This document shows, piece after piece, positions 1-64,000 of a stretch of DNA of 64,000 nt. Positions within the stretch are counted from its first letter, which is position 1. Each line of letters opens with the position of its first letter. The DNA comes from Oricola nitratireducens (lineage in GTDB: Bacteria > Pseudomonadota > Alphaproteobacteria > Rhizobiales > Rhizobiaceae). The stretch is taken from contig NZ_JACZCS010000050.1 in the NCBI RefSeq assembly GCF_014904745.1, positions 186,001 to 250,000 of the forward strand. Direction: 5' to 3'. The position numbers and the translations under genes were made by a program. The notes beneath the pieces were generated by a model that worked only from the letters and a program-made list of their open reading frames with translations, was not told the DNA's origin and did not search any database.

Positions 1-111
1 TTCAGCAACGTCGTTCATGCCCATGAGGTACACAACGACCATGACGCATGCGAATCCCGCCACTGCCCAGGCTGTCGTGCCCCAGCAGGATTTCTGGATT
101 TTTTCATCCAT
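1..111 (-). CDS. N-terminal fragment of a small membrane protein (runs off the left edge)
   Basis: An open minus-strand frame starts at ATG 111 and continues without a stop for 37 codons to base 1. It begins MDEKIQKSCWGTTAWAVAGF and has one hydrophobic stretch at about residues 13-31, so it looks like a membrane-anchored N-terminus. An AGGGG sequence lies about ten bases upstream of the ATG. The Lys-Ser-Cys-Trp start followed by a transmembrane helix recalls short alphaproteobacterial proteins linked to helix-hairpin-helix or complex I genes, but that is recollection only. Function is unassigned because the rest lies outside the window. Confidence 0.45.
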   Translation of the reverse strand, partial: MDEKIQKSCWGTTAWAVAGFACVMVVVYLMGMNDVAE

Positions 112-334
112 CAAGTATTGCCCCTGATTTGGATTGGCGCGGTTTGCCCGCGCTCTTTAGGAGGCGGCCGTATACGCCGGCCGAAATCCTTAATCAATCG
201 CTAATATCGACATGTCAGACATGCGGATAAGGCGCCCCTGAATGCGCGCCGAAGATTCATTCCGTTCTTTCAATATGTTATGTGCATCCTCACGAACCAG
301 CGAACAATCGCTTCACAAATTCAACGAAAGAGTC

Positions 335-1132
335 TCATTTCCGGAGAATTCCATCGATCCGTCCGGTCGCCGCATAAACGGCAAGGCCGACCCATTCGCG
401 CATCGCGAGACTCACTTCCGCAAATGCCTGAATGGCGTCGTCGCGTCCGATTTCGAAGCGTTCGCGCCCGGTCGTGCGGTAATCGACGGGCCAGGCGATG
501 AAGTCGATCCCCTGCTTGCGAAATGCGGCGGCGGAACGCGGCATGTGAAAGGCGGACGTGACGAGAAGCCATTTGCCGGTCGCATCCTTCGGGAGGACAG
601 CCTTGGTGTAAACGGCATTCTGGTATGTGTTCATGGACCTGTCCTCGAGAATGAGGCGGTCCGCCGCTACGCCGAATGCATCGAAGAAGCGTTTGGAAAT
701 CGCCGCATCGCCTTCGGTCTCGCCGATGAGGGAAGCTTCACCGCCGCTGACGACGACAGGCACCTTCGGATAAAGCCGCGCCAGACGCACTGCTTCCACA
801 AAGCGATCACCTGATTCGCCGAGTTCGAAACCGCCACGCAACCGTGTGACGTCACCTTCGAAACCACCGCCAAGCACGATGATGCCTGCGACCTCGCCAG
901 CCAAGGGCATAGCCGCCGGCCGCTCGTAGAGATTTTCCAGCGGCTGCAGCGCAAGCTTGCCGATATTCGTTTGCGACGTTCCCAGTACCAGAACGAGGCC
1001 CGCTGCGGCCAGCCACGCAATAAGCCACGCGCTCCGGCGAATCGACAACGCCAATAGCGCCGCGAACAGCAGACCGAGCAATCCTATCGGTTGAATGAGT
1101 AGCCAGCCGATTTTCGACAGGGGAAAGAACAT
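335..1132 (-). CDS. YdcF/ElyC family (DUF218) membrane protein
   Basis: 265 residues. Two hydrophobic helices at about residues 8-28 and 33-52 are followed by a DUF218 domain starting at IIVLGGGFEGD (about residue 84). Other family blocks are VVVSGGEASLIGE, the acidic LEDRSMNTYQNA segment and LLVTSAFHMPRS. This is the layout of ElyC/SanA/YdcF proteins, which sit in the inner membrane and are linked to cell-envelope carbon metabolism in Escherichia coli. The precise activity of the family is not settled. The gene diverges from the DUF1624 gene; about 165 bp between them would hold both promoters. Confidence 0.85.
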   Translation of the reverse strand: MFFPLSKIGWLLIQPIGLLGLLFAALLALSIRRSAWLIAWLAAAGLVLVLGTSQTNIGKLALQPLENLYERPAAMPLAGEVAGIIVLGGGFEGDVTRLRGGFELGESGDRFVEAVRLARLYPKVPVVVSGGEASLIGETEGDAAISKRFFDAFGVAADRLILEDRSMNTYQNAVYTKAVLPKDATGKWLLVTSAFHMPRSAAAFRKQGIDFIAWPVDYRTTGRERFEIGRDDAIQAFAEVSLAMREWVGLAVYAATGRIDGILRK

Positions 1133-1304
1133 CGTGCCTCACCGTTCCCTTGTGCGGAAATTCGCCCCGCGAATCCGCTTCCCTTTTCGCTCACGCTTTT
1201 AGCATGGTACGCCCCAATCGGAGACGCGAACCGCCTATGCATCAGGCGCGCGCCGTGCAATAGCTGACGCATGCAACCCGTCGCAAACCTGCCCGCCGGT
1301 GACA

Positions 1305-2264
1305 ATGGCTGAGCCTGCAAAACGCAGGCGGATCGAGTGGATCGACCTTGCGCGCGGGATCGCCCTCGTCGCCATGGCGACCTACCATTTCAGCTGGGAT
1401 CTCGAGTTTTTCGGCTATCTCGATCCGGGCACGGCGGGAACCGGGCCGTTGAAATGGTATGCGCGAACGATCGCATCGAGCTTCCTGATTCTCGTCGGCA
1501 TCAGCCTCGTGTTGGCGCATGGCCGCGGCATTCGCTGGAACGGCTTCTGGAAGCGGTTCGGCATGGTCGTCGCTGCGGCCCTGGCGATCACGGTAGCCAC
1601 CTATTTCTTCACGCCCGACGCCTACGTATTCTTCGGAATCCTGCACGAGATCGCGCTCGCCAGCGCGCTCGGCCTCGCCTTCCTCCGCTTGCCCGCGATC
1701 GCGCTCGCTGCAATCGCGGCGGTATGGTTCAGCGTGCCGTGGTGGGCTGCATCGGATTTCTTTTCGCATCCGGCCCTCTTGTGGCTCGGGCTTTCCCCGA
1801 TCCCGCCGCGCTCGAACGATTTCGTGCCGGTCTTTCCCTGGTTCGCCGCCGTTCTTGCCGGCATGGCCATCGGACGGTTTCTCGTCGACACGAAGCTGAC
1901 GACCTGGCTGGCGGACCGCCCGCCGCATGCCGACCCGGCGACAGGAAGCTTGCGTTTTCTCGGCCGGCACAGCCTGATCACCTATCTGGTCCACCAGCCC
2001 GTCCTGATCGCCTGCGTCTACCTGTTCTCACTGGTCAGCCCAGTCTCGCATGAGGAGACTTTCCTCAGATCGTGCCGCCACGCTTGCGTGGCCGAAAACG
2101 GAAAAGCGGCCTGTGAAGCTTTCTGCAGCTGCGCAGTGGAGCGATTTCAGCGGGACGGGTTGTTCGAAAGCGTATTTAAAGGTGAAATCACACAACAATC
2201 CGATGAGCGCGTGGCTGTAATCGTTCAGCAATGCACAATCGATGCGGGGATATATGGAAACTGA
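1305..2264 (+). CDS. DUF1624 (HGSNAT-like) polytopic membrane protein with a Cys-rich tail
   Basis: About 319 residues from ATG 1305; a GTG at 1299 in frame is the alternative start. The N-terminal RRRIEWIDLARGIALVAMATYHF is trimmed here to its core IDLARGIALVAMATYHF, which is typical of DUF1624 / heparan-alpha-glucosaminide acetyltransferase-like proteins. About seven hydrophobic segments run to residue 250 and end with the conserved FLGRHSLITYLVHQPVL. After that the protein switches to a soluble tail of roughly 70 residues holding six cysteines (SCRHAC, CEAFCSC, QQC). Acyl transfer across the membrane is inferred from the family. The last codons overlap the start of the next gene, so the two are probably co-transcribed. 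Confidence 0.8.
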   Translation: MAEPAKRRRIEWIDLARGIALVAMATYHFSWDLEFFGYLDPGTAGTGPLKWYARTIASSFLILVGISLVLAHGRGIRWNGFWKRFGMVVAAALAITVATYFFTPDAYVFFGILHEIALASALGLAFLRLPAIALAAIAAVWFSVPWWAASDFFSHPALLWLGLSPIPPRSNDFVPVFPWFAAVLAGMAIGRFLVDTKLTTWLADRPPHADPATGSLRFLGRHSLITYLVHQPVLIACVYLFSLVSPVSHEETFLRSCRHACVAENGKAACEAFCSCAVERFQRDGLFESVFKGEITQQSDERVAVIVQQCTIDAGIYGN

Positions 2265-2742
2265 ACATCACGGTTTTTCCGACCGGCCGAACAGGTTTCC
2301 CTGGCCGCCGGTTTTCTATGTATTCTCCCTGGTGGCCGGCTGGCTGATCGAGCTCGTGCTGCCGCTTCCCCTGATCGGTGGCATGGCCGCGGAGATCCTT
2401 TTCGGCATCGGCGTGCTGATGATCGGCGGAGCGCTCGCAATCGACCTCGCCGCGATGACCACCATGCATCGCGCCAAAACCACGATCATGCCGCATCGGC
2501 GGTCCGACCACCTCGTCACCAAAGGCGTCTTCGCGGTCTCACGCAATCCCGTCTATGTCGCCCACACGATGCTCGTCATCGGTGCCGGGATGATTTCGGG
2601 AATTGTCTGGTACTTTCCGCTCGCCTTCATCGCCGCCTATGCGACGCAGAAGTTCGGGATCGAACGCGAGGAAAAGCATCTGGAGTCGCGTTTCGGAAAA
2701 TACTACCGGGACTACAAGAAGCGCGTGAACCGCTGGATCTGA
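2254..2742 (+). CDS. Isoprenylcysteine carboxyl methyltransferase (ICMT/PEMT) family protein
   Basis: 162 residues from ATG 2254; an upstream in-frame ATG at 2242 would add four residues. Four hydrophobic segments are followed by the family signature: DHLVTKGVFAVSRNPVYVAH (about residues 87-106) and, near the end, EEKHLESRFGKYYRDYKKRV, which carries the E-E-x-x-L-x-x-x-F-G-x-x-Y pattern that binds S-adenosylmethionine and substrate. Bacterial members methylate unknown lipid or small-molecule acceptors in the inner membrane. The gene overlaps the DUF1624 gene by 11 bases, which suggests translational coupling. Confidence 0.85.
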   Translation: METEHHGFSDRPNRFPWPPVFYVFSLVAGWLIELVLPLPLIGGMAAEILFGIGVLMIGGALAIDLAAMTTMHRAKTTIMPHRRSDHLVTKGVFAVSRNPVYVAHTMLVIGAGMISGIVWYFPLAFIAAYATQKFGIEREEKHLESRFGKYYRDYKKRVNRWI

Positions 2743-2751
2743 CCCTGACCG

Positions 2752-3138
2752 TCAGGAGGTGACGCGCAACTCTGCAAGGCGGCCGAGGCAGGCTTCCTCG
2801 ACCTGTTCGAGTTCGGCGAGCGTATCCTCGATATCCTTACGCTTCTGACGCAACTCCTCGCGCTTTTCGGCGGCCTTGTTGATGATCGTGCGCAACTGGC
2901 CGACTTCGCCGGGCGGCGCCTTGTACATCTGGATGATCTCGCGGATCTCGGCGATGGAGAAGCCAAGCCGCTTGCCGCGCAGGATCTGCTTGATCAGAAT
3001 CCGGTCGGCCGGGCGGAAAAGGCGCGTACGGCCGCGGCGGACGGGATGGATCAGGCCCTCGTCCTCGTAGAAACGCAGGGTACGCGTCGAGATTCCGAAC
3101 TCCCGCGTCAGTTCCGTAATGGTGTAGTAGTCACGCAT
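2752..3138 (-). CDS. MerR family transcriptional regulator (LiuR-like)
   Basis: 128 residues. A winged helix-turn-helix starts at YYTITELTREFGISTRTLRF and continues FYEDEGLIHPVRRGRTRLF. It is followed by the second helical half, RGKRLGFSIAEIREIIQMY, and a dimerising coiled coil at about residues 80-120. No metal-binding cysteine set is present (one Cys, in EACLGRL), so this is not a metal sensor. Its wording matches the LiuR-type MerR regulators of branched-chain amino acid or fatty acid breakdown. It lies 114 bp downstream of mgtE on the same strand but has its own operator-like palindrome upstream (3188-3203). Confidence 0.88.
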   Translation of the reverse strand: MRDYYTITELTREFGISTRTLRFYEDEGLIHPVRRGRTRLFRPADRILIKQILRGKRLGFSIAEIREIIQMYKAPPGEVGQLRTIINKAAEKREELRQKRKDIEDTLAELEQVEEACLGRLAELRVTS

Positions 3139-3187
3139 ACACCGGCTCTTTCAAGATCGGGCGCCAACAGGCGTACATGATTGAGAT

Positions 3188-3203
3188 ACTCTTACGTAAA
3201 AGT
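3188..3203. promoter_or_regulatory. Operator-like palindrome upstream of the MerR gene
   Basis: The plus strand reads ACTCTTACGTAAAAGT, a 16-bp dyad with one mismatched pair centred on TTACGTAA. On the minus strand a TTGACT overlaps its upstream edge and could be a -35 element. MerR proteins typically bind such dyads between -35 and -10, and TTACGT cores are known for LiuR-type regulators. Autoregulation is inferred. Confidence 0.45.
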
Positions 3204-3252
3204 CAAATAAGTGAGCATTCGCCCGGCAACAGGGCACCCGGCCCGCGTGGTT

Positions 3253-4665
3253 CTAGATAGTAAACCACCAGGCTGCCAATCCCAAAAAGGCAAAGAATCC
3301 AACGATATCGGTAACCGTCGTCACGAAAACCCCCGACGCGATCGCCGGATCCGCGCCGACACGGTCGAGCAGCAAGGGAATCAGTATCCCCGCCAGGGCG
3401 GCACATACCATGTTGACGATCATCGCCATGCCGATCACGAGGCCGAGCGAGATATTCCAGAACCAGAGCGACGCGACAACGCCGATGACCGCGGCAAAGA
3501 CGATCCCGTTGATGAAGCCGACGGTCAGTTCGCGGCGAATGATGCGCGAGGCGTTGTAGATATCGAGGTCACGCGTGGCGAGCGCGCGCACGGCGACCGT
3601 CATCGTCTGTGTGCCGGCGTTGCCGCCCATGGAGGCGACGATCGGCATCAGCACCGCAAGCGCGACCATCTGCGTGATCGTGGCATCGAACAGGCCGATG
3701 ACCAGTGAGGCAAGGATTGCCGTGCCAAGATTGACAAGCAACCAGAGGAAACGCGACCTGGTCGTCTCGATCACGGAGTCCGACAGTTCCTCGTCGCCGA
3801 CACCACCGAGGCGCTTGAGGTCTTCTTCGGCCTCTTCCTGGATGACGTCGACCACGTCATCGATGGTCAGAACACCGACGAGGCGTTCGTTCTCGTCGAC
3901 GACGGCGGCCGACAGAAGGTCGTATCGCTCGAAGATCTGGGCGGCTTCCTCCTGGTCCATCTCGGCCGGAATCGCGTGCCGCGTCTCGTGCATGATCTCC
4001 TCGACCTTGACCGGGCGCGGCGCGCGCAGAATCTGGTCGAGGTCGATCGCGCCAACGAGATGGAATGTCGGGTCGATAACGAATATCTGGGCGAAGGTGT
4101 GCGGCAGGTCCTCGCTGTCGCGCAGGTAGTCGATCGTCTGACCGACCGACCAATAAGGCGGCACGGCAACGAACTCGGTCTGCATGCGCCGGCCGGCGCT
4201 TTCTTCCGGATAATCGAGCGAACGGCGCAGCCTGATCCGTTCGGTAAACGGAAGCTTCGCCAGGATCTCCGCCTGGTCCTCCTCCTCGAGGTCCTCCAGG
4301 ATGTAGACCGCATCGTCGGAATCGAGTGCCTGGACGGCGTTTGCGATCTGATCGTTCGGCAGGGCATCGATGATGTCCATCCGGATCGCTTCATCGACCT
4401 CGGTCAGGGCGGAGAAGTCGAACCGGTCGCCGAGCAGAATCACCAGTTCGCGGCGGTCCTCGCTATCGAGCGCCTCGATGACATCGCCGAGTTCGGATTC
4501 GTGCAGATTGGCGACCGCATAGGCCAGCGTCTCCACATCCTTCGAGGCGATGCACGAAATGATGTGGTCGAGAAAGTCGGCACGGATCGAGCCGTCATCG
4601 CTGTAAATGTCAGCGGTGAAAGCCTCGCTCGGCCCCTCGGTCTGTGACGTCTGCGTCTCGGTCAC
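3253..4665 (-). CDS. mgtE: Magnesium transporter MgtE
   Basis: 470 residues, the usual MgtE length. The cytosolic MgtE N domain occupies about residues 45-145 (superhelical repeats such as LVILLGDRFDFSALTEVDE). A CBS pair follows at about 150-275, including LVGVLTIDDVVDVIQEEAEED. Five transmembrane helices run from about residue 300 to the end. The conserved pore segments AVLMPIVASMGGNAGTQTM and RRELTVGFINGIVF are present. The protein is a Mg2+-gated Mg2+ channel in the inner membrane; the acidic N and CBS domains sense intracellular Mg2+. Monocistronic or leading into the MerR gene. Confidence 0.96.
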   Translation of the reverse strand: MTETQTSQTEGPSEAFTADIYSDDGSIRADFLDHIISCIASKDVETLAYAVANLHESELGDVIEALDSEDRRELVILLGDRFDFSALTEVDEAIRMDIIDALPNDQIANAVQALDSDDAVYILEDLEEEDQAEILAKLPFTERIRLRRSLDYPEESAGRRMQTEFVAVPPYWSVGQTIDYLRDSEDLPHTFAQIFVIDPTFHLVGAIDLDQILRAPRPVKVEEIMHETRHAIPAEMDQEEAAQIFERYDLLSAAVVDENERLVGVLTIDDVVDVIQEEAEEDLKRLGGVGDEELSDSVIETTRSRFLWLLVNLGTAILASLVIGLFDATITQMVALAVLMPIVASMGGNAGTQTMTVAVRALATRDLDIYNASRIIRRELTVGFINGIVFAAVIGVVASLWFWNISLGLVIGMAMIVNMVCAALAGILIPLLLDRVGADPAIASGVFVTTVTDIVGFFAFLGLAAWWFTI

Positions 4666-4800
4666 CGATGTGCTCCATCGCCCTGCTGCGCAGCCCCACA
4701 GTTAAACTGCTGTAATGAAAATACAATTGCCACCGGCCCCATTCATGCCGGTTTTTTCGGCGGCGCCAGTCAGACGATATCCCGCCAGGCGGGAGGCCGT

Positions 4801-5103
4801 TCAGAGTTTCTCGGGAACGTTGTCGATTCCGCAGGTGCCGCCGGGGCCGCAGCGCGCCACCCGTTTCAGCGTCAGCCAGCTGCCCGCGACCAGGCCATGA
4901 CGGGCAATCGCCTCGTAACCGTATTCGGAACAGGTCGGGATATGCCGGCAATTGTTGCCGATGAAGCCGGACAGGGTCAGCTGGTAGAGCCGGATCAGCG
5001 ATGTCCCGAGCAGCCGTCCGGGCGTTTTCGGCCATTTTCCCTGCCAGTTTCGGCTTCTCGGTGACGGGACCGTTCGATGATCGTGGCTGTGTTCCGCGCA
5101 CAT
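4801..5103 (-). CDS. yidD: Membrane protein insertion efficiency factor YidD
   Basis: 100 residues from ATG 5103, which lies four bases after the stop of the IscU-like gene. The signature is GNNCRHIPTCSEYGYEAIAR, with the two family cysteines, preceded by LIRLYQLTLSGFI, an amphipathic membrane-binding helix. YidD assists YidC-dependent membrane protein insertion at the inner membrane. A start at 5151 is possible in frame but would overlap the upstream gene by 44 bases and adds only low-complexity residues. Placement away from rnpA/yidC, next to an IscU-like gene, is as I recall it in rhizobia. Confidence 0.93.
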   Translation of the reverse strand: MCAEHSHDHRTVPSPRSRNWQGKWPKTPGRLLGTSLIRLYQLTLSGFIGNNCRHIPTCSEYGYEAIARHGLVAGSWLTLKRVARCGPGGTCGIDNVPEKL

Positions 5104-5107
5104 GGCG

Positions 5108-5551
5108 TCAGGCCGCGCTCGCGCGCTGTTCGGCGATCTGGTCGAGGGCATCGACGACCGCGTCGAAGACCAGCAATGTCGACGCGTGACGGGCGCGGTA
5201 GTCGCGGACCGGCATCAGATATTGCAGGTCGGCGAAACGCCCGGTCGGAGCCGGCCCATTGGATTTCAGCATCGCGATCATCTGTTCGCGCACGTCGCGC
5301 AATTCCTGCGCGCTCGCGCCGATGATGTTCTGCGCCATGATCGACGAGGACGCCTGCCCCAGCGCGCAGGCTTTCACTTCCTGGCCGTAATCGACGACCG
5401 TGTCGCCATCCATCTTCAGATCGATGGTGACCGTCGATCCGCACAGTTTCGAATGGGCCTTTGCCGAGGCGTCCGGATCGGCGAGCCGCGTCGTGCGCGG
5501 GATATTGCCCGCAAATTCCAGGATTTTCGCGTTATAGATATCGTCGATCAC
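5108..5551 (-). CDS. IscU/NifU-like iron-sulfur cluster scaffold protein
   Basis: 147 residues beginning MIDDIYNAKILEFAGNIPRT. The IscU fold signature is visible: AHSKLCGSTVTIDL holds the first Cys and KACALGQASSSIMAQNIIG holds the second Cys followed by a run of serines. The third Cys of housekeeping IscU is not obvious; the C-terminal part reads PVRDYRARHASTLLVFDAV, where this alphaproteobacterial subfamily has an R-x-x-H-A in place of R-x-x-C-x. It may act as a scaffold or carrier rather than the main assembly platform. It is the first gene of a two-gene unit with yidD and diverges from folE. Confidence 0.85.
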   Translation of the reverse strand: MIDDIYNAKILEFAGNIPRTTRLADPDASAKAHSKLCGSTVTIDLKMDGDTVVDYGQEVKACALGQASSSIMAQNIIGASAQELRDVREQMIAMLKSNGPAPTGRFADLQYLMPVRDYRARHASTLLVFDAVVDALDQIAEQRASAA

Positions 5552-5780
5552 AATGCGCTCCGCGTTCCGTCAGCCTGTCGAAACCTGTTTCGCGGCGGTC
5601 TTGCGTTTGCAGGACCTGTTTTCCGGTCTCAAATACCATATATGTTTTACAAGTGTGCAGGAACAAGGCATATGCCGCCTGCCGTTGACCAAGAAACCGC
5701 AATTGCCGGTTTATTAATATGCCAGTGGTCCGTTTAACTCGTTCCGGCGTAATCAGACCGGAACTACGGGAGACACCTTG

Positions 5781-6422
5781 ATGGATGCCATTGTGAGCTC
5801 TTTTCCGAAGTCACAGGAAGACGATCGCGCGACCGAAAAACGCAAGCGCCCGACGCAGGAAGAAGCCGAAGCGGCGGTTCGCACCCTCTTGCTGTGGGCC
5901 GGCGACGACCCGGAGCGCGAAGGGCTGATTGAAACCCCGCAGCGCGTGGCGAAGGCCTATCGCGAGATGTTTTCCGGCTACGACATGGATCCGCACGAAG
6001 TCCTCGGACGCACCTTCGAGGAGGTCGCCGGCTATGACGATATCGTGCTCGTCAAGGATATCGCCTTTCACTCGCATTGCGAACACCACATGGTGCCGAT
6101 CATCGGCAAGGCGCATGTCGCCTATCTGCCGGACGGCCGGGTGCTCGGCCTGTCGAAGATCGCCCGCGTCGTCGATATCTTCGCCCAGCGCCTGCAGACC
6201 CAGGAATCGATCACTGCTCAGATCGCCGGCACGATCAACGATGCGTTGTCGCCGCGCGGCGTCGCCGTGATGGTGGAAGCCGAACACATGTGCATGGCGA
6301 TGCGCGGCATCCGCAAGCAGGGTTCGACCACTATCACGACAACCTTCACCGGCAGTTTCAAGAACGATCCCGGCGAACAGGCGCGCTTCATCTCGATGAT
6401 CCGGAGCAGCGGGGCGGCTTGA
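5781..6422 (+). CDS. folE: GTP cyclohydrolase I
   Basis: 213 residues from ATG 5781, behind GGGAGA; a TTG at 5778 is in frame but unnecessary. The enzyme converts GTP to dihydroneopterin triphosphate, the first step of folate synthesis. The zinc site and active site are in [20 protein letters not shown] (Cys and His ligands, about residues 95-114), and the third ligand Cys in [12 protein letters not shown]. The motif RLQTQESIT is also present. It is a type IA, zinc-dependent enzyme. It precedes hisI by 31 bp, so the two likely form an operon. Confidence 0.96.
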
Positions 6423-6453
6423 TCGCCGCGCCGAGGCGGCGTAGAGCCGCCTC

Positions 6454-6924
6454 ATGACCGACATTTCGACACAACCATTCCCACCGCCTGGCCCGAAATC
6501 CGAACTGGAAACGGGCAACCTGCTGACGCCCCGCTTCAACGCCGACGGCCTCGTGACCGCAGTCGCCGTCGATGCCGGCGACAATACGGTCGTGATGGTC
6601 GCGCACATGAATGCCGAGGCGCTTCGCCTAACGATCGAAACCGGGATCGCGCATTACTGGTCACGCTCGCGCCAGGCGATATGGAAGAAGGGCGAAACGT
6701 CCGGAAACATGCAGTCGGTCAAGGAGATCCGCGTCGATTGCGATCAGGATTGCGTTCTCCTGAAAGTCGAGACGGCGGGCGATGGCGCGAATTGCCATAC
6801 CGGCCGGCACAGCTGCTTCTACCGGATTGTCGAAACCGGTCCCGACGGGCAGACCCGGCTGGTTACCGACGCGGCCGACCAGCCGCGCTTCGATCCCTCA
6901 GCCGTCTATGGCGGCGGGGCATGA
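6454..6924 (+). CDS. hisI: Phosphoribosyl-AMP cyclohydrolase
   Basis: 156 residues, the monofunctional HisI found in alphaproteobacteria (no HisE fusion). It opens the adenine ring of phosphoribosyl-AMP in histidine synthesis. Signature blocks are [37 protein letters not shown], the Mg-binding DCDQDC and the zinc-ligand [11 protein letters not shown]. It follows folE on the same strand. Confidence 0.96.
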
Positions 6925-7004
6925 AGGCGTTTACGAATTCACTGATTTGACACTAATCTGTCCCACACTCGTACATTCAACGATTGGGGGCTTGTCGACC
7001 TGTC

Positions 7005-7967
7005 ATGCAGTTAGCCGCATTTTCCCGGCGCAAGGCCGTTGTGACCGATCCGCCCGACATGCCGGGCGATTCGCCTGCGCCGGAGCGCAAGAACGCGATC
7101 GCACTGGCGCTTGGCGGCGGCGCGGCGCGCGGTTGGGCGCATATCGGCGTCCTCTATGCGCTCGACGAAGCCGGCATCGAGATCGAGATGATTGCCGGCA
7201 CGTCGATCGGCGCGCTTGTCGGCGGCTGCTATCTCGCGGGCAAACTGAACGAGCTCGAGCGCTTCGCGCGCTCCCTGAGCCGGCGGCGGATGCTTGGCCT
7301 GCTCGATATCCAGTTCGCGGGAAGCGGCCTGTTCGGCGGAACGCGTCTCAACCGCGAGTTGGAATCCCACATGCACGATGTGCAGATCGAGGATTTGCCG
7401 AAAACCTATGTCGCGGTCGCCACGGAAATCGCGACCGGCCATGAAATCTGGCTGACGCATGGCGATCTCATCGCCGCGATGCGCGCGTCCTATTCGCTTC
7501 CGGGCATTTTCGAACCGGTCGAGTGCAACGGCAAGGTGCTCGTGGACGGTGCGCTGGTCAATCCCGTCCCGGTGTCGGTCTGCCGCGCCCACGAACAGCC
7601 GCGCGTCGTCGCGGTCAATCTCAACTACGACCTTTTCGGCCGTTCCGGCGTGGTCAAGCACGGGGCGCCGCGCGCCGAAATGAACGTGCGGGCCACCGAC
7701 GACAGCGCCAAGCAAACCCATCGCAAGCCGCCGTCGCATCCGGTGCGGCTCGGCATTTCGGGTGTCATGGTCGAATCCTACAATATCATCCAGGATCGCA
7801 TTTCGCGGGCGCGGCTGGCGGGCGACCCGCCCGACTACTCATTGCACCCGCGGCTTTCAGATATCGGACTTGCCGATTTTCACCGCGCATCGGAAGCGAT
7901 CGATCGCGGCTATGAAGCCACGATGGACCGCCTGCACGACCTGCAGCGGCTGGTCGCCCTCGTCTAA
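7005..7967 (+). CDS. Patatin-like phospholipase family protein
   Basis: 320 residues from ATG 7005; a TTG at 6984 is the longer alternative. The patatin core starts at ALALGGGAARGWAHIGVL (oxyanion glycine loop, about residues 30-47). The nucleophile motif is GTSIGALVGG and the catalytic Asp lies in DGALVNPVPV. It therefore has the Ser-Asp dyad of bacterial patatin/RssA-type lipid acyl hydrolases. There is no signal peptide, so it probably acts in the cytoplasm or at the membrane. The C-terminal third is helical with no recognised domain. Natural substrate unknown. Confidence 0.9.
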   Translation: MQLAAFSRRKAVVTDPPDMPGDSPAPERKNAIALALGGGAARGWAHIGVLYALDEAGIEIEMIAGTSIGALVGGCYLAGKLNELERFARSLSRRRMLGLLDIQFAGSGLFGGTRLNRELESHMHDVQIEDLPKTYVAVATEIATGHEIWLTHGDLIAAMRASYSLPGIFEPVECNGKVLVDGALVNPVPVSVCRAHEQPRVVAVNLNYDLFGRSGVVKHGAPRAEMNVRATDDSAKQTHRKPPSHPVRLGISGVMVESYNIIQDRISRARLAGDPPDYSLHPRLSDIGLADFHRASEAIDRGYEATMDRLHDLQRLVALV

Positions 7968-7982
7968 ATCCGGCGGTTTTGG

Positions 7983-8414
7983 TCAGGCCGAGGCGATATA
8001 GGAGCGGATTTCCTCTGCTTCGCGTTCGATATCCTGAATGCGCCGCTTGACGATGTCGCCAATGGAAACGACTCCGATGAGCTTGCCGTCACGTTCCACC
8101 GGCAAATGGCGGAAACGTCCTTCCGTCATCAGTTCCATCACTTCGAGAACCGTCGATTCCTCGGTGCAGGTGCGCACCTTGGCCGTCATCAGTTCGGCGA
8201 CCGGCCTGTCCAGGGCCGCCGGACCTTTATTCCATATCGCCCGGACAACATCGCGTTCCGACAGGATACCCTTGATGACCATGTCCGGCGACGCAACGAT
8301 GAGCGCGCCGATATTGTGCTTTGCCAAGGCGTCGACGGCATCCATGCCGGTCGACTCCAGAGGCAACGTAAAGACAACGGTACCCTTATCGGCGAGTATT
8401 TGCTTGACCATCAT
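7983..8414 (-). CDS. Two-CBS-domain protein
   Basis: 143 residues from ATG 8414, chosen because AAGGAGGAAG sits nine bases upstream; an in-frame ATG at 8477 would add 21 residues. It consists of a CBS pair, with the first repeat at about residues 8-60 (AKHNIGALIVASPDMVIKGI) and the second at about 75-130 (MTEGRFRHLPVERDGKLIGV). Such stand-alone CBS proteins bind adenine nucleotides and modulate partner enzymes. No partner domain is fused. It converges with the patatin gene, with only 15 bp between stops. Confidence 0.9.
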   Translation of the reverse strand: MMVKQILADKGTVVFTLPLESTGMDAVDALAKHNIGALIVASPDMVIKGILSERDVVRAIWNKGPAALDRPVAELMTAKVRTCTEESTVLEVMELMTEGRFRHLPVERDGKLIGVVSIGDIVKRRIQDIEREAEEIRSYIASA

Positions 8415-8484
8415 GAGCGCAGCTTCCTCCTTGCTTCCCCCACCTGACAGCATGCTCTGCAAGGCGGAGTTTTGCAAGAATGGG

Positions 8485-9234
8485 TTACCTTTGGTCAGGC
8501 ACGGCAGAGCGCCGGCGGTCGAAGATCGGGATCAGGAAGAAGCCGGCGAGGAGACCGCCGATATGCGCTTCCCAGGCTATCGGAGCCCCCTGCTGATCGA
8601 AGATGTTCAAGCCAATGACGACGTTCATGCCGATCCAGACAAGGAGAAACGGAACGACGCCGCGTGCGCGTAACGTTTCCGGGATCGACAATAGCGGGCC
8701 GTCGAACCCCCGGCGCGGATGGCGCCGGTTGGCGCGCAGGCCAAATCGGGCGGCCGCCCCCATGAAGCCCGATACCGCTCCCGACGCACCGATTACCGGG
8801 ACCTGATCGCCGAAATAGACCAGGAGGTGAGCCAATGCCGCAAAAGCCGCGGTCACGACCCAAAAGGCAATACTGCGCGTCCAGCCGATACGGTAGGCCA
8901 GCGGCGACCCGAACACGGCGAGCCAGACGATATTGATCGTCAGATGAACCCAGCCGCCATGCAGGAATGCATAGGTGATCGGCGAAAAGACCGTCGGAAA
9001 ATCAAGCGTCAGAATTTGCGGCGAATAACGGATCGGGAAAAAGGCGGTCTCGACCAGAAGCCAGGTATCGGCGTCGCGAGACAGAAACCCCCGCAGCACT
9101 TGCACGCCGATACAAAGGAGCGACAGCGCGACGATCGCACCATGAAGGTTGAAAACCGGTGGGCGGTGCTGCTCGAATCCCTCGGCAGGGCGCGCCGTTT
9201 GCTGCGGGTCGGTCGGGTCTGACGGTGTGGTCAT
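8485..9234 (-). CDS. Rhomboid family intramembrane serine protease
   Basis: 249 residues from ATG 9234. A short disordered cytosolic N-terminus is followed by six or seven hydrophobic segments. The catalytic serine motif GASGAVSGFMGA is in TM4 and the catalytic His is in WEAHIGGLLAGF in TM6. The supporting HGGWVHLTINIVWL is the loop-TM2 motif. Rhomboids cut transmembrane substrates inside the inner membrane; the substrate here is unknown. The longer in-frame start at 9288 would lie inside a terminator hairpin and is rejected. Confidence 0.92.
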   Translation of the reverse strand: MTTPSDPTDPQQTARPAEGFEQHRPPVFNLHGAIVALSLLCIGVQVLRGFLSRDADTWLLVETAFFPIRYSPQILTLDFPTVFSPITYAFLHGGWVHLTINIVWLAVFGSPLAYRIGWTRSIAFWVVTAAFAALAHLLVYFGDQVPVIGASGAVSGFMGAAARFGLRANRRHPRRGFDGPLLSIPETLRARGVVPFLLVWIGMNVVIGLNIFDQQGAPIAWEAHIGGLLAGFFLIPIFDRRRSAVPDQR

Positions 9235-9267
9235 GAGAGGGGCTTGAATCGCATGCCGTGATAATCG

Positions 9268-9306
9268 GCAAAAAAGAAGGCCATTCAAGCAAAAGCTTGA
9301 ATGGCC
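9268..9306 (-). terminator. Strong rho-independent terminator, minus strand
   Basis: Arms GGCCATTCAAGC and GCTTGAATGGCC (9279-9290 and 9295-9306) form a perfect 12-bp stem around a four-base loop. In the minus direction the stem is followed by TTCTTTTTT. No annotated minus-strand gene ends here: the rhomboid gene starts 45 bases further along. It therefore ends an unannotated transcript coming from the 9.3-9.5 kb gap. Confidence 0.85.
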
Positions 9307-9480
9307 CGGTGGGTCCCCTGCCCCATCCCCTGAATTATGCTGTGTGCTGTGGAACCGGAGGCTCCGTTGTCCAAATCTTGGCAGAGCAGCCGCCGGCCCG
9401 CAACGGAAACCATTTGTTAACCTTAATCCCGGACCGCAGTCTCAACTGGCCCGGAATCTGCGCCTTTTCCCGGCAGACGA
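9268..9480 (-). ncRNA. Candidate small RNA ending at a strong terminator (5' end unknown)
   Basis: The gap between the rhomboid and PAS genes holds no convincing reading frame, yet carries a perfect minus-strand terminator. Upstream of it on the minus strand lie a short GGAGCCTCC dyad and a purine-rich stretch with GGGGATGGGGCAGGGG. That composition fits a trans-acting small RNA. The left end is set by the terminator; the right end is a guess. It could instead be the 3' end of a leader or an antisense transcript. I do not recognise the family. Confidence 0.3.
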
Positions 9481-9530
9481 TGGAATTCCGCCCACCTGTG
9501 CCAATCCGGCACAGGAGAGCGGCGTCGGGG

Positions 9531-10196
9531 ATGAAGGCAGGCTGGGTCATGCGCCATAAGGACACGATTGAACTATATAAATACTGGAACGAGATAAGGG
9601 CGGATCGCGACGCCCCTCTCCGTTCGGAGATCGCGCCTGCCGCGCTGGGGCGGCTGTTGCCGTCGGTCATGCTGCTGGAACGGAATGCCGGCGGCGAGAT
9701 CGTTTTTCGCCTGGCCGGCACGCGACTCTGCGCATTGAGCTGCAAGGAATTGAAAGGTCGCCCTTTTTCGGGACTGTTCCGTCAGGAAGACCGCACATCG
9801 CTGATCAAGATCCTGAATGCGGTCGAGCGTGGCGATTCCGTCGTGGTGCTGGACGCGATTGCGCGCCGGCGCGACGGTGGCAGCGTACCTGCGGAGGTCG
9901 CGCTGCTGCCGCTCGTCGACGACAGGACAAGGATCCTCGGGATCGCCACAACAGCGACGACGCCATACTGGATCGGCGCGGAGGCAGCGGAACTGGAGCT
10001 TCGTGGCATTCGCTACATGGACCCGAAGGCAGACCTCGTCTTCCTGCAAAGCCGGCCATCCGTGCCTGTCCGGCAACGCTTCGGGGATAGCGGCCGCCCT
10101 TCCGTGAACGGGCTTCACGTGCTGAGCGGCATGGGATTATCCGCTCCGAAAAGGGTGCTACGCGCGTTCCGCGTCCTCGACGGCGGCAAGAAGTAA
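9531..10196 (+). CDS. PAS domain-containing protein (PAS_5 type)
   Basis: 221 residues from ATG 9531; ATG 9549 and ATG 9480 are alternatives in frame. The N-terminal half fits the short alphaproteobacterial PAS_5 family: ELYKYWNEIRADRDAPLRSE, then LLPSVMLLERNAGGEIVFRL and AGTRLCALSCKELKGRPFS. There is no output domain, so it is probably a single-domain sensor or adaptor. The C-terminal 50 residues are basic and unordered. It stands immediately before a PilZ gene and a transglutaminase-like protease gene, which suggests a role in cyclic-di-GMP or cell-cycle control. Confidence 0.8.
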   Translation: MKAGWVMRHKDTIELYKYWNEIRADRDAPLRSEIAPAALGRLLPSVMLLERNAGGEIVFRLAGTRLCALSCKELKGRPFSGLFRQEDRTSLIKILNAVERGDSVVVLDAIARRRDGGSVPAEVALLPLVDDRTRILGIATTATTPYWIGAEAAELELRGIRYMDPKADLVFLQSRPSVPVRQRFGDSGRPSVNGLHVLSGMGLSAPKRVLRAFRVLDGGKK

Positions 10197-10256
10197 TCGA
10201 TAGGGCAATTCGCGCTATAAAACGGGCGGCGAAATCGACGGACCAATAACCGCCCG

Positions 10257-10262
10257 TTAACC
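10257..10262. promoter_or_regulatory. TTAACC motif upstream of the PilZ gene (CtrA half-site-like)
   Basis: CGTTAACCAG lies about 50 bases before the PilZ start codon. A similar TTAACCTTAA (9417-9426) lies about 105 bases before the PAS gene. CtrA half-sites in alphaproteobacteria resemble TTAACCAT. The match is short and only suggestive. Confidence 0.25.
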
Positions 10263-10313
10263 AGCCGAGCCCTATGCTCCGTGCATATTTCAGACCAACC
10301 GGACTGACCGCAG

Positions 10314-10913
10314 ATGCTCGGCGCACAGCAAACAGATTACGAACACGACCGCCGCCAGTACCAAAGGGTCAAGGTACTGCTGCATGGGCGGCTGATGCTG
10401 TCCGATCGTTCCGAACACCGATGCCAGGTCACCGACATGTCGCCGGGCAGCGCCTTTCTGGCCACCGAGGGCGCGGCGCAGATCGGCGAGCGCGTCATCG
10501 CCTATGTCGATCACATTGGCCGTATCGAGGGCGTCGTCTCCCGAATCATGCCGGAAGGTTTCGCGCTCGAGCTCAATACGACGCCGCGTAAAAAGGCCAA
10601 ACTCGCCGCACAGCTGACATGGCTCGCCAACAAGCATGAGCTCGATCTGCCGGAAGATCGCCGCCACGAGCGCATCGCACCGCGCAATCCGGCGGGCGTG
10701 CTGTCACTCGAAGACGGCCGTCAATACCGTTGCCGCATCATCGACCTTTCGCTCTCCGGTGCAGCCGTCGAGATCGGTGTTCGGCCGGCCATCGGCACAC
10801 AGGTCACGCTCGGGAACATGCGCGGCCAGGTCGTGCGCCATTTCGACGACGGTATCGCAGTCGAATTTGCGGTCGTTCAACGGCGCGAATCTCTCAAGCA
10901 ATATCTCGGCTAA
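10314..10913 (+). CDS. Tandem PilZ domain protein
   Basis: 199 residues with two PilZ domains. The first begins RRQYQRVKV (about residue 13) with DMSPGSAFL; the second begins RRHERIAPR (about residue 115) with DLSLSGAAVE. These are the RxxxR and (D/N)xSxxG elements that bind cyclic-di-GMP. In the first domain the second motif reads DMSPGSAF, where the expected serine-glycine spacing is shifted, so it may bind weakly. There is no catalytic or membrane part, so this is a cytosolic receptor. It ends in a clear terminator and lies between the PAS and protease genes. Confidence 0.88.
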   Translation: MLGAQQTDYEHDRRQYQRVKVLLHGRLMLSDRSEHRCQVTDMSPGSAFLATEGAAQIGERVIAYVDHIGRIEGVVSRIMPEGFALELNTTPRKKAKLAAQLTWLANKHELDLPEDRRHERIAPRNPAGVLSLEDGRQYRCRIIDLSLSGAAVEIGVRPAIGTQVTLGNMRGQVVRHFDDGIAVEFAVVQRRESLKQYLG

Positions 10914-10938
10914 GGTCATCTCTCCGGGTTTCGGACAA

Positions 10939-10969
10939 AAGCGCCTCGTGCAAACGGGGTGCTTTTTTT
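10939..10969 (+). terminator. Rho-independent terminator after the PilZ gene
   Basis: A ten-pair stem (AAGCGCCTCG against CGGGGTGCTT, two G-T pairs) with a six-base loop is followed directly by a run of T. It ends the PilZ transcript, so the protease gene downstream needs its own promoter. Confidence 0.8.
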
Positions 10970-11039
10970 GGGCATCCATTTGCCGGGCCGGAGATAACGC
11001 GTGTGGGCCACGCGCTGCGCGCCTACCCGGATTTCCGGA

Positions 11040-11160
11040 AAATTTTAGAAAACTTCCATTCAAATTCTATTCAAGTATGTATAGTCTTTTCGAATATTTA
11101 TACTCTGTCTTGCATTAAATCTACTGCTCGCATTTCGCTATAACTAAAATATTGCGTGCC
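11040..11160 (+). promoter_or_regulatory. AT-rich promoter region of the transglutaminase-like protease gene
   Basis: This stretch is markedly AT-rich compared with the rest of the window and lies between the PilZ terminator and the next start codon. It contains several TATA-like boxes, for example TATAGT and TATACT, but no unambiguous -35/-10 pair. The composition suggests a strong or regulated promoter. Confidence 0.4.
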
Positions 11161-11189
11161 ATGATCGCCTCCATTGGGGAGACGATGGC

Positions 11190-11792
11190 ATGCGAAAATT
11201 CAAGAAATATACGCATTCTGTTTTAACCGGACTGGCGGCATCGGCCTTGATGGCAAGCACCGCATCTGCCGCCACACCGATGAAGGTCGGCCGCTATACG
11301 AGCCAGCCGATCGGGCATTACGAATTCTGCCAGAAGGTTCCCGACGAGTGCCGCGCGACGGGAAATAATGTGGAACCCGACCGCCTGACCGAAGCGTCCT
11401 GGAGGACGATGGTCCGGATCAATGCCGTGGTCAACGCCACGATCACGCCGCGCACCGACATGCAGATGTGGGGCCGCGAGGAAATCTGGTCCTATCCGGT
11501 CAAGTATGGCGACTGCGAAGACTATGTACTGCTGAAGCGCCACGACCTGATCGCGGCCGGCTTCAAGCCCTCCAATCTGCTGATCACCGTGGTGCTCCAG
11601 CCCAATGGCGACGGCCATGCGGTGCTGACCGTGCGGACGGATCACGGCGACTTCATTCTCGACAATCTCGTCGGCGCGGTCATGGACTGGCGCGACACCC
11701 GGTATCACTACCTCAAGCGGCAATCCACGAGTAACGCCGGCAAGTGGGTCGATATCATCGACGAACGCAACAGCGTCGCCCAGGTGCGGTAG
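11190..11792 (+). CDS. Transglutaminase-like cysteine peptidase (BTLCP, LapG-like)
   Basis: 200 residues with a Sec signal peptide (about residues 1-28, ending ASTASAA). The bacterial transglutaminase-like cysteine proteinase triad is visible: Cys in YGDCEDYVLLK, His in GDGHAVLTVRT and Asp in FILDNLVGAV. LapG, the best-known member, is a periplasmic protease that cuts the adhesin LapA and is controlled by cyclic-di-GMP through LapD. No LapD homologue lies nearby, but the adjoining PilZ and PAS genes keep the cyclic-di-GMP theme. It has its own promoter and terminator. Confidence 0.9.
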   Translation: MRKFKKYTHSVLTGLAASALMASTASAATPMKVGRYTSQPIGHYEFCQKVPDECRATGNNVEPDRLTEASWRTMVRINAVVNATITPRTDMQMWGREEIWSYPVKYGDCEDYVLLKRHDLIAAGFKPSNLLITVVLQPNGDGHAVLTVRTDHGDFILDNLVGAVMDWRDTRYHYLKRQSTSNAGKWVDIIDERNSVAQVR

Positions 11793-11861
11793 GCGTTCAG
11801 GAGAAATTCAGGTCCCCGGTCGAGTCCCCAAACCATCCCATCCCCAACGACCGGGTCACAG

Positions 11862-11896
11862 GAGCCGGCCATCCCTGATGGCCGGCTCTTCTGTTT
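11862..11896 (+). terminator. Rho-independent terminator after the cysteine peptidase gene
   Basis: Arms GAGCCGGCCAT and ATGGCCGGCTC (11862-11872, 11878-11888) form a perfect 11-bp stem with a five-base loop, followed by TTCTGTTT. It points in the plus direction; on the minus strand no T run follows. Confidence 0.8.
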
Positions 11897-11905
11897 GGGA
11901 AGATA

Positions 11906-12439
11906 TCAATCCGGTTGCCGCGTCAGCCCGGCAGCGAATCGCTTCGCGTTCTCAACATAATGCTCGGCCGATTCCCGCAGCGCCGCGATAGCCTTGTCGT
12001 CGAGGCTGCGCACGGCTCGTGCCGGCGTGCCGATGATCAGGCTGCCGTCGGGAAATTCCTTGCCTTCCGTTACCAGAGCGCCTGCGCCTACGAGGCAGTT
12101 ATTACCGATACGGGCGCCGTTCAGGACGATCGCCCCGATGCCTATCAGGCTGTTGTCGCCAATCGTGCAGCCATGCAGCATGGCCCGGTGACCGATCGTG
12201 CAGCCTTCGCCGATATCGAGCGGAAAGCCCATGTCGGTGTGCATGACACAATGTTCCTGCACGTTCGTGCGCGCGCCGATAGTTATGCGTTCATTGTCGC
12301 CGCGCAAGACGCAACCGAACCAGACACCGCTGTCCTCGCCGAGCGTCACCTTGCCGATCACGCTGGCGTCCGCGGCGACGAAAGCCGGTCCTCCGCCTTT
12401 AGTTTCCGGCGTTGCGCCATCAAGTTCATAGAGTGCCAT
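11906..12439 (-). CDS. Gamma carbonic anhydrase family protein (left-handed beta helix)
   Basis: 177 residues from ATG 12439 (MALYELDG); an in-frame start at 12469 adds ten residues. The chain is made of hexapeptide repeats (for example VIGKVTLGEDSGVWFG and IGDNSLIGIGAIVLN). Metal-ligand histidines appear in NVQEHCVMH and CTIGHRAMLHG, which also carries the third His. This is the arrangement of YrdA/PaaY/CamH-type gamma carbonic anhydrases. Activity cannot be assumed for this subfamily. It is cytosolic, with no operon partner visible. Confidence 0.9.
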   Translation of the reverse strand: MALYELDGATPETKGGGPAFVAADASVIGKVTLGEDSGVWFGCVLRGDNERITIGARTNVQEHCVMHTDMGFPLDIGEGCTIGHRAMLHGCTIGDNSLIGIGAIVLNGARIGNNCLVGAGALVTEGKEFPDGSLIIGTPARAVRSLDDKAIAALRESAEHYVENAKRFAAGLTRQPD

Positions 12440-12498
12440 TTCGATACAATTCCGGTTTGACAGGATCACCGGACGAAAGTGCCTGCTGAGCGCGTGTC

Positions 12499-12813
12499 CT
12501 ACAAGACCGCGCGGGCGCTTTCCACGGCGAGTACGCCAAGCGCGCCCGTCCAGACCAGGATGAGAAACGTAAACACGAGGGTGTTGCGCAGCGATTGCGC
12601 CACGTTGACCGGCTCGGCCGTTTCAAGAGCGCGAACAAGCAGGACAGGCCCTGCCCCACAAAAAACGGCGAAGGCAGCGGCCATGCCGATTTCGTCCAGG
12701 GTTTCGCGGTTGAAGCCCGGCGTGAAGCCGATCACCGCGCGAACAAGATGGAACAGCGCCATCGCAACCGCCGCTCCCGTGACAAAAACCATGAACGCAA
12801 CCATCGAACCCAC
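12499..12813 (-). CDS. Small membrane protein of unknown function
   Basis: 104 residues with three predicted transmembrane helices (about residues 4-26, 42-62 and 80-100). Polar loops include GFTPGFNRETLDE and ETAEPVNVAQSLRN. No catalytic motif is seen. The pattern resembles small conserved rhizobial membrane proteins without known function (a DUF6949-like family, from memory). It lies 59 bp upstream of the gamma carbonic anhydrase gene on the same strand and diverges from the next gene. Confidence 0.7.
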   Translation of the reverse strand: MGSMVAFMVFVTGAAVAMALFHLVRAVIGFTPGFNRETLDEIGMAAAFAVFCGAGPVLLVRALETAEPVNVAQSLRNTLVFTFLILVWTGALGVLAVESARAVL

Positions 12814-12906
12814 CCCCGATTTACCAAATGTTTACCAAACGCGTATCGAGTGATGCACATTCGATGCCAGAAAATCTGTGCCAAACCGGGCCAGTGCGAC
12901 GGAAAA

Positions 12907-13659
12907 ATGCCAGCAGCCACAGCAAGCGCCGACGAACGGTTCGATATCAGGAAAGGTCTCCCCGGCCTGGCCATCCGGCTTTTCATCGGCTTCGGGATTC
13001 TCGCCTTTCTCTCGGTCGCCATCCTGATCGCCGGAAAGCTTTATGGCCGCTCGCTGGTCCGCGCCGGCCACACCTCGTCAACCGAGCATTTCGAGATCGC
13101 GATCGGCAATGATTCCCTTTCGGTGCCGGCGAACACGATCCGCAAGCAGGAACAGCGCCACACGGGCGCGGAGAATCGGATCGACCTCTATCTGTATTGG
13201 CCGACGCTTTCGGGATTTCGGGACGATCTCGCCACGGCATTCAACGATGTCGAACCGAAGACGAACTCGATCATCTTCATCTCGATCATGCCGCGGGCGA
13301 CCACGCGGGACATGGCCGGCCGGTTCGACCCCGTCTACAGGAACGTGATGACGGGGGCGGCGACTGACCTCGATCGCGGCCTGAAGGCGATCGCGCTGTC
13401 CCAGGAACATGGATATATCAACGAGCGTCTGGTCTACAGCGCGCCGGATCTGCGCACGGGAAGGCGTTTCGTCGTGCGATGCCAGGACGTAGACGCCACG
13501 TCACAGGTCATTCTCGCGCCTTGCGAAACGGACATCCATTTCGGCGAGACACTGACGGCGCAGATCCGCTTCCCGGAGAGGCTTCTGGGCGATTGGCAGA
13601 AGCTCAACACGGCACTGCCCGCCTTCCTCGACGGGCTGCTGATCAAGACGGGCGGCTGA
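12907..13659 (+). CDS. Membrane-anchored protein of unknown function
   Basis: About 250 residues from ATG 12907; ATG 12853 is an in-frame alternative. One transmembrane helix at about residues 20-43 (LAIRLFIGFGILAFLSVAIL) leaves a periplasmic domain of some 200 residues. That domain contains RIDLYLYWPTLSGF and FDPVYRNVMTGAATDLDRGL, and ends TALPAFLDGLLIKTGG. Two cysteines (VRCQDV and APCETD) could form a disulphide. I do not recognise the family. It converges with the DUF3126 gene, the stops being almost adjacent. Confidence 0.7.
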   Translation: MPAATASADERFDIRKGLPGLAIRLFIGFGILAFLSVAILIAGKLYGRSLVRAGHTSSTEHFEIAIGNDSLSVPANTIRKQEQRHTGAENRIDLYLYWPTLSGFRDDLATAFNDVEPKTNSIIFISIMPRATTRDMAGRFDPVYRNVMTGAATDLDRGLKAIALSQEHGYINERLVYSAPDLRTGRRFVVRCQDVDATSQVILAPCETDIHFGETLTAQIRFPERLLGDWQKLNTALPAFLDGLLIKTGG

Positions 13660-13660
13660 T

Positions 13661-13873
13661 CTAGTCTTCGAGGTCGATGTCCAGGATGGACATGGACAGG
13701 TCATAGGAAACCTCGCCCTCGTCCTCGATTCGCGTAACGATCCCGAGAAATTCATCGCCGACATAGAGCTCGACCGAATCGGCGATCCGCGGGCGCGGTT
13801 TGACCGCAAGAGACGCATTTCCGAAGGTTTTCTGGAAAAAACGCGTAAGTTTCGTCACTTCTTCGGATGTCAC
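13661..13873 (-). CDS. DUF3126 family protein
   Basis: 70 residues, matching the DUF3126 family in length and wording: RFFQKTFGNASLAVKPRP, SVELYVGDEFLGIVTRIEDE and a terminal acidic MSILDIDLED. These small cytosolic proteins are typical of alphaproteobacteria and usually sit just downstream of cysE, as here, 118 bp after its stop. Function unknown. Its start ATG at 13873 is the only reasonable one. Confidence 0.88.
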   Translation of the reverse strand: MTSEEVTKLTRFFQKTFGNASLAVKPRPRIADSVELYVGDEFLGIVTRIEDEGEVSYDLSMSILDIDLED

Positions 13874-13991
13874 GGACAGGCTCCCTGTTTGCGATTATCG
13901 TTTGCGTCCTGTGGGCGATGGCAAAACATGATTGGCGCGCGAGCGCAAGCCCGCGACCCCATTCCGCATCGTTTTGAATGATTGCCGCGCG

Positions 13992-14813
13992 TCAGTCGGA
14001 TTCGAGCAGCTGATCCATCGCGCGTGACGGCTCGCTGCAGCCGGATCCGCCGACGACGCGCGCCGGCACGCCCGCAACGGTCATCGACGGCGGCACGTCC
14101 TTCAGCACAACGGAACCGGCGGCGACCTTGCTGCAATTGCCGATCCTGATATTGCCCAGGATTTTCGAACCCGCGCCGATCAAAACGCCATCTCCGATCT
14201 TGGGATGGCGATCGCTGCCTTCCTTGCCGGTACCGCCGAGCGTCACCGAGTGAAGGATGGAGACGTTGTCGCCGATCACCGCGGTTTCCCCGACGACCAA
14301 TCCGGTGGCGTGATCGAGGAAGATGCCCTTGCCTATGCGCGCGACCGGATTGATATCGGTCTGGAAGACGGCGGACGACCGGCTCTGCAGATAGAGCGCG
14401 AAATCGAGACGCCCCTGCTTGAGAAGCCAGTGGGCCAGACGGTGGGTCTGGATCGCGTGAAATCCCTTGAAATAGAGCAGCGGCTCGATGAACCGCGTGC
14501 ATGCCGGATCGCGGTCATAGACCGCCTGCATGTCGACGCGCACGATTTCGCTCCACGAAGGATCGTCGTGCAGCATGGAGCGGAACGACTGCCGCAGGAG
14601 GTCGGCGCCAAGGTCCGGGTGGTCGAGCCGTTCGGAAATCCGGTGAATGACCGCCTCTTCCAGCGTCGGCTGGTTCAGGACGGTCGACAGCATGAAGGCG
14701 CCAAGCGCACGATCCTTGGCAATGGCTGCTTCGGCATCTTCGCGGACGGCATGCCAGATAGGATCGAGCGCTTCGACCTGTTTCGGCGATGCATAATTGC
14801 GTTGCTGTGCCAT
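13992..14813 (-). CDS. cysE: Serine O-acetyltransferase
   Basis: 273 residues from ATG 14813, preceded by GGAGA; in-frame starts at 14828 and 14858 are weaker. The N-terminal helical SATase domain (about residues 15-150) contains EALDPIWHAVREDAEAA and FHAIQTHRLAHWLL. The left-handed beta-helix follows with INPVARIGKGIFLDHATGLV, the catalytic His in LDHATG and again in ILHSVTLGGTG. It acetylates serine for cysteine synthesis and usually forms a complex with CysK. The C-terminal tail is long enough to contact CysK, but I cannot verify the terminal Ile rule (it ends LLESD). Confidence 0.95.
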   Translation of the reverse strand: MAQQRNYASPKQVEALDPIWHAVREDAEAAIAKDRALGAFMLSTVLNQPTLEEAVIHRISERLDHPDLGADLLRQSFRSMLHDDPSWSEIVRVDMQAVYDRDPACTRFIEPLLYFKGFHAIQTHRLAHWLLKQGRLDFALYLQSRSSAVFQTDINPVARIGKGIFLDHATGLVVGETAVIGDNVSILHSVTLGGTGKEGSDRHPKIGDGVLIGAGSKILGNIRIGNCSKVAAGSVVLKDVPPSMTVAGVPARVVGGSGCSEPSRAMDQLLESD

Positions 14814-14917
14814 GCTGGTCTCCAACATCGGGATCTTGTTCGCTTGTAGATAGCGCATTCGCGCCCCGTTTTAAACGAAGCGCAGTCAATTCTTCGTCAA
14901 AAATACTGATTCAGAGG

Positions 14918-15676
14918 TTAAGCCCGGCTTGAAAGAAACTCGAGCACCGCCTGCTTGAAGACACGGTCGCCGACCGCCAGCATGTGGTCCCGGCCGGGAA
15001 TGTCCACCACCCGGGCATGTGGCATGAGTGCCGCGAGTTGCTGCGGCGATCCGGCTATATCGTCCTTGGTGCCGACAGCGATGAGCGTGGGCGCTTCGAT
15101 TTGCGCCACCTGGTCCGGCGTCAGCTTCACGCGCGACGACCTGATACAGGCGGCCAGCGCGACGCGGTCGCTGCCGGTCTGCTCGGCGAACATCCGGAAC
15201 GCACGGGCGCGCTGGTCGGTGACCAGATCGAGGGAATCCGCGAGCAACCCCTCGGCGATCCCTTCCCAACCGCCGACGCCCTCGACCATACCGATGCCAA
15301 GCCCGCCGAAAACGAGCGAGCGCACGGTCTGCGGCGCCGCCAGCGCCATGAAGGCGGAAATGCGCGCGCCCATGGAATAGCCCATGACATGGGCGTCCGG
15401 AATCCCGAGATGCTCGAGGAGCGCTACCGCGTCGCCGGCCATTTTGTCCGGCGTGTAGGCTTCGGAGTCATGCGGCTTGTCGCTGTCGCCATGACCGCGA
15501 TTGTCGATCGCGATCACGCGGTATCCGGCATCGCCAAGCGTCTTCAGCCAGCCGGGACCGATCCAGTTCACGGTCTTGCTGGAGGCAAAACCGTGGATCA
15601 GCAGGACCGGCTCGCCGGAAGGATCGCCCTCGTCGAAATAAGCGAGGTTCAATGTGTCGTGTTGGAAACTGGGCAT
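14918..15676 (-). CDS. Alpha/beta hydrolase
   Basis: 252 residues. The fold is clear: oxyanion strand VLLIHGFASSKT, then VIAIDNRGHGDSDKP, nucleophile elbow VMGYSMGARISA (Ser at about residue 99), acid region IAVGTKDDIAG and catalytic His in IPGRDHMLAV. It is similar to the 3-oxoadipate enol-lactonase/esterase class. No signal peptide. There is no pathway gene next to it, so the substrate is open. It lies 104 bp upstream of cysE on the same strand. Confidence 0.88.
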   Translation of the reverse strand: MPSFQHDTLNLAYFDEGDPSGEPVLLIHGFASSKTVNWIGPGWLKTLGDAGYRVIAIDNRGHGDSDKPHDSEAYTPDKMAGDAVALLEHLGIPDAHVMGYSMGARISAFMALAAPQTVRSLVFGGLGIGMVEGVGGWEGIAEGLLADSLDLVTDQRARAFRMFAEQTGSDRVALAACIRSSRVKLTPDQVAQIEAPTLIAVGTKDDIAGSPQQLAALMPHARVVDIPGRDHMLAVGDRVFKQAVLEFLSSRA

Positions 15677-15821
15677 GGCGCGCTCGGTCTTCGGATGTGC
15701 TCAAGATGTGTCAATTTTGGTGCCGACTGGCTACCAATTCCGTTGCCAAGACGCTAGTGTGCAGTGCCGAAACGGCCGGTTATCCGGCTGCAAGACAAGA
15801 CATTTGAAACAGGATTTACCG

Positions 15822-16073
15822 ATGGCAGGCCACGCAACGCCCCATTTCCAGAACGACGCCGGACATGCCCGCATCGAAATCGGCGTCAAGGAGTTCATGT
15901 GCGTCGGGGCCAATCCGCCGTTCGATCACCCGCATGTGTTTCTCGACATGGGCGACGAGAACGAGAAGGTATGCCCCTATTGCTCGACGCTCTATGTCTA
16001 CAACGACAAGCTGGGCGCCGAAGAAACCCTGCCAGAAGGCTGCCTGCTCGAAGCCGCACGCTCGGTTGCGTAA
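15822..16073 (+). CDS. zf-CHCC zinc-finger protein (NDUFS6-like)
   Basis: 83 residues. Zinc ligands lie in KEFMCVGANPPFDHPHVFL and NEKVCPYCSTLYVYN, giving the Cys-x(n)-His-x(n)-Cys-x2-Cys arrangement of zf-CHCC. The family is homologous to the NDUFS6 (13 kDa) subunit of respiratory complex I, present in alphaproteobacteria. The ATG at 15822 is chosen because the longer frame upstream is non-conserved. It precedes the FAD monooxygenase gene by 35 bp, so they are probably co-transcribed. Confidence 0.9.
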   Translation: MAGHATPHFQNDAGHARIEIGVKEFMCVGANPPFDHPHVFLDMGDENEKVCPYCSTLYVYNDKLGAEETLPEGCLLEAARSVA

Positions 16074-16108
16074 CGGGAACGGCTTGAATCGCAGAATCCC
16101 GGGCACCG

Positions 16109-17287
16109 GTGACCGATAAACCCCATATTCTGATCGCCGGCGCGGGTATTGCCGGTTTGACCGCGGCGTTGGCGCTCGCGCGCAAGGGGCTGGCGGTCAC
16201 GATCGCAGACACTTTCGAGGAGCCGTCGGAAGTCGGCGCCGGCCTGCAGGTCGCACCGAATGCCAGCCGCATCCTGCGCTCGCTCGGCGTGCTCGAAACG
16301 CTCGCCGAGAAAGCGGTCGTGCCGAGCTCCATACGCCTCGGCGATGCGACGACCGGCCGGATCCTGCTGGATATGGCGATCACGACGGCCTGGCTGGACC
16401 GCATGGGCGCGCCTTACCTGACGGCCCACCGTGCCAGCCTGCACGGAGTGCTCTATCAGGCGGCAATCGCCGATCCTTCCATCACGCTGCTGACCGGCCA
16501 CAAATTCGTCAAAGCCGACCAGGACAGCACCGGCATAACGGCACATCTGGAGACCGCAAACGGCGAAACCGAAATCTCGGCCGACATCCTGATCGGCGCG
16601 GACGGCATCTGGTCAAAAGTGCGTACATCGGTCCCGGGTGCGGCCGAGCCGAAGCCGACCGGCCGGATCGCGTGGCGCGCGATCGGACCAGCCTCGGCGA
16701 GTGACGCCAACAAGGTCTCCGCATGGATGGCTCCCGACAGCCACCTTGTCACCTATCCGGTACGCAATTCCGAGACACTCAATATCGTCGCGATCACGCA
16801 TGGCCGACTCGGAGCCGAGGACTGGGCTCAAAATCCCGATCAGGCGGCGCTGGCACATCTGCTCGAAATGGCGCGCAACGTGGCCGAGCTGGGCGCGATC
16901 GACAAGGCAAGCTGGACAACATGGCCTCTCAGTACCGTCGACCCTTCCGGTCCGTGGTACAGCGGACGCGTGCTGCTGATCGGTGACGCGGCGCACGGGA
17001 TGGAACCGTTTGCGGCCCAGGGTGCGGCGATGGCGATCGAGGACGGCTACGGCGCCGGCCTCAGCATCGCTGCCAATCCCGGCGACCCGGCTGCCGCATT
17101 CGCGCGCTACCGGGCGCTACGCCTCGACAGGATCCTGCGCGTCGCCAAACGCACGGCGTTCAATCGCTGGACCTACCACCAGAGCGGCGCAGGGCGGCTT
17201 GCCCGCAACATGTTCTTCTCGATGCGTTCGGCGGAGGCTTTCTTCGCCGATCTCGACTGGCTCTACGGCTACCGTATGCCCGAATAA
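16109..17287 (+). CDS. FAD-dependent monooxygenase (salicylate hydroxylase-like)
   Basis: 392 residues starting at GTG 16109. The FAD dinucleotide fold is ILIAGAGIAGLTAALALARK (G-x-G-x-x-G), the middle motif is DILIGADGIWSKVR (the DG motif) and the flavin ribityl motif is VLLIGDAAHGMEPFAAQGAA. This is a class A flavoprotein hydroxylase like NahG or UbiH. The natural substrate is not evident, and no aromatic pathway genes are nearby. A salicylate-type role is possible but the family is broad. It ends at a bidirectional terminator. Confidence 0.88.
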   Translation: MTDKPHILIAGAGIAGLTAALALARKGLAVTIADTFEEPSEVGAGLQVAPNASRILRSLGVLETLAEKAVVPSSIRLGDATTGRILLDMAITTAWLDRMGAPYLTAHRASLHGVLYQAAIADPSITLLTGHKFVKADQDSTGITAHLETANGETEISADILIGADGIWSKVRTSVPGAAEPKPTGRIAWRAIGPASASDANKVSAWMAPDSHLVTYPVRNSETLNIVAITHGRLGAEDWAQNPDQAALAHLLEMARNVAELGAIDKASWTTWPLSTVDPSGPWYSGRVLLIGDAAHGMEPFAAQGAAMAIEDGYGAGLSIAANPGDPAAAFARYRALRLDRILRVAKRTAFNRWTYHQSGAGRLARNMFFSMRSAEAFFADLDWLYGYRMPE

Positions 17288-17314
17288 AAAAGCCGGCCCA
17301 TGGCCGGCTTTTTC
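17286..17314. terminator. Bidirectional terminator between the monooxygenase and aapP
   Basis: Arms AGCCGGCC and GGCCGGCT around a three-base loop are flanked by an A run on the left and a T run on the right. It can end transcription of both the plus-strand monooxygenase and the minus-strand aap operon, whose stops face each other here. Confidence 0.85.
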
Positions 17315-17330
17315 AACGGTGATTTGCCGC

Positions 17331-18134
17331 CTAGTGCAGGATCTGGCTGAGAAACAGCTTGGTACGCTCGTGCTGCGGATTGTCGAAAAACTCATCCGGC
17401 TCGTTCTGCTCTACGATCTGGCCTTGATCCATGAAGATGACGCGGTTGGCGACCTGGCGCGCAAATCCCATCTCGTGGGTCACACAGATCATCGTCATGC
17501 CTTCCTCGGCGAGACCGACCATCGTGTCGAGCACCTCCTTGATCATTTCGGGATCGAGCGCCGACGTGGGTTCGTCGAACAGCATGATGCGCGGGTTCAT
17601 ACACAGTGAGCGGGCGATGGCCACGCGTTGCTGCTGACCGCCGGAGAGCTGGCCGGGATATTTGTTGGCCTGCTCCGGTATCTTGACGCGCTCGAGGAAG
17701 TGCATCGCGCGCTCATCGGCTTCCTTCTTCGGCATCTTGCGCACCCAGATCGGCGCCAGCGTGCAATTTTCCAGGATCGTCAGATGCGGGAAAAGATTGA
17801 AGTGCTGGAAAACCATCCCGACTTCGCGGCGCACCTCGTCGATCTTTTTCAGATCGTTCGTCAGTTCGATGCCGTCGACGATGATCTTGCCCTTCTGGTG
17901 CTCTTCGAGCCGGTTGATGCAACGGATCATGGTCGACTTTCCGGACCCCGAGGGACCGGCGATGACGATACGTTCGCCGCGCATGACCTTCAGGTTTATG
18001 TCGCGCAAGACGTGAAAATCGCCGTACCACTTGTGCATATCGATGATCTCGATCGCCACGTCTGTGTCGGAAACCGTCATTTTGGACCGATCGGCGCGAA
18101 TTTCCTCGGCAGTGACAGCGTTTTCAGAAGCCAT
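17331..18134 (-). CDS. aapP: General L-amino acid ABC transporter, ATP-binding subunit
   Basis: 267 residues. Walker [14 protein letters not shown]-loop [10 protein letters not shown], signature [14 protein letters not shown], Walker [15 protein letters not shown] and H-loop [10 protein letters not shown] are all intact. It energises uptake of a broad range of L-amino acids through AapQ and AapM. A polar N-terminal extension of about 25 residues ([18 protein letters not shown]) precedes the domain. It is last in the minus-strand order aapJ-aapQ-aapM-aapP and 12 bp after aapM. Confidence 0.95.
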
Positions 18135-18146
18135 GTTTTTTGATCC

Positions 18147-19484
18147 TTACCGTTTGTGTCCGGTGTCGAGCTTTCGCTCCATGAATTGCGAGTAGCGCGA
18201 CATGGAGAAGCAGAAGATGAAGTAGATGAACGCCGCGAAGAAGTAGCCAGTCAACGACTGGACCGGCGACGACCAGGCCGGATCCGAATAGGACGACTGA
18301 ATCTGGCCGAGGAAATCGAACAGGCCGATGATCAGGACAAGGGTGGTGTCCTTGAACAGCGCGATGAACGAGTTGACGATGCCCGGGATCACCAGTTTCA
18401 GCGCCTGCGGCAGAATGATCTTGCGCATCATCTGGGTCCAGTTGAGGCCAAGTGCCATCGCGCCTTCGTACTGCCCCTTCGGAAGGGCCTGGATACCACC
18501 GCGTACGACCTCCGCCATATAGGCGGAAGAGAACAGCGCCACGCCGATCAGCGCACGCAGCAGTTTATCGAACGAAACGCCCTCGGGCAGGAACAGCGGC
18601 AACATCACCGAGGACATGAACAGCACGGTGATCAGAGGCACCCCGCGCCAGAATTCGATGAAAACGATCGAGGCGAAACGGACGATCGGCATGGCCGAGC
18701 GACGACCGAGCGCGAGCGCGATGCCGATCGGAAGCGACGCCACGATACCGGTCAACGCGATGACCATCGTCACCAGCAGACCACCCCATCTACTGGTTCC
18801 GACCGGCCGAAGCCCGAAATCGAAACCGAGAATGAACAGGAGCACCGCGAGAGCAACAAACAGGAGGCCGGCCGAGCGGAGTCCCGGCATCGGATCGGAT
18901 TCCGACAATTTGGCGAAGGCAAATACCACGGCAAGAACGAGAACGGCGGCGATAAGAAGCGGCACGTAAAGCCCACCGACCGCGAAATGGCCGCCGGTCA
19001 GCAGGATCAGCGTCGCCACCGGGAAGACGATCGCCATGAACACGATGTTCTCACGCTTGAACGGCGCCGCAGGGATGAGCAGCGGGACCAGTCCGCCGAA
19101 GAACATCACGGCGACGACATTGACCCGCCACTGTTCGGCGTCCGGATAACGGCCGTAGACGAACTGGTTGGTATAGGCGCCGACATAGGCCCAGCAGGCC
19201 CCGAACCATCCGTCGGGCTGCATGCCGCCCTGGGCTTGCGTCGCGCAAGCGGCACGGTCGGCGCCGGTCCACACGGCGTCGGTGAACAGGAACTCGACCA
19301 TCGGCGGTATGATTACGTACAGGATGTACAGGCAAAGAAGCGTCAGGAGCGTGTAGGGAATCGACGAAAACAGGCTTTCGCGCAGCCAAGCGACAATGCC
19401 CCTCGACGTCGACGGAGCGGGCTGTTCGGAAAGCATGTCATGGCGAACATAGGCGATACCTGCTGTATGGGGCCGGTCACTCAT
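18147..19484 (-). CDS. aapM: General L-amino acid ABC transporter, permease AapM
   Basis: 445 residues, the long AapM/BztC type with extra N-terminal membrane segments and a large periplasmic loop between TM1 and TM2 (about residues 60-115). The BPD permease domain is in the C-terminal half, with the EAA loop AMALGLNWTQMMRKIILPQA. Inner membrane. The start overlaps nothing; aapQ ends four bases upstream of it. Confidence 0.95.
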   Translation of the reverse strand: MSDRPHTAGIAYVRHDMLSEQPAPSTSRGIVAWLRESLFSSIPYTLLTLLCLYILYVIIPPMVEFLFTDAVWTGADRAACATQAQGGMQPDGWFGACWAYVGAYTNQFVYGRYPDAEQWRVNVVAVMFFGGLVPLLIPAAPFKRENIVFMAIVFPVATLILLTGGHFAVGGLYVPLLIAAVLVLAVVFAFAKLSESDPMPGLRSAGLLFVALAVLLFILGFDFGLRPVGTSRWGGLLVTMVIALTGIVASLPIGIALALGRRSAMPIVRFASIVFIEFWRGVPLITVLFMSSVMLPLFLPEGVSFDKLLRALIGVALFSSAYMAEVVRGGIQALPKGQYEGAMALGLNWTQMMRKIILPQALKLVIPGIVNSFIALFKDTTLVLIIGLFDFLGQIQSSYSDPAWSSPVQSLTGYFFAAFIYFIFCFSMSRYSQFMERKLDTGHKR

Positions 19485-19488
19485 TGTC

Positions 19489-20706
19489 TTACCTCTCCAC
19501 CAGCGCCACGCGGCTGTTGTACCAGTTCATGAACGCCGACGTCAGCAGCGATATCGTCAGGTAAGTAAGCATCGTCAGGGAGATGATCTCGACTGCCTGT
19601 CCGGTCTGGTTGAGCGCGGTACCGGCAAAGACCGAAGTCAGTTCCGGATAGGCAATCGCAACTGCGAGCGACGAATTCTTGGTCAGGTTCAGATACTGGT
19701 TGGTCAGCGGCGGGATGATGATCCGAAGCGCCTGCGGAATGATGACCAGGCGCAATGTCGGTCCGCTGCGAAGGCCGAGCGCATGGGCGGCTTCGGTTTG
19801 TCCCTTGCTGACCGCCAGGATTCCAGCGCGAACGATTTCCGCTATATAGGTGGCGGTGTAGGTTGAAAGCGCCACCAGCATCGCGATGTATTCCGGGATG
19901 ATGGTCATGCCGCCTTTCGGGCGGAAGCCACCCGCAACGGGCACATCCCAGGTCAGCGGCGCGCCGGCTGCGAGGAACACGATGACCGGAAGTAAGACGA
20001 TCACGGCAAATCCGACCCAGAATGCCGGGAAGATCTGACCCGTCGCCATCTGGCGCGCCCTCGCCCAGCGCCCGATGCCCCACGCGATGACGCAGGCCGC
20101 TATGAAGGCGTAGAGCGTGTAGATCGCGCCGTCGCCCCAGACCGGTTTCGGGGCGAAATAGCCACGATTGTTCAACAGGCCGAAGAAACCGAAGTCGAGG
20201 CCGTCACGCGGTTGCGGGAGGAGCCGCAGAACGCCGAAATACCAGATGAAAATCTGCAGAAGCAGCGGAATATTGCGCAGGCTTTCCACATAGACCGCGG
20301 CAAGCCGGCTCACCATCCAGTTTTTCGACAGCCGCGCCACGCCAATCAGAAAGCCGATGATCGTCGCCAGGATTACGCCGATGACGGCGACGACGAGCGT
20401 ATTGATAAGACCGACAAGATAGACGCGGCCATAGGTTGATGACGCCTGGTTGTATTCGATCAGCGACTGGCTGATCGCAAAGCCGGCATTGTTGTTGAGA
20501 AACGCCCACCCCGACGCGATGCCGGCAGCCTGCAGGTTCGCGTTCATGTTTTTCCAGCCGGAATAGGCCAGATAGGCGACCACCACGGCGAGTACTACCT
20601 GGAACAGCCAGCCACGGATTTCCGGATTGTTGAGGAGAGCGACTTTCGGCGCACTGTCGTCGTGTGCGCTTCCAGGTCCATTCGGTGTCACATCGGTAAC
20701 AGCCAT
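19489..20706 (-). CDS. aapQ: General L-amino acid ABC transporter, permease AapQ
   Basis: 405 residues from ATG 20706, preceded by AGGTGA; a GTG at 20718 is the in-frame alternative. Long AapQ/BztB type, with about eight membrane segments and a C-terminal EAA loop, AHALGLRSGPTLRLVIIPQA. It forms the membrane channel with AapM. It follows aapJ after a 148-bp gap that contains a hairpin. Confidence 0.95.
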   Translation of the reverse strand: MAVTDVTPNGPGSAHDDSAPKVALLNNPEIRGWLFQVVLAVVVAYLAYSGWKNMNANLQAAGIASGWAFLNNNAGFAISQSLIEYNQASSTYGRVYLVGLINTLVVAVIGVILATIIGFLIGVARLSKNWMVSRLAAVYVESLRNIPLLLQIFIWYFGVLRLLPQPRDGLDFGFFGLLNNRGYFAPKPVWGDGAIYTLYAFIAACVIAWGIGRWARARQMATGQIFPAFWVGFAVIVLLPVIVFLAAGAPLTWDVPVAGGFRPKGGMTIIPEYIAMLVALSTYTATYIAEIVRAGILAVSKGQTEAAHALGLRSGPTLRLVIIPQALRIIIPPLTNQYLNLTKNSSLAVAIAYPELTSVFAGTALNQTGQAVEIISLTMLTYLTISLLTSAFMNWYNSRVALVER

Positions 20707-20811
20707 ATCGCTTTTCACCTGTTCGTCGTGACGGGCATGTCATTCCAGGCGCCGGTTTCCGGCAGGATGCGGCCGATATCCTGAAATGGCATTCCCGCAC
20801 GGGGAAAGGAA

Positions 20812-20840
20812 CTCACCCGGCCGAAGAACAGCCGGGTGAG
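20812..20840 (-). terminator. Intercistronic hairpin between aapJ and aapQ
   Basis: CTCACCCGGC and GCCGGGTGAG form a perfect 10-bp stem with a nine-base loop, followed on the minus strand by a pyrimidine-rich TTCCTTTCC without a true T run. It probably causes partial termination or protects the aapJ 3' end, so that more binding protein than permease is made, as known for other binding-protein operons. Confidence 0.6.
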
Positions 20841-20854
20841 ATTGAACCATCCGA

Positions 20855-21877
20855 TTATCGGACCGGCGGTCCGTACTGCAGACCACCCTTCGACCACAGC
20901 GCGTTGATACCGCGCGCGATGCCGAGCGGCGTATCCGGGCCGACATTGCGGTTGAAGATTTCGCCGTAATTGCCGACCGCCTTGATGATGTTGGCAGCCC
21001 AGTCATTGGAAAGGCCGATGCCGGCGCCGAATTCACCTTCGGTGCCGAGCAGACGCTTAGCGGCCGGGTTGTCGCCGGCTGCCATCTCGTCGACATTGGC
21101 CTGGGTAATGCCGAGTTCTTCTGCATTGACCGTCGCGATATGGGCCCATTTCACGATGTTGAACCATTGGTCATCCCCTTGGCGGACGACCGGGCCAAGC
21201 GGCTCTTTCGAGATGATTTCCGGCAGGACCTTGTGCTCGCCCGGGTTGGTCAGCTTCAGGCGCTGCGCATAGAGGCCCGACTGGTCGGTGGTGTAAACGT
21301 CGCAGCGGCCGGCATCATAGGCGGCGACAACCTCATCCGACTTTTCGAAGGCAACCAGCTCGTATTCCATGTTGTTGGCACGGAAATAGTCGGCCACGTT
21401 CAATTCGGTGGTCGTGCCCGTGTTGGTGCAGATCGATGCGCCGGAAAGCTCGAGCGCCGAATTGATGTTCATCGAGGTGCGGATCATGAAGCCCTGGCCG
21501 TCATAGTAGTTGACGCCAGCGAAGTTCAGGCCGAGCTGTGTGTCGCGGCTCATGGTCCAGGTAGTATTGCGCGACAAAAGATCGATTTCGCCCGACTGCA
21601 AGGCGGTAAAGCGTTCCTTGGCCGAAAGCGGCGTGAACTTCACAGCGTCGCCATTGCCGAAGATCGCCGCCGCGACCGCGCGGCAAAGATCGACGTCCAT
21701 GCCGGACCAGTTGCCGTTGGCGTCCGGATTGGAGAAGCCCGGGAGCCCCTGGCTCACGCCGCACTGAACAAATCCCTTTGCTTTCACGTCATCAAGCGTC
21801 GCTGCGGAGGCGGCAGCAGAACCGGCAATCGCCAGTGTCACTACGCCCAGAACGCCGGTCAGCATCAGTTTTTTCAT
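20855..21877 (-). CDS. aapJ: General L-amino acid ABC transporter, periplasmic binding protein
   Basis: 340 residues from ATG 21877 with GAGG nine bases upstream; the in-frame TTG at 21886 is less likely. The signal peptide MKKLMLTGVLGVVTLAIAGS ends near ASAATLDD. The mature protein is a family 3 solute-binding protein: VQCGVSQGLPGFSNPD, the arginine-bearing NTTWTMSRDTQLGLNF and GASICTNTGTTTELNVADYF. It binds many L-amino acids in the periplasm. First gene of the operon; metC diverges further upstream. Confidence 0.96.
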   Translation of the reverse strand: MKKLMLTGVLGVVTLAIAGSAAASAATLDDVKAKGFVQCGVSQGLPGFSNPDANGNWSGMDVDLCRAVAAAIFGNGDAVKFTPLSAKERFTALQSGEIDLLSRNTTWTMSRDTQLGLNFAGVNYYDGQGFMIRTSMNINSALELSGASICTNTGTTTELNVADYFRANNMEYELVAFEKSDEVVAAYDAGRCDVYTTDQSGLYAQRLKLTNPGEHKVLPEIISKEPLGPVVRQGDDQWFNIVKWAHIATVNAEELGITQANVDEMAAGDNPAAKRLLGTEGEFGAGIGLSNDWAANIIKAVGNYGEIFNRNVGPDTPLGIARGINALWSKGGLQYGPPVR

Positions 21878-22294
21878 CGAGTTCAACCTCTTCGTTGCTC
21901 ACGTTACATCAGACGGGCATGAGCATCGGCTCCGGGCGTCATCAAAATGACATCCGCAAAGCAGCGTTTCGACATGAAACGCCACCGACGCCTCCCTCCA
22001 CACGGCAAGACAAAGCCAATTTACCAGCACCGTCAAGGGCGAATGACACAATTGTGCCGTAATGAATGAGGGCTTCCCACAGCGCTTTGAATGGCGGATG
22101 CACCGACGGCACCCGACGGCCGTCTGAGCTTCATGCGCGTATGGTTCGTGGAAAGGTGACAGTTCCGGAGCCGCATTCACCGATATTTGCTGCTGTCCGG
22201 GCAAGCAACGCCGAGGACAGAATGACGACGAATTCAATCCGACAGAAGGTGCGGCCCGAACGCCGGTAAAAACCTTGACGGTTTCTCGAAAGGG
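21878..22294. other. 417-bp intergenic region upstream of aapJ
   Basis: No convincing gene. It should carry the aap promoter. The only sharp element is CACAATTGTG at 22047-22056, a perfect 10-bp palindrome 170 bases before aapJ that could be an operator. A GGCAC next to it recalls a sigma-54 -24 box, but the matching GC at -12 is missing. The PAP2 phosphatase gene ends at its right side, on the same strand. Confidence 0.4.
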
Positions 22295-23116
22295 CTAACG
22301 ATTGAGCCGGGGAAACAGCCCGTCGCCATCGAAACTGAAAACCGCGCGGCGGCGCGCCAGCCAGCGCGCCATGGCGAGCGTCATGAGCGCTCCGATCGAA
22401 AAGCCCGCCACGACGTCCGAAGGATAGTGCGCGCCGGCGGGAATGCGCGCGCAGGCGAGAACGAACATTCCGGCGGAAAGCGGCCATTTCGCGCGCGGAT
22501 GCCAGAGCATCAAGAGCACGGCAAGCGCACCGGCCGTTGCGGCATGGCCTGACGGAAAACTCTGGAAGGCGTGATTGAATTCGAAGGGCGAAAAGCCGTA
22601 GACGCCGAACTGCTCCACCATGCGGGGACGCGCCCTGCCGACAAACTGCTTGATGATGTTGACCGTGATCCCGGACAACGAAACGGCCGCGAAAATGAAG
22701 GCGGCGCGGCCATAGGCCGTCAGCAGCGCGCGCCGGGAAGCGGTGCGGATATCGCGCCAGTCCATGAGCCCGATAATGGCAATGATGATGATGGCGGGAA
22801 TGATGTACCAGCCCGACTTCATGCTGTCGGTGACGTCGCGCAGAAACTGCAGCGCGACATTCGGGGGCGGTCCGGCGAAGGGCTTGAAATACGGATCGAA
22901 CACGGCGGCAAGCGCGGTCATAAACACCGCGGTCGCGGCAATCTTCCACATTCGCGCCGTCCATGTCGGCGGCACGCCATCAGCGACCGGGCGCGAGAGG
23001 CGGAAAAACAGGCGCCGCGTCGTCGCCGCGCCGCGTCCATACGTTCCCCGAACGGAGCGAACGATTCCGGACGCCGCGTTTGAAATCTTCGGCACATTCT
23101 GGTTTGGCGAATTCAT
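22295..23116 (-). CDS. PAP2 family phosphatase (membrane)
   Basis: 273 residues from ATG 23116; the in-frame start at 23191 is possible. The three lipid phosphatase motifs are present: KQFVGRARPRM (K-x6-RP), FPSGHAATAGA (PSGH) and ARIPAGAHYPSDVVAG (R-x5-H-x3-D). Six membrane segments are visible. Members remove phosphate from lipid carriers such as undecaprenyl pyrophosphate or phosphatidylglycerophosphate, with the active site on the periplasmic side. The exact substrate cannot be told. It diverges from metC and may share a transcript with aap. Confidence 0.9.
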   Translation of the reverse strand: MNSPNQNVPKISNAASGIVRSVRGTYGRGAATTRRLFFRLSRPVADGVPPTWTARMWKIAATAVFMTALAAVFDPYFKPFAGPPPNVALQFLRDVTDSMKSGWYIIPAIIIIAIIGLMDWRDIRTASRRALLTAYGRAAFIFAAVSLSGITVNIIKQFVGRARPRMVEQFGVYGFSPFEFNHAFQSFPSGHAATAGALAVLLMLWHPRAKWPLSAGMFVLACARIPAGAHYPSDVVAGFSIGALMTLAMARWLARRRAVFSFDGDGLFPRLNR

Positions 23117-23221
23117 CGAAAGCGGTTTTCTCGCTGTTGTCAGAGGCGAGTAACGCCTTCCTTGAGTTTGCGCAAGAAATCGGTCAGGCATGCGTCACGC
23201 AACAACCGAGGAGTGCTCCGA

Positions 23222-24397
23222 ATGAACGTCCCGCCGGGCAAGAAGAAAATCGGCATCAACACACAACTCGCCCATGGCGGATACGATCCGCGGGACTATC
23301 ACGGCTTCGTCAATCCGCCGGTCGTCCACGCCTCGACCGTGCTGTTTCCCGACGCGCAGACCATGAAGACGCGCAACCAGAAATACACCTACGGCACGCG
23401 CGGCACGCCGACCTCGGACGCGCTCTGCGCGGCGGTCGACGCGCTGGAAGGCAGCGCCGGGACGATTGCCGTGCCGTCGGGGCTCGCCGCGGTCACGGTT
23501 CCGCTGCTGGCATTTCTGTCGGCGGGCGACCACGCGCTATTCGTCGATTCGATCTATTTCCCGACGCGACGGTTTGCCGATTCCATGCTGACCCGGCTCG
23601 GCGTCGAGGTGGAGTATTACCCGCCCGAGATGGGCGAGGACATCGCCAGTCTCATCAAGCCCAATACCAGGGTCGTCTTCATGGAAGCGCCCGGCTCCAA
23701 CACGTTCGAAATGCAGGACGTGCCGGCCATCGTAGCGGCGGCGCGCGCCGCGGGAGCCGTCACGATGCTGGACAACACCTGGGCGACGCCCCTCTATTTC
23801 AAACCCCTGGACCACGGCGTCGATATCTCGATCCACGCGGCGACGAAATATCCGGGCGGGCATTCCGATGTCCTGCTTGGCACGGTTTCCGCCAATGAGC
23901 GCTGCTGGGAGCGTTTGTGGGATACCTACCTGACGCTCGGGACATGCGCCGGGCCGGATGATGTCTACCAGGTCTTGCGCGGCCTGCGCACCATGGGCGT
24001 GCGGCTGGAAAAACATCAGGCGTCGGCGCTCGAAATCGCCAGTTGGCTCGAGACGCAGCCGGGCGTGAAATCGGTGCTTCACCCGGCATTGGAGAGCCAT
24101 CCCGGCCATGCGATCTGGAAGCGTGACTTCCGCGGCGCCAGCGGGCTTTTTTCCTTCGTCATGGACGGCGGCGGCGAGCCGCAGGCGCACGCGTTCCTCG
24201 ACGCGCTCGAAATTTTCGGCCTGGGAGCGTCATGGGGCGGTTACGAGAGCCTCGCCGTCCATGTCAGTCTCGGCGACCGGACGGTTTCGGCGCGCGATTA
24301 TGGCGGCCCGGTCATAAGGCTGCAGATCGGGCTGGAGGACACGTCCGACCTGATGGAGGATATCGCCAGGGGGCTCGTCGCCGCGTCACGGGCATAG
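23222..24397 (+). CDS. metC: Cystathionine beta-lyase
   Basis: 391 residues from ATG 23222, with AGGAG eight bases upstream. It belongs to the Cys/Met metabolism PLP enzymes. The Schiff-base lysine is in DISIHAATKYPGGHSDVLLG (Lys at about residue 206). Other motifs are YTYGTRGTPTSDALCAAVDA, trimmed to its core, and WGGYESLAVHV near the end. It splits cystathionine into homocysteine, pyruvate and ammonia. As I recall, metC is found next to aapJ in Rhizobium. Confidence 0.92.
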   Translation: MNVPPGKKKIGINTQLAHGGYDPRDYHGFVNPPVVHASTVLFPDAQTMKTRNQKYTYGTRGTPTSDALCAAVDALEGSAGTIAVPSGLAAVTVPLLAFLSAGDHALFVDSIYFPTRRFADSMLTRLGVEVEYYPPEMGEDIASLIKPNTRVVFMEAPGSNTFEMQDVPAIVAAARAAGAVTMLDNTWATPLYFKPLDHGVDISIHAATKYPGGHSDVLLGTVSANERCWERLWDTYLTLGTCAGPDDVYQVLRGLRTMGVRLEKHQASALEIASWLETQPGVKSVLHPALESHPGHAIWKRDFRGASGLFSFVMDGGGEPQAHAFLDALEIFGLGASWGGYESLAVHVSLGDRTVSARDYGGPVIRLQIGLEDTSDLMEDIARGLVAASRA

Positions 24398-24438
24398 CGG
24401 TCCGATTGGCGCTTGCGGCAGGACGGCCTCGAACGGCG

Positions 24439-25188
24439 TCACACAGGTTCCCGCCGGGGCCGGCTGATTGCGAACTCCCGACTGGAGAAGACATCGGCCA
24501 GCGAGGGCTCCTCTTCCGGCCGCTCGACGAGATTGAGCCCGGAATGGAGATCGACGATGTGGCTTTTCATGATCTCCTCGGCGGCGTTTGCGTCGTGTCT
24601 GGCGAACGCTTCGAGAAGGGCGTGATGCGAATGGCTTTCGCAGGTCGTGTCCGGCCGCTGCCAGTAAAGCGCGATGATCAGGGACGACCGCGACACCAGC
24701 GAATGCAGGATTTGCGTCAGAACCTTCTGGTCGGCGATTTCGGCGATCGCCGTGTGGAATGTGCCGGAAAGCGATAGCGCGAGCCCCATGTCGCCGCGCT
24801 TCATCGCCTCGTGCTCAGCGGCGATGTGCCGGTTCAGTCTCTCGAGCTGGCTTTCGGTGATCGCCTTGGCCGCCATCCGGGAAATGCGCGGCTCGATCAG
24901 GCCGCGCGCCTCGAAGACCTCGTGCGCCTCGCGGATCGTCGGGCGCGAAACGAAAGCGCCGCGATTGCGTTCGATCGTCACCAGCCCGCCATGGGCCAGC
25001 GCCTGCAAGGCGGTGCGTGCGACGGTGCGGCTGACGCCGAATGTCTCGCCGACCTCGTCCTCCGCCAGCTTCATGCCCGGGCGGATGCGGTGGCGCAGAA
25101 TTGCCGATTCCAGCTGGTGGCAGATATCCAGGGCCCGTCCAGGCGGGAGGGAGTAGGATCCGTTCAGGTCACCCGTTACGTTTTGCAT
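24439..25188 (-). CDS. GntR family regulator (FadR/FCD subfamily)
   Basis: 249 residues from ATG 25188, chosen for the GAGGA just upstream; ATG 25257 is in frame. The N-terminal winged helix-turn-helix contains KLAEDEVGETFGVSRTVARTA and GLVTIERNRGAFVSRP. The C-terminal all-helical FCD domain (about residues 80-220) carries metal-ligand residues in SGTFHTAIAEIAD and SHSHHALLEAFARHD. It diverges from the ABC transporter operon and is probably its regulator. The ligand is likely a small carboxylic acid or an amide, by family. Confidence 0.9.
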   Translation of the reverse strand: MQNVTGDLNGSYSLPPGRALDICHQLESAILRHRIRPGMKLAEDEVGETFGVSRTVARTALQALAHGGLVTIERNRGAFVSRPTIREAHEVFEARGLIEPRISRMAAKAITESQLERLNRHIAAEHEAMKRGDMGLALSLSGTFHTAIAEIADQKVLTQILHSLVSRSSLIIALYWQRPDTTCESHSHHALLEAFARHDANAAEEIMKSHIVDLHSGLNLVERPEEEPSLADVFSSREFAISRPRREPV

Positions 25189-25271
25189 CTTATCCTCGAG
25201 AACCGGTCCGGGCCGGATGAACCGGTCGATTTGAGATACGCCCAGTCGACGATTCAATCAATGCCGAAATC

Positions 25272-25277
25272 GTATAC
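25272..25277. promoter_or_regulatory. GTATAC palindrome, possible GntR operator
   Basis: TCGTATACAAAA lies in the divergent region between the GntR gene and the transporter operon. FCD-type GntR proteins often bind TNGTNNNACNA-like dyads such as TGGTATACCA. Only the six-base core is symmetrical here, so support is weak. Confidence 0.25.
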
Positions 25278-25393
25278 AAAATTTGTGCACTCTGTATCCG
25301 AACTGCCTAAAAATTGATCGCACAACCTCCGAGAGAATCCTCCTGAAGTCCTTTTTCCGTTTAGTATCAAATAGATGATAACTCTTTCGAGAC

Positions 25394-25409
25394 TGGCACG
25401 GTGATTGCA
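25394..25409 (+). promoter_or_regulatory. Sigma-54 (RpoN) promoter of the transporter/racemase operon
   Basis: TGGCACGGTGATTGCA matches the sigma-54 consensus TGGCAC-N5-TTGCW exactly, with GG at 25395-25396 and GC at 25407-25408, ten bases between them. Transcription would start near 25420, about 22 bases before the ATG at 25442. RpoN promoters need an enhancer-bound activator such as NtrC, so this ties the operon to nitrogen supply or a dedicated activator. Confidence 0.8.
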
Positions 25410-25441
25410 AAGCTTTGCGCATATCCGCGTGGAGCTTCACT

Positions 25442-26431
25442 ATGTCCCAGCCGTCGGCGCTAGAACTTGTCCATCTGACGAAACGCTATGGCGACACGGT
25501 CGCCGTCGACACGATCAACCAGAAAATTCCCGGCGGAACCTATACCTGCCTGCTCGGCCCGTCGGGCTGCGGCAAGTCCTCGACGCTGCGGATGATCGCG
25601 GGACACGAGACGACCTCATCGGGCGACATCCTTCTCGGCGGCAAGAACGTCACCGATCTTCCGCCGGCGAAACGCGGAACGGCGATGATGTTCCAGAGCT
25701 ACGCGCTGTTTCCTCATCTCAGCGTTGTCGACAATGTCGCCTTCAGCCTGAAGATGAAGGGCGTCGACAAGGCGGCGCGCCATGCAAAGGCGCGTGAACT
25801 CCTCGCCCTTGTCGACATGACGACTTATGGCGACAGGCTTCCCGCACAATTATCCGGCGGCCAGCAGCAGCGCGTCGCGCTGGCGCGCGCGTTGATCACC
25901 GAGCCTTCGATCCTGCTTCTCGACGAGCCCCTGTCGGCGCTCGACCCGTTCCTGCGTCTTCGCATGCGCACGGAACTGAAACGCCTGCAGCGCGAACTCG
26001 GCATTTCCTTCATCCACGTGACGCACAGCCAGGACGAGGCGCTCGCGCTCGCCGACCACATCATTGTCATGAATGGAGGCCGGATCGAGCAGGACGGGCC
26101 ACCACAAACGGTGTTCGACGCCCCGCGCACGGAATTCGTCGCGCGCTTCATCGGCGGCCACAACATCGTCGGCGCGGAAAGCGGAAAGCTCGCCGTTCGC
26201 GCCGACCGCATTCAGCTGTCGCGCAATAAGCCCGAGGCAAGGGCGCTGACCGCGGTGGTGCAAGCGATCGAATATCTCGGCACCAGCGTCAATGTCGCCG
26301 TCGAGGCGCCGGACACCGGCGAACTGAACGTCACCGTCGGCGACACGGCATTTTTCGCCAATCCATTAGAAATCGGCCAGTCCGTCTTCCTGTCGTGGAA
26401 GCCGGAGGACGCCCACGCGCTTGCGGCCTGA
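25442..26431 (+). CDS. ABC transporter ATP-binding protein (PotA-like)
   Basis: 329 residues from ATG 25442. Walker A GPSGCGKSSTLRM, Q-loop MFQSYALFPH, signature [15 protein letters not shown], Walker B ILLLDEPLSALDP and H-loop HVTHSQDEAL are intact, followed by a C-terminal TOBE domain (about residues 245-325). It is the energising subunit of a spermidine/putrescine-class importer. First gene of the sigma-54-dependent operon; the binding protein follows 64 bp downstream. Confidence 0.93.
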   Translation: MSQPSALELVHLTKRYGDTVAVDTINQKIPGGTYTCLLGPSGCGKSSTLRMIAGHETTSSGDILLGGKNVTDLPPAKRGTAMMFQSYALFPHLSVVDNVAFSLKMKGVDKAARHAKARELLALVDMTTYGDRLPAQLSGGQQQRVALARALITEPSILLLDEPLSALDPFLRLRMRTELKRLQRELGISFIHVTHSQDEALALADHIIVMNGGRIEQDGPPQTVFDAPRTEFVARFIGGHNIVGAESGKLAVRADRIQLSRNKPEARALTAVVQAIEYLGTSVNVAVEAPDTGELNVTVGDTAFFANPLEIGQSVFLSWKPEDAHALAA

Positions 26432-26495
26432 ACCGCAAAAGGCTTGCGGCATCCCGCCGTCGGCCAGCCACCGGAAGGGAAAAGGAGCACCCACC

Positions 26496-27788
26496 ATGAG
26501 CACCACGAAGGAAAAGAAGGGCGTCAGCAGGCGCTCCGTTCTCAAGGGCGCGGCGGCGACCGCCGGCGCCGCAATCGGATCTGGCGCGATTACCGGATTT
26601 CCGACTGTCTGGGCGCAGAACATCAAGGACGTGACGCTGCGCCAGTTCGGCACCGGTGTGTCGAACCTGAACGACGTAGCCCAGAAAGTGAAGGAAGATC
26701 TCGGCTTCACGCTCGAGATGACCGCGCTCGACTCTGACGCCGTCACACAGCGCGCCGCCACCCAGCCCGGCAGTTTCGATATCGCCGATATCGAGTACTG
26801 GATCTGCAAGAAGGTCTGGCCGACCGGCAACCTGCAGGCGATGGATACGTCGAAGATCAAGAACTACGACAAGATCGTCGGCATCTTCAAATCGGGCAAG
26901 CTGACGCCGGAATCGGTGATCGCCCAGGGTACCGCGCCGCATACGGTCGGCTTCGTCGACGGTCCGGACGGCAAGACCTTCGCCAAGGAAGAGACCGGCT
27001 GGATGACCCTCATCCCGACCATCTACAACGCCGATACGCTGGGTATCCGCCCGGACCTGATCGGCCGCCCGATCGAGAGCTGGACGGAACTGCTCAACCC
27101 AGAATTCAAGGGCAAGGCCTCGATCCTCGACATCTCGTCGATCGGCATCATGGATGCGGCGATGGTTTGTGAAGCCATGGGCGAGATCAAGTATGGCGAC
27201 AAGGGCAACATGACCCGCGAAGAGATCGACAAGACCATGGCGATCTTCACCCAGGCCAAGAAAGACGGCCAGTTCCGCGCCTTCTGGAAGACCTTCGACG
27301 AGAGCGTCAACCTGATGGCGTCCGGCGAGGTCGTCATCCAGTCGATGTGGTCGCCGGCGATCACGGCAGTGAAGTCGCGTGGCATTCCGTGTGTCTACCA
27401 GCCGTTGAAAGAAGGCTACCGGTCGTGGGGCGGCGGCATCGGCCTGTCGAAGAACCTGTCCGGGCTCGAGCTCGAGGCCGCCTACGAATACATCAACTGG
27501 TATCTGTCGGGCTGGGTCGGCGGTTACCTGATGCGCCAGGGCTACTACTCGGCCGTTCCGGAAACCTCGAAGGAGTTCATGTCGGAAAACGAGTGGGGCT
27601 ACTGGTTCGAGGGCAAGGAAGCCACCGGCGACATCACCAGCCCGACCGGCGACAAGCTGGCCAGCGCCGGCGACACCCGCGACGGCGGCTCGTTCTACGA
27701 GCGCATGGGCCACGTCGCCTGCTGGAACGCCGTCATGGACGAGAACCAGTACATGGTTCGCAAATGGAACGAGTTCATCGCGGCGTGA
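26496..27788 (+). CDS. Extracellular solute-binding protein (spermidine/putrescine class, Tat-exported)
   Basis: 430 residues from ATG 26496, behind AGGAG. The N-terminus has a twin-arginine signal, GVSRRSVLKGAAATAGAA, so it is folded before export. The mature part is a PotD-like binding protein, with FDIADIEYWICKKVWPTG and the typical C-terminal helices (ELEAAYEYINWYLSGWVGGY). Its ligand is unlikely to be a plain polyamine given the neighbouring racemase and flavin reductase; a ring amide, hydantoin or pyrimidine derivative is more plausible. Confidence 0.9.
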   Translation: MSTTKEKKGVSRRSVLKGAAATAGAAIGSGAITGFPTVWAQNIKDVTLRQFGTGVSNLNDVAQKVKEDLGFTLEMTALDSDAVTQRAATQPGSFDIADIEYWICKKVWPTGNLQAMDTSKIKNYDKIVGIFKSGKLTPESVIAQGTAPHTVGFVDGPDGKTFAKEETGWMTLIPTIYNADTLGIRPDLIGRPIESWTELLNPEFKGKASILDISSIGIMDAAMVCEAMGEIKYGDKGNMTREEIDKTMAIFTQAKKDGQFRAFWKTFDESVNLMASGEVVIQSMWSPAITAVKSRGIPCVYQPLKEGYRSWGGGIGLSKNLSGLELEAAYEYINWYLSGWVGGYLMRQGYYSAVPETSKEFMSENEWGYWFEGKEATGDITSPTGDKLASAGDTRDGGSFYERMGHVACWNAVMDENQYMVRKWNEFIAA

Positions 27789-27864
27789 TGCCGTGATGTG
27801 ACAGCGGCGCCCCGGTTTCCCTTTTTTCCGGGGCGTCGTCACCGAACAACCGGGCGGACGATCC

Positions 27865-28788
27865 ATGTCGAACCAGACACAAGCCATTCCCCTCGATACG
27901 ACGGCCTCAACGCCGGGGCGGCGGCGCGCGACCTACGGCCTGTCCGACGCCGTGACCGGCTGGCTGCTTTCCCTGCCGCTGACGCTGGTTCTCCTGTTCT
28001 TCCTCGTCCTGCCGATCGTGATGATCGTCATCGTCAGTTTCTGGGGCGCGACCGAATTCTCGATCTATCCGGCCTTCCAGTTCGACAACTACGAATTCCT
28101 GCTGACCTCGCCTGTGACCTATTCGGTGTTCCTGAACACCATCAAATATGCGGTTATCACCTGGGCTATCACCCTCGTGCTGGGCTTCACCATCGCCTAT
28201 TTCCTGGCCTTCCACGTCCGCACGCTGACGTGGCAGATCGTGCTGTTCCTGCTCTGCACCATCCCGTTCTGGACATCGAATATCATCCGGATGATTTCCT
28301 GGATCCCGTTCCTCGGGCGCAACGGCATCGCCAACTCGACGCTGATGTCGATGGGCGTGATCGACGAACCGCTCGAATGGCTGCTGTTTTCCGACTTCTC
28401 GGTGATCCTCGCCTTCGTGCATCTCTACACGCTGTTCATGGTGGTCCCGATCTTCAACACCATGATGCGTATCGACAAATCGCTGATCGAGGCGGCCTAT
28501 GACAACGGCGCGACGGGCCTCCAGACGCTGACCAATGTCATCATCCCGCTAACGAAACCCGGCATCATGATCGGCTCGATCTTCGTGGTGACCCTGGTGA
28601 TGGGCGACTTCATCACCGTGCGGTTCATGTCCGGCAGCCAGAAGGCCAATGTCGGGCGGCTGATCTCGAACGATATCGCGCTGCTGCAATATCCGTCCGC
28701 GGCGGCGACGGCGGTGGTGCTTCTCGTCACCGTCCTGATCGTGATCGGCATCCTGCTTCGCTTCGTCGACATCAGGAAGGAGCTCTGA
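27865..28788 (+). CDS. ABC transporter permease (PotB-like)
   Basis: 307 residues with six membrane helices. The EAA loop is EAAYDNGATGLQTLTNVIIP near residue 212. A polar N-terminal tail of about 30 residues precedes TM1. It forms a heterodimeric inner-membrane channel with the next gene product, one base apart. Confidence 0.93.
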   Translation: MSNQTQAIPLDTTASTPGRRRATYGLSDAVTGWLLSLPLTLVLLFFLVLPIVMIVIVSFWGATEFSIYPAFQFDNYEFLLTSPVTYSVFLNTIKYAVITWAITLVLGFTIAYFLAFHVRTLTWQIVLFLLCTIPFWTSNIIRMISWIPFLGRNGIANSTLMSMGVIDEPLEWLLFSDFSVILAFVHLYTLFMVVPIFNTMMRIDKSLIEAAYDNGATGLQTLTNVIIPLTKPGIMIGSIFVVTLVMGDFITVRFMSGSQKANVGRLISNDIALLQYPSAAATAVVLLVTVLIVIGILLRFVDIRKEL

Positions 28789-28789
28789 C

Positions 28790-29629
28790 ATGGAAAAACG
28801 CTCCCGTTCCTTCCATGTCCTCGCCGCGGTTTTCACTCTTTTTCTGGTCTTCCTTTACGGGCCCACAATCACCATCGCGATCCTGTCTTTCCAGGGGCCG
28901 CAGGGCGGACTGACCTTTCCGATGCGCGGCGTTTCGCTCAACTGGTTCCACGAACTCTTCCAGCAACAGGCCGTCGGCGATATCTGGGGCAGCTTCGCGC
29001 GTTCCCTCGTTCTCGGCCTGATGGTGATGGTAACGACCGTCGTGGTCTCGGTGATGGGCGGACTTGCTTTCCGCAAGCGCTTTCCCGGATCGGGCGTCAT
29101 CTTCTACCTGATCATCACCTCGCTGGTGATCCCGTCGATCCTGGTGTCTCTCGGCGTCGGCCTGATCTTTTCGCAATCCGGCCTCGACGTGCACTGGTCG
29201 ACCTCCGGTTTCGGGTCGCAACTGACATGGACCCTGCCCTTCGGGCTCCTGATCATGTTCGCGGTGTTCAACCGCTTCGACAAATCCTACGAGGAAGCGG
29301 CGCGCGACCAAGGCGCAACCGCGTGGCAGACGGTCCGCCATGTCGTCCTGCCGATCATCGCGCCGATGCTGATCGGTGTCGCCCTGTTCGGCTTCACGCT
29401 GTCCTATGACGAGTTCGCGCGCACGCTCCTGACCGCCGGCAGCTACAACACGCTGCCGCTCGAGATCTACGGCATGACGACGAATGTGACGACGCCCGTC
29501 ATCTTCGCGCTCGGCACGCTGACCACCGGCTTTTCGCTGATCATCATCGCGGTCTTTCTCGTTGCCGTCCTGATGATGAACCGCCGGCGCGCCCGCCTCG
29601 GTTCGGATGCCGGCAAGGGCATGGTCTGA
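28790..29629 (+). CDS. ABC transporter permease (PotC-like)
   Basis: 279 residues with six membrane helices; the EAA loop is EAARDQGATAWQTVRHVVLP. Its stop shares bases with the start of the racemase gene (TGATG), so the two are translationally coupled. This joins the transporter to the catabolic genes in one operon. Confidence 0.93.
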   Translation: MEKRSRSFHVLAAVFTLFLVFLYGPTITIAILSFQGPQGGLTFPMRGVSLNWFHELFQQQAVGDIWGSFARSLVLGLMVMVTTVVVSVMGGLAFRKRFPGSGVIFYLIITSLVIPSILVSLGVGLIFSQSGLDVHWSTSGFGSQLTWTLPFGLLIMFAVFNRFDKSYEEAARDQGATAWQTVRHVVLPIIAPMLIGVALFGFTLSYDEFARTLLTAGSYNTLPLEIYGMTTNVTTPVIFALGTLTTGFSLIIIAVFLVAVLMMNRRRARLGSDAGKGMV

Positions 29630-30330
29630 TGCACATCCTCGTCATCAACCCGAACTCGACGGCCGCCATGACACGCTCGATCGAGGCGGCGGCCCTCGAC
29701 GCCGCCCGCGCGAAGACCCGGATCACGGCCGTCAATCCGGACGATACGCCACCGGCAATCCAGGGGCCGGAGGACGGTGCGGCGGCCCTGCCCGGTCTGT
29801 TCGCCCTATTCGACCGCGAGGTCTTGGAGAAAGGCGGCTACGACGCCTGCGTTATCGCCTGTTTCGACGATACCGGGCTGATGCCCCTGAAGCGGCGGTC
29901 GCCGATCCCGGTCATCGGCATCGGCGAAGCGGCGTTTCTCGCGGCCATGCTGGTCGGCGACAGCTTTTCGGTCGTCACGACACTCGGCGTCTCGACGCCG
30001 GTCATCGAGGCCAATCTCGCGGCCTATGGCATCGCCGCGCGCTGCCGAAAGGTTCGCGCCTCGGAAGTCCCGGTGCTCGACCTCGAATCCGACAAGGACA
30101 GCGCCTGCGACACGATCGCCGCGGAGATCGCGCTGGCAATCGCGGAGGATGAGCCGAATGCGATCGTGCTCGGGTGCGCGGGCATGGCCGATCTCGCGAT
30201 GACGCTGTCCGACCGGTTCCGGCTGCCCGTCATCGACGGCGTGGCGGCCGCGATCACGTTTGCGGAGGCGCTGCGCGCTTCCAATGCCGACCGGTGGGCG
30301 GGCTCGCGGCGCGGAGAGCGCGTCGCATGA
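29629..30330 (+). CDS. Asp/Glu/hydantoin racemase family protein
   Basis: 233 residues. It starts MHILVINPNSTAAMTRSIEA, the hallmark N-terminus of hydantoin racemases, and has both catalytic cysteines in equivalent blocks: ACFDDTGLMPL (about residue 83) and IVLGCAGMADL (about residue 184). The enzyme inverts the alpha carbon of a substrate such as a 5-substituted hydantoin, allantoin or an amino acid. Coupled to the permease upstream and to the flavin reductase downstream. Confidence 0.88.
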   Translation: MHILVINPNSTAAMTRSIEAAALDAARAKTRITAVNPDDTPPAIQGPEDGAAALPGLFALFDREVLEKGGYDACVIACFDDTGLMPLKRRSPIPVIGIGEAAFLAAMLVGDSFSVVTTLGVSTPVIEANLAAYGIAARCRKVRASEVPVLDLESDKDSACDTIAAEIALAIAEDEPNAIVLGCAGMADLAMTLSDRFRLPVIDGVAAAITFAEALRASNADRWAGSRRGERVA

Positions 30331-30974
30331 CAGCGACGCATGTGCATTTCGACTTTTCGGCGCTTGGCGAGCGCGACCGTTACAAACTCCTGATCGGCAC
30401 GGTGATCCCCCGTCCGATCGCGTTGGTGACGACGCTTTCCGCCGATGGCCGGCGCAATGCCGGTCCGTTCAGCTTTTTCAACGTGCTGACGCACGATCCG
30501 GCGATCGTGGCGATCGGCGTCGAGAACCACGCCGACATGCGTTTCAAGGATACCGCGCGCAATATCCGCGAAACCGAAGAATTCACCGTTCACATTGCCG
30601 ATCACGCAATGGTCGAGCAGATGGAGGTCTGCGCCATCAGGTTCGGCCCGGACGTGGACGAAATTGCAGAGGCCGGACTGACGACCGTGCCCGGCGAGAT
30701 GGTGCGTAGCCCGCGTATCCTGGAAGCGCCGGCCGCGCTCGAATGCCGGCGCTTCATGACACTGGAGGTCGGCCGCGCCCGCGAAATCATCCTTGGCGAG
30801 GTGCTCGGCATCTTCGTGCGCGAAGACCTCGTCGACGACCGTCTGCATGTGGACCAGCACGGCATGGACGCGATCGGCCGTCTCGGCGGCTACAGCTATG
30901 CGCGCACCCGCGACCAGTTCGAGATCAAGACGCAGTCTGTCGAGGAATGGGAAAGCCGGAAGATCCGCTCCTGA
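30327..30974 (+). CDS. Flavin reductase family protein
   Basis: 215 residues from ATG 30327, overlapping the racemase stop (ATGA). The FMN-binding split-barrel domain has RPIALVTTLSADGRRNAGPF, FFNVLTHDPAIVAIGV and KDTARNIRETEEFTVHIAD. Such proteins reduce FMN for a partner monooxygenase, or act alone on small substrates. No partner monooxygenase lies in the operon. It completes a transport, racemase and flavin unit likely used to obtain nitrogen from a cyclic compound. Confidence 0.88.
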   Translation: MTATHVHFDFSALGERDRYKLLIGTVIPRPIALVTTLSADGRRNAGPFSFFNVLTHDPAIVAIGVENHADMRFKDTARNIRETEEFTVHIADHAMVEQMEVCAIRFGPDVDEIAEAGLTTVPGEMVRSPRILEAPAALECRRFMTLEVGRAREIILGEVLGIFVREDLVDDRLHVDQHGMDAIGRLGGYSYARTRDQFEIKTQSVEEWESRKIRS

Positions 30975-30985
30975 CACAAGTCCCG

Positions 30986-31486
30986 TCAGACCGGGAAACG
31001 GTTTTTCAGGATAATGGCCCAGGCGGTCCGGTTCAGTTCCTCGATCTTCCTGATCGAATGCCTGATCCGTTCGATCTCTTCATCATCCAGGTCCTGCGAC
31101 TTGCCGAACTTGATGCCCTGTTTCGTCTCGGCAATCCGCATCAGGATCGTTTTCGCGTGCCCGCCTTCCTCGTCGAACGAGTAGAGGCTGTGATTGTAGT
31201 GGTTCTTGTGCTTCAGGATTTCCTTCATCTCGCCAGTCAGCGCGAGGATCTCGTCGCGTGCCGGTCCCGGCACCCGCTCCAGTTTTGCCAGGCGATCCAC
31301 CAGGTCGAAACGGGCGCGCGTCGTGTTGAGCGTCAGGAAGATGATGATGGCGGTTTCCTTGTCGACGCCCGCTAGGCCGGCGATGATGTGGATCAGAAGC
31401 GTCTCGGTGTTTGCCCACGAGTAATTCATCCGCCCGAGAAGCAGCAACACATCGTCGAAACTCTTGAGGGTCATAGCGGTTTCCAT
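30986..31486 (-). CDS. Helical cytosolic protein of unknown function (possibly HEPN-like)
   Basis: 166 residues, predicted all-helical, without signal peptide or membrane segment. It contains FDDVLLLLGRMNYSWANTET, ARFDLVDRLAKLERVPGPAR and, in the middle, EILKHKNHYNHSLYSFDEEG. The last block resembles the R-N-x-x-x-H motif of HEPN-type proteins with Lys replacing Arg; this is weak. It follows the LuxR regulator gene by 11 bp on the same strand, so it is probably co-transcribed with it and may act in the same pathway. Confidence 0.7.
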   Translation of the reverse strand: METAMTLKSFDDVLLLLGRMNYSWANTETLLIHIIAGLAGVDKETAIIIFLTLNTTRARFDLVDRLAKLERVPGPARDEILALTGEMKEILKHKNHYNHSLYSFDEEGGHAKTILMRIAETKQGIKFGKSQDLDDEEIERIRHSIRKIEELNRTAWAIILKNRFPV

Positions 31487-31497
31487 CGCCCATTTTC

Positions 31498-32280
31498 CTA
31501 GTTCAGCGCCGGTCCAACCGCTTTCTTCGAGGCATAGTGGTCGAGAAAGATGCCGGCCGCCTCGGTGCGGTTGGTCGCGCCGAGTTTGGAGATGATGTTG
31601 TGCATGTGCAGCTTGACGGTGTGTTCCGACAGTCCAAGCTGCTCGGCGATGTTCTTGTTCTGAAAGCCCTGCGAGGCAAGTTCCATGACTTGCTCCTCGC
31701 GCCGCGTGAGCTTCCTGAGGCGGCTGCCACCGCCCCTGTTGCCTGCCGGTTTGCGCGGCGCCGGCCTCGCGGCCGAGGTGTCGTTTTCGAGCCGCTTCAC
31801 GAATGCTTCCATCACTTCCGGCGGGCAGTAATTACCGCCATTCAGCATCAGGCGGATGGCCGAAAGCCAGATATCGAGCCGAAGATTCATCGGAAGGCAG
31901 GACCGGACGACTCCACCGCCAAAGAACTCGTTCAAGCACTGATCCGACGGCTCGATCTGGTTGAAGGAGATGCAGATAATCGGGTTAGGAACTATCTGGC
32001 CAAAGACGTCTGCCTCGCCGAGCAAAGCGGCGCAAAGCGAGTCGTCGACGACAATCAGCCGCACCTCGCCCTGCGAGCCGGTATACCATCGTCTGGCTTC
32101 GTCGATATCCGCGAAACGGCGAAATCCGAAATCAGGGAATTCGTAGGTCAGGTTACGGGTCAAACAATCGGAAAAGGCCTGCGTAGGGCCGATATAGATA
32201 ATGGTCGGCCGGTCCGGTACCGTGCTCTCTTTCCGCGTTTTCGTTTCGTCTTTCGGAATTTGGTCAAAAGCCGGTCGCAT
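31498..32280 (-). CDS. LuxR/NarL-type transcriptional regulator
   Basis: 260 residues. The C-terminal LuxR helix-turn-helix is clear: KLTRREEQVMELASQGFQNK, then NIAEQLGLSEHTVKLHMHNI and SKLGATNRTEAAGIF. The N-terminal 150 residues look like a degenerate receiver (IIYIGPTQAFSDCLTRN, VRLIVVDDSLCAAL), but I cannot identify the full acidic pocket, so phosphorylation is doubtful. It diverges from the type I secretion cassette over 748 bp, and inverted repeats lie immediately before its start. It is the prime candidate regulator of that cassette. Confidence 0.88.
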   Translation of the reverse strand: MRPAFDQIPKDETKTRKESTVPDRPTIIYIGPTQAFSDCLTRNLTYEFPDFGFRRFADIDEARRWYTGSQGEVRLIVVDDSLCAALLGEADVFGQIVPNPIICISFNQIEPSDQCLNEFFGGGVVRSCLPMNLRLDIWLSAIRLMLNGGNYCPPEVMEAFVKRLENDTSAARPAPRKPAGNRGGGSRLRKLTRREEQVMELASQGFQNKNIAEQLGLSEHTVKLHMHNIISKLGATNRTEAAGIFLDHYASKKAVGPALN

Positions 32281-32300
32281 TCTAGTCTCCCTCTACTAGA
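32281..32300. promoter_or_regulatory. Inverted repeat TCTAGT-N8-ACTAGA upstream of the LuxR gene
   Basis: TCTAGT (32281-32286) and ACTAGA (32295-32300) form a perfect 6-8-6 dyad that abuts the LuxR start codon. The same half-site recurs at 32542-32547 and, in reverse, at 32686-32691. Autoregulation by the LuxR-type protein is inferred. Confidence 0.5.
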
Positions 32301-32390
32301 TGCCCCGAAACGACCCGGACTCATTCTTATGCGAGCATATTTCAGCCCTTTTACGTTCCCAGCCGTCGCATCGGGTTTTATCACTAACCC

Positions 32391-32417
32391 GATCGTTCGC
32401 ATATACATCGAACGATC
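32391..32417. promoter_or_regulatory. Inverted repeat GATCGTTCG-N9-CGAACGATC
   Basis: A perfect 9-bp dyad with a nine-base spacer lies 110 bases from the LuxR start, inside the divergent region. It is not followed by a T run in either direction, so an operator is more likely than a terminator. The binding protein is unknown. Confidence 0.5.
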
Positions 32418-33028
32418 AGTCCCGCCCCCAAAAGGCGTTCATTTTCAGTAATCCAATATGGCAATCCGAAGTTTTCCACAGACGGGACTAAATACTCTTC
32501 CCCCGCGACCGACGGCATACAGTTCGACACAGATAGATTTATCTAGTCCGGCCAGCGACAAAACAATCAGTTTGACGTAGGGGAACCGACACCGCGCATG
32601 TCTTGTTGCCGGATCGCCGGCACAATGCCTTGAAAACACAAAGCTTATCGAACGGCCGGCATATCGGCCCCGGCAAGCCGCAAGTACTAGACCCAATTCA
32701 CGACTTCATTTCCGGCGCCCCCCCGGACACGATGTGATTCAGGCCGCAACCGCGCGGCGATCACATGCAAACGGGTGCAGGGAATGTCTTGGTCTAAGCG
32801 ACCGGGCAAACGGGTTCCTTTTGCGTGTCGACGTGTCGACAGCGGCGAAACGCCAGGGAAAGGAGGACACCCCGAAAATCTCACATTTCGACTGTGGGCG
32901 GTTCGATCGCGCAAGCGGCCGGGCGCCAAAACCGGACGCGAATGTCCAAGTTAAAACCAGGAAGCTGAATGCCGCTTGTTAGAAGAATGGCGGCGAGGTT
33001 TTCCCTGAAATATTTGTGAGGAAAAACC

Positions 33029-34780
33029 ATGTCTAGAAGAAATCACAACCAGGCCCAGCTCGAAGCTCAGGGCCAGGGACAACTCGAAGCTCAGGGTCAG
33101 GGGCAGCTTGAAGCCCAAGGCCAGGGTCAGGGCCAACTCCAGGCTTCGCTCCAGGGTCAAGGCCAGGGTCAAGAGCAATCGCAGAGCAGCGAAAGCGTGA
33201 ACCTGAATGGCAATGGCAATGGCAACGGGAACCTGAATGGCAATGGCAACGGGAACCTGAATGGCAACGGAAACGGGAACCTGAATGGCAACGGAAACGG
33301 CAATCTGAACGGCAACGGCAACGGCAACCTGAACGGTAATGCCAATTTCAATGCCAACTGGAATTCGTCCGACTCGACGTCCAATAGCGATTCGACGTCC
33401 AGCAGCGCCAGCACCTCGGCAAGCGCAGCAGCCGCGACGGCCAACGTCAACGTCAACATGGAAGGCTATATTCCGACCGATGACGACTTCGCCGACATAG
33501 ACCTGTCCGGCGGCGCGCATGTCGATCAACTGCTCGTCAATCGCGACGGCGAGATCAACTACAATCCCGGTGACGACGTCTCGATCGAGGATGTCCTCAA
33601 CGATGCGCTCAACGGCGCCGGCAACGACAGCGGGATCGTTTTCAGTCAGAACAACCATCTGGTCGACAATGACACTCTGAGCAATCCGAGCGTTTCGAAT
33701 AATGGCGGAACGTTCACCCAGAACGGTGACGCAACCGGCGGCAACGCGACAGCCGACGAAGGCATCAAGGCCGAAGGCGCAAGCGGCGGCGATGCCGATG
33801 CCAATGGCGGCAGCGGCGATTATGGCGGCTCCGCATCAGGCGGCTTTGCCGGCGCACTGGGCGGCATCGGCGGTTCGGCCTTTGGTGGCGGAGCAACCGG
33901 CGGCGCCGGTGCGGCTGGTGGAACCGGCACGGGTGTCGGCGTCGGCCTCGGCGGACTGGCGGCCGGTGTCGGCCTCGGCGGCGCCGGCGATAACGGCGGT
34001 GCAGGCGGTAGCGGCGGTAGCGGCGGTGCAGGCGGCCAGGCGAATGGCGGCACGGGTGGCACGGCGAACCCCGGAGACGGTGGCAGTAACAGCAATTCGG
34101 GCGATGGCGGAGCTGGCGGCTACGCCGATCCGGACGCGACCTCCACTGCAAACGCAGCTGTTCCCCCTGGCGGTCCCGGCTTCGCTGCAGCCGCTTCGGG
34201 CGCGATTGCCGGTAAGGCAAACGCCGGCGATGGCGGCGATGGCGGCAATGGCGGTGACTCCGGCGATGGCGGAAATGCGACCGGCGGACTCGGCGGTGGC
34301 GGCACCGCCGGCCTTGGCGGCCTTGGCGGCCTCGGTGGCGCAGGCGGCTCCGCAGATGGCGGCAATGGCGACGGCTGGGCCAGCGCGAATGACGGCACCG
34401 GCACGGGCACCGGCAGAGCCGACGGCGGCGCCGGCGGTGACGGCGGCGGCGCCTTCGGTGGTGTCGCATGGGCCGGCGACGGCCTTGGCGGCATGGCAAG
34501 CGTTGGCGCGGCGAATGGCGGCGACGGCGGCGACGGCGGCAACGGCGGCACGGCAACGGCCGGCGCCGGCGGTGACGCCGGCATGTGGGGATCGCACAAT
34601 ACGGCGGACACCTACATCAACGGTCTGTCTGAAGCATCCGCCGACGCGATCCTGGATACCACCGCGTTCAACCAGAGCATCGTGATGGGCGCCAACATCC
34701 TCGGCAACACGGTCGACATGACCGTCGTCGGCGGTGACTTCCACGATTCGATCATCGGCGGTGACGATTCTTCGTCATAA
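33029..34780 (+). CDS. Low-complexity Gln/Asn/Gly repeat protein, putative type I secretion substrate
   Basis: 583 residues with no signal peptide. Parts in order: residues 8-50 are QGQGQLEA-type repeats; 58-104 are six NLNGNGNG units; 113-138 are a Ser/Thr/Ala linker; about 140-235 is a non-repetitive acidic part with VFSQNNHLVDNDTL; about 235-520 is glycine-rich (GGDGGNGG, GGLGGLGG); the last 60 residues are non-repetitive, with VVGGDFHDSIIGGDD. Cysteine is absent. It is first in a cassette with a companion protein, an ABC exporter and an HlyD adaptor, which supports leaderless export. It is not a canonical RTX protein. I recall similar rhizobial proteins being labelled fibrinogen-binding protein, without evidence. 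A role as adhesin or matrix filament is inferred. Confidence 0.85.
   Translation: MSRRNHNQAQLEAQGQGQLEAQGQGQLEAQGQGQGQLQASLQGQGQGQEQSQSSESVNLNGNGNGNGNLNGNGNGNLNGNGNGNLNGNGNGNLNGNGNGNLNGNANFNANWNSSDSTSNSDSTSSSASTSASAAAATANVNVNMEGYIPTDDDFADIDLSGGAHVDQLLVNRDGEINYNPGDDVSIEDVLNDALNGAGNDSGIVFSQNNHLVDNDTLSNPSVSNNGGTFTQNGDATGGNATADEGIKAEGASGGDADANGGSGDYGGSASGGFAGALGGIGGSAFGGGATGGAGAAGGTGTGVGVGLGGLAAGVGLGGAGDNGGAGGSGGSGGAGGQANGGTGGTANPGDGGSNSNSGDGGAGGYADPDATSTANAAVPPGGPGFAAAASGAIAGKANAGDGGDGGNGGDSGDGGNATGGLGGGGTAGLGGLGGLGGAGGSADGGNGDGWASANDGTGTGTGRADGGAGGDGGGAFGGVAWAGDGLGGMASVGAANGGDGGDGGNGGTATAGAGGDAGMWGSHNTADTYINGLSEASADAILDTTAFNQSIVMGANILGNTVDMTVVGGDFHDSIIGGDDSSS
33053..33180 (+). repeat. Coding repeats QGQGQLEA
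   Basis: Three near-identical 24-base copies encode QLEAQGQG, followed by irregular QGQG repeats. They sit next to the NLNGNGNG array and share its eight-residue period. Confidence 0.85.
33200..33340 (+). repeat. Tandem 24-bp coding repeats (NLNGNGNG)
   Basis: Six consecutive copies of a 24-base unit (the first is 30 bases) encode NLNGNGNG. Copies differ only at silent third positions (AAT/AAC, GGC/GGG/GGA). Such an array can gain or lose units in frame by slippage, so strains may differ in length. Confidence 0.9.
33733..34590 (+). repeat. Glycine-rich coding repeat region
   Basis: Short GGX and GGXGGX units rich in Gly, Ala, Asp and Asn run for about 285 codons. The pattern looks like RTX at first sight, but lacks the regular aliphatic-x-Asp positions of GGxGxDxUx nonapeptides. 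Confidence 0.85.
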
Positions 34781-34788
34781 TCGACTGC

Positions 34789-34845
34789 GGGACCGGGAAA
34801 CCGGTCCCCTCCCATACCGGACCGCGCGGGCAAGCCGCGCGGTCC
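34789..34845 (+). promoter_or_regulatory. Two tandem hairpins between the repeat protein and companion genes
   Basis: Hairpin 1 is GGGACCGG-GAAA-CCGGTCCC (8-bp stem, GNRA tetraloop, 34789-34808). Hairpin 2 has arms GGACCGCGCGG and CCGCGCGGTCC (11-bp stem, five-base loop, 34819-34845). No T run follows either, so they are more likely mRNA-stabilising or processing structures than a full terminator. They could raise the level of the first gene relative to the export genes. Confidence 0.65.
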
Positions 34846-34902
34846 CAATAACGATAATACCAGGTGCCGTGCAGCGGGACGTAACGACACCGAAACGAGG
34901 AC

Positions 34903-36885
34903 ATGAACGTGTCACTTGATCCGATTACCGAAGCCATCGCGCACTTCATCGGCTTTTTCGAACTGGCAGTGGAGGAAGCACGCGGACGGCTCGACTATGA
35001 CGAGTTTCGCGCTCTCAAGGCGAAGCAGATGGACGGTGCCGAAATCATCGCCGTCGGCAATTTCGTCAACACGCCTTATCAGCTTCTGGATGTCCAACCG
35101 GACCTCCATTACCAGCCCTTCGACCAATCCGTTGTCCCGCTCTGGGCGCGCAGCCACGTAGACGGCCATTATCTTCCGCCTGCCACTGCCGGCGCCGATA
35201 CGCCACACCCGAATACGCTGCCGGGACTTGGCGGTTTCCTGCTTTCGCTCGGCACGCGTTTCGAATTCACGGTGACACCGCCCGGTTCGATCGCCGTCGT
35301 CGCACAGCAGGTCAATCATGTATACGACAACGACTACCTGAACATGACCGACGCCAAGGTCGATACGATGTCCAGCGACTATCTGGACGCCGGACTCGGC
35401 GTGCTGGCGGCCGAAGCATCGGATATCGATCCCATCGGTGCCTTGACGCAGCCGGATTCGGAGATCGCCATTGCCGACCTGGTCGAGGAAGTGGCGCGGA
35501 TCGTCCGAAGCGACCAGGAAGAAGGGCCGTCCGAGGCGCAAATCCATGTCGCGGCGGGCGCCGACGCCGACGGCATTCATTCCAACGGCGTTCGCGTGGA
35601 CGAGGCCCCTCTCCTTTCCGACTACCTGCCGGAAAACGAGGAACCGGAGGAACCTCAGCCGGTATCCGTTGTCCACGGCGAAGGCCACATCGAGATGCAT
35701 GGCGACGTGACGCTCGATGCGGGCTCCAACCTGCTCGTCAACGAGGCGTTCATCGGCAGCAACTGGATCGTCGCACCCGTCTTCGCTGTCGCGGGCGATA
35801 CGGTCCACGTCAATATCGTCAGCCAGGTCAATGTCTGGTCCGACGCCGATACAATCGGAAGCGAATTTTCCGGTTGGCTGGCGCCGGACGCCGCGGCGAC
35901 CCGGGCGTTCAACATCGCATCCGTCACGCTTGATCCGGCGCCGCCGGCCGATGCGGACGCCGAGCCGGCGCTCTCCGGGCTGCCGGAGCAATGGCATGTG
36001 ACGCGGCTCGACGGAAATCTCGTGCTGTTGAACTGGATCGAGCAACTCAGCTTCATGACGGATCACGACACGGCGATCCTGACGCATGCGGGCTCGCAGT
36101 CGCTGCTACAGACCGGCGGAAATACGACAATCAATTCCTTTTCACTGGGCGAGTTCGGCAACTACTACGATCTCGTCGTCGTCGGCGGCAGCTACCATTA
36201 CGCCAATGTCATAGAACAGAAGAACATCCTGCTGGACGACGACTTCGTTTGGTCGCAGGGTGACTTCGCCACTTCCGGCCACGCGAGCCTGTCGACAAGC
36301 GACAACCTGCTCTGGAACCAGGCCAATATCCATGCCGCGGGCCAGATGCAGTTCGAGTCGATGCCCGACCACTATCTCGAGGCAATGCAAAGCCTCGCGA
36401 GCGGCAGCGACGACCTGAATGCGGGAGTTCTCGGCGACGCGGCGTTTGCCGGTTTCGACTCCCTCAGCGTTCTCTATATCTCCGGCAGCATTCTGAGCCT
36501 GAAATACATCTCGCAGACCAACATTCTCGGCGACAGCGACCAGATCGCCATGTTCGGCGAGGAACAGGACGGCGTTCCGACGGACTGGACGATCAGCACC
36601 GGCTCGAACGACCTTCTCAATATCGCGTCCATCGCCGAGGGGGGCGTCGACTCGACCGTCTATACGGGTGGCGAGATATATTCCGACGCCCTGCTCTACC
36701 AGGCCGAATTGATCTCCAACGACCCGTTCGGCGAAATCGGGGCTCCGTCGGATTTGGCAAGCGAGGCGGTCTTGTTTCTTGCCGACGACATGCTCGACCC
36801 CGATTGCGACCACGACAACGCCGACGCCGGCACGCATGCGCCTGACACGGTGCATGTGGATGTCATGCAAACCATGCTTGCCTGA
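34903..36885 (+). CDS. Type I secretion-associated companion protein with repeated IxQxNxxxDxD motif
   Basis: 660 residues, acidic, no signal peptide, no transmembrane helix and one cysteine near the C-terminus. A degenerate unit of about 20 residues recurs: PGSIAVVAQQVNHVYDNDYL (127-146), then near residues 297, 370, 428 and 527, for example NIVSQVNVWSDAD and KYISQTNILGDSD. A weaker copy lies near 588. The pattern is Gly-x-hydrophobic, then (I/V)-x-Q-x-N, then D-x-D. It lies between the repeat protein and the ABC exporter genes, with GAGG before the ATG. It may be a second substrate, or a chaperone or capping partner. I recall such proteins being annotated only as type I secretion protein. 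Confidence 0.82.
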   Translation: MNVSLDPITEAIAHFIGFFELAVEEARGRLDYDEFRALKAKQMDGAEIIAVGNFVNTPYQLLDVQPDLHYQPFDQSVVPLWARSHVDGHYLPPATAGADTPHPNTLPGLGGFLLSLGTRFEFTVTPPGSIAVVAQQVNHVYDNDYLNMTDAKVDTMSSDYLDAGLGVLAAEASDIDPIGALTQPDSEIAIADLVEEVARIVRSDQEEGPSEAQIHVAAGADADGIHSNGVRVDEAPLLSDYLPENEEPEEPQPVSVVHGEGHIEMHGDVTLDAGSNLLVNEAFIGSNWIVAPVFAVAGDTVHVNIVSQVNVWSDADTIGSEFSGWLAPDAAATRAFNIASVTLDPAPPADADAEPALSGLPEQWHVTRLDGNLVLLNWIEQLSFMTDHDTAILTHAGSQSLLQTGGNTTINSFSLGEFGNYYDLVVVGGSYHYANVIEQKNILLDDDFVWSQGDFATSGHASLSTSDNLLWNQANIHAAGQMQFESMPDHYLEAMQSLASGSDDLNAGVLGDAAFAGFDSLSVLYISGSILSLKYISQTNILGDSDQIAMFGEEQDGVPTDWTISTGSNDLLNIASIAEGGVDSTVYTGGEIYSDALLYQAELISNDPFGEIGAPSDLASEAVLFLADDMLDPDCDHDNADAGTHAPDTVHVDVMQTMLA

Positions 36886-36896
36886 GGGGTGCGGGA

Positions 36897-39320
36897 ATGA
36901 ACGACATCCGTAACTTCCTGAACCGCTCATACGCCCCCTTGAGGGCCGACGAAAAGCCCGTCGCCGATCCGGATGCGCCGCGCGGCGACGCGCTGGACGA
37001 CCTTATCCGCGAGCTCGACGCGTTGACCGCCGGATTGCAGCGCGAAGCAGGCCGGAGGGCATCGGCCACGGAGGTGGAGGAGGCGAATCCGGCCCCGGAC
37101 AGCCCCATCTCCGAGCCAGAGGAAAGCGACGGCGAACAGGAGCCTATCGCGGAGATCGTCGATCCGGATCCGATTTCGGAAATTTCCGACCCCGAGCCGG
37201 CTGTCGAAACACCCGAACAAAAAATGTACCCGGAGCCTGGCGAGCAGAAACCCGCCGCGGATCCTGCCGGCTGGTCCCCGCGTCAAAACAACGGCGTGCC
37301 GCGACAGGAATTCGTACAAGTTCCGAGCACGGGACGGCTCGATCAGGCCACACCTCAACCGGCGGACATGCGCGCCGCGGATGCTCCTGAGCCCGAGGAA
37401 ATGCGCGCTGCGGATACGCCGCAGCCGGAGGAAATGCGTGTCGCCGAACCGCCGACAAGCGCACCGATCAGCGCGCGCACGATAGACGCCGACAAGGGGC
37501 CCGTGAAAACGCGCGAAGCGGAAGCCGGAGCCGGTGGCCCGGCCGACGGCGGGCGTTCGGGATCCGGCAGTGGCGGTGGTGGCGGCCACTTCCACAAGCG
37601 GCTCGGCCCGGTCGATTTTTCGCGCAGCCTGAAGGCAGGAGTGAAGGCGGTCCGCTACAACCTGACCGTGGTCATGTTCTTCACACTCGCGACGAACATC
37701 CTCGTCCTGGCGATCCCGCTTTATCTCTTCCAGATCTCCGACCGTGTCTTCACCAGCCGCTCGACCGACACGCTCATCATGCTGACCGTCGTTATCGTCG
37801 GCGCGGTGATCCTCCAGGTCATCTTCGACGCGATCAGGCGCTTCATATTGATGCGCACCGCCGTCGAGGTGGCTGCGCAGCTGGGCTCTCCGATTCTCAG
37901 CGCGGCGGCACGCGCCGCATTGCACAGCAACGGACGCGAATACCAGATACTCGGCGATCTGCAGCAATTGCGGTCATTCCTCGTCTCGGCGACGCTGCTT
38001 TCCTTTCTCGACGGACCGTTCACGCCCATTTTCATCGCCGCCATCTTCCTTATCCACACGGATCTGGGGCTGATCGTCGTCACCACCGCGTTGGCGCTTC
38101 TGATCATCGCTTTGTTCAACCAGCGGGCGACATCGGCTCCGTTCGCCGAAGCGACCCAATACCAGAGCAAGGCGAACCTGCATCTCGATTCCATGTCGCG
38201 CAATTCGCAGATCATCAACGCGCTCGCAATGATACCGGAAGCCGTCAGCATATGGGGCCGCGACACGGCGTCCTCGTTGCGTGCGCAGGTTCACGCACAG
38301 GACCGCAACATCATTTCCGCGTCGATCTCGCGCGGCGTTCGCCTGTTGACGCAGATCGCCTTGCTGGGCTGGGGGGCCAATCTCGCGCTTCACGGAGAGA
38401 TCACCGGCGGCATGGTGATTGCAGGGTCGATCGTCGCCGGCCGGGCGCTCGCGCCGATCGAGGGCGTCATCGAAGGCTGGAACCAGTTCCTGCTGTCGCG
38501 CTCGGCCTATGGCCGCATCGCCCAGTTGTTGACCGCGTCGCCGCTGAATTTCGAACGCCTGCGCTTGCCTAAACCGGAGGGCCGCCTCGATGTCGAACGG
38601 CTTCTTTACGTCCCGCAGGGCACGAAACGCGTCGTGCTCAACAGCATCAGTTTCGCGCTGCAGCCCGGCGACTCGCTTGCCATCATCGGGGATTCCGGCG
38701 CCGGCAAGACGACGCTCGGCAAGATGCTGGTCGGATCGGTCCTGCCGACTTCGGGCAGCGTACGCCTCGACCTGATGGATTTGCGCAACTGGGACCAGCG
38801 GCAGTTCGGCGAGAATATCGGATACCTGCCGCAGGACGTCCAGCTTTTCCCCGGCACGATCAAGGGCAACATCGCCCGGATGCGCGAGGATGCGACAGAC
38901 GCGCAGATATTCGAGGCTGCGGCGCTGGCCGACGTGCACGAAATGATTTCCTCGCTGCCGCAGGGATACGAAACCATCGTCGCGGCCGACGGCTCGCCAC
39001 TTTCCGGCGGCCAGAAACAGCGCATCGCCCTGGCGCGGGCATTCTTCGGCAATCCGCGCATGGTCGTGCTTGACGAACCGAACTCCAATCTCGACGCCAA
39101 TGGCGACCAGGCGCTGGCACGCGCCCTCGCCCATGCGAAGGCGAACAGGATAACCGTTATCGCGATCACGCAAAAACCGTCGCTGTTGCGGCATGTCGAC
39201 AAGATCCTGCTTCTGACCAACGGGACGGTGTCGATGTTCGGCCGCCGCCAGGACGTGCTTCAGGCGCTCTCCAACATGCAGAATGGCGGGCAGATTGGCC
39301 CCAATGGCCGGCAGGGCTAG
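36897..39320 (+). CDS. Type I secretion ABC transporter (PrtD family) with long N-terminal extension
   Basis: 807 residues against about 570-580 for usual PrtD proteins. Residues 1 to about 235 are acidic, Pro-rich and probably disordered, with the repeat MRAADAPEPEE / MRAADTPQPEE near 158-180 and a GSGSGGGGG linker. The membrane domain follows (six helices, about 260-540), with ILVLAIPLYLFQISDRVF. The ATPase has Walker A GDSGAGKTTLGK, Q-loop YLPQDVQLFPGTI, signature LSGGQKQRIALARA and Walker B MVVLDEPNSNLD. The H-loop reads AITQKPSLL, with Gln759 where His is expected. It exports the two proteins encoded upstream. Confidence 0.92.
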   Translation: MNDIRNFLNRSYAPLRADEKPVADPDAPRGDALDDLIRELDALTAGLQREAGRRASATEVEEANPAPDSPISEPEESDGEQEPIAEIVDPDPISEISDPEPAVETPEQKMYPEPGEQKPAADPAGWSPRQNNGVPRQEFVQVPSTGRLDQATPQPADMRAADAPEPEEMRAADTPQPEEMRVAEPPTSAPISARTIDADKGPVKTREAEAGAGGPADGGRSGSGSGGGGGHFHKRLGPVDFSRSLKAGVKAVRYNLTVVMFFTLATNILVLAIPLYLFQISDRVFTSRSTDTLIMLTVVIVGAVILQVIFDAIRRFILMRTAVEVAAQLGSPILSAAARAALHSNGREYQILGDLQQLRSFLVSATLLSFLDGPFTPIFIAAIFLIHTDLGLIVVTTALALLIIALFNQRATSAPFAEATQYQSKANLHLDSMSRNSQIINALAMIPEAVSIWGRDTASSLRAQVHAQDRNIISASISRGVRLLTQIALLGWGANLALHGEITGGMVIAGSIVAGRALAPIEGVIEGWNQFLLSRSAYGRIAQLLTASPLNFERLRLPKPEGRLDVERLLYVPQGTKRVVLNSISFALQPGDSLAIIGDSGAGKTTLGKMLVGSVLPTSGSVRLDLMDLRNWDQRQFGENIGYLPQDVQLFPGTIKGNIARMREDATDAQIFEAAALADVHEMISSLPQGYETIVAADGSPLSGGQKQRIALARAFFGNPRMVVLDEPNSNLDANGDQALARALAHAKANRITVIAITQKPSLLRHVDKILLLTNGTVSMFGRRQDVLQALSNMQNGGQIGPNGRQG

Positions 39321-39347
39321 GCGGATGGTCCGCACAGGAGCAGGGCA

Positions 39348-40685
39348 ATGAACAGTCTCGCAACCATCGAACACCTGGAATGGTATTCCGACGTTCCGCG
39401 CTCGATCCGCAGACACACGATCATCGGGCTCATTCTCGCCACTGCGACCTTCGGCGGGTTCGGCGCATGGGCGTTTACCGCACCGCTTGCCGCCGCGGTC
39501 GTGGCGCAAGGCAGTTTCGTCGCCACCGGCCAGAACAAGATCATCCAGCACCTGGAAGGCGGGATCATCAAGGAGATACTCGTCAGCGAGGGTGATCACG
39601 TCGACAGCGGGACTCCGATCATCCGGCTGGACGAATCGTCAGCGCAGGCGAACGAGCGTCAGCTCATTCTGCGTCTCGCCCGGCTCGAAGCCATCAATGC
39701 GCGCCTGCTCGCCGAATATAACGGCACGGAGACCGTCGATTATCCGCCCTATCTGGCCGATCAGCGCAGCGATCCGGAAATAGCCGCCATCCTCGACAGC
39801 CAGTTGCTCAGTTTCGAGTCGTCTCGGCGCAAGCTGGAAAGTGACCTTCAACTGCTGCGTTCGAACATGGAGTCACTGGAATTCCGCGCGGAGGGCTACG
39901 AGACCCAGCGGCTGGCCATGGTGCGTCAGTCGGATCTTCTCAAGGAGGAGCTGGCCGGAAAGCTGCAATTGCTGGAGGACGGCTTCATACGCAAAACCGA
40001 GACAAATGCCATCCGGCGGGCCATTGCGGATGCGGAAGGCCAGATCGGACGGCTCGCTTCGGAGGTCTCGGAGACCAAAGCCCAGATCAAGAAGCACCGC
40101 GAACAACTCCTGCAGACCGAGGCGAGCTACCGGCAAGCCGCCGTCGATGAACTGCAGTCCATCGATGCGGAACTTGACGGCGTTCGCGAACAGTCGCGCA
40201 ATGCGCAGAATGTGTTGAAGCGGGTCACCATCAACGCCCCGGTATCGGGGACCGTCGTGCGCATGCATTACCATACGCCGGGCGGCGTGATCGAAAGCGG
40301 CAAGAGCATTGCCGAGATCCTGCCGACCGACGTGCCGCTGATCATCGAGACGCAGATACCGCGCACCGATATCGACAGCGTGCGGGTTGGCCAGGCGGCC
40401 ACCATCCGGCTGACCGCGCTGAACAGGCGCACGACACCGGTGCTCAACGGCAAGGTCTTCTACGTTTCCGCGGACTCGCTACGCGACGCCAACCCGATGC
40501 AGCAGCGCGAGGTCTATATCGCCCGTGTGAGCCTTTCCGCGAATGAGATCCAGCGGGTGCCCGGCTTCAGCCCCACGCCGGGCATGCCGGCGGAAATCAT
40601 GATCCAGACGGCAAAACGAACCTTCTTCGAATATCTGTCGAAGCCGATCGTCGACAGCATGCAGCGTGCCTTCAGGGAGCGGTAG
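39348..40685 (+). CDS. HlyD/PrtE family periplasmic adaptor of type I secretion
   Basis: 445 residues behind GGAG. A short cytosolic N-terminus and one membrane helix (about residues 26-48) precede the adaptor. The lipoyl half-motif is IIQHLEGGIIKEILVSEGDHV, trimmed to its core HLEGGIIKEILVSEGDHV. A long coiled coil follows at about residues 100-285. The second lipoyl half INAPVSGTVVRMHYHTPGGV and the beta-barrel end the protein. It connects the ABC exporter with an outer-membrane TolC-type channel, which is not encoded in this window. Last gene of the cassette. Confidence 0.93.
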   Translation: MNSLATIEHLEWYSDVPRSIRRHTIIGLILATATFGGFGAWAFTAPLAAAVVAQGSFVATGQNKIIQHLEGGIIKEILVSEGDHVDSGTPIIRLDESSAQANERQLILRLARLEAINARLLAEYNGTETVDYPPYLADQRSDPEIAAILDSQLLSFESSRRKLESDLQLLRSNMESLEFRAEGYETQRLAMVRQSDLLKEELAGKLQLLEDGFIRKTETNAIRRAIADAEGQIGRLASEVSETKAQIKKHREQLLQTEASYRQAAVDELQSIDAELDGVREQSRNAQNVLKRVTINAPVSGTVVRMHYHTPGGVIESGKSIAEILPTDVPLIIETQIPRTDIDSVRVGQAATIRLTALNRRTTPVLNGKVFYVSADSLRDANPMQQREVYIARVSLSANEIQRVPGFSPTPGMPAEIMIQTAKRTFFEYLSKPIVDSMQRAFRER

Positions 40686-40754
40686 GACTAACCCAGATCA
40701 GCGTCCGGGTCTTGGCGGAGACGTCGCGCTCCGGGAGACGGGCAAATGGCTGGA

Positions 40755-40831
40755 TGGCGACCCCGGCAGGATTCGAACCTGCGACCATCGGCTTAGAAGG
40801 CCGGTGCTCTATCCAGCTGAGCTACGGGGCC
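40755..40831 (-). tRNA. tRNA-Arg (anticodon TCT)
   Basis: 77 bases including an encoded CCA. Acceptor GGCCCCG pairs with CGGGGTC (one G-T). The D arm is AGCTCAGCTGGATAGAGC, the anticodon loop CTTCTAA gives TCT, and the T arm is GGTTCGAATCC. It reads AGA codons. It stands between the secretion cassette and the NDUFS4-like gene; no integrase or att duplication is seen beside it. Confidence 0.95.
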
Positions 40832-40890
40832 GGACCTGAACTTCATGTCGCCGGGCGGCGGCGCGGTCAAGCGTAACGTCAAATCCGCGA

Positions 40891-41217
40891 TCAGTGGGTC
40901 CAGGGCGTCTTGCGGTCGTATTTGAAATTGTCGGAATAGGAGACGGCCCGGCGCTTCGGCTGATTCGGTTCGTCGAGGTGATAGGCGATACCGTGTTTTT
41001 CGGCATAGGCGACGGCCTCGTCGCGGGTCGCGAATTTCAGCCGCACCTGCGCCAGCGGATCGCTTGACGACGTATATCCCATCAACGGCTCGACGGTGCG
41101 CGCAGAGGCGCGGTCGAATTCGAGAACCCAGATGCCGGTCTTTGCCTTCCCAGACTGCATGGCGGTCTTGGAGGGGCTGTAAATGCGGGCTGACACGGGC
41201 GCATTCTCCTTTGACAT
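40891..41217 (-). CDS. ETC complex I subunit, NDUFS4-like
   Basis: 108 residues from ATG 41217 (41220 is also an ATG). The NDUS4 domain is clear: ARIYSPSKTAMQSG, TGIWVLEFDRASARTVEPLM, MGYTSSSDPLAQVRLKF, FATRDEAVAYAEKHGI and the end NFKYDRKTPWTH. It is the bacterial counterpart of the accessory 18-kDa complex I subunit, acting on the cytosolic arm of the inner-membrane enzyme. It is flanked by two tRNA genes on the same strand. Confidence 0.93.
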   Translation of the reverse strand: MSKENAPVSARIYSPSKTAMQSGKAKTGIWVLEFDRASARTVEPLMGYTSSSDPLAQVRLKFATRDEAVAYAEKHGIAYHLDEPNQPKRRAVSYSDNFKYDRKTPWTH

Positions 41218-41241
41218 CATTGTAACGCGTGGTCACCGAAT

Positions 41242-41318
<77 letters not shown>

Positions 41319-41383
41319 AACTCCGACGGCGACAATCGCGGAAGCCGTCGCATACAACGGCTTACCCGCAACGGCAACCATCT

Positions 41384-41881
41384 CTATTTGACGTTCGCCG
41401 AAATAATCGGATGAACGAAGCGGTCGCCGGGCGCGATCCCGAGACTGTCGGTCAGCCCGGCATTGATTTCGAGAACGTATCGAACCGGCTCAGCAGACGG
41501 CACCGCGGCCGTCGAAAACGGTGTCGTGTGCTTCGCGATGGAACTGACCACGCCGTCCTCGCGCACGAAAAGCATGTCGAGCGGGCGCGGCGTGTTCTGC
41601 ATCCAGAAGGCAACTTCGCGGGTTTTCTCGAAGACGAACAGCATCGCGCGATTGTCAGGGAACTCCGCCCGGAACATCAAACCGCGCGACCGTTCGTCAT
41701 TGTCGTCGGCGATTTCGATATCAAATTTCGCGATTTCCTTGCGGTCGCGCATGATCGTCAGCGGCGTCGCGTCGACCGGCAGAAGCATCGGTGCTTCCTG
41801 CGCGATCGCGCCGCGCGACGGAGCGATGACGGATACGGCGCCCGCGAAAAGCGCGAAAAGGACGAGTGCAAGTCTTGCCAT
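41384..41881 (-). CDS. DUF192 domain protein, exported
   Basis: 165 residues from ATG 41881; 41899 is an in-frame alternative. A signal peptide (MARLALVLFALFAGAVSVIA) is followed by the DUF192 domain: FDIEIADDNDERSRGLMFR, MLFVFEKTREVAFWMQNT, PLDMLFVREDGVV and YVLEINAGLTDSLGI. Function of the family is not known; members are small beta-barrel proteins of the periplasm. It follows the cold shock gene by 31 bp, an arrangement I recall from rhizobia. Confidence 0.9.
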   Translation of the reverse strand: MARLALVLFALFAGAVSVIAPSRGAIAQEAPMLLPVDATPLTIMRDRKEIAKFDIEIADDNDERSRGLMFRAEFPDNRAMLFVFEKTREVAFWMQNTPRPLDMLFVREDGVVSSIAKHTTPFSTAAVPSAEPVRYVLEINAGLTDSLGIAPGDRFVHPIISANVK

Positions 41882-41912
41882 GGCTTCCGGTCCGTTCAAC
41901 CGGCTCGACGTT

Positions 41913-42491
41913 CTAATGTGATGACGGCAATTGTGTGCCGAGGTCGGGATAAATTTCGGCTGCCATGAGGCCCTTGTCGCCGTTCCCGAAACGCACGAGG
42001 ACGACCTGCCCGGCGCGCAGCTCGGTCAATCCGAAGCGCCGCAACGTCTCCATATGGACGAAGATGTCCTCGGTCCCCTCACCGCGCGTCACGAAGCCGA
42101 AGCCCTTCGTGCGGTTGAACCATTTGACGATCACCCGCTCCAGACCGCTGGTCGGCGTGACGTGGACATGGGTCTTCTGTTCGGATTCTCCGGGATGGAC
42201 GGCCGTTGTATTGTCCATCGAGATCACGTGAAAGGCCTGCAGGCCGCGGTCACCCTGGCGCGCCTGGCAGACGATCCGTGCACCCTCGAGCGCCGTCTGG
42301 TAGCCATCGCGGCGCAGGCACGTCACGTGAAGCATGACATCGCCGAGACCTTCCTCATCGGGAACGACAAATCCGAAGCCCTTCGCGACGTCGAACCACT
42401 TGATCGCACCCGAGACTTCGATCACCTCCGAATTTTCGGATTGTGAAAGGAGGCGTCCCAAATCGCCTGATGATGAGCCCTTTTCCCCCAT
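41913..42491 (-). CDS. Cold shock protein with two CSD domains
   Basis: 192 residues from ATG 42491 (MGEKGSSSG); the frame remains open upstream to 43022, but that part is the shadow of the glyoxalase gene. The first cold shock domain (about residues 27-95) has [19 protein letters not shown] and [13 protein letters not shown]. The second (about 120-188) has [19 protein letters not shown] and [13 protein letters not shown]. Both RNP1 (KGFGFV) motifs are intact, while RNP2 is DVMLHV and DIFVHM. It binds RNA or single-stranded DNA. Doubled CSD proteins are common in Rhizobiales. Confidence 0.93.
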
Positions 42492-42692
42492 GGCAACGCT
42501 TTTCTCGATCAACCCACACCTGATTCTCTTCCCCGAGGATAGCATTGCGACATCTAAACACCACAAGCCCGATCTTTTGTTTTGCACATGTCCTTCGAAA
42601 AGCTTGCAAGCCTGGCGCAAGCCTCGTGGGTGATTGCGCCTTGCTTTGCCTGCGCGGCGCACTAGAAAACGGACAAACAAGGGAGAAACCAC

Positions 42693-43133
42693 ATGCGTTA
42701 TCTGCACACTATGGTCCGCGTACGCGACATCGATGAATCGCTCGACTTCTATTGCACCAAGCTGGGCCTCGAGGAAGTGCGCCGGATGGACAGCGAAGCG
42801 GGCCGCTACACGCTGATCTTTCTTGCCGCTCCCGAAGACGTCGACACGGCGAAGGCCGGTGGCGCGCCGATGGTGGAACTGACCTACAACTGGGATCCCG
42901 AGGACTATCAGGGCGGGCGCAACTTCGGGCACCTCGCCTATGCGGTCGACGACATCTACGAGACCTGCGATCGCCTCGCCAAGGGCGGCGTCACGATCAA
43001 CCGGCCGCCGCGCGACGGACACATGGCTTTCGTGCGCTCACCCGACGGCATCTCGATCGAGATCCTGCAGAAGGGCGAGGCCCTGCCGAAAAGCGAACCG
43101 TGGGCTTCCATGCCGAATACCGGGGCCTGGTGA
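42693..43133 (+). CDS. gloA: Lactoylglutathione lyase (glyoxalase I)
   Basis: 146 residues. The VOC fold begins [20 protein letters not shown], with metal ligand His5. Other ligands and motifs are [20 protein letters not shown] and [18 protein letters not shown], which ends with the metal-ligand Glu. It converts the glutathione hemithioacetal of methylglyoxal to S-lactoylglutathione. It diverges from the cold shock gene. Confidence 0.95.
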
Positions 43134-43245
43134 ACCGGGCCTACCGGCGCCGGGACCTTGATTTGGCCCTATTTCTCACATAGCGCGAAGATGGCTATTA
43201 TTGTCCGGCTTCCGCATAAGTCTTTGTTTACCACGGCAATGGCTT

Positions 43246-44454
43246 ATGACGGTTGAGCCGAGGGGTTCGGGGACACAAGGCAAGTCATTGACAGTTCGAA
43301 CGGGGACATTCCTTAAACGCGCGCCTGCTCGCGGCCTTGCGATGATCGTCGCGGCGACCGGTCTTTCCGGTTGCATGGCCTCGGCGCTCGACGTGCAGTC
43401 CACCTTCGCGCCCGAACCGTCGGTCGGGCTATCGCTGGCTGGAGACGATGCCCTGCCGCAGCCCCGTCCCGCCGAAGACCTCGCATCCGCTGACGGGTCC
43501 GTGCAGGCGCCTGCCGGTTCCGCGTCCGAGAGCCCGGTCATGGCGCTCGAGGGCGCCGAGCCCACCAAGGGAGCCGCCGCTATCGCTGTCGACGCCGCAG
43601 CCACCGGCACGGCCATGTCGGACGAGCAGGCGACGACCGTCGCCTTGGCGCAGCCGGACATGCAATCCGCAACGACCGACGGCACGGGTTCACGCCCTGT
43701 CGACGCCGCAACGGCCCGCATCAATAGCGCGACGGGCACGCAGCCACGCGCCATCACCCCGCCGCGCCCGCCGATCGGCGCCATGGGAAAACGGTCAGGT
43801 GGCCTGCTTTCGCTCTTTTCCAACAACCGTTCGAGCAGCACGCGCAAGGCGTTGATCCCGCCCGCGCCCGTCGCCGGGGAACCGGCGACCGCCGAATTGT
43901 GGAGCGCGCCGAAGAACCCGCCCCCGTCCGCGCCTCCCGCAGTTACCGTCGCCAGCGCATCCGCTGCCGCCGTGCCCGGATTGCCCGGCGTCGACCGGGA
44001 GCGGGCACTCGGTCTCAATACGACTGAGACGGCGGCGCCGGCGGACGAACTCGAAGAACGGCCGGTACAACTTGCGTCGGCCGCCGGTCTCGCCCGGCTC
44101 GCGCCGAACGGATTGATCAAGCAGCACGACGGCGTCGATGTCGCCTGTCTCAAACCGGCTCTGGTGCGCGTTCTCAAACAGGTCGAACACCACTACGGAC
44201 GCAATGTCGTGATCACGTCGGGATACCGGAGCCCGTCGCGCAACAAGAAGGCGCGCGGCGCGGAAAACTCGCTGCACATGTATTGTTCGGCCGCCGACAT
44301 CCAGATCGAGGGCGTAACGAAATGGGAGCTTGCTTCCTATCTACGCTCGATGTCCGGGCGCGGCGGCGTCGGCACCTACTGCTACACGCAATCGGTCCAT
44401 ATCGACATCGGCCCGCAGCGCGACTGGAACTGGCGCTGCCGTCGCCGCAAATAG
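43246..44454 (+). CDS. Lipoprotein with C-terminal M15 peptidase (DUF882/YcbK-like) domain
   Basis: 402 residues from ATG 43246; a TTG at 43201 is in frame. The N-terminal part has a lipobox, VAATGLSGCMAS, preceded by basic residues, so a lipoprotein is likely. Residues 60-280 are Ala/Pro/Ser-rich linker. The C-terminal 130 residues are the peptidase: CLKPALVRVLKQVEHHYGR, VVITSGYRSPSRNKKARG, the zinc motif HMYCSAADIQIEG (H-x6-D) and SVHIDIGPQRDWNW. It probably cleaves peptidoglycan cross-links in the envelope, as M15 D,D- or L,D-carboxypeptidases do. Confidence 0.87.
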   Translation: MTVEPRGSGTQGKSLTVRTGTFLKRAPARGLAMIVAATGLSGCMASALDVQSTFAPEPSVGLSLAGDDALPQPRPAEDLASADGSVQAPAGSASESPVMALEGAEPTKGAAAIAVDAAATGTAMSDEQATTVALAQPDMQSATTDGTGSRPVDAATARINSATGTQPRAITPPRPPIGAMGKRSGGLLSLFSNNRSSSTRKALIPPAPVAGEPATAELWSAPKNPPPSAPPAVTVASASAAAVPGLPGVDRERALGLNTTETAAPADELEERPVQLASAAGLARLAPNGLIKQHDGVDVACLKPALVRVLKQVEHHYGRNVVITSGYRSPSRNKKARGAENSLHMYCSAADIQIEGVTKWELASYLRSMSGRGGVGTYCYTQSVHIDIGPQRDWNWRCRRRK

Positions 44455-44634
44455 CATCAAGCTGCTGATTTAAAAGCAATAAGAAGAGAATCGATCGCCA
44501 AGGTCAGGCGGTTTTTTCATTGCGCCAGGAGTGCACACAACACGATCGGGGTTTCCCCTGAAAAAACACGAAATCAGCCCGTAAACGGGCTTGCGGACCC
44601 GACAGATTCTTTTTATAGACGCCAGACCTTACAC

Positions 44635-44709
44635 GCGCCCTTCGTCTATCGGTTAGGACGCCAGATTTTCATTCTGGAAAGAGGGGTTCGACTCCCCTAG
44701 GGCGTGCCA
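44635..44709 (+). tRNA. tRNA-Glu (anticodon TTC)
   Basis: 75 bases with encoded CCA. Acceptor GCGCCCT pairs with AGGGCGT (one G-T at the end). The anticodon arm CCAGATTTTCATTCTGG gives TTC, and the T arm is GGGGTTCGACTCCCC. The flanks 44455-44634 and 44710-44867 hold no gene; a small AGCCCG-TAAA-CGGGCT hairpin lies at 44576-44591. Confidence 0.95.
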
Positions 44710-44867
44710 CAGGTTCCTTCTTCACGAAAAATCGGTTTGTCAGCTGAATTCGCGCGGGCGAAGTCTGCTTCTTCCGCTGTTCGTCGCGGGCTTTTGCGAT
44801 CAGCGATAACCGGTATGGAGCCCAACCGGCAGCCAATAGCGATGGGCCTCAAGCGGTATCCTGCGCG

Positions 44868-45821
44868 CTAAAACGTCCGTTCGAGCAGGCCGTGGGTGAC
44901 GACCTCTTTTTCAATCGCGAAGTTTGCACGCAGCGTCCTGCGGCTGAGGAAAATCACCGCGGTCGCGCAGATGAAAAGGAGCCACAGGATCGGCGCCATT
45001 CGGACATCGTAGGAACTGCCGAACCACCAGTTGTCGTTGTTCAACTCGATGATATGGGTCCTGAACCGGACGACTTCCGTGAAGAGCAGGCCGAAATGGA
45101 TGCCGACATTGCAGAGGAACGAGGCGGTGGAAAGGTAGGTAACAGACAGAAGCACCGCGAGCAGGAACAGGCCGACAAACAGCTGCCAGTTGTTGCCGGA
45201 GAACCAGTAGAGCGGCTCGTCCAGTCGATGCGAAATGACGAAAATGAACGAGGAGAACAGGACCGCGCCGACCGTCACCAGAGCCGTCGTGTTCCAGCGC
45301 AGATAGCGCATGAGAAACGTTCGGAAGACGATCTCTTCCGTGAGAGCCACGACCAGTGCGGTCAGCAGCGTCACCACCGTGTCTTCGAAGACCTTGTAGT
45401 TGAACGCCGCGATAGCTTCCTGTGAAATCGTCGCCTTTCCGAACAGCCATAAAATCGCGTAGGCCGACACGGACAGGAAAAGCGTTACGCCGCCGAAAAT
45501 GGCGAATCCGCGAAGCGCCGGCCGCCAGTTCCGGAGATAGAAATACAGGAAACCGAATGGCCGTTCCTTTGCGACGAAGCGGCTGAAGACGGCGACCATC
45601 GCGATAACGACCAGCAGTGCCGATACCTGGCCAACACCATTGCCGTCCGTGATCGACAAACCGCTCCCCGTCACCAAGAAGATCGCTTCGAGCAAAAACA
45701 GGGGTACGGGCAGGAAGATGAAGAAGAGGATTATCTTGAGGTAACGCAACGGAGTTGTCCCATTGTAGTGGCGTCTCGCGGTGATCCCGTCAGTCCCTGA
45801 CCCGGGATTCACCAGCGGCAT
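44868..45821 (-). CDS. CPBP family intramembrane metalloprotease
   Basis: 317 residues with about eight membrane segments. The CPBP/Rce1-like motifs are ALTEEIVFRTFLMRYLR (E-E-x3-R) and FSSFIFVISHRLDEP (F-x3-H), with a third His site in FLCNVGIHFGLLF. Bacterial members are thought to process or protect against prenylated or bacteriocin-like peptides; the substrate here is unknown. It stands alone on the minus strand. Confidence 0.86.
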   Translation of the reverse strand: MPLVNPGSGTDGITARRHYNGTTPLRYLKIILFFIFLPVPLFLLEAIFLVTGSGLSITDGNGVGQVSALLVVIAMVAVFSRFVAKERPFGFLYFYLRNWRPALRGFAIFGGVTLFLSVSAYAILWLFGKATISQEAIAAFNYKVFEDTVVTLLTALVVALTEEIVFRTFLMRYLRWNTTALVTVGAVLFSSFIFVISHRLDEPLYWFSGNNWQLFVGLFLLAVLLSVTYLSTASFLCNVGIHFGLLFTEVVRFRTHIIELNNDNWWFGSSYDVRMAPILWLLFICATAVIFLSRRTLRANFAIEKEVVTHGLLERTF

Positions 45822-45938
45822 CGCGACGGCGGCTTACGTCTTTTCTTATGGCGCGCCTTGTTGCCAGAGCTTTGCGGCCCTGTCGATATGCTAATCACAG
45901 ATATGCCTGCGCTTCCCCAGATGCGGCTCCCCGGCGTT

Positions 45939-46874
45939 TCAGTGCATGCGTAACATCCAGTTGATCATGTCGCGCCAGTCCGTCATGCGGATCGGCGTCC
46001 CGTGGCCGCCGGTCTCGAAGCGGACCATGCGCACGGGATAGCCCGGTGTCTGTTGAACGGCATGGTAGAAGGATTCCGCCGCGGCGACCGGGATGACCGA
46101 ATCGGCGCTGCCATGCGCGATAAAGAGCGGAACCCGGTAACGCCAGGCGGCCGAACCGATATAGCTGTCGCTGCCGAAGGAGCCGAGCAAGGCGATGCCC
46201 GCCATCCGCGTGGCCACAGAATCATCCTGTGCGAGCGCGTGGCAAACGGCACCGCCAGCGGACCCGCAGGCCAGGACGAGGCGCGCATTCGGCAGCCGGC
46301 GCAACACCGCGAGGATCAGTTCCCGGATCCGCTGCACCGCGTCGTCGCCGAGGTCGCCGCCGTCGGGCGCGATATAGACGCCGGAATTGCGCAGCATCAG
46401 GTTCTTGATGCGGTTGAAATTGCCGCCGAAGGTGTAGTCGTTGGCGCCCTGTTTGCGGTCCCCGCCCCTTCCGTGCACATAGACGGTGACCAGCCTGGCG
46501 CCCTTCGAGATACCGGCGGCTATGAACCGGATTTCGCCGGCGTCGGTCTGGAGCGTCTGATCCGCCTGGCGACGGCGCGGAATAGGATCGACATAGGCCC
46601 GGTTCACCCGGCGTTCCGGCACCTTGTCGCGGCGATTGATGTCGCGCAGTTCGTTGTAATCGACGACGATATAGGCGCCTCCGTCCCGGCTTTCGAGAAT
46701 GCCGGGATAGGCAAACAGGCGATCCTTGAAGGGCTTGAGCTCGAAGGCCTGTGCGGCACCGGCGAAAAGAACCGGCAGCAGCAGCATACAAAAGACTGAA
46801 AACAGCGTCAGGCGGCGCCGTTCACGTCCGCTGCGTTCTGGAATCAATGGACGGGAACTGGACATGGCGCGCAC
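45939..46874 (-). CDS. Exported alpha/beta hydrolase (esterase/PHB depolymerase-like)
   Basis: 311 residues with an N-terminal hydrophobic signal (LTLFSVFCMLLLPVLFAGAA, cleaved near AQAFEL). Fold markers are LVTVYVHGRGGDRKQGAND, the nucleophile elbow LACGSAGGAVCH (Ser at about residue 205), PLFIAHGSADSVIPV with the acid, and FETGGHGTPI with the His. It appears secreted or periplasmic. The substrate is not evident. It stands next to the CPBP gene but is separated by 117 bp. Confidence 0.82.
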   Translation of the reverse strand: MRAMSSSRPLIPERSGRERRRLTLFSVFCMLLLPVLFAGAAQAFELKPFKDRLFAYPGILESRDGGAYIVVDYNELRDINRRDKVPERRVNRAYVDPIPRRRQADQTLQTDAGEIRFIAAGISKGARLVTVYVHGRGGDRKQGANDYTFGGNFNRIKNLMLRNSGVYIAPDGGDLGDDAVQRIRELILAVLRRLPNARLVLACGSAGGAVCHALAQDDSVATRMAGIALLGSFGSDSYIGSAAWRYRVPLFIAHGSADSVIPVAAAESFYHAVQQTPGYPVRMVRFETGGHGTPIRMTDWRDMINWMLRMH

Positions 46875-46898
46875 ACTATTCCGGTTCCCGAACGATTA

Positions 46899-47534
46899 TC
46901 AATCGCCGTGCGCAGGCTTTCCGGCCGCGAGCGCGGCGGCATAGTCCTGCGGCGTATCGAGGTCGACCGCCGCCTGACCGCCAACCTCGACGGTGATCAT
47001 TTCCTCGCCGCTGCCGGCAATCATGCCGCGGATGCCATGATCGCCCTCGAGCCGATCAACAAGCGCCGACAGGCGTGCAGGCAACCAGACCGGATGGGCC
47101 GGTCTTCCGCCAGTGACCGCCTGCACCATGCGTCCGGGATTGGCCGAAGCGGCCTCGCGAACGGCGGTAATGGCCGCCTCCGGCACGAACGGCATGTCGC
47201 CCAGAAAGGCGATGACGCCGTCGGCGCCCGCATCCACCGCGGCGCCAAAACCCGCCCTGACAGAGCCGGACAGGCCGTCCGCGAAGTCCGGGTTGTGCAC
47301 GAAGATGCAATCGAGGCCGGCCAGTGCTTCGCGAACCTTTTCCGCTTGATGCCCGGTTACGACATACACCGGTCCGGCAACACTCGCTCGCGCGCGCTCG
47401 ACGACGCGGCGGACGACAGCGACGCCCGGTTCGATTTCGAGAAGCAGCTTGTTGCGCGCACCCATGCGCGTCGATCTTCCTGCCGCCAGGACGACGGCCG
47501 CGGCCTTTACCGGAGAGTTGACGGCGCCCACCAT
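46899..47534 (-). CDS. MocA-like nucleotidyltransferase (molybdenum cofactor)
   Basis: 211 residues. The NTP-transferase motif is VVLAAGRSTRMGARNKLLLE. Asp residues for Mg follow in AFLGDMPFVPEAA, and the substrate-proximal GRPAHPVWLP is typical of MocA/MobA-like enzymes. It transfers CMP (or GMP) to molybdopterin. Its ATG directly follows the TGA of the upstream MoeA-like gene and is in the same reading frame. As I recall, the two domains are fused in one protein in many Rhizobiales. Confidence 0.88.
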   Translation of the reverse strand: MVGAVNSPVKAAAVVLAAGRSTRMGARNKLLLEIEPGVAVVRRVVERARASVAGPVYVVTGHQAEKVREALAGLDCIFVHNPDFADGLSGSVRAGFGAAVDAGADGVIAFLGDMPFVPEAAITAVREAASANPGRMVQAVTGGRPAHPVWLPARLSALVDRLEGDHGIRGMIAGSGEEMITVEVGGQAAVDLDTPQDYAAALAAGKPAHGD

Positions 47535-48566
47535 TCAGCGATCGACGGGGTTCGACTTTTCGCGCGGATGCGGACGGATCGGGATTTCGGTCAGAAGTCC
47601 GCCGACACCCATGGCGACGATATCGTCCGGAGTCACCTCGATCCCGGCGCAAAGCCGCTGCAACACCCAATCGAAACCGTTTTCCTTCGGGCTTCGCGCG
47701 CAGCCCGGCGCGCCGATGACCGGTTTGCCGGCGATACTGCCCAGAACCAGGAGATTGCCCGGATCGACCGGCATGCCGACATGCAGGACCGTTCCACCGG
47801 CCTGTTCGATCGCCTGCGGAACAACGTCCCGGCGATCGGTGACGGCCGATGCGCCGAAGACCAGCAGCATGTCGACGCCGCCGATGAGCGAGCCGATTTC
47901 CTCCGACAGAGCCTCAACGGCATGGGCGACACGGCTTTCGTTTTCGAGACGTGCATGCAACTCCTGCAAACGCGCTTCGGTCACCCGCTTCGTCTTGTCG
48001 AGCACCGACGCCTTCGTGCCGGTGACGCGCGTCTGCACCATGGCGACCCGCATTCCCTCCGTGAAGGGCCGAACGACCACGGTGCCGGGTTCCTGAACCT
48101 CCGCCGCCGCCCGTTCGACCAGCATGCCGGCAACCGCGAAGGGAATGATCTTGACCGTCGCGATCATCTGGCCCGACCGCACGAAGGAGTGGTTCGGCAA
48201 AGTGGCGAGCGTGATCGCGGGATCGATCCGGTTGAGCGCCTCGATGCGCTCCGGTTTGACGACGAGAACGCCGTCGGCGACGGCATGGAAATTGACACGG
48301 CCGGTACCGACGTCCTCCCTGCGGAACCCTTCCAGTGCGAAGACGTCGGCGATGTGCGCGGCGGCCGCGTCCTCCATCATGTCGCCGGCTTCGGGGATCG
48401 CGACCGTAATTTCGGTTATGCCGGCGTCCCGGATGGCATCGATGTCGCCAGCGCCGAGGACATGGCCCTTGCGCAGCCGCTTGCGGTTCGCAAGCTGCAG
48501 CGAATGGGCAAGTGTCGCGCCGGCGAGATCGCCGGGGTCGTCAAGAGACCGGATGCCGAACCACAT
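47535..48566 (-). CDS. MoeA-like molybdopterin-binding protein
   Basis: 343 residues. The C-terminal MoCF-binding domain (about residues 170-330) has VAMVQTRVTGTKASVLDKTK, DMLLVFGASAVTDRRDVVPQ and GMPVDPGNLLVLGSIAGKPV, followed by IGAPGCARSPKENGFDW. The N-terminal part resembles molybdopterin-binding halves of XDH-linked proteins (LANRKRLRKGHVLGAGDI). It likely handles molybdopterin before cytidylylation by the next gene product. It follows the xdhC gene by three bases. Confidence 0.85.
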   Translation of the reverse strand: MWFGIRSLDDPGDLAGATLAHSLQLANRKRLRKGHVLGAGDIDAIRDAGITEITVAIPEAGDMMEDAAAAHIADVFALEGFRREDVGTGRVNFHAVADGVLVVKPERIEALNRIDPAITLATLPNHSFVRSGQMIATVKIIPFAVAGMLVERAAAEVQEPGTVVVRPFTEGMRVAMVQTRVTGTKASVLDKTKRVTEARLQELHARLENESRVAHAVEALSEEIGSLIGGVDMLLVFGASAVTDRRDVVPQAIEQAGGTVLHVGMPVDPGNLLVLGSIAGKPVIGAPGCARSPKENGFDWVLQRLCAGIEVTPDDIVAMGVGGLLTEIPIRPHPREKSNPVDR

Positions 48567-48569
48567 GGC

Positions 48570-49274
48570 CTAGACGACAGCCATTTGAGGCGAGATCTGC
48601 CGCTTTCGGAAGGCCTCGATCACCTGCGCGAGAATCGCGACTGCGATTTCCGCGGGGCTCGACGCGCCGATATCGAGGCCGATCGGCGACGCGATCGTGT
48701 CGATCGCCTTCTGCGGCACGCCATCCGCCAGCAGACGCTCGACACGCTTCGCATGGGTCTTGCGGCTGCCGAGCGCGCCGACATAGAAGCACTTCGCCTC
48801 CAGCGCCGCCTTCAACGGATAGTCGTCGATCTTCGGATCGTGCGTGATCGCGCACAGCGCGCAATAGGGGTCGAGCGGGCGCTGTTTCAGCACGGCTTCC
48901 GGCCATTCCGCGTCGAGGCGAACGCCCTCGAAACGCTCCGGCGTGGCGAAGGCAGTGCGCGGATCGATGATCTCCATGTCGTAGCCGGCAAGCGTTGCCA
49001 TCGGCGCCATCGCCTGGCTGATATGCACGGCGCCGATTACCACCAGGCGCGGCGGCGGCAGGTGGACGTTGATGAAGAATTCGCGGCCGTCCACCTCGAC
49101 GACGCCGGACTTTCCGGTTCGAAACGCCCTGTCCAGCGCCCCGCCGAGATCGCCGGCAACACCATCGCCTTCATGCACGACCCTATCGCGGCCGTCGCCG
49201 AGATCCGTCACCAGCGCAATCGCCTGGCGTGCCGCGCGCGCGGCGTTCAGTTTCTTGAGCGACTGGGGATCCAT
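48570..49274 (-). CDS. XdhC/CoxI family protein (with Rossmann C-domain)
   Basis: 234 residues. The XdhC_C Rossmann half has PPPRLVVIGAVHISQAMAPM, and the end ASPIGLDIGASSPAEIAVAI is the family hallmark. XdhC binds sulfurated molybdenum cofactor, protects it and inserts it in xanthine dehydrogenase-family enzymes. It follows the short XdhC gene by eight bp and precedes the MoeA-like gene, consistent with CoxF/CoxI order. Confidence 0.92.
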   Translation of the reverse strand: MDPQSLKKLNAARAARQAIALVTDLGDGRDRVVHEGDGVAGDLGGALDRAFRTGKSGVVEVDGREFFINVHLPPPRLVVIGAVHISQAMAPMATLAGYDMEIIDPRTAFATPERFEGVRLDAEWPEAVLKQRPLDPYCALCAITHDPKIDDYPLKAALEAKCFYVGALGSRKTHAKRVERLLADGVPQKAIDTIASPIGLDIGASSPAEIAVAILAQVIEAFRKRQISPQMAVV

Positions 49275-49282
49275 GGCCGGTC

Positions 49283-49609
49283 CTATCCGAGACGTTCGAC
49301 ATAGACGCGGATGCGTCCGCCGCAGGAAAGGCCGACACGCCAGGCGGTCTCGTCGGCGACGCCGAATTCCAGCATCTTCGGTTCGCCGGTCTCGATGACG
49401 TCCATCGCATCGGCGATGACCGCCCCCTCGACGCAGCCGCCGGAGACGGATCCCTCGAAATTGCTATCGGCATCGATGACCAGATGGCTGCCGACCGGAC
49501 GTGGCGCCGAGCCCCAGGTTTCCACCACGGTGGCGACCGCCACGGTGCGGCCTTCGCCCATCCAGTTTTCGGCGACCTTGAGCGGATCGTCATGGAATTG
49601 TTCTGACAT
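49283..49609 (-). CDS. XdhC/CoxI N-terminal domain protein
   Basis: 108 residues forming only the XdhC_CoxI domain: VAVATVVETWGSAPRPVGSH, GSVSGGCVEGAVIADA and the end LSCGGRIRVYVERLG. The Cys in SGGCVEG and in SCGGRI are conserved family positions. It complements the longer XdhC protein encoded next, as in split CoxF/CoxI sets. Part of the coxDE-xdhC-xdhC operon. Confidence 0.92.
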   Translation of the reverse strand: MSEQFHDDPLKVAENWMGEGRTVAVATVVETWGSAPRPVGSHLVIDADSNFEGSVSGGCVEGAVIADAMDVIETGEPKMLEFGVADETAWRVGLSCGGRIRVYVERLG

Positions 49610-49627
49610 GTCGTACCTCCTGCCGGC

Positions 49628-50890
49628 TCACGCGGCGCGATCGAGTTCGCGCAGCCAGTCCATCGGTGTCTTCGTCTCACGATATGGGGACGAACGCGTC
49701 CCGAGCGCAAGGCAGAGATCGGAAATCGAGTTCAGCGAATGCACCGGTCGAAATTCGTCGACATGCGGCAGCATCGCGCGCACGCCCTTGGCCCTGGCCT
49801 GGAATCCTTCGAAACGTAAGAGCGGATTGAGCCAGATCAGCCGGCGGCAGGACTTGTGCAGGCGCTCCATTTCGTGATCGAGCCCGTCCACCGCGTCACG
49901 CTCGAGCCCGTCGGTGATCAACAGCACGACGGCGCCCTGCGACAGCACACGGCGCGACCATTGCCGGTTGAAGGTGGCCAAAGTCTCGCCGATCCGCGTA
50001 CCGCCCGACCAGTCTTCGACGGTCCTGGTGCAGTCGTCGATCGCGGCGTCGATGTCGCGGTGGCGCATCTGGCGGGTGACATTGGTCAGACGCGTGCCGA
50101 ACAGGAAGGTGTGGACGTGGCGGCGATGTTCCGTCAGGGCGTGCAGGAAATGCAGGAAGATGCGCGAATACTGGCTCATCGAGCCGGAAATGTCGGCAAG
50201 CACCACCAGCGGCGGATGGACGACACGCGGCTCGCGAAACTGAGGGATGATCAGATCGCCGCCGGTGCGCATGGCGTAGCGCATGGTGCGGCGCGGATCG
50301 ACGCGCAGCTTGTGCGTCGATGCTTTGTAGCGGCGGGTTTTCACCTCGTCGTTCGGCAGGCGCAGTTCGGCGAGCGCCTTCTTTGCCTGGGCGACCTCGG
50401 CGGCCGACATCTGCGCGAAATCCTTGTCGCGCAGCACCTCGCGGCCGGAAAAGGTCATGCGCGCATCAACCTCGATTTCGGGCGGTTGCTCCTCCGGTTC
50501 GCGTTGCTTGTGGCCCTCGAACATCGCGTCTGCGACGCGCGACTCCCCTGCCCGCTTTTTCTCGCGTTCGCGCGTGTCGGGCGCCTTGGGCGAAAACATC
50601 GCCAGCAGCTTTTCGACCAGTTCGCGCGAGCGCCAGTAAAGCCGGAACGCCTCATCAAAGATGACGGTGTCCTCGTGCCGGGTGACGAGGACGGCATGCA
50701 GCGTCCAGTAGAAATCATCGCGCGAGCCGATGCCCGCCGCCATCACGGCCTCGATCGCATCGTTGACCGCCGCCGGCCCGACCTTCATCCCGGCCTTGCG
50801 CAAGGTGCGGGCGAAATAGACGATATTGTCGGCAAGCCGGCCCTCATGGGCCCGCATCTGTTTTTCCGGTTGCGAGGAAAAGGTTTCCAT
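49628..50890 (-). CDS. coxE: CoxE-like VWA domain protein
   Basis: 420 residues from ATG 50890, two bases after the upstream stop; the frame is open further upstream but that part overlaps moxR/coxD. Residues 1-200 are CoxE-specific helical sequence (LADNIVYFARTLRKAGMKVG). The VWA domain has the MIDAS motif VVLADISGSMSQYSRIFLHF and ends LITDGLERDAVDGLD. With its AAA partner it forms a chaperone that installs the sulfido-copper or sulfido-molybdenum centre in CO dehydrogenase-type enzymes. Confidence 0.93.
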   Translation of the reverse strand: METFSSQPEKQMRAHEGRLADNIVYFARTLRKAGMKVGPAAVNDAIEAVMAAGIGSRDDFYWTLHAVLVTRHEDTVIFDEAFRLYWRSRELVEKLLAMFSPKAPDTREREKKRAGESRVADAMFEGHKQREPEEQPPEIEVDARMTFSGREVLRDKDFAQMSAAEVAQAKKALAELRLPNDEVKTRRYKASTHKLRVDPRRTMRYAMRTGGDLIIPQFREPRVVHPPLVVLADISGSMSQYSRIFLHFLHALTEHRRHVHTFLFGTRLTNVTRQMRHRDIDAAIDDCTRTVEDWSGGTRIGETLATFNRQWSRRVLSQGAVVLLITDGLERDAVDGLDHEMERLHKSCRRLIWLNPLLRFEGFQARAKGVRAMLPHVDEFRPVHSLNSISDLCLALGTRSSPYRETKTPMDWLRELDRAA

Positions 50891-50892
50891 CG

Positions 50893-51807
50893 TCACGCCG
50901 CGTCGAGTTCGGCCTTCACGTCGTCGAGTATGCGCTTGCCCTCCGAACCCTGCAGCCGGGCGATGTCGTCCTGGTATTTCAGGAGCACGCCAATCGTGTC
51001 GGAAATCGTCGCCGGATCGAGCGCGATCTTGTCGAGTTCGGTCAGCGCCGTCGCCCAGTCGATCGTTTCGGCGACACCCGGAACCTTGAACAGTTCCATC
51101 TCGCGCAGTTTCTGCACGTAGCGGACGATCTCCTCCGACAGGCGCTGATTGGCCTGCGGCGCCTTGCGGGAGACGATCTCCAGTTCGCGCTCGGCGTTCG
51201 GATAATCGACCCAATGATAGAGGCAGCGCCGTTTCAGGGCGTCGTGGATTTCGCGCGTCCGGTTGGTTGTAATGATGACGGCGGGCCGTTCGGCGGCCTT
51301 GATCGTCCCGTATTCGGGAATCGTCACCTGGAAATCGGACAGGACTTCCAGCAGGAACGCCTCGAAAGCCTCGTCGGTGCGGTCCAGTTCGTCGATCAGG
51401 AAGACCGGCGGACGGCCGGGCTCGCCCGACAGCGCCTCCAGCACCGGACGCCGGATCAGGTAGCGGTCAGCGAAGATGTCGTGCTCGAGCCGGTCCCGGT
51501 CTGAAATGCCAGCGGCTTCCGACATGCGGATCTCCAGCATCTGCGCGGGATAGTTCCACTCATAGACGGCCGAGGAAATGTCGAGCCCCTCGTAGCATTG
51601 CAGCCGGATCAGCGGCCGGTCGAGCGCCTTCGCCAGCACCTTGGCGATTTCGGTCTTGCCGACGCCCGCCTCGCCCTCGAGAAACAGCGGACGGCCCATC
51701 TTGAGGCTGAGATAAAGAACGGTCGCAAGCGGACGGTCGGCGACATAGTCCTGGCTGTTCAGGAGCTCCAACGTTTCGTCGATCGAGGCAGGTAATGGCG
51801 TCGGCAT
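50893..51807 (-). CDS. coxD: MoxR/CoxD family AAA+ ATPase
   Basis: 304 residues. Walker A LEGEAGVGKTEIAKVLA, Walker B VFLIDELDRTDEAFEAFL, sensor 1 AVIITTNRTREIHDALKRR and the arginine finger region are present. It works with CoxE, whose gene overlaps closely downstream. First gene of a six-gene minus-strand operon; a branched-chain-type binding protein gene diverges to the right. Confidence 0.94.
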   Translation of the reverse strand: MPTPLPASIDETLELLNSQDYVADRPLATVLYLSLKMGRPLFLEGEAGVGKTEIAKVLAKALDRPLIRLQCYEGLDISSAVYEWNYPAQMLEIRMSEAAGISDRDRLEHDIFADRYLIRRPVLEALSGEPGRPPVFLIDELDRTDEAFEAFLLEVLSDFQVTIPEYGTIKAAERPAVIITTNRTREIHDALKRRCLYHWVDYPNAERELEIVSRKAPQANQRLSEEIVRYVQKLREMELFKVPGVAETIDWATALTELDKIALDPATISDTIGVLLKYQDDIARLQGSEGKRILDDVKAELDAA

Positions 51808-51959
51808 CGGATATTCGCTCGCTCCCGGGATATCATCGCTGATGGAAACATAGTGAGCGCGGTTGCAGACGCCAAGTGGAGATTGGGAAAGGATACGGGA
51901 CGGACATCAACCGCGCCTTTTGCCTTGCCCTCACCCACTGCGCCGTGCATCACAGACAC

Positions 51960-53099
51960 ATGAGCGTTCGCTGTTCATTTCCCGGACTGATGTCCTCGCG
52001 GAGCCTCGCACAAGCCGCGAGCCTGATCGCCGCCATCATGGCGCCATCGGGCGCGCAGGCGCAGGACACGCCGGCAATCGGCATTTCCGCGCCGATGTCC
52101 GGCTATTTCGCGATTCTCGGCGAACAGGTCGAAACCGGCGCCCGTGCGGCGCTCGGTGACGGCGGAGACGTCACGCTTCAGGTTTTCGACGACGAATGCA
52201 GCACGGAAGGCGGCGCACGGACCGCCGATGCGATGATCGCGGCGAAGGTGTCGATCGCTATCGGCTTTCCCTGCATCGAGTCTTTCGATGCCGCCATGCC
52301 GAAACTCGCCGAAGCCAAAATACCGGTCATCCTCCTGGGCGTGCAGGCCGAGGGCATCACCGAAGAGCGCGAGAAGAATGGCTGGAAGCTGCTGCGGCTC
52401 GCGCCCCGCAATTCCGACGAGGCCGACGCGATCGCCGGCTATCTCGCCACGGCCTGGCGCTCGGTCAATTTCGGCATCATCGACGACGGGACGCTTTACG
52501 GCCGACAACTGGCCGAAGCGGTGCGTTTCGCGCTCGAAAACGACAATCTGAAACCGGTTTTCACCGACACCTATCGGCCGCAACTGCAGAACCAGATTTC
52601 GCTGGTGCGGCGGCTGCGCAAGGCCGGCGCGGCATATGTCTTCATCGGCGGCGACGCCTTCGATGCGGCGATCATCGGCAAAGACGCCAAGGCGGTAGAT
52701 GTCCCGCTGACGCTGGCTGGCGGCAGCGCCCTCATCGCGCCGCCGACCGATGGCACGCTTGCCGACGGAACCGTACTGGCGGCACTGCCGGACTGGCTGG
52801 ACCGCGAACCGGCCCGCGACCTTGCGAAAAAGCTGGAGAAGAACCCGGTTGCCGGCGACGGCTATGTCGTTCCGGCCCATGCGGCGGTCGAGATCGCGCT
52901 GACCGGCATGGCGGGGCGCGACGACAGCGGCCACGTCGCGATCGAACCGCTGATCGGCAAAACCTTCGGCACGGCGCTCGGCCCGGTCCGCTTCGATGAG
53001 AACGGCGACCTGACCCGGAACCTCTACGAAGTCTTCACCGTTCGCGACGGCAGGCTCGAGCCGGTCGATTCCGACAGCAACACGGGAGCTATCCGATGA
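51960..53099 (+). CDS. ABC transporter substrate-binding protein (Leu/Ile/Val type)
   Basis: 379 residues from ATG 51960; ATG 51990 is an alternative start. A signal peptide ends near SGAQAQDTPAI. The mature protein is a type I periplasmic binding protein: IGISAPMSGYFAILGEQVET, GIIDDGTLYGRQLAEAVRFA and QNQISLVRRLRKAGAAYVFI. It would bind amino acids, peptides or other small organic ligands. No permease or ATPase genes follow, so it is an orphan. Its stop overlaps the start of the peptidase gene (ATGA). Confidence 0.88.
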   Translation: MSVRCSFPGLMSSRSLAQAASLIAAIMAPSGAQAQDTPAIGISAPMSGYFAILGEQVETGARAALGDGGDVTLQVFDDECSTEGGARTADAMIAAKVSIAIGFPCIESFDAAMPKLAEAKIPVILLGVQAEGITEEREKNGWKLLRLAPRNSDEADAIAGYLATAWRSVNFGIIDDGTLYGRQLAEAVRFALENDNLKPVFTDTYRPQLQNQISLVRRLRKAGAAYVFIGGDAFDAAIIGKDAKAVDVPLTLAGGSALIAPPTDGTLADGTVLAALPDWLDREPARDLAKKLEKNPVAGDGYVVPAHAAVEIALTGMAGRDDSGHVAIEPLIGKTFGTALGPVRFDENGDLTRNLYEVFTVRDGRLEPVDSDSNTGAIR

Positions 53100-54118
53100 C
53101 GGTCTGGGGCTGCGGTTCGCGCAACCTGATCACAGATGTCGCGGGTCTATCGGTCGGCCATTGCGACGATTCTCGCCTGAAATCGGGTGTGACCGCGATC
53201 CTTTGCGACGAACCGGCAACGGCGGCGGTGCAAATTCTCGGCGGCGCGCCCGGCACGCGCGAGACCGACCTGCTGGAACCGCACAACACGGTCGAGACGG
53301 TCGACGCGCTGGTGCTTTCCGGCGGATCGGCCTTCGGGCTCGACGCGGCATCGGGCGCAATGGCGGCACTCGTGGAAATGGGCCGCGGCTTCGCGGTCGG
53401 TTCGCATCGCATTCCGATCGTGCCGGCGGCGATCCTGTTCGATCTTCTGAACGGCGGCGACAAGGAATGGGGCCGCTATCCACCCTATCGCGAACTCGGC
53501 TACGCCGCCATCCGGGCCGCCGCGACGGATTTCGCGCTCGGTAGCCACGGCGCCGGCGCCGGCGCGCTCACCGCCGATCTGAAGGGCGGCATCGGTTCGG
53601 CGTCGACGGTGCTGGACCATGCCGGCGCGACGGTCGGAGCGCTGGTCGCGGTCAACCCGGTCGGAACCACGACGATCGGCGGCAGCCGGCATTTCTGGGC
53701 CGCGCCGTTCGAGATCGGCAACGAGTTCGGCGGCCTCGGCCTGCCGGCGCCATTGCCCGAAGACGCCACGCGCTTGCGGCTGAAATTCCGCGATGCCGGA
53801 GAAACCAATCCGCGCGCCAACACGACCATCGCCGTCATCGCGACCGACGCCAGGCTAAGCAAAGCGGAATGCAAGCGGCTGGCGATCGCCGCGCATGACG
53901 GTTTTGCCCGGGCGATCTGGCCCTGCCACACGCCGATGGACGGCGATCTGGTCTTCGCCGTTTCGACCGGGCGGACCGCGTTGAAGGGCGGTGCGGATGG
54001 CTTCATCGATCTCTGTGCCGCCGCTGCGTCGACCATGTCGCGCGCAATTGCCCGCGGCGTGTATGCGGCGGCGCCCGCAAAGGACGACGTGCTGCCGGTG
54101 TGGTCGATGCGGAGCTAG
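53096..54118 (+). CDS. P1 family (DmpA/BapA-like) N-terminal nucleophile peptidase
   Basis: 340 residues. The DmpA family blocks are NLITDVAGLSVGHCDD, DALVLSGGSAFGLDAASG and GAGALTADLKGGIGSAS. The self-cleavage site is probably in PRANTTIAVIATDARLSK, before the Thr that becomes the nucleophile. Members are aminopeptidases on beta-peptides or D-amino acid peptides and amides. Overlap with the binding-protein gene suggests the ligand is a peptide or amide that this enzyme cleaves. Confidence 0.9.
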   Translation: MTVWGCGSRNLITDVAGLSVGHCDDSRLKSGVTAILCDEPATAAVQILGGAPGTRETDLLEPHNTVETVDALVLSGGSAFGLDAASGAMAALVEMGRGFAVGSHRIPIVPAAILFDLLNGGDKEWGRYPPYRELGYAAIRAAATDFALGSHGAGAGALTADLKGGIGSASTVLDHAGATVGALVAVNPVGTTTIGGSRHFWAAPFEIGNEFGGLGLPAPLPEDATRLRLKFRDAGETNPRANTTIAVIATDARLSKAECKRLAIAAHDGFARAIWPCHTPMDGDLVFAVSTGRTALKGGADGFIDLCAAAASTMSRAIARGVYAAAPAKDDVLPVWSMRS

Positions 54119-54232
54119 GCGTCCGCCTTTACCGTGTTTGCAGGATTGGGTGCCGCGCCGGTGGACAGGACCCGACGCTGTCACCAGAATGGCAGCCGGG
54201 CTGAATCGGCCGTCTGACGCCAGGAGACCCGC

Positions 54233-54979
54233 ATGACCATCCGTCCAGTTCTCGCCTGTCTCGCCCTGATCGCGGCGGGCACGCTCGCATTACCGGCACA
54301 TGCCGGCGATACCGCGACGCTCAACGTTCTTGGCTTTTCCGCCGACGGCGCAACATTCGCGTTCGAGGAATACGGCGTTCAGGACGGCTCGGGCTTTCCC
54401 TATGCGAACCGGTTCTATATCGACACGGCGTCCGACGATTTTGTGCCGGGATCGCCGGTCCGTATCCGTATCGACGACGAGACCGCAAGCATCGAAGACG
54501 CACGGGCGCAAGCGAAGACGCAGGGCGAGGCCATCGTTTCCGACACCGACCTCGCGGCCAATCCCGGTTATCTGGCCGGGTTCAACACGGTGACCGAATT
54601 GTCGGCCGACCCGTTCCGGATTGTCGTCAATCCGCGTCCGGTCTTTCCGCCGATCGATCCGCCGCTGGAGATCCGGCTGGAGGAGATCCGCTTTCCGGCA
54701 ACCGGCTCTTGCGCCGGCGTGACCGATATAAGTATCGGCTTCCGGCTCGTGTCGGTCGATACGCACCCCGGCGGCGCCACCGAATTGCTGCACGAAGACA
54801 GTTCCGTCCCGTCCAGCCGCGGCTGCCCGACCGGATACCGGATCGGCGGCGTGCAGACCTTCATGCCGTTCCAGGGTCCGTCGGCCTACGCCGTGCTGAT
54901 CGCCGTCGAAAGCTTCGGTTTCGAAGGGCCGGATTTTCACTGGATGGCGGTCACGCGAAAGGCCAGCCAGCAACAATGA
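54233..54979 (+). CDS. DUF2259 family exported protein
   Basis: 248 residues with a Sec signal peptide (MTIRPVLACLALIAAGTLAL, cleaved near AHAGD). It then reads ATLNVLGFSADGATFAFEEY and GVQDGSGFPYANRFYIDTA, the hallmark opening of DUF2259 proteins. Two cysteines (SCAGV and RGCPTG) could pair. Periplasmic protein of unknown function. Its stop overlaps the next start, so the two are coupled. Confidence 0.85.
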   Translation: MTIRPVLACLALIAAGTLALPAHAGDTATLNVLGFSADGATFAFEEYGVQDGSGFPYANRFYIDTASDDFVPGSPVRIRIDDETASIEDARAQAKTQGEAIVSDTDLAANPGYLAGFNTVTELSADPFRIVVNPRPVFPPIDPPLEIRLEEIRFPATGSCAGVTDISIGFRLVSVDTHPGGATELLHEDSSVPSSRGCPTGYRIGGVQTFMPFQGPSAYAVLIAVESFGFEGPDFHWMAVTRKASQQQ

Positions 54980-55485
54980 CGGCCGACGCGACCTATCGGG
55001 ACGGAGAGGAGGGTCGGCTCGCGGGCGCCCTGCGCATTCTTGCCGGAGCGCTTGCCTGGGGCGCCATGATGGCGGTCTGCGCCCTCGTCTCCCTGGTTCT
55101 GGATCAGCAACGCGGCCTGAGCTACCACGTCGCGCTCATTGTGGCGTATTACCTTGCCGGCGGATTTCTCGCCTACGTGGCAGCGTGGCCTTTTGTGTCA
55201 TGGGCGGTTTCGCGGTTTTCCGCGCCGCAGCGATTCGGGTTTACAGCGATCCTGCTCACCGGCTTCACATTGGCGGCTACAGCGAGCGTGCTGGCGCTCG
55301 ACTACCGTATCTATTATTCCGAATGGCACGCCGCGATCTTTTCGCGGACATGGTTCTACCAGCAAGTCTTCACTGCGCTGGGATCGACTTATCAATACCT
55401 CGTCATCGGTTCCCGGCTCTACTGGCCGCTGGCACCCGTCTTCCTCCTAGCGACAAGCTGGTGGCTTAGCCGCAAGGCGAGTTGA
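54976..55485 (+). CDS. Membrane protein of unknown function
   Basis: 169 residues from ATG 54976, overlapping the DUF2259 stop by four bases. Four predicted transmembrane helices (about residues 16-39, 50-71, 85-105 and 136-158) are present, with the polar N-terminus DATYRDGEEGRLAG. I do not recognise the family. Coupling to the DUF2259 gene suggests a shared envelope role. Confidence 0.7.
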   Translation: MTADATYRDGEEGRLAGALRILAGALAWGAMMAVCALVSLVLDQQRGLSYHVALIVAYYLAGGFLAYVAAWPFVSWAVSRFSAPQRFGFTAILLTGFTLAATASVLALDYRIYYSEWHAAIFSRTWFYQQVFTALGSTYQYLVIGSRLYWPLAPVFLLATSWWLSRKAS

Positions 55486-55569
55486 GCAGGCGGCGGCGGT
55501 CTGGTAATTGCAGCGCACAAACCGCAAGAATTTCCGCCCCGAGAACTCCCGCAAAGGCCCACCTCTCCA

Positions 55570-56877
55570 ATGATTCCCCGTTATTCCCGGCCGGACATGG
55601 TCGCAATCTGGTCGCCCGAAACGAAATTCCGCATCTGGTTCGAAATCGAGGCTTACGCCTGCGACGCGCTGGCGGAACTCGGCGTGATCCCCAGGGAAGC
55701 CGCCAAGACCATCTGGGAAAAAGGCGGAGCGGCGGAATTCGACGTCGCCCGCATCGACGAGATCGAGGCCGTCACCAAGCATGACGTCATCGCCTTCCTG
55801 ACCCACCTCGCGGAATTCATCGGCCCGGACAGCCGCTTCGTCCACCAGGGCATGACGTCCTCCGACGTGCTCGATACGACGTTCAATATCCAGCTGGTCC
55901 GCGCCTGCGATATCCTGCTTGCCGACATGGACCGCGTGCTCGCGGCGCTGAAAGCCCGCGCCTTCGAACACAAGAACACGATCCGCATCGGCCGCAGCCA
56001 CGGTATCCATGCCGAGCCGACGACCATGGGCCTGACCTTCGCGCGATTCCATGCCGAGATGAGCCGCAACCGCGCCCGCCTCGCCGCGGCCCGGGCGGAA
56101 GTCGCGACCGGCGCGATCTCCGGCGCTGTCGGCACCTTCGCCAATATCGACCCGTTCGTCGAGGAGCATGTCTGCGAAAAGCTCGGCCTCGTACCAGAGA
56201 CCATCTCGACCCAGGTCATCCCGCGCGACCGCCACGCGATGTTCTTCGCCACGCTCGGCGTTATCGCGTCCTCGATCGAGAACGTCGCGACCGAAATCCG
56301 CCACATGCAGCGCACGGAGGTGCTGGAAGCGGAAGAATTCTTCTCGCCGGGCCAGAAGGGCTCGTCAGCCATGCCGCACAAGCGCAATCCAGTCCTGACC
56401 GAGAATCTGACGGGTCTCGCCCGCCTCGTGCGCATGTCCGTCACCCCGGCGCTGGAAAACGTCGCGCTGTGGCACGAGCGCGACATCAGCCATTCGAGCG
56501 TCGAGCGCGCGATCGGTCCGGATACCACCATCACGCTCGATTTCGCGCTGAACCGTCTGGCCGGCGTCATCGAGAAGCTCGTGATCTATCCCGAGAACAT
56601 GTTGAAGAACATGAACAAGTTCAAAGGCCTGGTCATGAGCCAGCGCGTTCTTCTGGCACTCACCCAAGCCGGCGTTTCTCGTGAGGACGCCTACAGGCTG
56701 GTGCAGCGCAATGCGATGAAGGTGTGGGAAGAGGGCAAGGATTTCCTCGAGGAACTGCTCGCCGACAAGGAGGTTCGCGCGGCGCTTTCGGAAGAGGAAA
56801 TCCGCGAGAAATTCGACCTCGGCTACCACACCAAACACGTCGATACGATCTTCCGGCGCGTCTTCGGCCAGGCCTGA
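55570..56877 (+). CDS. purB: Adenylosuccinate lyase
   Basis: 435 residues, the full PurB length. Signature blocks are MIPRYSRPDMVAIWSPETKF, TSSDVLDTTFNIQLVRACD, GRSHGIHAEPTTMGL with the catalytic His, and the mobile loop GQKGSSAMPHKRNPVLTENL with the catalytic Ser. It acts twice in purine synthesis, releasing fumarate from SAICAR and from adenylosuccinate. Three further purine genes lie 4 kb downstream. Confidence 0.97.
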   Translation: MIPRYSRPDMVAIWSPETKFRIWFEIEAYACDALAELGVIPREAAKTIWEKGGAAEFDVARIDEIEAVTKHDVIAFLTHLAEFIGPDSRFVHQGMTSSDVLDTTFNIQLVRACDILLADMDRVLAALKARAFEHKNTIRIGRSHGIHAEPTTMGLTFARFHAEMSRNRARLAAARAEVATGAISGAVGTFANIDPFVEEHVCEKLGLVPETISTQVIPRDRHAMFFATLGVIASSIENVATEIRHMQRTEVLEAEEFFSPGQKGSSAMPHKRNPVLTENLTGLARLVRMSVTPALENVALWHERDISHSSVERAIGPDTTITLDFALNRLAGVIEKLVIYPENMLKNMNKFKGLVMSQRVLLALTQAGVSREDAYRLVQRNAMKVWEEGKDFLEELLADKEVRAALSEEEIREKFDLGYHTKHVDTIFRRVFGQA

Positions 56878-56934
56878 CGCCCGGCGATCGACCCGATTGC
56901 CCAGTGCGCCGGCACGGTCCGGCATCGGAATGCA

Positions 56935-57801
56935 ATGATGCCGCTCGGCCACATCCTTCTCGCCATCCTGGTCAGCGCGATCTACGGGACGGCCTTCGTC
57001 GCGGTCAAATTGTCCGTGACGGAGTTGCCGCCGCTTCTGGTGACGGGCTACCGCTTCCTGTTCGCAGCCATTCCGCTGGTGTTCTTCGTGCCGCGGCCCA
57101 AAGTGCCGCCACGCCTGTTGATCGCCTACGGAATCATGCAGGGCGTCATCATGTTCGGGACGATTTTCACAGCGATCCGCCTGGGCATGCCGCCCGGCCT
57201 TTCATCCCTGGTCGTCCAGATGCAGGTGTTTTTCACGATCTTCTTCTCGTTCGTCCTGTTCGGCGAAAAGCCCCGCCGGCGCGAGATAGCCGGGGCGGCG
57301 ATCGCGCTTGCCGGCATCTGCCTGATCGGGCTCGAAAACGCCGATGCCGCGCCGACCATACCGTTCCTGATGGTGATCGCCTCGGCCGCCGCCTGGGGCC
57401 TGGCGAACGTCATCGCCAAGGCGGCAAAGCCAGATGCGATGCTCGGTTTCGTCGGCTGGTCGAGCCTCGCTGCGCCGGTACCTCTGTTTGCCCTGTCGAT
57501 GCTGTTCGAGGGTACGGTTTTCGGTCTTCCGGACCATGTGCCGTCAACGACGGCGATGCTGTCGATCGCTTTTCTCGCCTACCCGACGACGGTCTTCGCC
57601 TTCGCCGGCTGGATATACCTGCTGCGCAACCATCCCGCCGCGACGGTGACGCCCTTTGCGCTGCTCATCCCGGTCTTCGGCATGGGATCGACGGCGGCGG
57701 TATTCGGCGAGATCCCGACCTCGGTCGCCGCGATCGGCGCAGGACTGGTCTTCTTCGGTCTCGCGGTCAACATGTTCGGATGGCGGCTGCTCGGACGCTA
57801 G
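56935..57801 (+). CDS. EamA/DMT family transporter
   Basis: 288 residues with ten membrane helices in two EamA halves; the first opens ILLAILVSAIYGTAFVAVKL, the second AWGLANVIAKAAKPDAMLGF. Members export amino acids or other metabolites. Substrate unknown. Its TAG stop sits in a CTAG shared with the convergent gene on the other strand, so the two genes overlap by four bases. Confidence 0.87.
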   Translation: MMPLGHILLAILVSAIYGTAFVAVKLSVTELPPLLVTGYRFLFAAIPLVFFVPRPKVPPRLLIAYGIMQGVIMFGTIFTAIRLGMPPGLSSLVVQMQVFFTIFFSFVLFGEKPRRREIAGAAIALAGICLIGLENADAAPTIPFLMVIASAAAWGLANVIAKAAKPDAMLGFVGWSSLAAPVPLFALSMLFEGTVFGLPDHVPSTTAMLSIAFLAYPTTVFAFAGWIYLLRNHPAATVTPFALLIPVFGMGSTAAVFGEIPTSVAAIGAGLVFFGLAVNMFGWRLLGR

Positions 57802-58112
57802 AGGCCTGCATCGAGCCGGTCGTTCATCTGCTTCAGCGTCTTGCCGCAGAGATTTTCGCAGGGAATACCATCATTGTCGCCATCACGCGCGCGGTCGCCG
57901 CATTGGCGCAGGCGATAGACCGCTTCGGTACAGGAACGGATCTGCTTGCAGCTCTTGTGCGGCGTGCAGGAAAAGTTCTGCGCGACACTGCCCGAAACGG
58001 CCGCCAGGGAGACCGCAGCCGCAAGCAGCGCCGAGAAGAACGCTGCACCATGCCGCAATGACCCGTGAATTTCCGCCATCCTGGTCTTTGCCCCAACTGC
58101 AGCATGCGCCAT
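57798..58112 (-). CDS. Exported Excalibur-like small protein
   Basis: About 104 residues from ATG 58112; ATG 58079 would give 93 residues and a cleaner signal peptide. The hydrophobic signal FFSALLAAAVSLAAVSGSVA is followed by a Cys-rich part with six cysteines: NFSCTPHKSCKQIRSC, RLRQCGDR and DGDNDGIPCENLCGKTL. DGDNDGIPCE matches the Excalibur-type calcium-binding motif D-x-D-x-D-G-x-x-C-E. It is extracytoplasmic; function unknown. Confidence 0.75.
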   Translation of the reverse strand: MAHAAVGAKTRMAEIHGSLRHGAAFFSALLAAAVSLAAVSGSVAQNFSCTPHKSCKQIRSCTEAVYRLRQCGDRARDGDNDGIPCENLCGKTLKQMNDRLDAGL

Positions 58113-58321
58113 CCGTTCGCGCCGCGTGACAAGAGTACACGGAATTTGATAGGCTATATGTAAATGTAAAAAGCTGATTTTGTTTCGATATTTCGCGAAA
58201 TCACGTTTCGCGTATCTACCGTTTCGCACCGATACGGCATGTGAACCGTTCCGCTTCGCGGCCGCCATTTTTACCGGCGAATCTCTCCGCATCCGCAACC
58301 CGGATATAGAGGAGAAGAATC

Positions 58322-58591
58322 ATGACGGACTATCGCGATCATTTCTCAACCCGACCGGATATCCCGACCTATCGCGACAGAAGCACGACCGGCTATGCCG
58401 GCCCGCTCATCGCGCTTGCGGTCATCGCGGTCCTGATCGCCGGCGTCTTCTTCCTGGCGAGCGGCACACCGCAGACCGGCGTCAGCGGCGATCCGGCGGC
58501 CCCGGCGGCAATGGATACGGCACCGGCCGCGCCGGCGACGATGGATACGGCGCCCGCCGCACCGGCTGCAACGGAACCCGCTGCGCAGTAA
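58322..58591 (+). CDS. Small single-pass membrane protein with Ala/Pro repeats
   Basis: 89 residues behind GGAG. A polar cytosolic start (DYRDHFSTRPDIPTYRDRST) is followed by one helix (about residues 27-46) and a periplasmic tail with two MDTAPAAPA units. Low complexity makes family assignment impossible. It is likely expressed, given the good ribosome-binding site and codon use like its neighbours. Confidence 0.65.
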   Translation: MTDYRDHFSTRPDIPTYRDRSTTGYAGPLIALAVIAVLIAGVFFLASGTPQTGVSGDPAAPAAMDTAPAAPATMDTAPAAPAATEPAAQ

Positions 58592-58661
58592 GGCATTATT
58601 CGGCCGAAAACTTCTCATGCGCCGGATTGACAATCGCCGGCAGAATGCCGACCTCCGGCGC

Positions 58662-59210
58662 ATGAAGATCAAAGAAGCCGAAATCCTTATCGTGCCGGGA
58701 TACACCAATTCCGGTCCCAACCACTGGCAGACGCGCTGGCAGGCGAAGATGGCGACCGCGCGCCGCGTCGAACAGGCCGAGTGGGCAAAGCCCGTGCGCG
58801 AAGACTGGGTGGCGCGGGTGCGCGAAGAGATTGCGCGCGCGCACAAACCCGTCGTTCTTGTCGGCCATTCGCTCGGTGTGGCGGCGGCGGTTCATGCCGT
58901 CCAGGACGGGGCGGAGAATGTCAGGGGCGGATTTTTCGTCGCGCCGCCGGACGTGGCCAATCCGTCGATCCGGCCGAAACATCTGATGACGTTCGGCCCC
59001 TATCCGCGCGATCCGCTGCCCTTTCCGTCCTTCGTGATCGCCAGCCGCAACGATCCGTTTTCGGATTTCGAACAGGCGTCCGATATCGCGGCGAGTTGGG
59101 GATCGTTTTTCGTCGATGCCGGCGAATCGGGCCACATCAACGCGGAATCAGGCCACGGCCCCTGGCCCGAGGGGCTCATGGTCTTCGCGGAATTCATGAA
59201 ACGGCTTTAG
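58662..59210 (+). CDS. RBBP9/YdeN family alpha/beta hydrolase
   Basis: 182 residues from ATG 58662; ATG 58617 is an in-frame alternative. The family start is ILIVPGYTNSGPNHWQTRWQ, the nucleophile elbow VVLVGHSLGVAAAVHA (Ser at about residue 79), and the end has FVDAGESGHINAESGHGPWP with the catalytic His. The family (serine hydrolase YdeN/RBBP9) is cytosolic; substrates are unknown. Confidence 0.9.
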   Translation: MKIKEAEILIVPGYTNSGPNHWQTRWQAKMATARRVEQAEWAKPVREDWVARVREEIARAHKPVVLVGHSLGVAAAVHAVQDGAENVRGGFFVAPPDVANPSIRPKHLMTFGPYPRDPLPFPSFVIASRNDPFSDFEQASDIAASWGSFFVDAGESGHINAESGHGPWPEGLMVFAEFMKRL

Positions 59211-59977
59211 GCGCCTGCTGCGGCAAGTATCGCCTTCTGGCCTTCCGCGACGATCCCCGCTTCAGCGCCAAGCGCAATGAAACGGTACCCCATCTCGACA
59301 TAGCGCGGGACCATGGCCATGTCGGTCGCGAAAATGCCGGCATGCTTGCCCGCAGACTTGGCGATCCCCGCGATGCTCGCCACCGCGTCCTGCATGTCCG
59401 GAAGAGCCGGATCGACCGCTGCGCCGCCGGACCATGCAATCGAGAAGTCGGAGGGCCCGACGAACAGCGCGTCGATACCCTCCAGGGCAGCGATGTCTGC
59501 CGCAATCGCAAAAGCCTCTCGCGTCTCGATCATCGCCATCGAAACGGTGCGTACATTGGCCGTGTTGAGATAGTCCGATCCACCCGCAATCCCGCGCAAG
59601 GACAGAGCTCGCGTCGGACCCCATGAACGCTGTCCGACCGGCGGAAATTTCATCGCGTCGCGAAAGGCGACAGCGTCTTCAATCGTGTTGATCATCGGGG
59701 CGATGACGGCGTCGGCCCCCATGTCGAGCGCGCGCGACGCCATGTCGAAGCGTCCGAGCGGCACCCGGACGACAGCGGCCTTGCCGCCACCGATAACCGG
59801 AACAAGACCGCGAAGCACGCTGTCGACGTCATGCGCGCCATGCTGCATGTCGAGCGTTATGGCGCCGAACGGTCCGGCGGAGAAATATTCGATAAGCCCC
59901 AGGTCAGGCGCAGACGACCAGACGGTGTAGACCGTCTCGCCCGCTGCGAGACGGCCGGACAGAGAATAGTCGCGCAT
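59207..59977 (-). CDS. HpcH/HpaI aldolase/citrate lyase family protein
   Basis: 256 residues. The class II aldolase barrel shows AITLDMQHGAHDV (catalytic His), AVVRVPLGRFDM (Arg), VSMAMIETREAF (metal-ligand Glu) and ALFVGPSDFSIAW (metal-ligand Asp). Such enzymes split or make 2-keto-3-deoxy acids, typically with pyruvate. The natural substrate is not evident; there is no catabolic cluster. It overlaps the stop of the hydrolase gene by four bases, tail to tail. Confidence 0.9.
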   Translation of the reverse strand: MRDYSLSGRLAAGETVYTVWSSAPDLGLIEYFSAGPFGAITLDMQHGAHDVDSVLRGLVPVIGGGKAAVVRVPLGRFDMASRALDMGADAVIAPMINTIEDAVAFRDAMKFPPVGQRSWGPTRALSLRGIAGGSDYLNTANVRTVSMAMIETREAFAIAADIAALEGIDALFVGPSDFSIAWSGGAAVDPALPDMQDAVASIAGIAKSAGKHAGIFATDMAMVPRYVEMGYRFIALGAEAGIVAEGQKAILAAAGA

Positions 59978-60000
59978 TGGCCGCCCCTTTTTTGAAGACC

Positions 60001-60318
60001 TCAGCCGTTCTTCACCTGGTCGATGGCCTGGGTCATCAGTTCGTCCATGGTGCGGCGGATCTGATGATCCGACTGGTCGACGCCGGCGGCATCGAAATCG
60101 GCCCGGATCTTCGCGAACACGTCGCCGTCGCCGGCTTCCTTGAGATCCGACACGATGACTTCCTTGGCGTATGCTTCCGCCTCATCGCCGGTCTTGCCCA
60201 GCTTCTCGGCCGCCCAGAGGCCCAGCATCTTGTTGCGCCGGGCTTCGGCCTTGAAGCGCAGCTCCTCGTCATGGGCAAACTTGTTTTCGTAAGCGTCCTC
60301 ACGATCTTTCATCGACAT
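60001..60318 (-). CDS. DUF1476 protein (F1F0-ATPase zeta subunit)
   Basis: 105 residues from ATG 60318, with GGAG six bases upstream; this length fits the family. It reads KDREDAYENKFAHDEELRFK, AEARRNKMLGLWAAEKLGKT and EVIVSDLKEAGDGDVFAKI. The zeta subunit is the alphaproteobacterial inhibitor of ATP hydrolysis by F1, binding through its N-terminal helix. It is commonly next to purC in rhizobia, as I recall, and diverges from it here. Confidence 0.92.
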   Translation of the reverse strand: MSMKDREDAYENKFAHDEELRFKAEARRNKMLGLWAAEKLGKTGDEAEAYAKEVIVSDLKEAGDGDVFAKIRADFDAAGVDQSDHQIRRTMDELMTQAIDQVKNG

Positions 60319-60558
60319 GGCGATCTCCATTGGAAGGCTTTGAATGGCGCGCTTCCGCCCCAATCAGATATATGTTGCCACGTCTAAATCAAATGGCCGT
60401 GAAAAGATCAACACGCTTCGGCCGCCGTCCGCAGGGTTCGGGAAAAAGACTGGAAATGCCAAGGCTGCGTTTGTGCTTGCCCGCGGTTTGGAGTAAACGG
60501 CGCCAATGACACCTGCGGACGCCACTCGCCGCAAACCTCAAGGCAGAGCACCAGATAC

Positions 60559-61323
60559 ATGAAACAGCGCCGCCGCATCTACGAAGGCAAAGCCAAAATC
60601 CTCTACGAAGGCCCGGAACCGGGCACGCTTATCCAGTTTTTCAAGGATGACGCCACCGCGTTCAACGCCAAAAAACACGACGTTATCGAGGGCAAGGGCG
60701 TCCTGAACAACCGGATCTCGGAATACATCTTCACCAGTCTCAACCGGATCGGGATCCCGACGCACTTCATCAAGCGACTCAACATGCGTGAGCAGCTGAT
60801 CCGTGAAGTCGAGATCATCCCTCTCGAGGTGGTCGTGCGGAACATCGCCGCAGGATCGATGTCGAAGCGCCTCGGCATCGAGGAAGGCACCGTGCTGCCG
60901 CGCTCGATCATCGAATTCTACTACAAGGCCGACGCGCTCGACGATCCGATGGTGACGGAAGAGCATGTGACGGCCTTCGGCTGGGCCAGCCCGCAGGAAA
61001 TCGACGACATCATGGCACTCGCCATCCGCGTCAATGATTTCCTGAGCGGCCTGTTCCTCGGCATCGGCATCCAGCTCGTCGATTTCAAGATCGAATGCGG
61101 CCGGCTCTACGAAGGCGACATGATGCGCATCGTCATCGCCGACGAGATTTCGCCCGACTCCTGCCGGCTGTGGGACATCAAGACCAACGAGAAGCTCGAC
61201 AAGGACCGTTTCCGCCGCGACATCGGCGGGCTGGTCGAAGCCTATCAGGAAGTCGCCCGCCGCCTCGGCATCATGAACGAAACCGAGGTGCCGCGCCCGA
61301 AGGGGCCGGTGCTGGTGAAATAA
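60559..61323 (+). CDS. purC: Phosphoribosylaminoimidazole-succinocarboxamide synthase
   Basis: 254 residues. PurC motifs: [58 protein letters not shown] and the end region [20 protein letters not shown] with [13 protein letters not shown]. It adds aspartate to CAIR to form SAICAR. It begins the purC-purS-purQ operon; purL is not in the window before the lipoprotein gene. Confidence 0.97.
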
Positions 61324-61340
61324 GTCATCCGGAAAAGACC

Positions 61341-61583
61341 ATGATCAAGGCACGCGTCACCGTCACGCTGAAGAACGGCGTTCTCGACCCGCAGGGCAAG
61401 GCCATCGAAGGCGCCCTTCACGCGCTGGACTTTTCCGGCGTCGGCAAGGTGCGCCAGGGCAAGGTCTTCGATGTCGAACTCGACACCAAGGACCGCGCCA
61501 AGGCCGAAGCAGACCTCAAGGCGATGTGCGAGAAGCTGCTCGCCAACACGGTGATCGAGGACTACGCGGTGGAGATCGCCTGA
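61341..61583 (+). CDS. purS: Phosphoribosylformylglycinamidine synthase subunit PurS
   Basis: 80 residues, beginning [20 protein letters not shown] and containing [20 protein letters not shown]. PurS is the small subunit that joins PurL and PurQ in the three-part FGAM synthase. It lies 17 bp after purC and three bp before purQ. Confidence 0.96.
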
Positions 61584-61585
61584 CG

Positions 61586-62266
61586 ATGAAAACCGCCGTC
61601 ATCCTGTTGCCCGGCCTCAATCGCGACCGCGACATGATCGCTGCGATCACCAAGATTTCCGGCAAGCCGCCGGTCACCGTGTGGCAGACCGACACGGAAA
61701 TCCCCGATGTCGATCTCGTGGTGATTCCCGGCGGCTTTTCCTATGGCGACTATCTGCGCTGCGGCGCGATCGCGGCACGGATGCCGGTGATGGATGCGAT
61801 CCGGCGCAAGGCGGAAGCGGGCGTGCGCGTCATGGGCGTGTGCAACGGCTTCCAGATCCTGCTCGAGGCAGGCCTGCTGCCCGGCGCGCTGATGCGCAAC
61901 GCCTCGCTGAAATTCGTCTGCCGGGAAGTAAAGCTGGAAGTGGTCAACGCCGACACGGCCTTCACCTCGGCCTATAGCCAAGGCCAGATCATTCGCTGCC
62001 CGGTGGCGCATCATGACGGCAACTATTTCGCCGACGCCGAAACGCTGAAGCGGATGAACGGCGACGGCCGGATCGTCTTCCGCTATGCCGAGGGGACGAA
62101 TCCGAACGGCTCTATCGAGGACATCGCCGGCATCGTCAACGAGGACGGCAACGTGCTCGGCATGATGCCGCATCCGGAAAACCTTATCGAGGACGCGCAT
62201 GGCGGAACGGACGGGCGCGGCATTTTCGAGAGCGCGCTCGGGCTCCTCGGCAAGGTGGCGGCCTGA
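61586..62266 (+). CDS. purQ: Phosphoribosylformylglycinamidine synthase subunit PurQ (glutaminase)
   Basis: 226 residues from ATG 61586. Class I glutaminase triad: Cys in [14 protein letters not shown], and His-Glu in [11 protein letters not shown]. The substrate loop is [20 protein letters not shown]. It supplies ammonia from glutamine to PurL. Last purine gene of the operon; an unrelated lipoprotein gene follows after seven bases. Confidence 0.97.
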
Positions 62267-62273
62267 GACCGCG

Positions 62274-62735
62274 ATGGCGAACCTGAACGGGAAGTCGAAG
62301 ACAGCCCATCCATCGCGTCACCGGCGTTTCGACAGACCATCGTTCGGCGGATTTTTCCCGACGCTGTTTGCCGGCGCTATCCTGTCCGGCTGCGCTGGAG
62401 AGCCCGTCGGCGGCCCGCTGACGATGGAAGTCGACTCGAAAAACGCCGCGGCGATACTCGGGACGATCAACGAAAAGGCGCAGACCTGCTGGATCAGGTC
62501 CGGCGACAGGGCGTTCAGGACCCTCGCCGTCATTCCAGAGCTCGACACAAGGGTCGGCAGCCCGCGCCTTCTTGTTGTGGAGAGAGGCAAGTCGGCGGGA
62601 CTGCCGAAACTCGTGATCCAGGCGGACGGCGATCCGGTGAAGATCACCACTTACGGTCCGCTGGCGGGAACGCCGGTCTCGACCCGCATCAATGCCGATG
62701 TCATGGCATGGTCGGCGGGCCGAAGCGGCTGCTAG
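62274..62735 (+). CDS. Predicted lipoprotein of unknown function
   Basis: 153 residues from ATG 62274. A basic N-terminus is followed by the hydrophobic FGGFFPTLFAGAILSGCAGE with a lipobox, LSGC (Cys at about residue 43). The mature part contains KNAAAILGTINEKAQTCWIR and KLVIQADGDPVKITTYGPLA, and ends in Cys. The basic N-region of about 30 residues is long for a lipoprotein. Family not recognised. It may be co-transcribed with purQ. Confidence 0.72.
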   Translation: MANLNGKSKTAHPSRHRRFDRPSFGGFFPTLFAGAILSGCAGEPVGGPLTMEVDSKNAAAILGTINEKAQTCWIRSGDRAFRTLAVIPELDTRVGSPRLLVVERGKSAGLPKLVIQADGDPVKITTYGPLAGTPVSTRINADVMAWSAGRSGC

Positions 62736-62744
62736 ATCAAACTA

Positions 62745-62996
62745 CTATCGATACCACCAGAACGGCTTGTCTGCCTCGAAGCGGGCCTGGCTGCGCGTGA
62801 CGCCGATATCGTACAACTGGTCGTCGGTGAGATTGCGCAGATGTCTGCGCGTGCGGTGTTTCACCACGCGCGCGCGCATGATCGCTACAAATACTTTCAG
62901 CCAAACATGCAGTGGCACTGCGCCAATGCCGGCAAATGTCCTGTAGCCGATGCGTACAGGGCCATTGTGCGGCACGATTGTATCAATTGATACCAT
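62745..62996 (-). CDS. DUF1127 (YjiS-like) small protein
   Basis: 83 residues from ATG 62996, with AGGAC just upstream; the frame is open to 63230 but that part overlaps the MocR gene. The C-terminal DUF1127 part is RTRRHLRNLTDDQLYDIGVT, followed by RSQARFEADKPFWW. DUF1127 proteins are small arginine-rich proteins; some bind RNA or affect stress and phosphate responses in alphaproteobacteria. It diverges from the MocR regulator gene over 82 bp and holds a palindrome in its first codons. Confidence 0.87.
   Translation of the reverse strand: MVSIDTIVPHNGPVRIGYRTFAGIGAVPLHVWLKVFVAIMRARVVKHRTRRHLRNLTDDQLYDIGVTRSQARFEADKPFWWYR
62980..62993. promoter_or_regulatory. Palindrome GTATCAATTGATAC in the start region of the DUF1127 gene
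   Basis: A perfect 14-bp palindrome lies over codons 2-6 of the DUF1127 gene, in the divergent region with the MocR gene. Position and symmetry fit an operator that could block initiation. The bound regulator is unknown. Confidence 0.4.
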
Positions 62997-63070
62997 TGTC
63001 CTGACCCTTTCAGATTGAGATAGAAACAATGCACCCGTACATTGACTCGGATTGCACCTCAAACTAATAA

Positions 63071-63085
63071 TTGTCACCATGACAA
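63071..63085. promoter_or_regulatory. Inverted repeat TTGTCA-CCA-TGACAA over the MocR start codon
   Basis: A perfect 6-3-6 inverted repeat includes the ATG at 63079. It may be an autoregulatory site of the MocR protein, or chance given its overlap with coding sequence. Confidence 0.35.
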
Positions 63086-64000
63086 ATTGGCTTCCAGACC
63101 TGAAAACCGGCGCCGGGCCGCTGTATGTGCGGCTTGCCGGGCGCATTGAAGACGCCATCGAAACCGGCGCCCTGCCCGTCGGATCGAAACTGCCGCCGCA
63201 GAGAAATCTCGCCTTCGACCTCGGCGTCACCGTCGGAACGGTCAGCCGCGCCTATTCGATCGTGCGCGAACGCGGCCTGGTTTCCGGCGAGGTCGGCCGG
63301 GGCACCTATGTCCTGGCGCGCAATGACAATGTGGTGCGTAACGAGGCCGACAGCATTGTCTTCACACCCGATTCCAATACGCGTATCGCCGAACGGCATA
63401 GCGGCGACGAAATGATCCGCTTCGATGCGTCGGCCGCGCCGCTGGTGCCGGTCGCATCCACACTGGAACGCATGACCTCCGAAATCTACCGGGAGCATCC
63501 GCTTCAGGTTTCCGACTATATCCGGTCGGTCTCGCCCGACTGGCAGCAAGCGGGCGTCGCGTGGCTGTCGAACCGGCACTGGAAGCCGGAAGCTGCGAAC
63601 ATCGCGCCGGTACAAGGGGTACATTCGGGGATTATCGCCATCATCGCGTCAATGACCGTTCCCGGCGACCGGATCGCCGTCGAGGAGCTGAGCTATGCGA
63701 ATGTGCCGCGCGCCGCGCAGATGATCGGCCGCCGGCCGATCAGTGTGCCGGTTGACGAATATGGCGCCATACCGGATGAACTGGACCATATCTGCGCCCA
63801 GCAACACCCCAAGCTCGTATTCCTGATGCCGGCGATGCAGAACCCGACGCTGGCGGTGATGCCGGAACAACGGCGCCAGGAAATCGCGGCGATCGCGCGC
63901 AAGCACAATCTCCTCATTATTGAGGACAATGTCTATGGCTGCCTGCATGAAGACCCCTCGCCGCCGCTAGCCGCGCTGGTACCGGATCTGACGTTCCACA
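63079..64000 (+). CDS. MocR-type (GntR-aminotransferase) transcriptional regulator, partial at right edge
   Basis: 307 residues are visible; the gene runs off the window. The N-terminal GntR helix-turn-helix includes PLYVRLAGRIEDAIETGALP, LPPQRNLAFDLGVTVGTVSR and VSGEVGRGTYVL. From about residue 110 a class I aminotransferase-like domain follows, with NIAPVQGVHSGIIAIIASMT and LIIEDNVYGCLHED. The PLP lysine lies beyond the edge. MocR proteins are one-component regulators that bind PLP or amines. Target genes unknown; the divergent DUF1127 gene is a candidate. Confidence 0.92.
   Translation, partial: MTNWLPDLKTGAGPLYVRLAGRIEDAIETGALPVGSKLPPQRNLAFDLGVTVGTVSRAYSIVRERGLVSGEVGRGTYVLARNDNVVRNEADSIVFTPDSNTRIAERHSGDEMIRFDASAAPLVPVASTLERMTSEIYREHPLQVSDYIRSVSPDWQQAGVAWLSNRHWKPEAANIAPVQGVHSGIIAIIASMTVPGDRIAVEELSYANVPRAAQMIGRRPISVPVDEYGAIPDELDHICAQQHPKLVFLMPAMQNPTLAVMPEQRRQEIAAIARKHNLLIIEDNVYGCLHEDPSPPLAALVPDLTFH

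Follow-up and report, generated by a model that had tools for sequence, protein, structure and literature searches.

The LapA/LapG system consists of a surface adhesin that is switched by proteolytic release. BapA is a type I exported low-complexity protein that is needed for attachment (available part of PMC5588039), toaDE and tobDE are orphan systems without known substrate (as presented in the available part of PMC2275737), and the Cdz system of Caulobacter keeps its two Gly-zipper proteins at the surface (available part of PMC5380434). Here we describe six linked genes without established name which look like a compact export unit for two repeat-rich proteins and are present across many soil and marine bacteria. 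A literature search covering titles and abstract openings of open-licence papers found neither such a cassette nor an experiment on any of its members.

The cassette was analysed in a 64,000 nt stretch of the Oricola nitratireducens genome, referred to as the window. It comprises the following features:

24398 to 40754, no strand: 16.4-kb stretch with the cassette and an ABC-transporter operon, ending at the tRNA-Arg 3' end
30986 to 31486, minus strand: P166, 166 aa, on the same strand as the LuxR-type gene and 11 bp behind it
31498 to 32280, minus strand: LuxR/NarL-type regulator gene with GerE domain, divergent from the export operon
32281 to 33028, no strand: divergent intergenic region of 748 bp
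33029 to 34780, plus strand: REP, low-complexity protein of 583 aa, candidate main substrate
34903 to 36885, plus strand: COMP, companion of 660 aa, second candidate substrate
36897 to 39320, plus strand: PrtD-type type I exporter ABC transporter (ABC), 807 aa, TIGR01842; residues 1-245 form a low-complexity N-terminal extension
39348 to 40685, plus strand: HlyD/PrtE-type periplasmic adaptor, 445 aa, TIGR01843
40755 to 40831, minus strand: tRNA-Arg (tct), right boundary of the 16.4-kb stretch

The gaps between REP, COMP, ABC and HlyD are 122, 11 and 27 bp long. A sequence-only reading had described the unit as four same-strand genes (repeat protein, companion, PrtD-type ABC, PrtE-type adaptor) with a LuxR-type gene diverging upstream. 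Every coordinate and length of the four agrees with our analysis and the regulator on the opposite strand matches the GerE HTH (72.5 bits), whereas P166 behind it had been missed.

The same reading had named a genome survey showing lack of co-occurrence as one refuting outcome; our survey did not refute it. COMP, ABC and adaptor were found together at every COMP-positive locus examined, with REP preceding COMP wherever enough upstream DNA is present. In numbers, the three genes are adjacent in 40/40 same-family genomes and in 80/80 public loci listed, two sets that overlap, and REP lies ahead of them in 39/40 genomes and 76/80 loci, the misses being contig ends. P166 was found in all 41 COMP-positive genomes among 199 surveyed. 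Its homologues (34-71% identity) occur in 69/80 and 38/40 loci; loci without a match have short upstream DNA or sequence ends. The placement of P166 varies, as it is located downstream on the same strand in 6/69 and 7/38 loci, and a LuxR-like gene immediately precedes it in 62 of the 107 P166-bearing loci. Besides LuxR and P166, no neighbouring ORF of at least 110 aa recurs in more than 19/80 loci. COMP relatives were detected at 278 places in a collection with one genome per species; the 80 loci listed all belong to Alphaproteobacteria by title, including legume symbionts. All six genes keep a single order, although the DNA on either side differs, on replicons of Cereibacter, Shinella, Qingshengfaniella, Paracoccus ferrooxidans and Sulfitobacter indolifex, and Paracoccus denitrificans HAMBI 2443 has all six as well. 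Polysaccharide genes are close to the cassette in just 3/7 annotated plasmid loci (L167, L168 and L225; not L224, L226, L227 and L228). Taken together, REP, COMP and P166 are three families without domain model in the searched libraries that now form one tightly kept unit.

The 16.4-kb stretch is missing at the corresponding site in both congeners searched. An integrase-borne island was considered and rejected, as inspection by eye gave no integrase among the ORFs of 24.4-40.7 kb; a second copy of the tRNA end was not found within the window. The site at which the congeners carry their cassette was also sought in the window genome: its right flank is present on contig C42 in two pieces and its left flank was not convincingly found.

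Both export genes exceed the cut-offs of their families, with 695.9 bits for the ABC (TIGR01842 PrtD, cut-off 510.15) and 394 bits for the adaptor (TIGR01843, cut-off 208.65). An N-terminal extension of 89-499 aa is found across 41 cassette ABCs, the upper values being overestimated since ORFs were counted from the first start codon. In a tree that also includes 21 further PrtD-type ABCs from these genomes, the 41 cassette ABCs fall into one group with 100/100 support. The exporter therefore looks dedicated, and along with the co-occurrence of the genes this supports the earlier proposal of a dedicated exporter for a non-RTX low-complexity protein and its companion. A clade of type I exporters thereby gains a defined candidate cargo. 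As had been noted before, there is no TolC at the locus: no outer-membrane factor lies near the cassette on its contig (C62). PF02321 genes are present on other contigs of the window genome (C51, C64 and, weakly, C56), one of which may pair with the cassette.

The two putative substrates are composed of the following elements:

33029 to 33184, plus strand: Gln-rich repeat of REP, residues 1-52, built of QGQLEAQG units (sequence, TRF)
33185 to 33364, plus strand: Asn/Gly repeat of REP, residues 53-112, built of NLNGNGNG units (sequence, TRF)
33458 to 33778, plus strand: middle domain of REP, residues 144-250, with conservation reaching Paracoccus and Sulfitobacter
33647 to 33673, plus strand: single Q-x5-D-x-D motif of REP, residues 207-215, within the middle domain
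33779 to 34594, plus strand: Gly-rich block of REP, residues 251-522, 44% Gly, an insertion that is optional among family members
34595 to 34777, plus strand: C-terminal segment of REP, conserved (AFNQSIVMGANILGNTVDMTVVGG...) and a candidate signal for type I secretion
34921 to 35034, plus strand: helix at the COMP N-terminus, residues 7-44, carrying the near-invariant ExIxHFxGxF (conservation, model)
35701 to 36714, plus strand: COMP all-beta repeat core, residues 267-604 (model, pLDDT mostly >80, pTM 0.72)

The previously noticed Gln and Asn/Gly repeats of REP were recovered by TRF as tandem arrays at 33049-33130 and 33212-33333 and are kept at the protein level. In the NGNGNGNL array, pairwise comparison of five 24-bp units gives 26 synonymous differences and 0 non-synonymous ones; the three units of the Gln array give 13 and 2, respectively. 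Across 39 REP measured, the N-terminal polar part consists of 60-85% QNDESTKG with a net charge of -13 to -95, and 8/39 have 58-78 residues in place of the Gly-rich block. The letters of the polar tail vary among QG, ES, DA, NE and DN repeats while the polar character stays. These natural tail swaps offer a way to ask whether the sequence or only charge and length are under selection.

Pfam and NCBIfam assign no named domain to REP of the window. Among other members, L070 matches UIM_2 over the cut-off (E 3.6e-6) and L068 below it; this model spans 17 residues and both were taken as noise. Matches of the window REP to the Asn-rich repeats of the circumsporozoite protein and others in the PDB (E 0.0028 and worse) reflect composition. 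Curlin and Fap families are absent from the Pfam matches of nine REP at E<=0.1. The view that REP is not a canonical RTX protein, a family marked by tandem GGxGxDxUx nonapeptides, stands, as this motif counts 0 in the window REP; COMP is not an RTX protein either, with 0 of 41 COMP showing the motif. It matches in 15/40 REP, one or two apiece in the ten listed.

Both proteins had been said to lack a signal peptide. A crude hydropathy count gives -0.84 for the N-terminus of REP, which is hence not hydrophobic, and makes the claim safe for REP. For COMP it is probable, as the N-terminal helix is hydrophobic by the same count (1.82 vs 1.90 for a signal-peptide control). This ExIxHFxGxF helix is among the most conserved COMP segments. 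The C-terminus is conserved too, but its extreme end (DxMQxMLA) is unlike the one in REP.

The structure prediction for COMP shows an all-beta repeat array. Pfam and NCBIfam gave no named domain for COMP of the window; single members hit LRR_8, DUF11, AIDA, FapA and others at E 0.004-0.35, and the COMP profile hit PDB sequences at E 0.33 or worse, all of which were taken as noise. The fold search gave no significant match and no clear relative. The Foldseek list is headed by curli CsgA (E 0.2) and FapC (E 0.46), neither of them significant, and comparison of 63 COMP with Pfam at E<=1 yielded no curlin or Fap family.

REP and COMP are linked by the motif Q-x5-D-x-D, which occurs five times in most COMP and once in nearly every REP. 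For 105 COMP the mean is 4.95 against 0.21 after shuffling, with exactly five in 86; the window COMP has it at residues 308, 381, 439 and 538 and an outlier at 136. In REP it is present in 86/88, single in 85 of those 86, as compared to 154/4400 shuffles. Moreover, the profile of the REP middle domain matches the COMP repeats and that of the REP C-terminus matches COMP residues 391-431. The REP-to-COMP profile scores are 32.3 and 32.0, and 0/100 column permutations were as good in either case; taken pairwise, the matches have low probabilities of 32% and 43%.

The 748-bp intergenic region presumably holds the promoters of both divergent operons. A consensus scan of it showed no sigma-70-like site and nothing above chance. 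P166 is modelled as a helical bundle (pLDDT 86.9) with no obvious membrane segment by eye. An R-x4-H motif in a helical bundle is the mark of the HEPN superfamily. For P166, the fold search showed no clear relative; single members hit PqqD, Init_tRNA_PT and others with E 0.003 at best, which was taken as noise, and matches of the profile to PDB sequences (E 0.33 or worse) were dismissed likewise.

On balance we lean towards two co-exported proteins which acquire their fold after export and together form an adhesive or matrix layer on the outside. Export itself is strongly implied, while assembly and function are inferred. Control of the operon REP-COMP-ABC-HlyD would fall to the LuxR-type regulator, possibly aided by P166. 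ABC and adaptor would read C-terminal signals of REP and COMP and, together with a TolC-like channel encoded elsewhere, export both in unfolded form, crossing from the cytoplasm to the exterior in a single step. There, COMP would fold into its beta repeat array with conserved Asp pairs in the turns, which by analogy to RTX turns probably bind Ca2+. REP would carry a single matching unit, in most members interrupted by the Gly-rich block, that follows a long polar tail, and would dock on COMP or other REP to give a hydrated, acidic adhesive or matrix layer. A bolder version, which we put forward with considerable doubt, is an extracellular heteropolymer: the non-RTX Asp-turn beta array of COMP may serve as seed or scaffold to which REP adds on by its single split unit, displaying interchangeable low-complexity polymers (polar brush, polyglycine bundle). 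Such a polymer would be of a new kind, parallel to the seed and subunit of curli with type I export in place of the curli route, and horizontal transfer would have spread it. BapA is a precedent for an adhesive role. In Paracoccus denitrificans Pd1222, however, the loss of BapA or BapBCD nearly abolishes attachment (available parts of PMC5588039 and PMC13235738); provided that this strain has and expresses the cassette, it is insufficient in those conditions. The cassette would offer a non-RTX route to surface proteins.

PF06035, which we take to be the family that includes LapG, has a gene in the window at 11190-11792 and an upstream gene in 17/80 and 6/40 loci, as might be expected for a surface adhesin switched via LapA/LapG-like proteolytic release. 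We consider such a switch improbable, though the protease stays a lead, given that the neighbourhoods retrieved for most loci show no such gene and it is not specific. The genome holds four in total, of which the window copy is the best for 12/17 neighbours only by small margins; furthermore, REP is small and lacks an RTX array. A cell-bound COMP is another alternative: REP alone would be exported, and COMP would act as anchor or assembly factor whose helix and beta array cap or tether REP at the envelope. The highly conserved helix, as hydrophobic as the signal-peptide control, would suit this role, and because their C-termini differ the two proteins may not share one signal type. However, COMP has the same Q-x5-D-x-D motif as REP, and genes adjacent to a type I exporter frequently code for the proteins it secretes (available part of PMC2275737), which renders this arrangement unlikely in our view. 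Two proteins, Gly-rich, with type I ABC and adaptor also recall Cdz (available part of PMC5380434) and hence a contact-dependent antibacterial system. The operon gaps leave no room for an immunity gene, and the sole other constantly linked gene (ORFs of at least 110 aa) is that of the predicted helical bundle P166 without obvious membrane segment, making this function very improbable.

The proposed co-exported pair can be compared with several known systems. COMP resembles curli (CsgA) and Fap (FapC) by its predicted repeated beta units and conserved Gln/Asn, but curli and Fap differ from the cassette in export route and repeat spacing. CabABC of Vibrio vulnificus is similar by description, being an operon whose calcium-binding protein is required for biofilm, with mention of a T1SS (available part of PMC4584020). 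BapA-BapBCD of Paracoccus denitrificans likewise combines a type I ABC and adaptor with an acidic low-complexity substrate, which has 891 Asp-Ala repeats (available part of PMC5588039); one REP (L043) carries an Asp-Ala tail, too. Compared by description, not by sequence, BapA is 2,211 aa long with an outer-membrane gene in the same cluster (same source), whereas the cassette encodes the smaller REP and COMP along with P166 and LuxR, and its window copy has no outer-membrane gene next to it. PrsDE and toaDE/tobDE share PrtD/PrtE-type exporters and the bacterial order with the cassette, and the available part of PMC2275737 names no TolC for them. PrsDE of rhizobia, however, exports many dissimilar proteins (same source), while the cassette ABC represents a clade apart from 21 other PrtDs of the genomes analysed.

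The sequence-only reading had proposed four same-strand genes, encoding a 583-aa low-complexity protein (REP), a 660-aa companion (COMP), a PrtD-type ABC transporter and an HlyD/PrtE-type adaptor, with a LuxR-type gene diverging from them. All five were located in the window sequence at the coordinates assigned to them, and the exporter assignment was confirmed with ABC and adaptor both above curated cut-offs. The four-gene set is as described, but the list was incomplete since it left out a further gene, 11 bp behind the LuxR-type gene:

30986-31486, minus strand, conserved protein of 166 aa (P166)

The low-complexity repeats in REP are real as well. In pairwise counts the five NGNGNGNL units show 26 synonymous and 0 non-synonymous differences, the three Gln-rich units 13 and 2, respectively. 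This synonymous excess indicates that the repeats are kept by selection at the protein level.

A search of 199 same-family genomes found COMP in 41 including the window genome, and the surroundings of COMP were fetched from the other 40. COMP, PrtD-type ABC and HlyD-type adaptor are adjacent on the same strand in 40/40 of these loci, and a low-complexity ORF lies ahead of COMP in 39; the remaining locus is at a contig start. In the genome collection, a scan identified 278 relatives of COMP, and the best 80 were kept for locus analysis (both locus sets overlap). ABC and adaptor are found beside COMP in 80/80 of these. REP is present in 76 of the best 80: a strict C-terminal pattern identified 69 (seven of them short pieces), and reading added seven more. 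The four loci without REP have 304-735 bases upstream.

All six genes occur in one order with differing flanks on annotated replicons of Cereibacter, Shinella, Qingshengfaniella, Paracoccus ferrooxidans and Sulfitobacter indolifex, where REP, COMP and P166 are annotated as hypothetical proteins and P166 is 41-56% identical. Another Sulfitobacter plasmid carries four of the six up to the end of the record, and all six are matched in P. denitrificans HAMBI 2443. The cassette was rare in a class-wide draw, being present in 1/384 other genomes. On that further Sulfitobacter plasmid (locus L167) the COMP homologue (14998-17106) is publicly labelled 'type I secretion protein ATPase', which a Pfam scan of 63 COMP proteins did not bear out; the label is apparently a carry-over from the neighbour gene. 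Polysaccharide genes neighbour the cassette on two Sulfitobacter plasmids and in Shinella but not in four other annotated loci. On both plasmids (L167, L168) it adjoins genes for UDP-glucuronate decarboxylase, GalE and a family 2 glycosyltransferase, and a GH26-like or beta-mannosidase-type hydrolase gene is also among the neighbours. Taken together, the six-gene cassette is real and widespread.

Exporter parts aside, no cassette protein is as conserved as P166. It was found in 69 of the best 80 loci and in 38/40 same-family loci; none of the 11 loci without it in the former set has more than 2.5 kb ahead of COMP, and both in the latter are at sequence ends. It lies upstream on the opposite strand, as in the window, in 62/69 and 30/38 loci; where it shares the operon's strand, it is downstream in 6/69 and 7/38 and upstream in one locus of each set. 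Among the 199 same-family genomes, P166 is present in 41/41 COMP-positive ones (E 1.4e-19 or better), with weak matches in three COMP-negative ones (E 5.6e-6 to 5.3e-4). As a LuxR-like gene directly precedes P166 in just 62/107 loci, P166 is the more constant cassette partner. Its consensus contains RNxxxH, and no domain model was found in the libraries searched.

Window REP and COMP match no family in Pfam or NCBIfam, and the domain matches seen for their relatives are either weak or involve tiny low-complexity models. In the predicted COMP structure, an N-terminal helix and a disordered stretch precede an all-beta repeat core at residues 267-604 (pLDDT 76 overall, pTM 0.72). Q-x5-D-x-D occurs on average 4.95 times per COMP (range 1-7, exactly five in 86, n=105; shuffled 0.21) and G-x-N-x3-N 3.36 times (shuffled 0.17, n=105). 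The former motif, as Q-x3-hydrophobic-x-D-x-D, is also present in 86/88 REP, in 85 as a single copy (shuffles 154/4400), and the REP C-terminus has a GAN-type half-unit followed by VVGG. Profiles of REP middle and C-terminus score 32.3 and 32.0 against COMP at pair probabilities of only 32% and 43%; the best of 100 column permutations reached 21.7 and 24.0. Based on the shared motif, the half-unit and scores above the permutations, REP appears to be a pared-down relative of the COMP array, preceded by a polar tail. The Asp pairs of the motif suggest Ca2+ binding. A Gly-rich insertion of 300-468 residues is found in 31/39 REP measured, the remaining eight having 58-78 residues in its place. The letters of the tail vary between members while its polar and acidic character is kept, as expected if it acted as a hydrated polymer. 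The REP of Qingshengfaniella alkalisoli (L226, 11635-14655; 1006 aa) has a much enlarged, Asp/Gly-rich middle.

PrtD-type ABCs were listed in 30 COMP-positive genomes (75 matches), and a tree was built from the cores of 41 cassette ABCs together with 21 further PrtDs from these genomes. A branch supported at 100/100 and present in all 200 bootstrap trees separates the cassette ABCs from the others as a clade of their own, in a tree that drew a long-branch warning from the tool. The cassette ABCs carry a low-complexity extension of 89-499 residues at the N-terminus (upper values inflated by first-start-codon choice), which ends in an FHKRLGPVDF-like stretch in the twelve examined. In 20/21 other PrtDs the matching core starts within 67 residues of the ORF start; the exception (L211) starts at 234. 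In the window the extension is found at:

36897-37631, N-terminal low-complexity extension of the cassette ABC

The window and both congeners searched (one of them Oricola cellulosilytica) are collinear as far as 24.4 kb, and collinearity resumes with the tRNA-Arg at 40755. In between, the following is missing at that site in both congeners:

24398-40754, 16.4-kb stretch with a GntR/FCD-like regulator and ABC-transporter operon (by eye) and the cassette

On the right it is bounded by the 3' end of the tRNA-Arg(tct); no integrase was seen by eye among its ORFs. Both congeners have cassettes elsewhere in their genomes. In the ABC tree these pair together, while the window cassette groups with two other genera instead (98/92), and window P166 is 71 and 69% identical to those genera and 55 and 52% to the congeners. 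The simplest reading is a horizontal gain of the cassette in the window lineage; alternatively, it may have been lost from the congeners. Elsewhere in the window, a THF-II riboswitch (Rfam RF02977, 50.3 bits) is located at 5730-5772 (plus strand), and a PilZ-like ORF (by eye; 10314-10913, plus strand) adjoins a PF06035 (LapG-like) protease gene (11190-11792, plus strand). Of the best 80 loci, 17 have a relative of this protease ahead of the cassette.

The outer-membrane component of the exporter must be encoded away from the cassette. PF02321 genes of the window genome are located on other contigs (C51 and C64), the one on C64 near another type I ABC. In P. denitrificans Pd1222, attachment is reportedly almost abolished when BapA alone is lost (PMC5588039, PMC13235738), which counts against a simple adhesin reading of the cassette. 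Overall, the cassette probably encodes a new form of surface proteins exported by a type I system.
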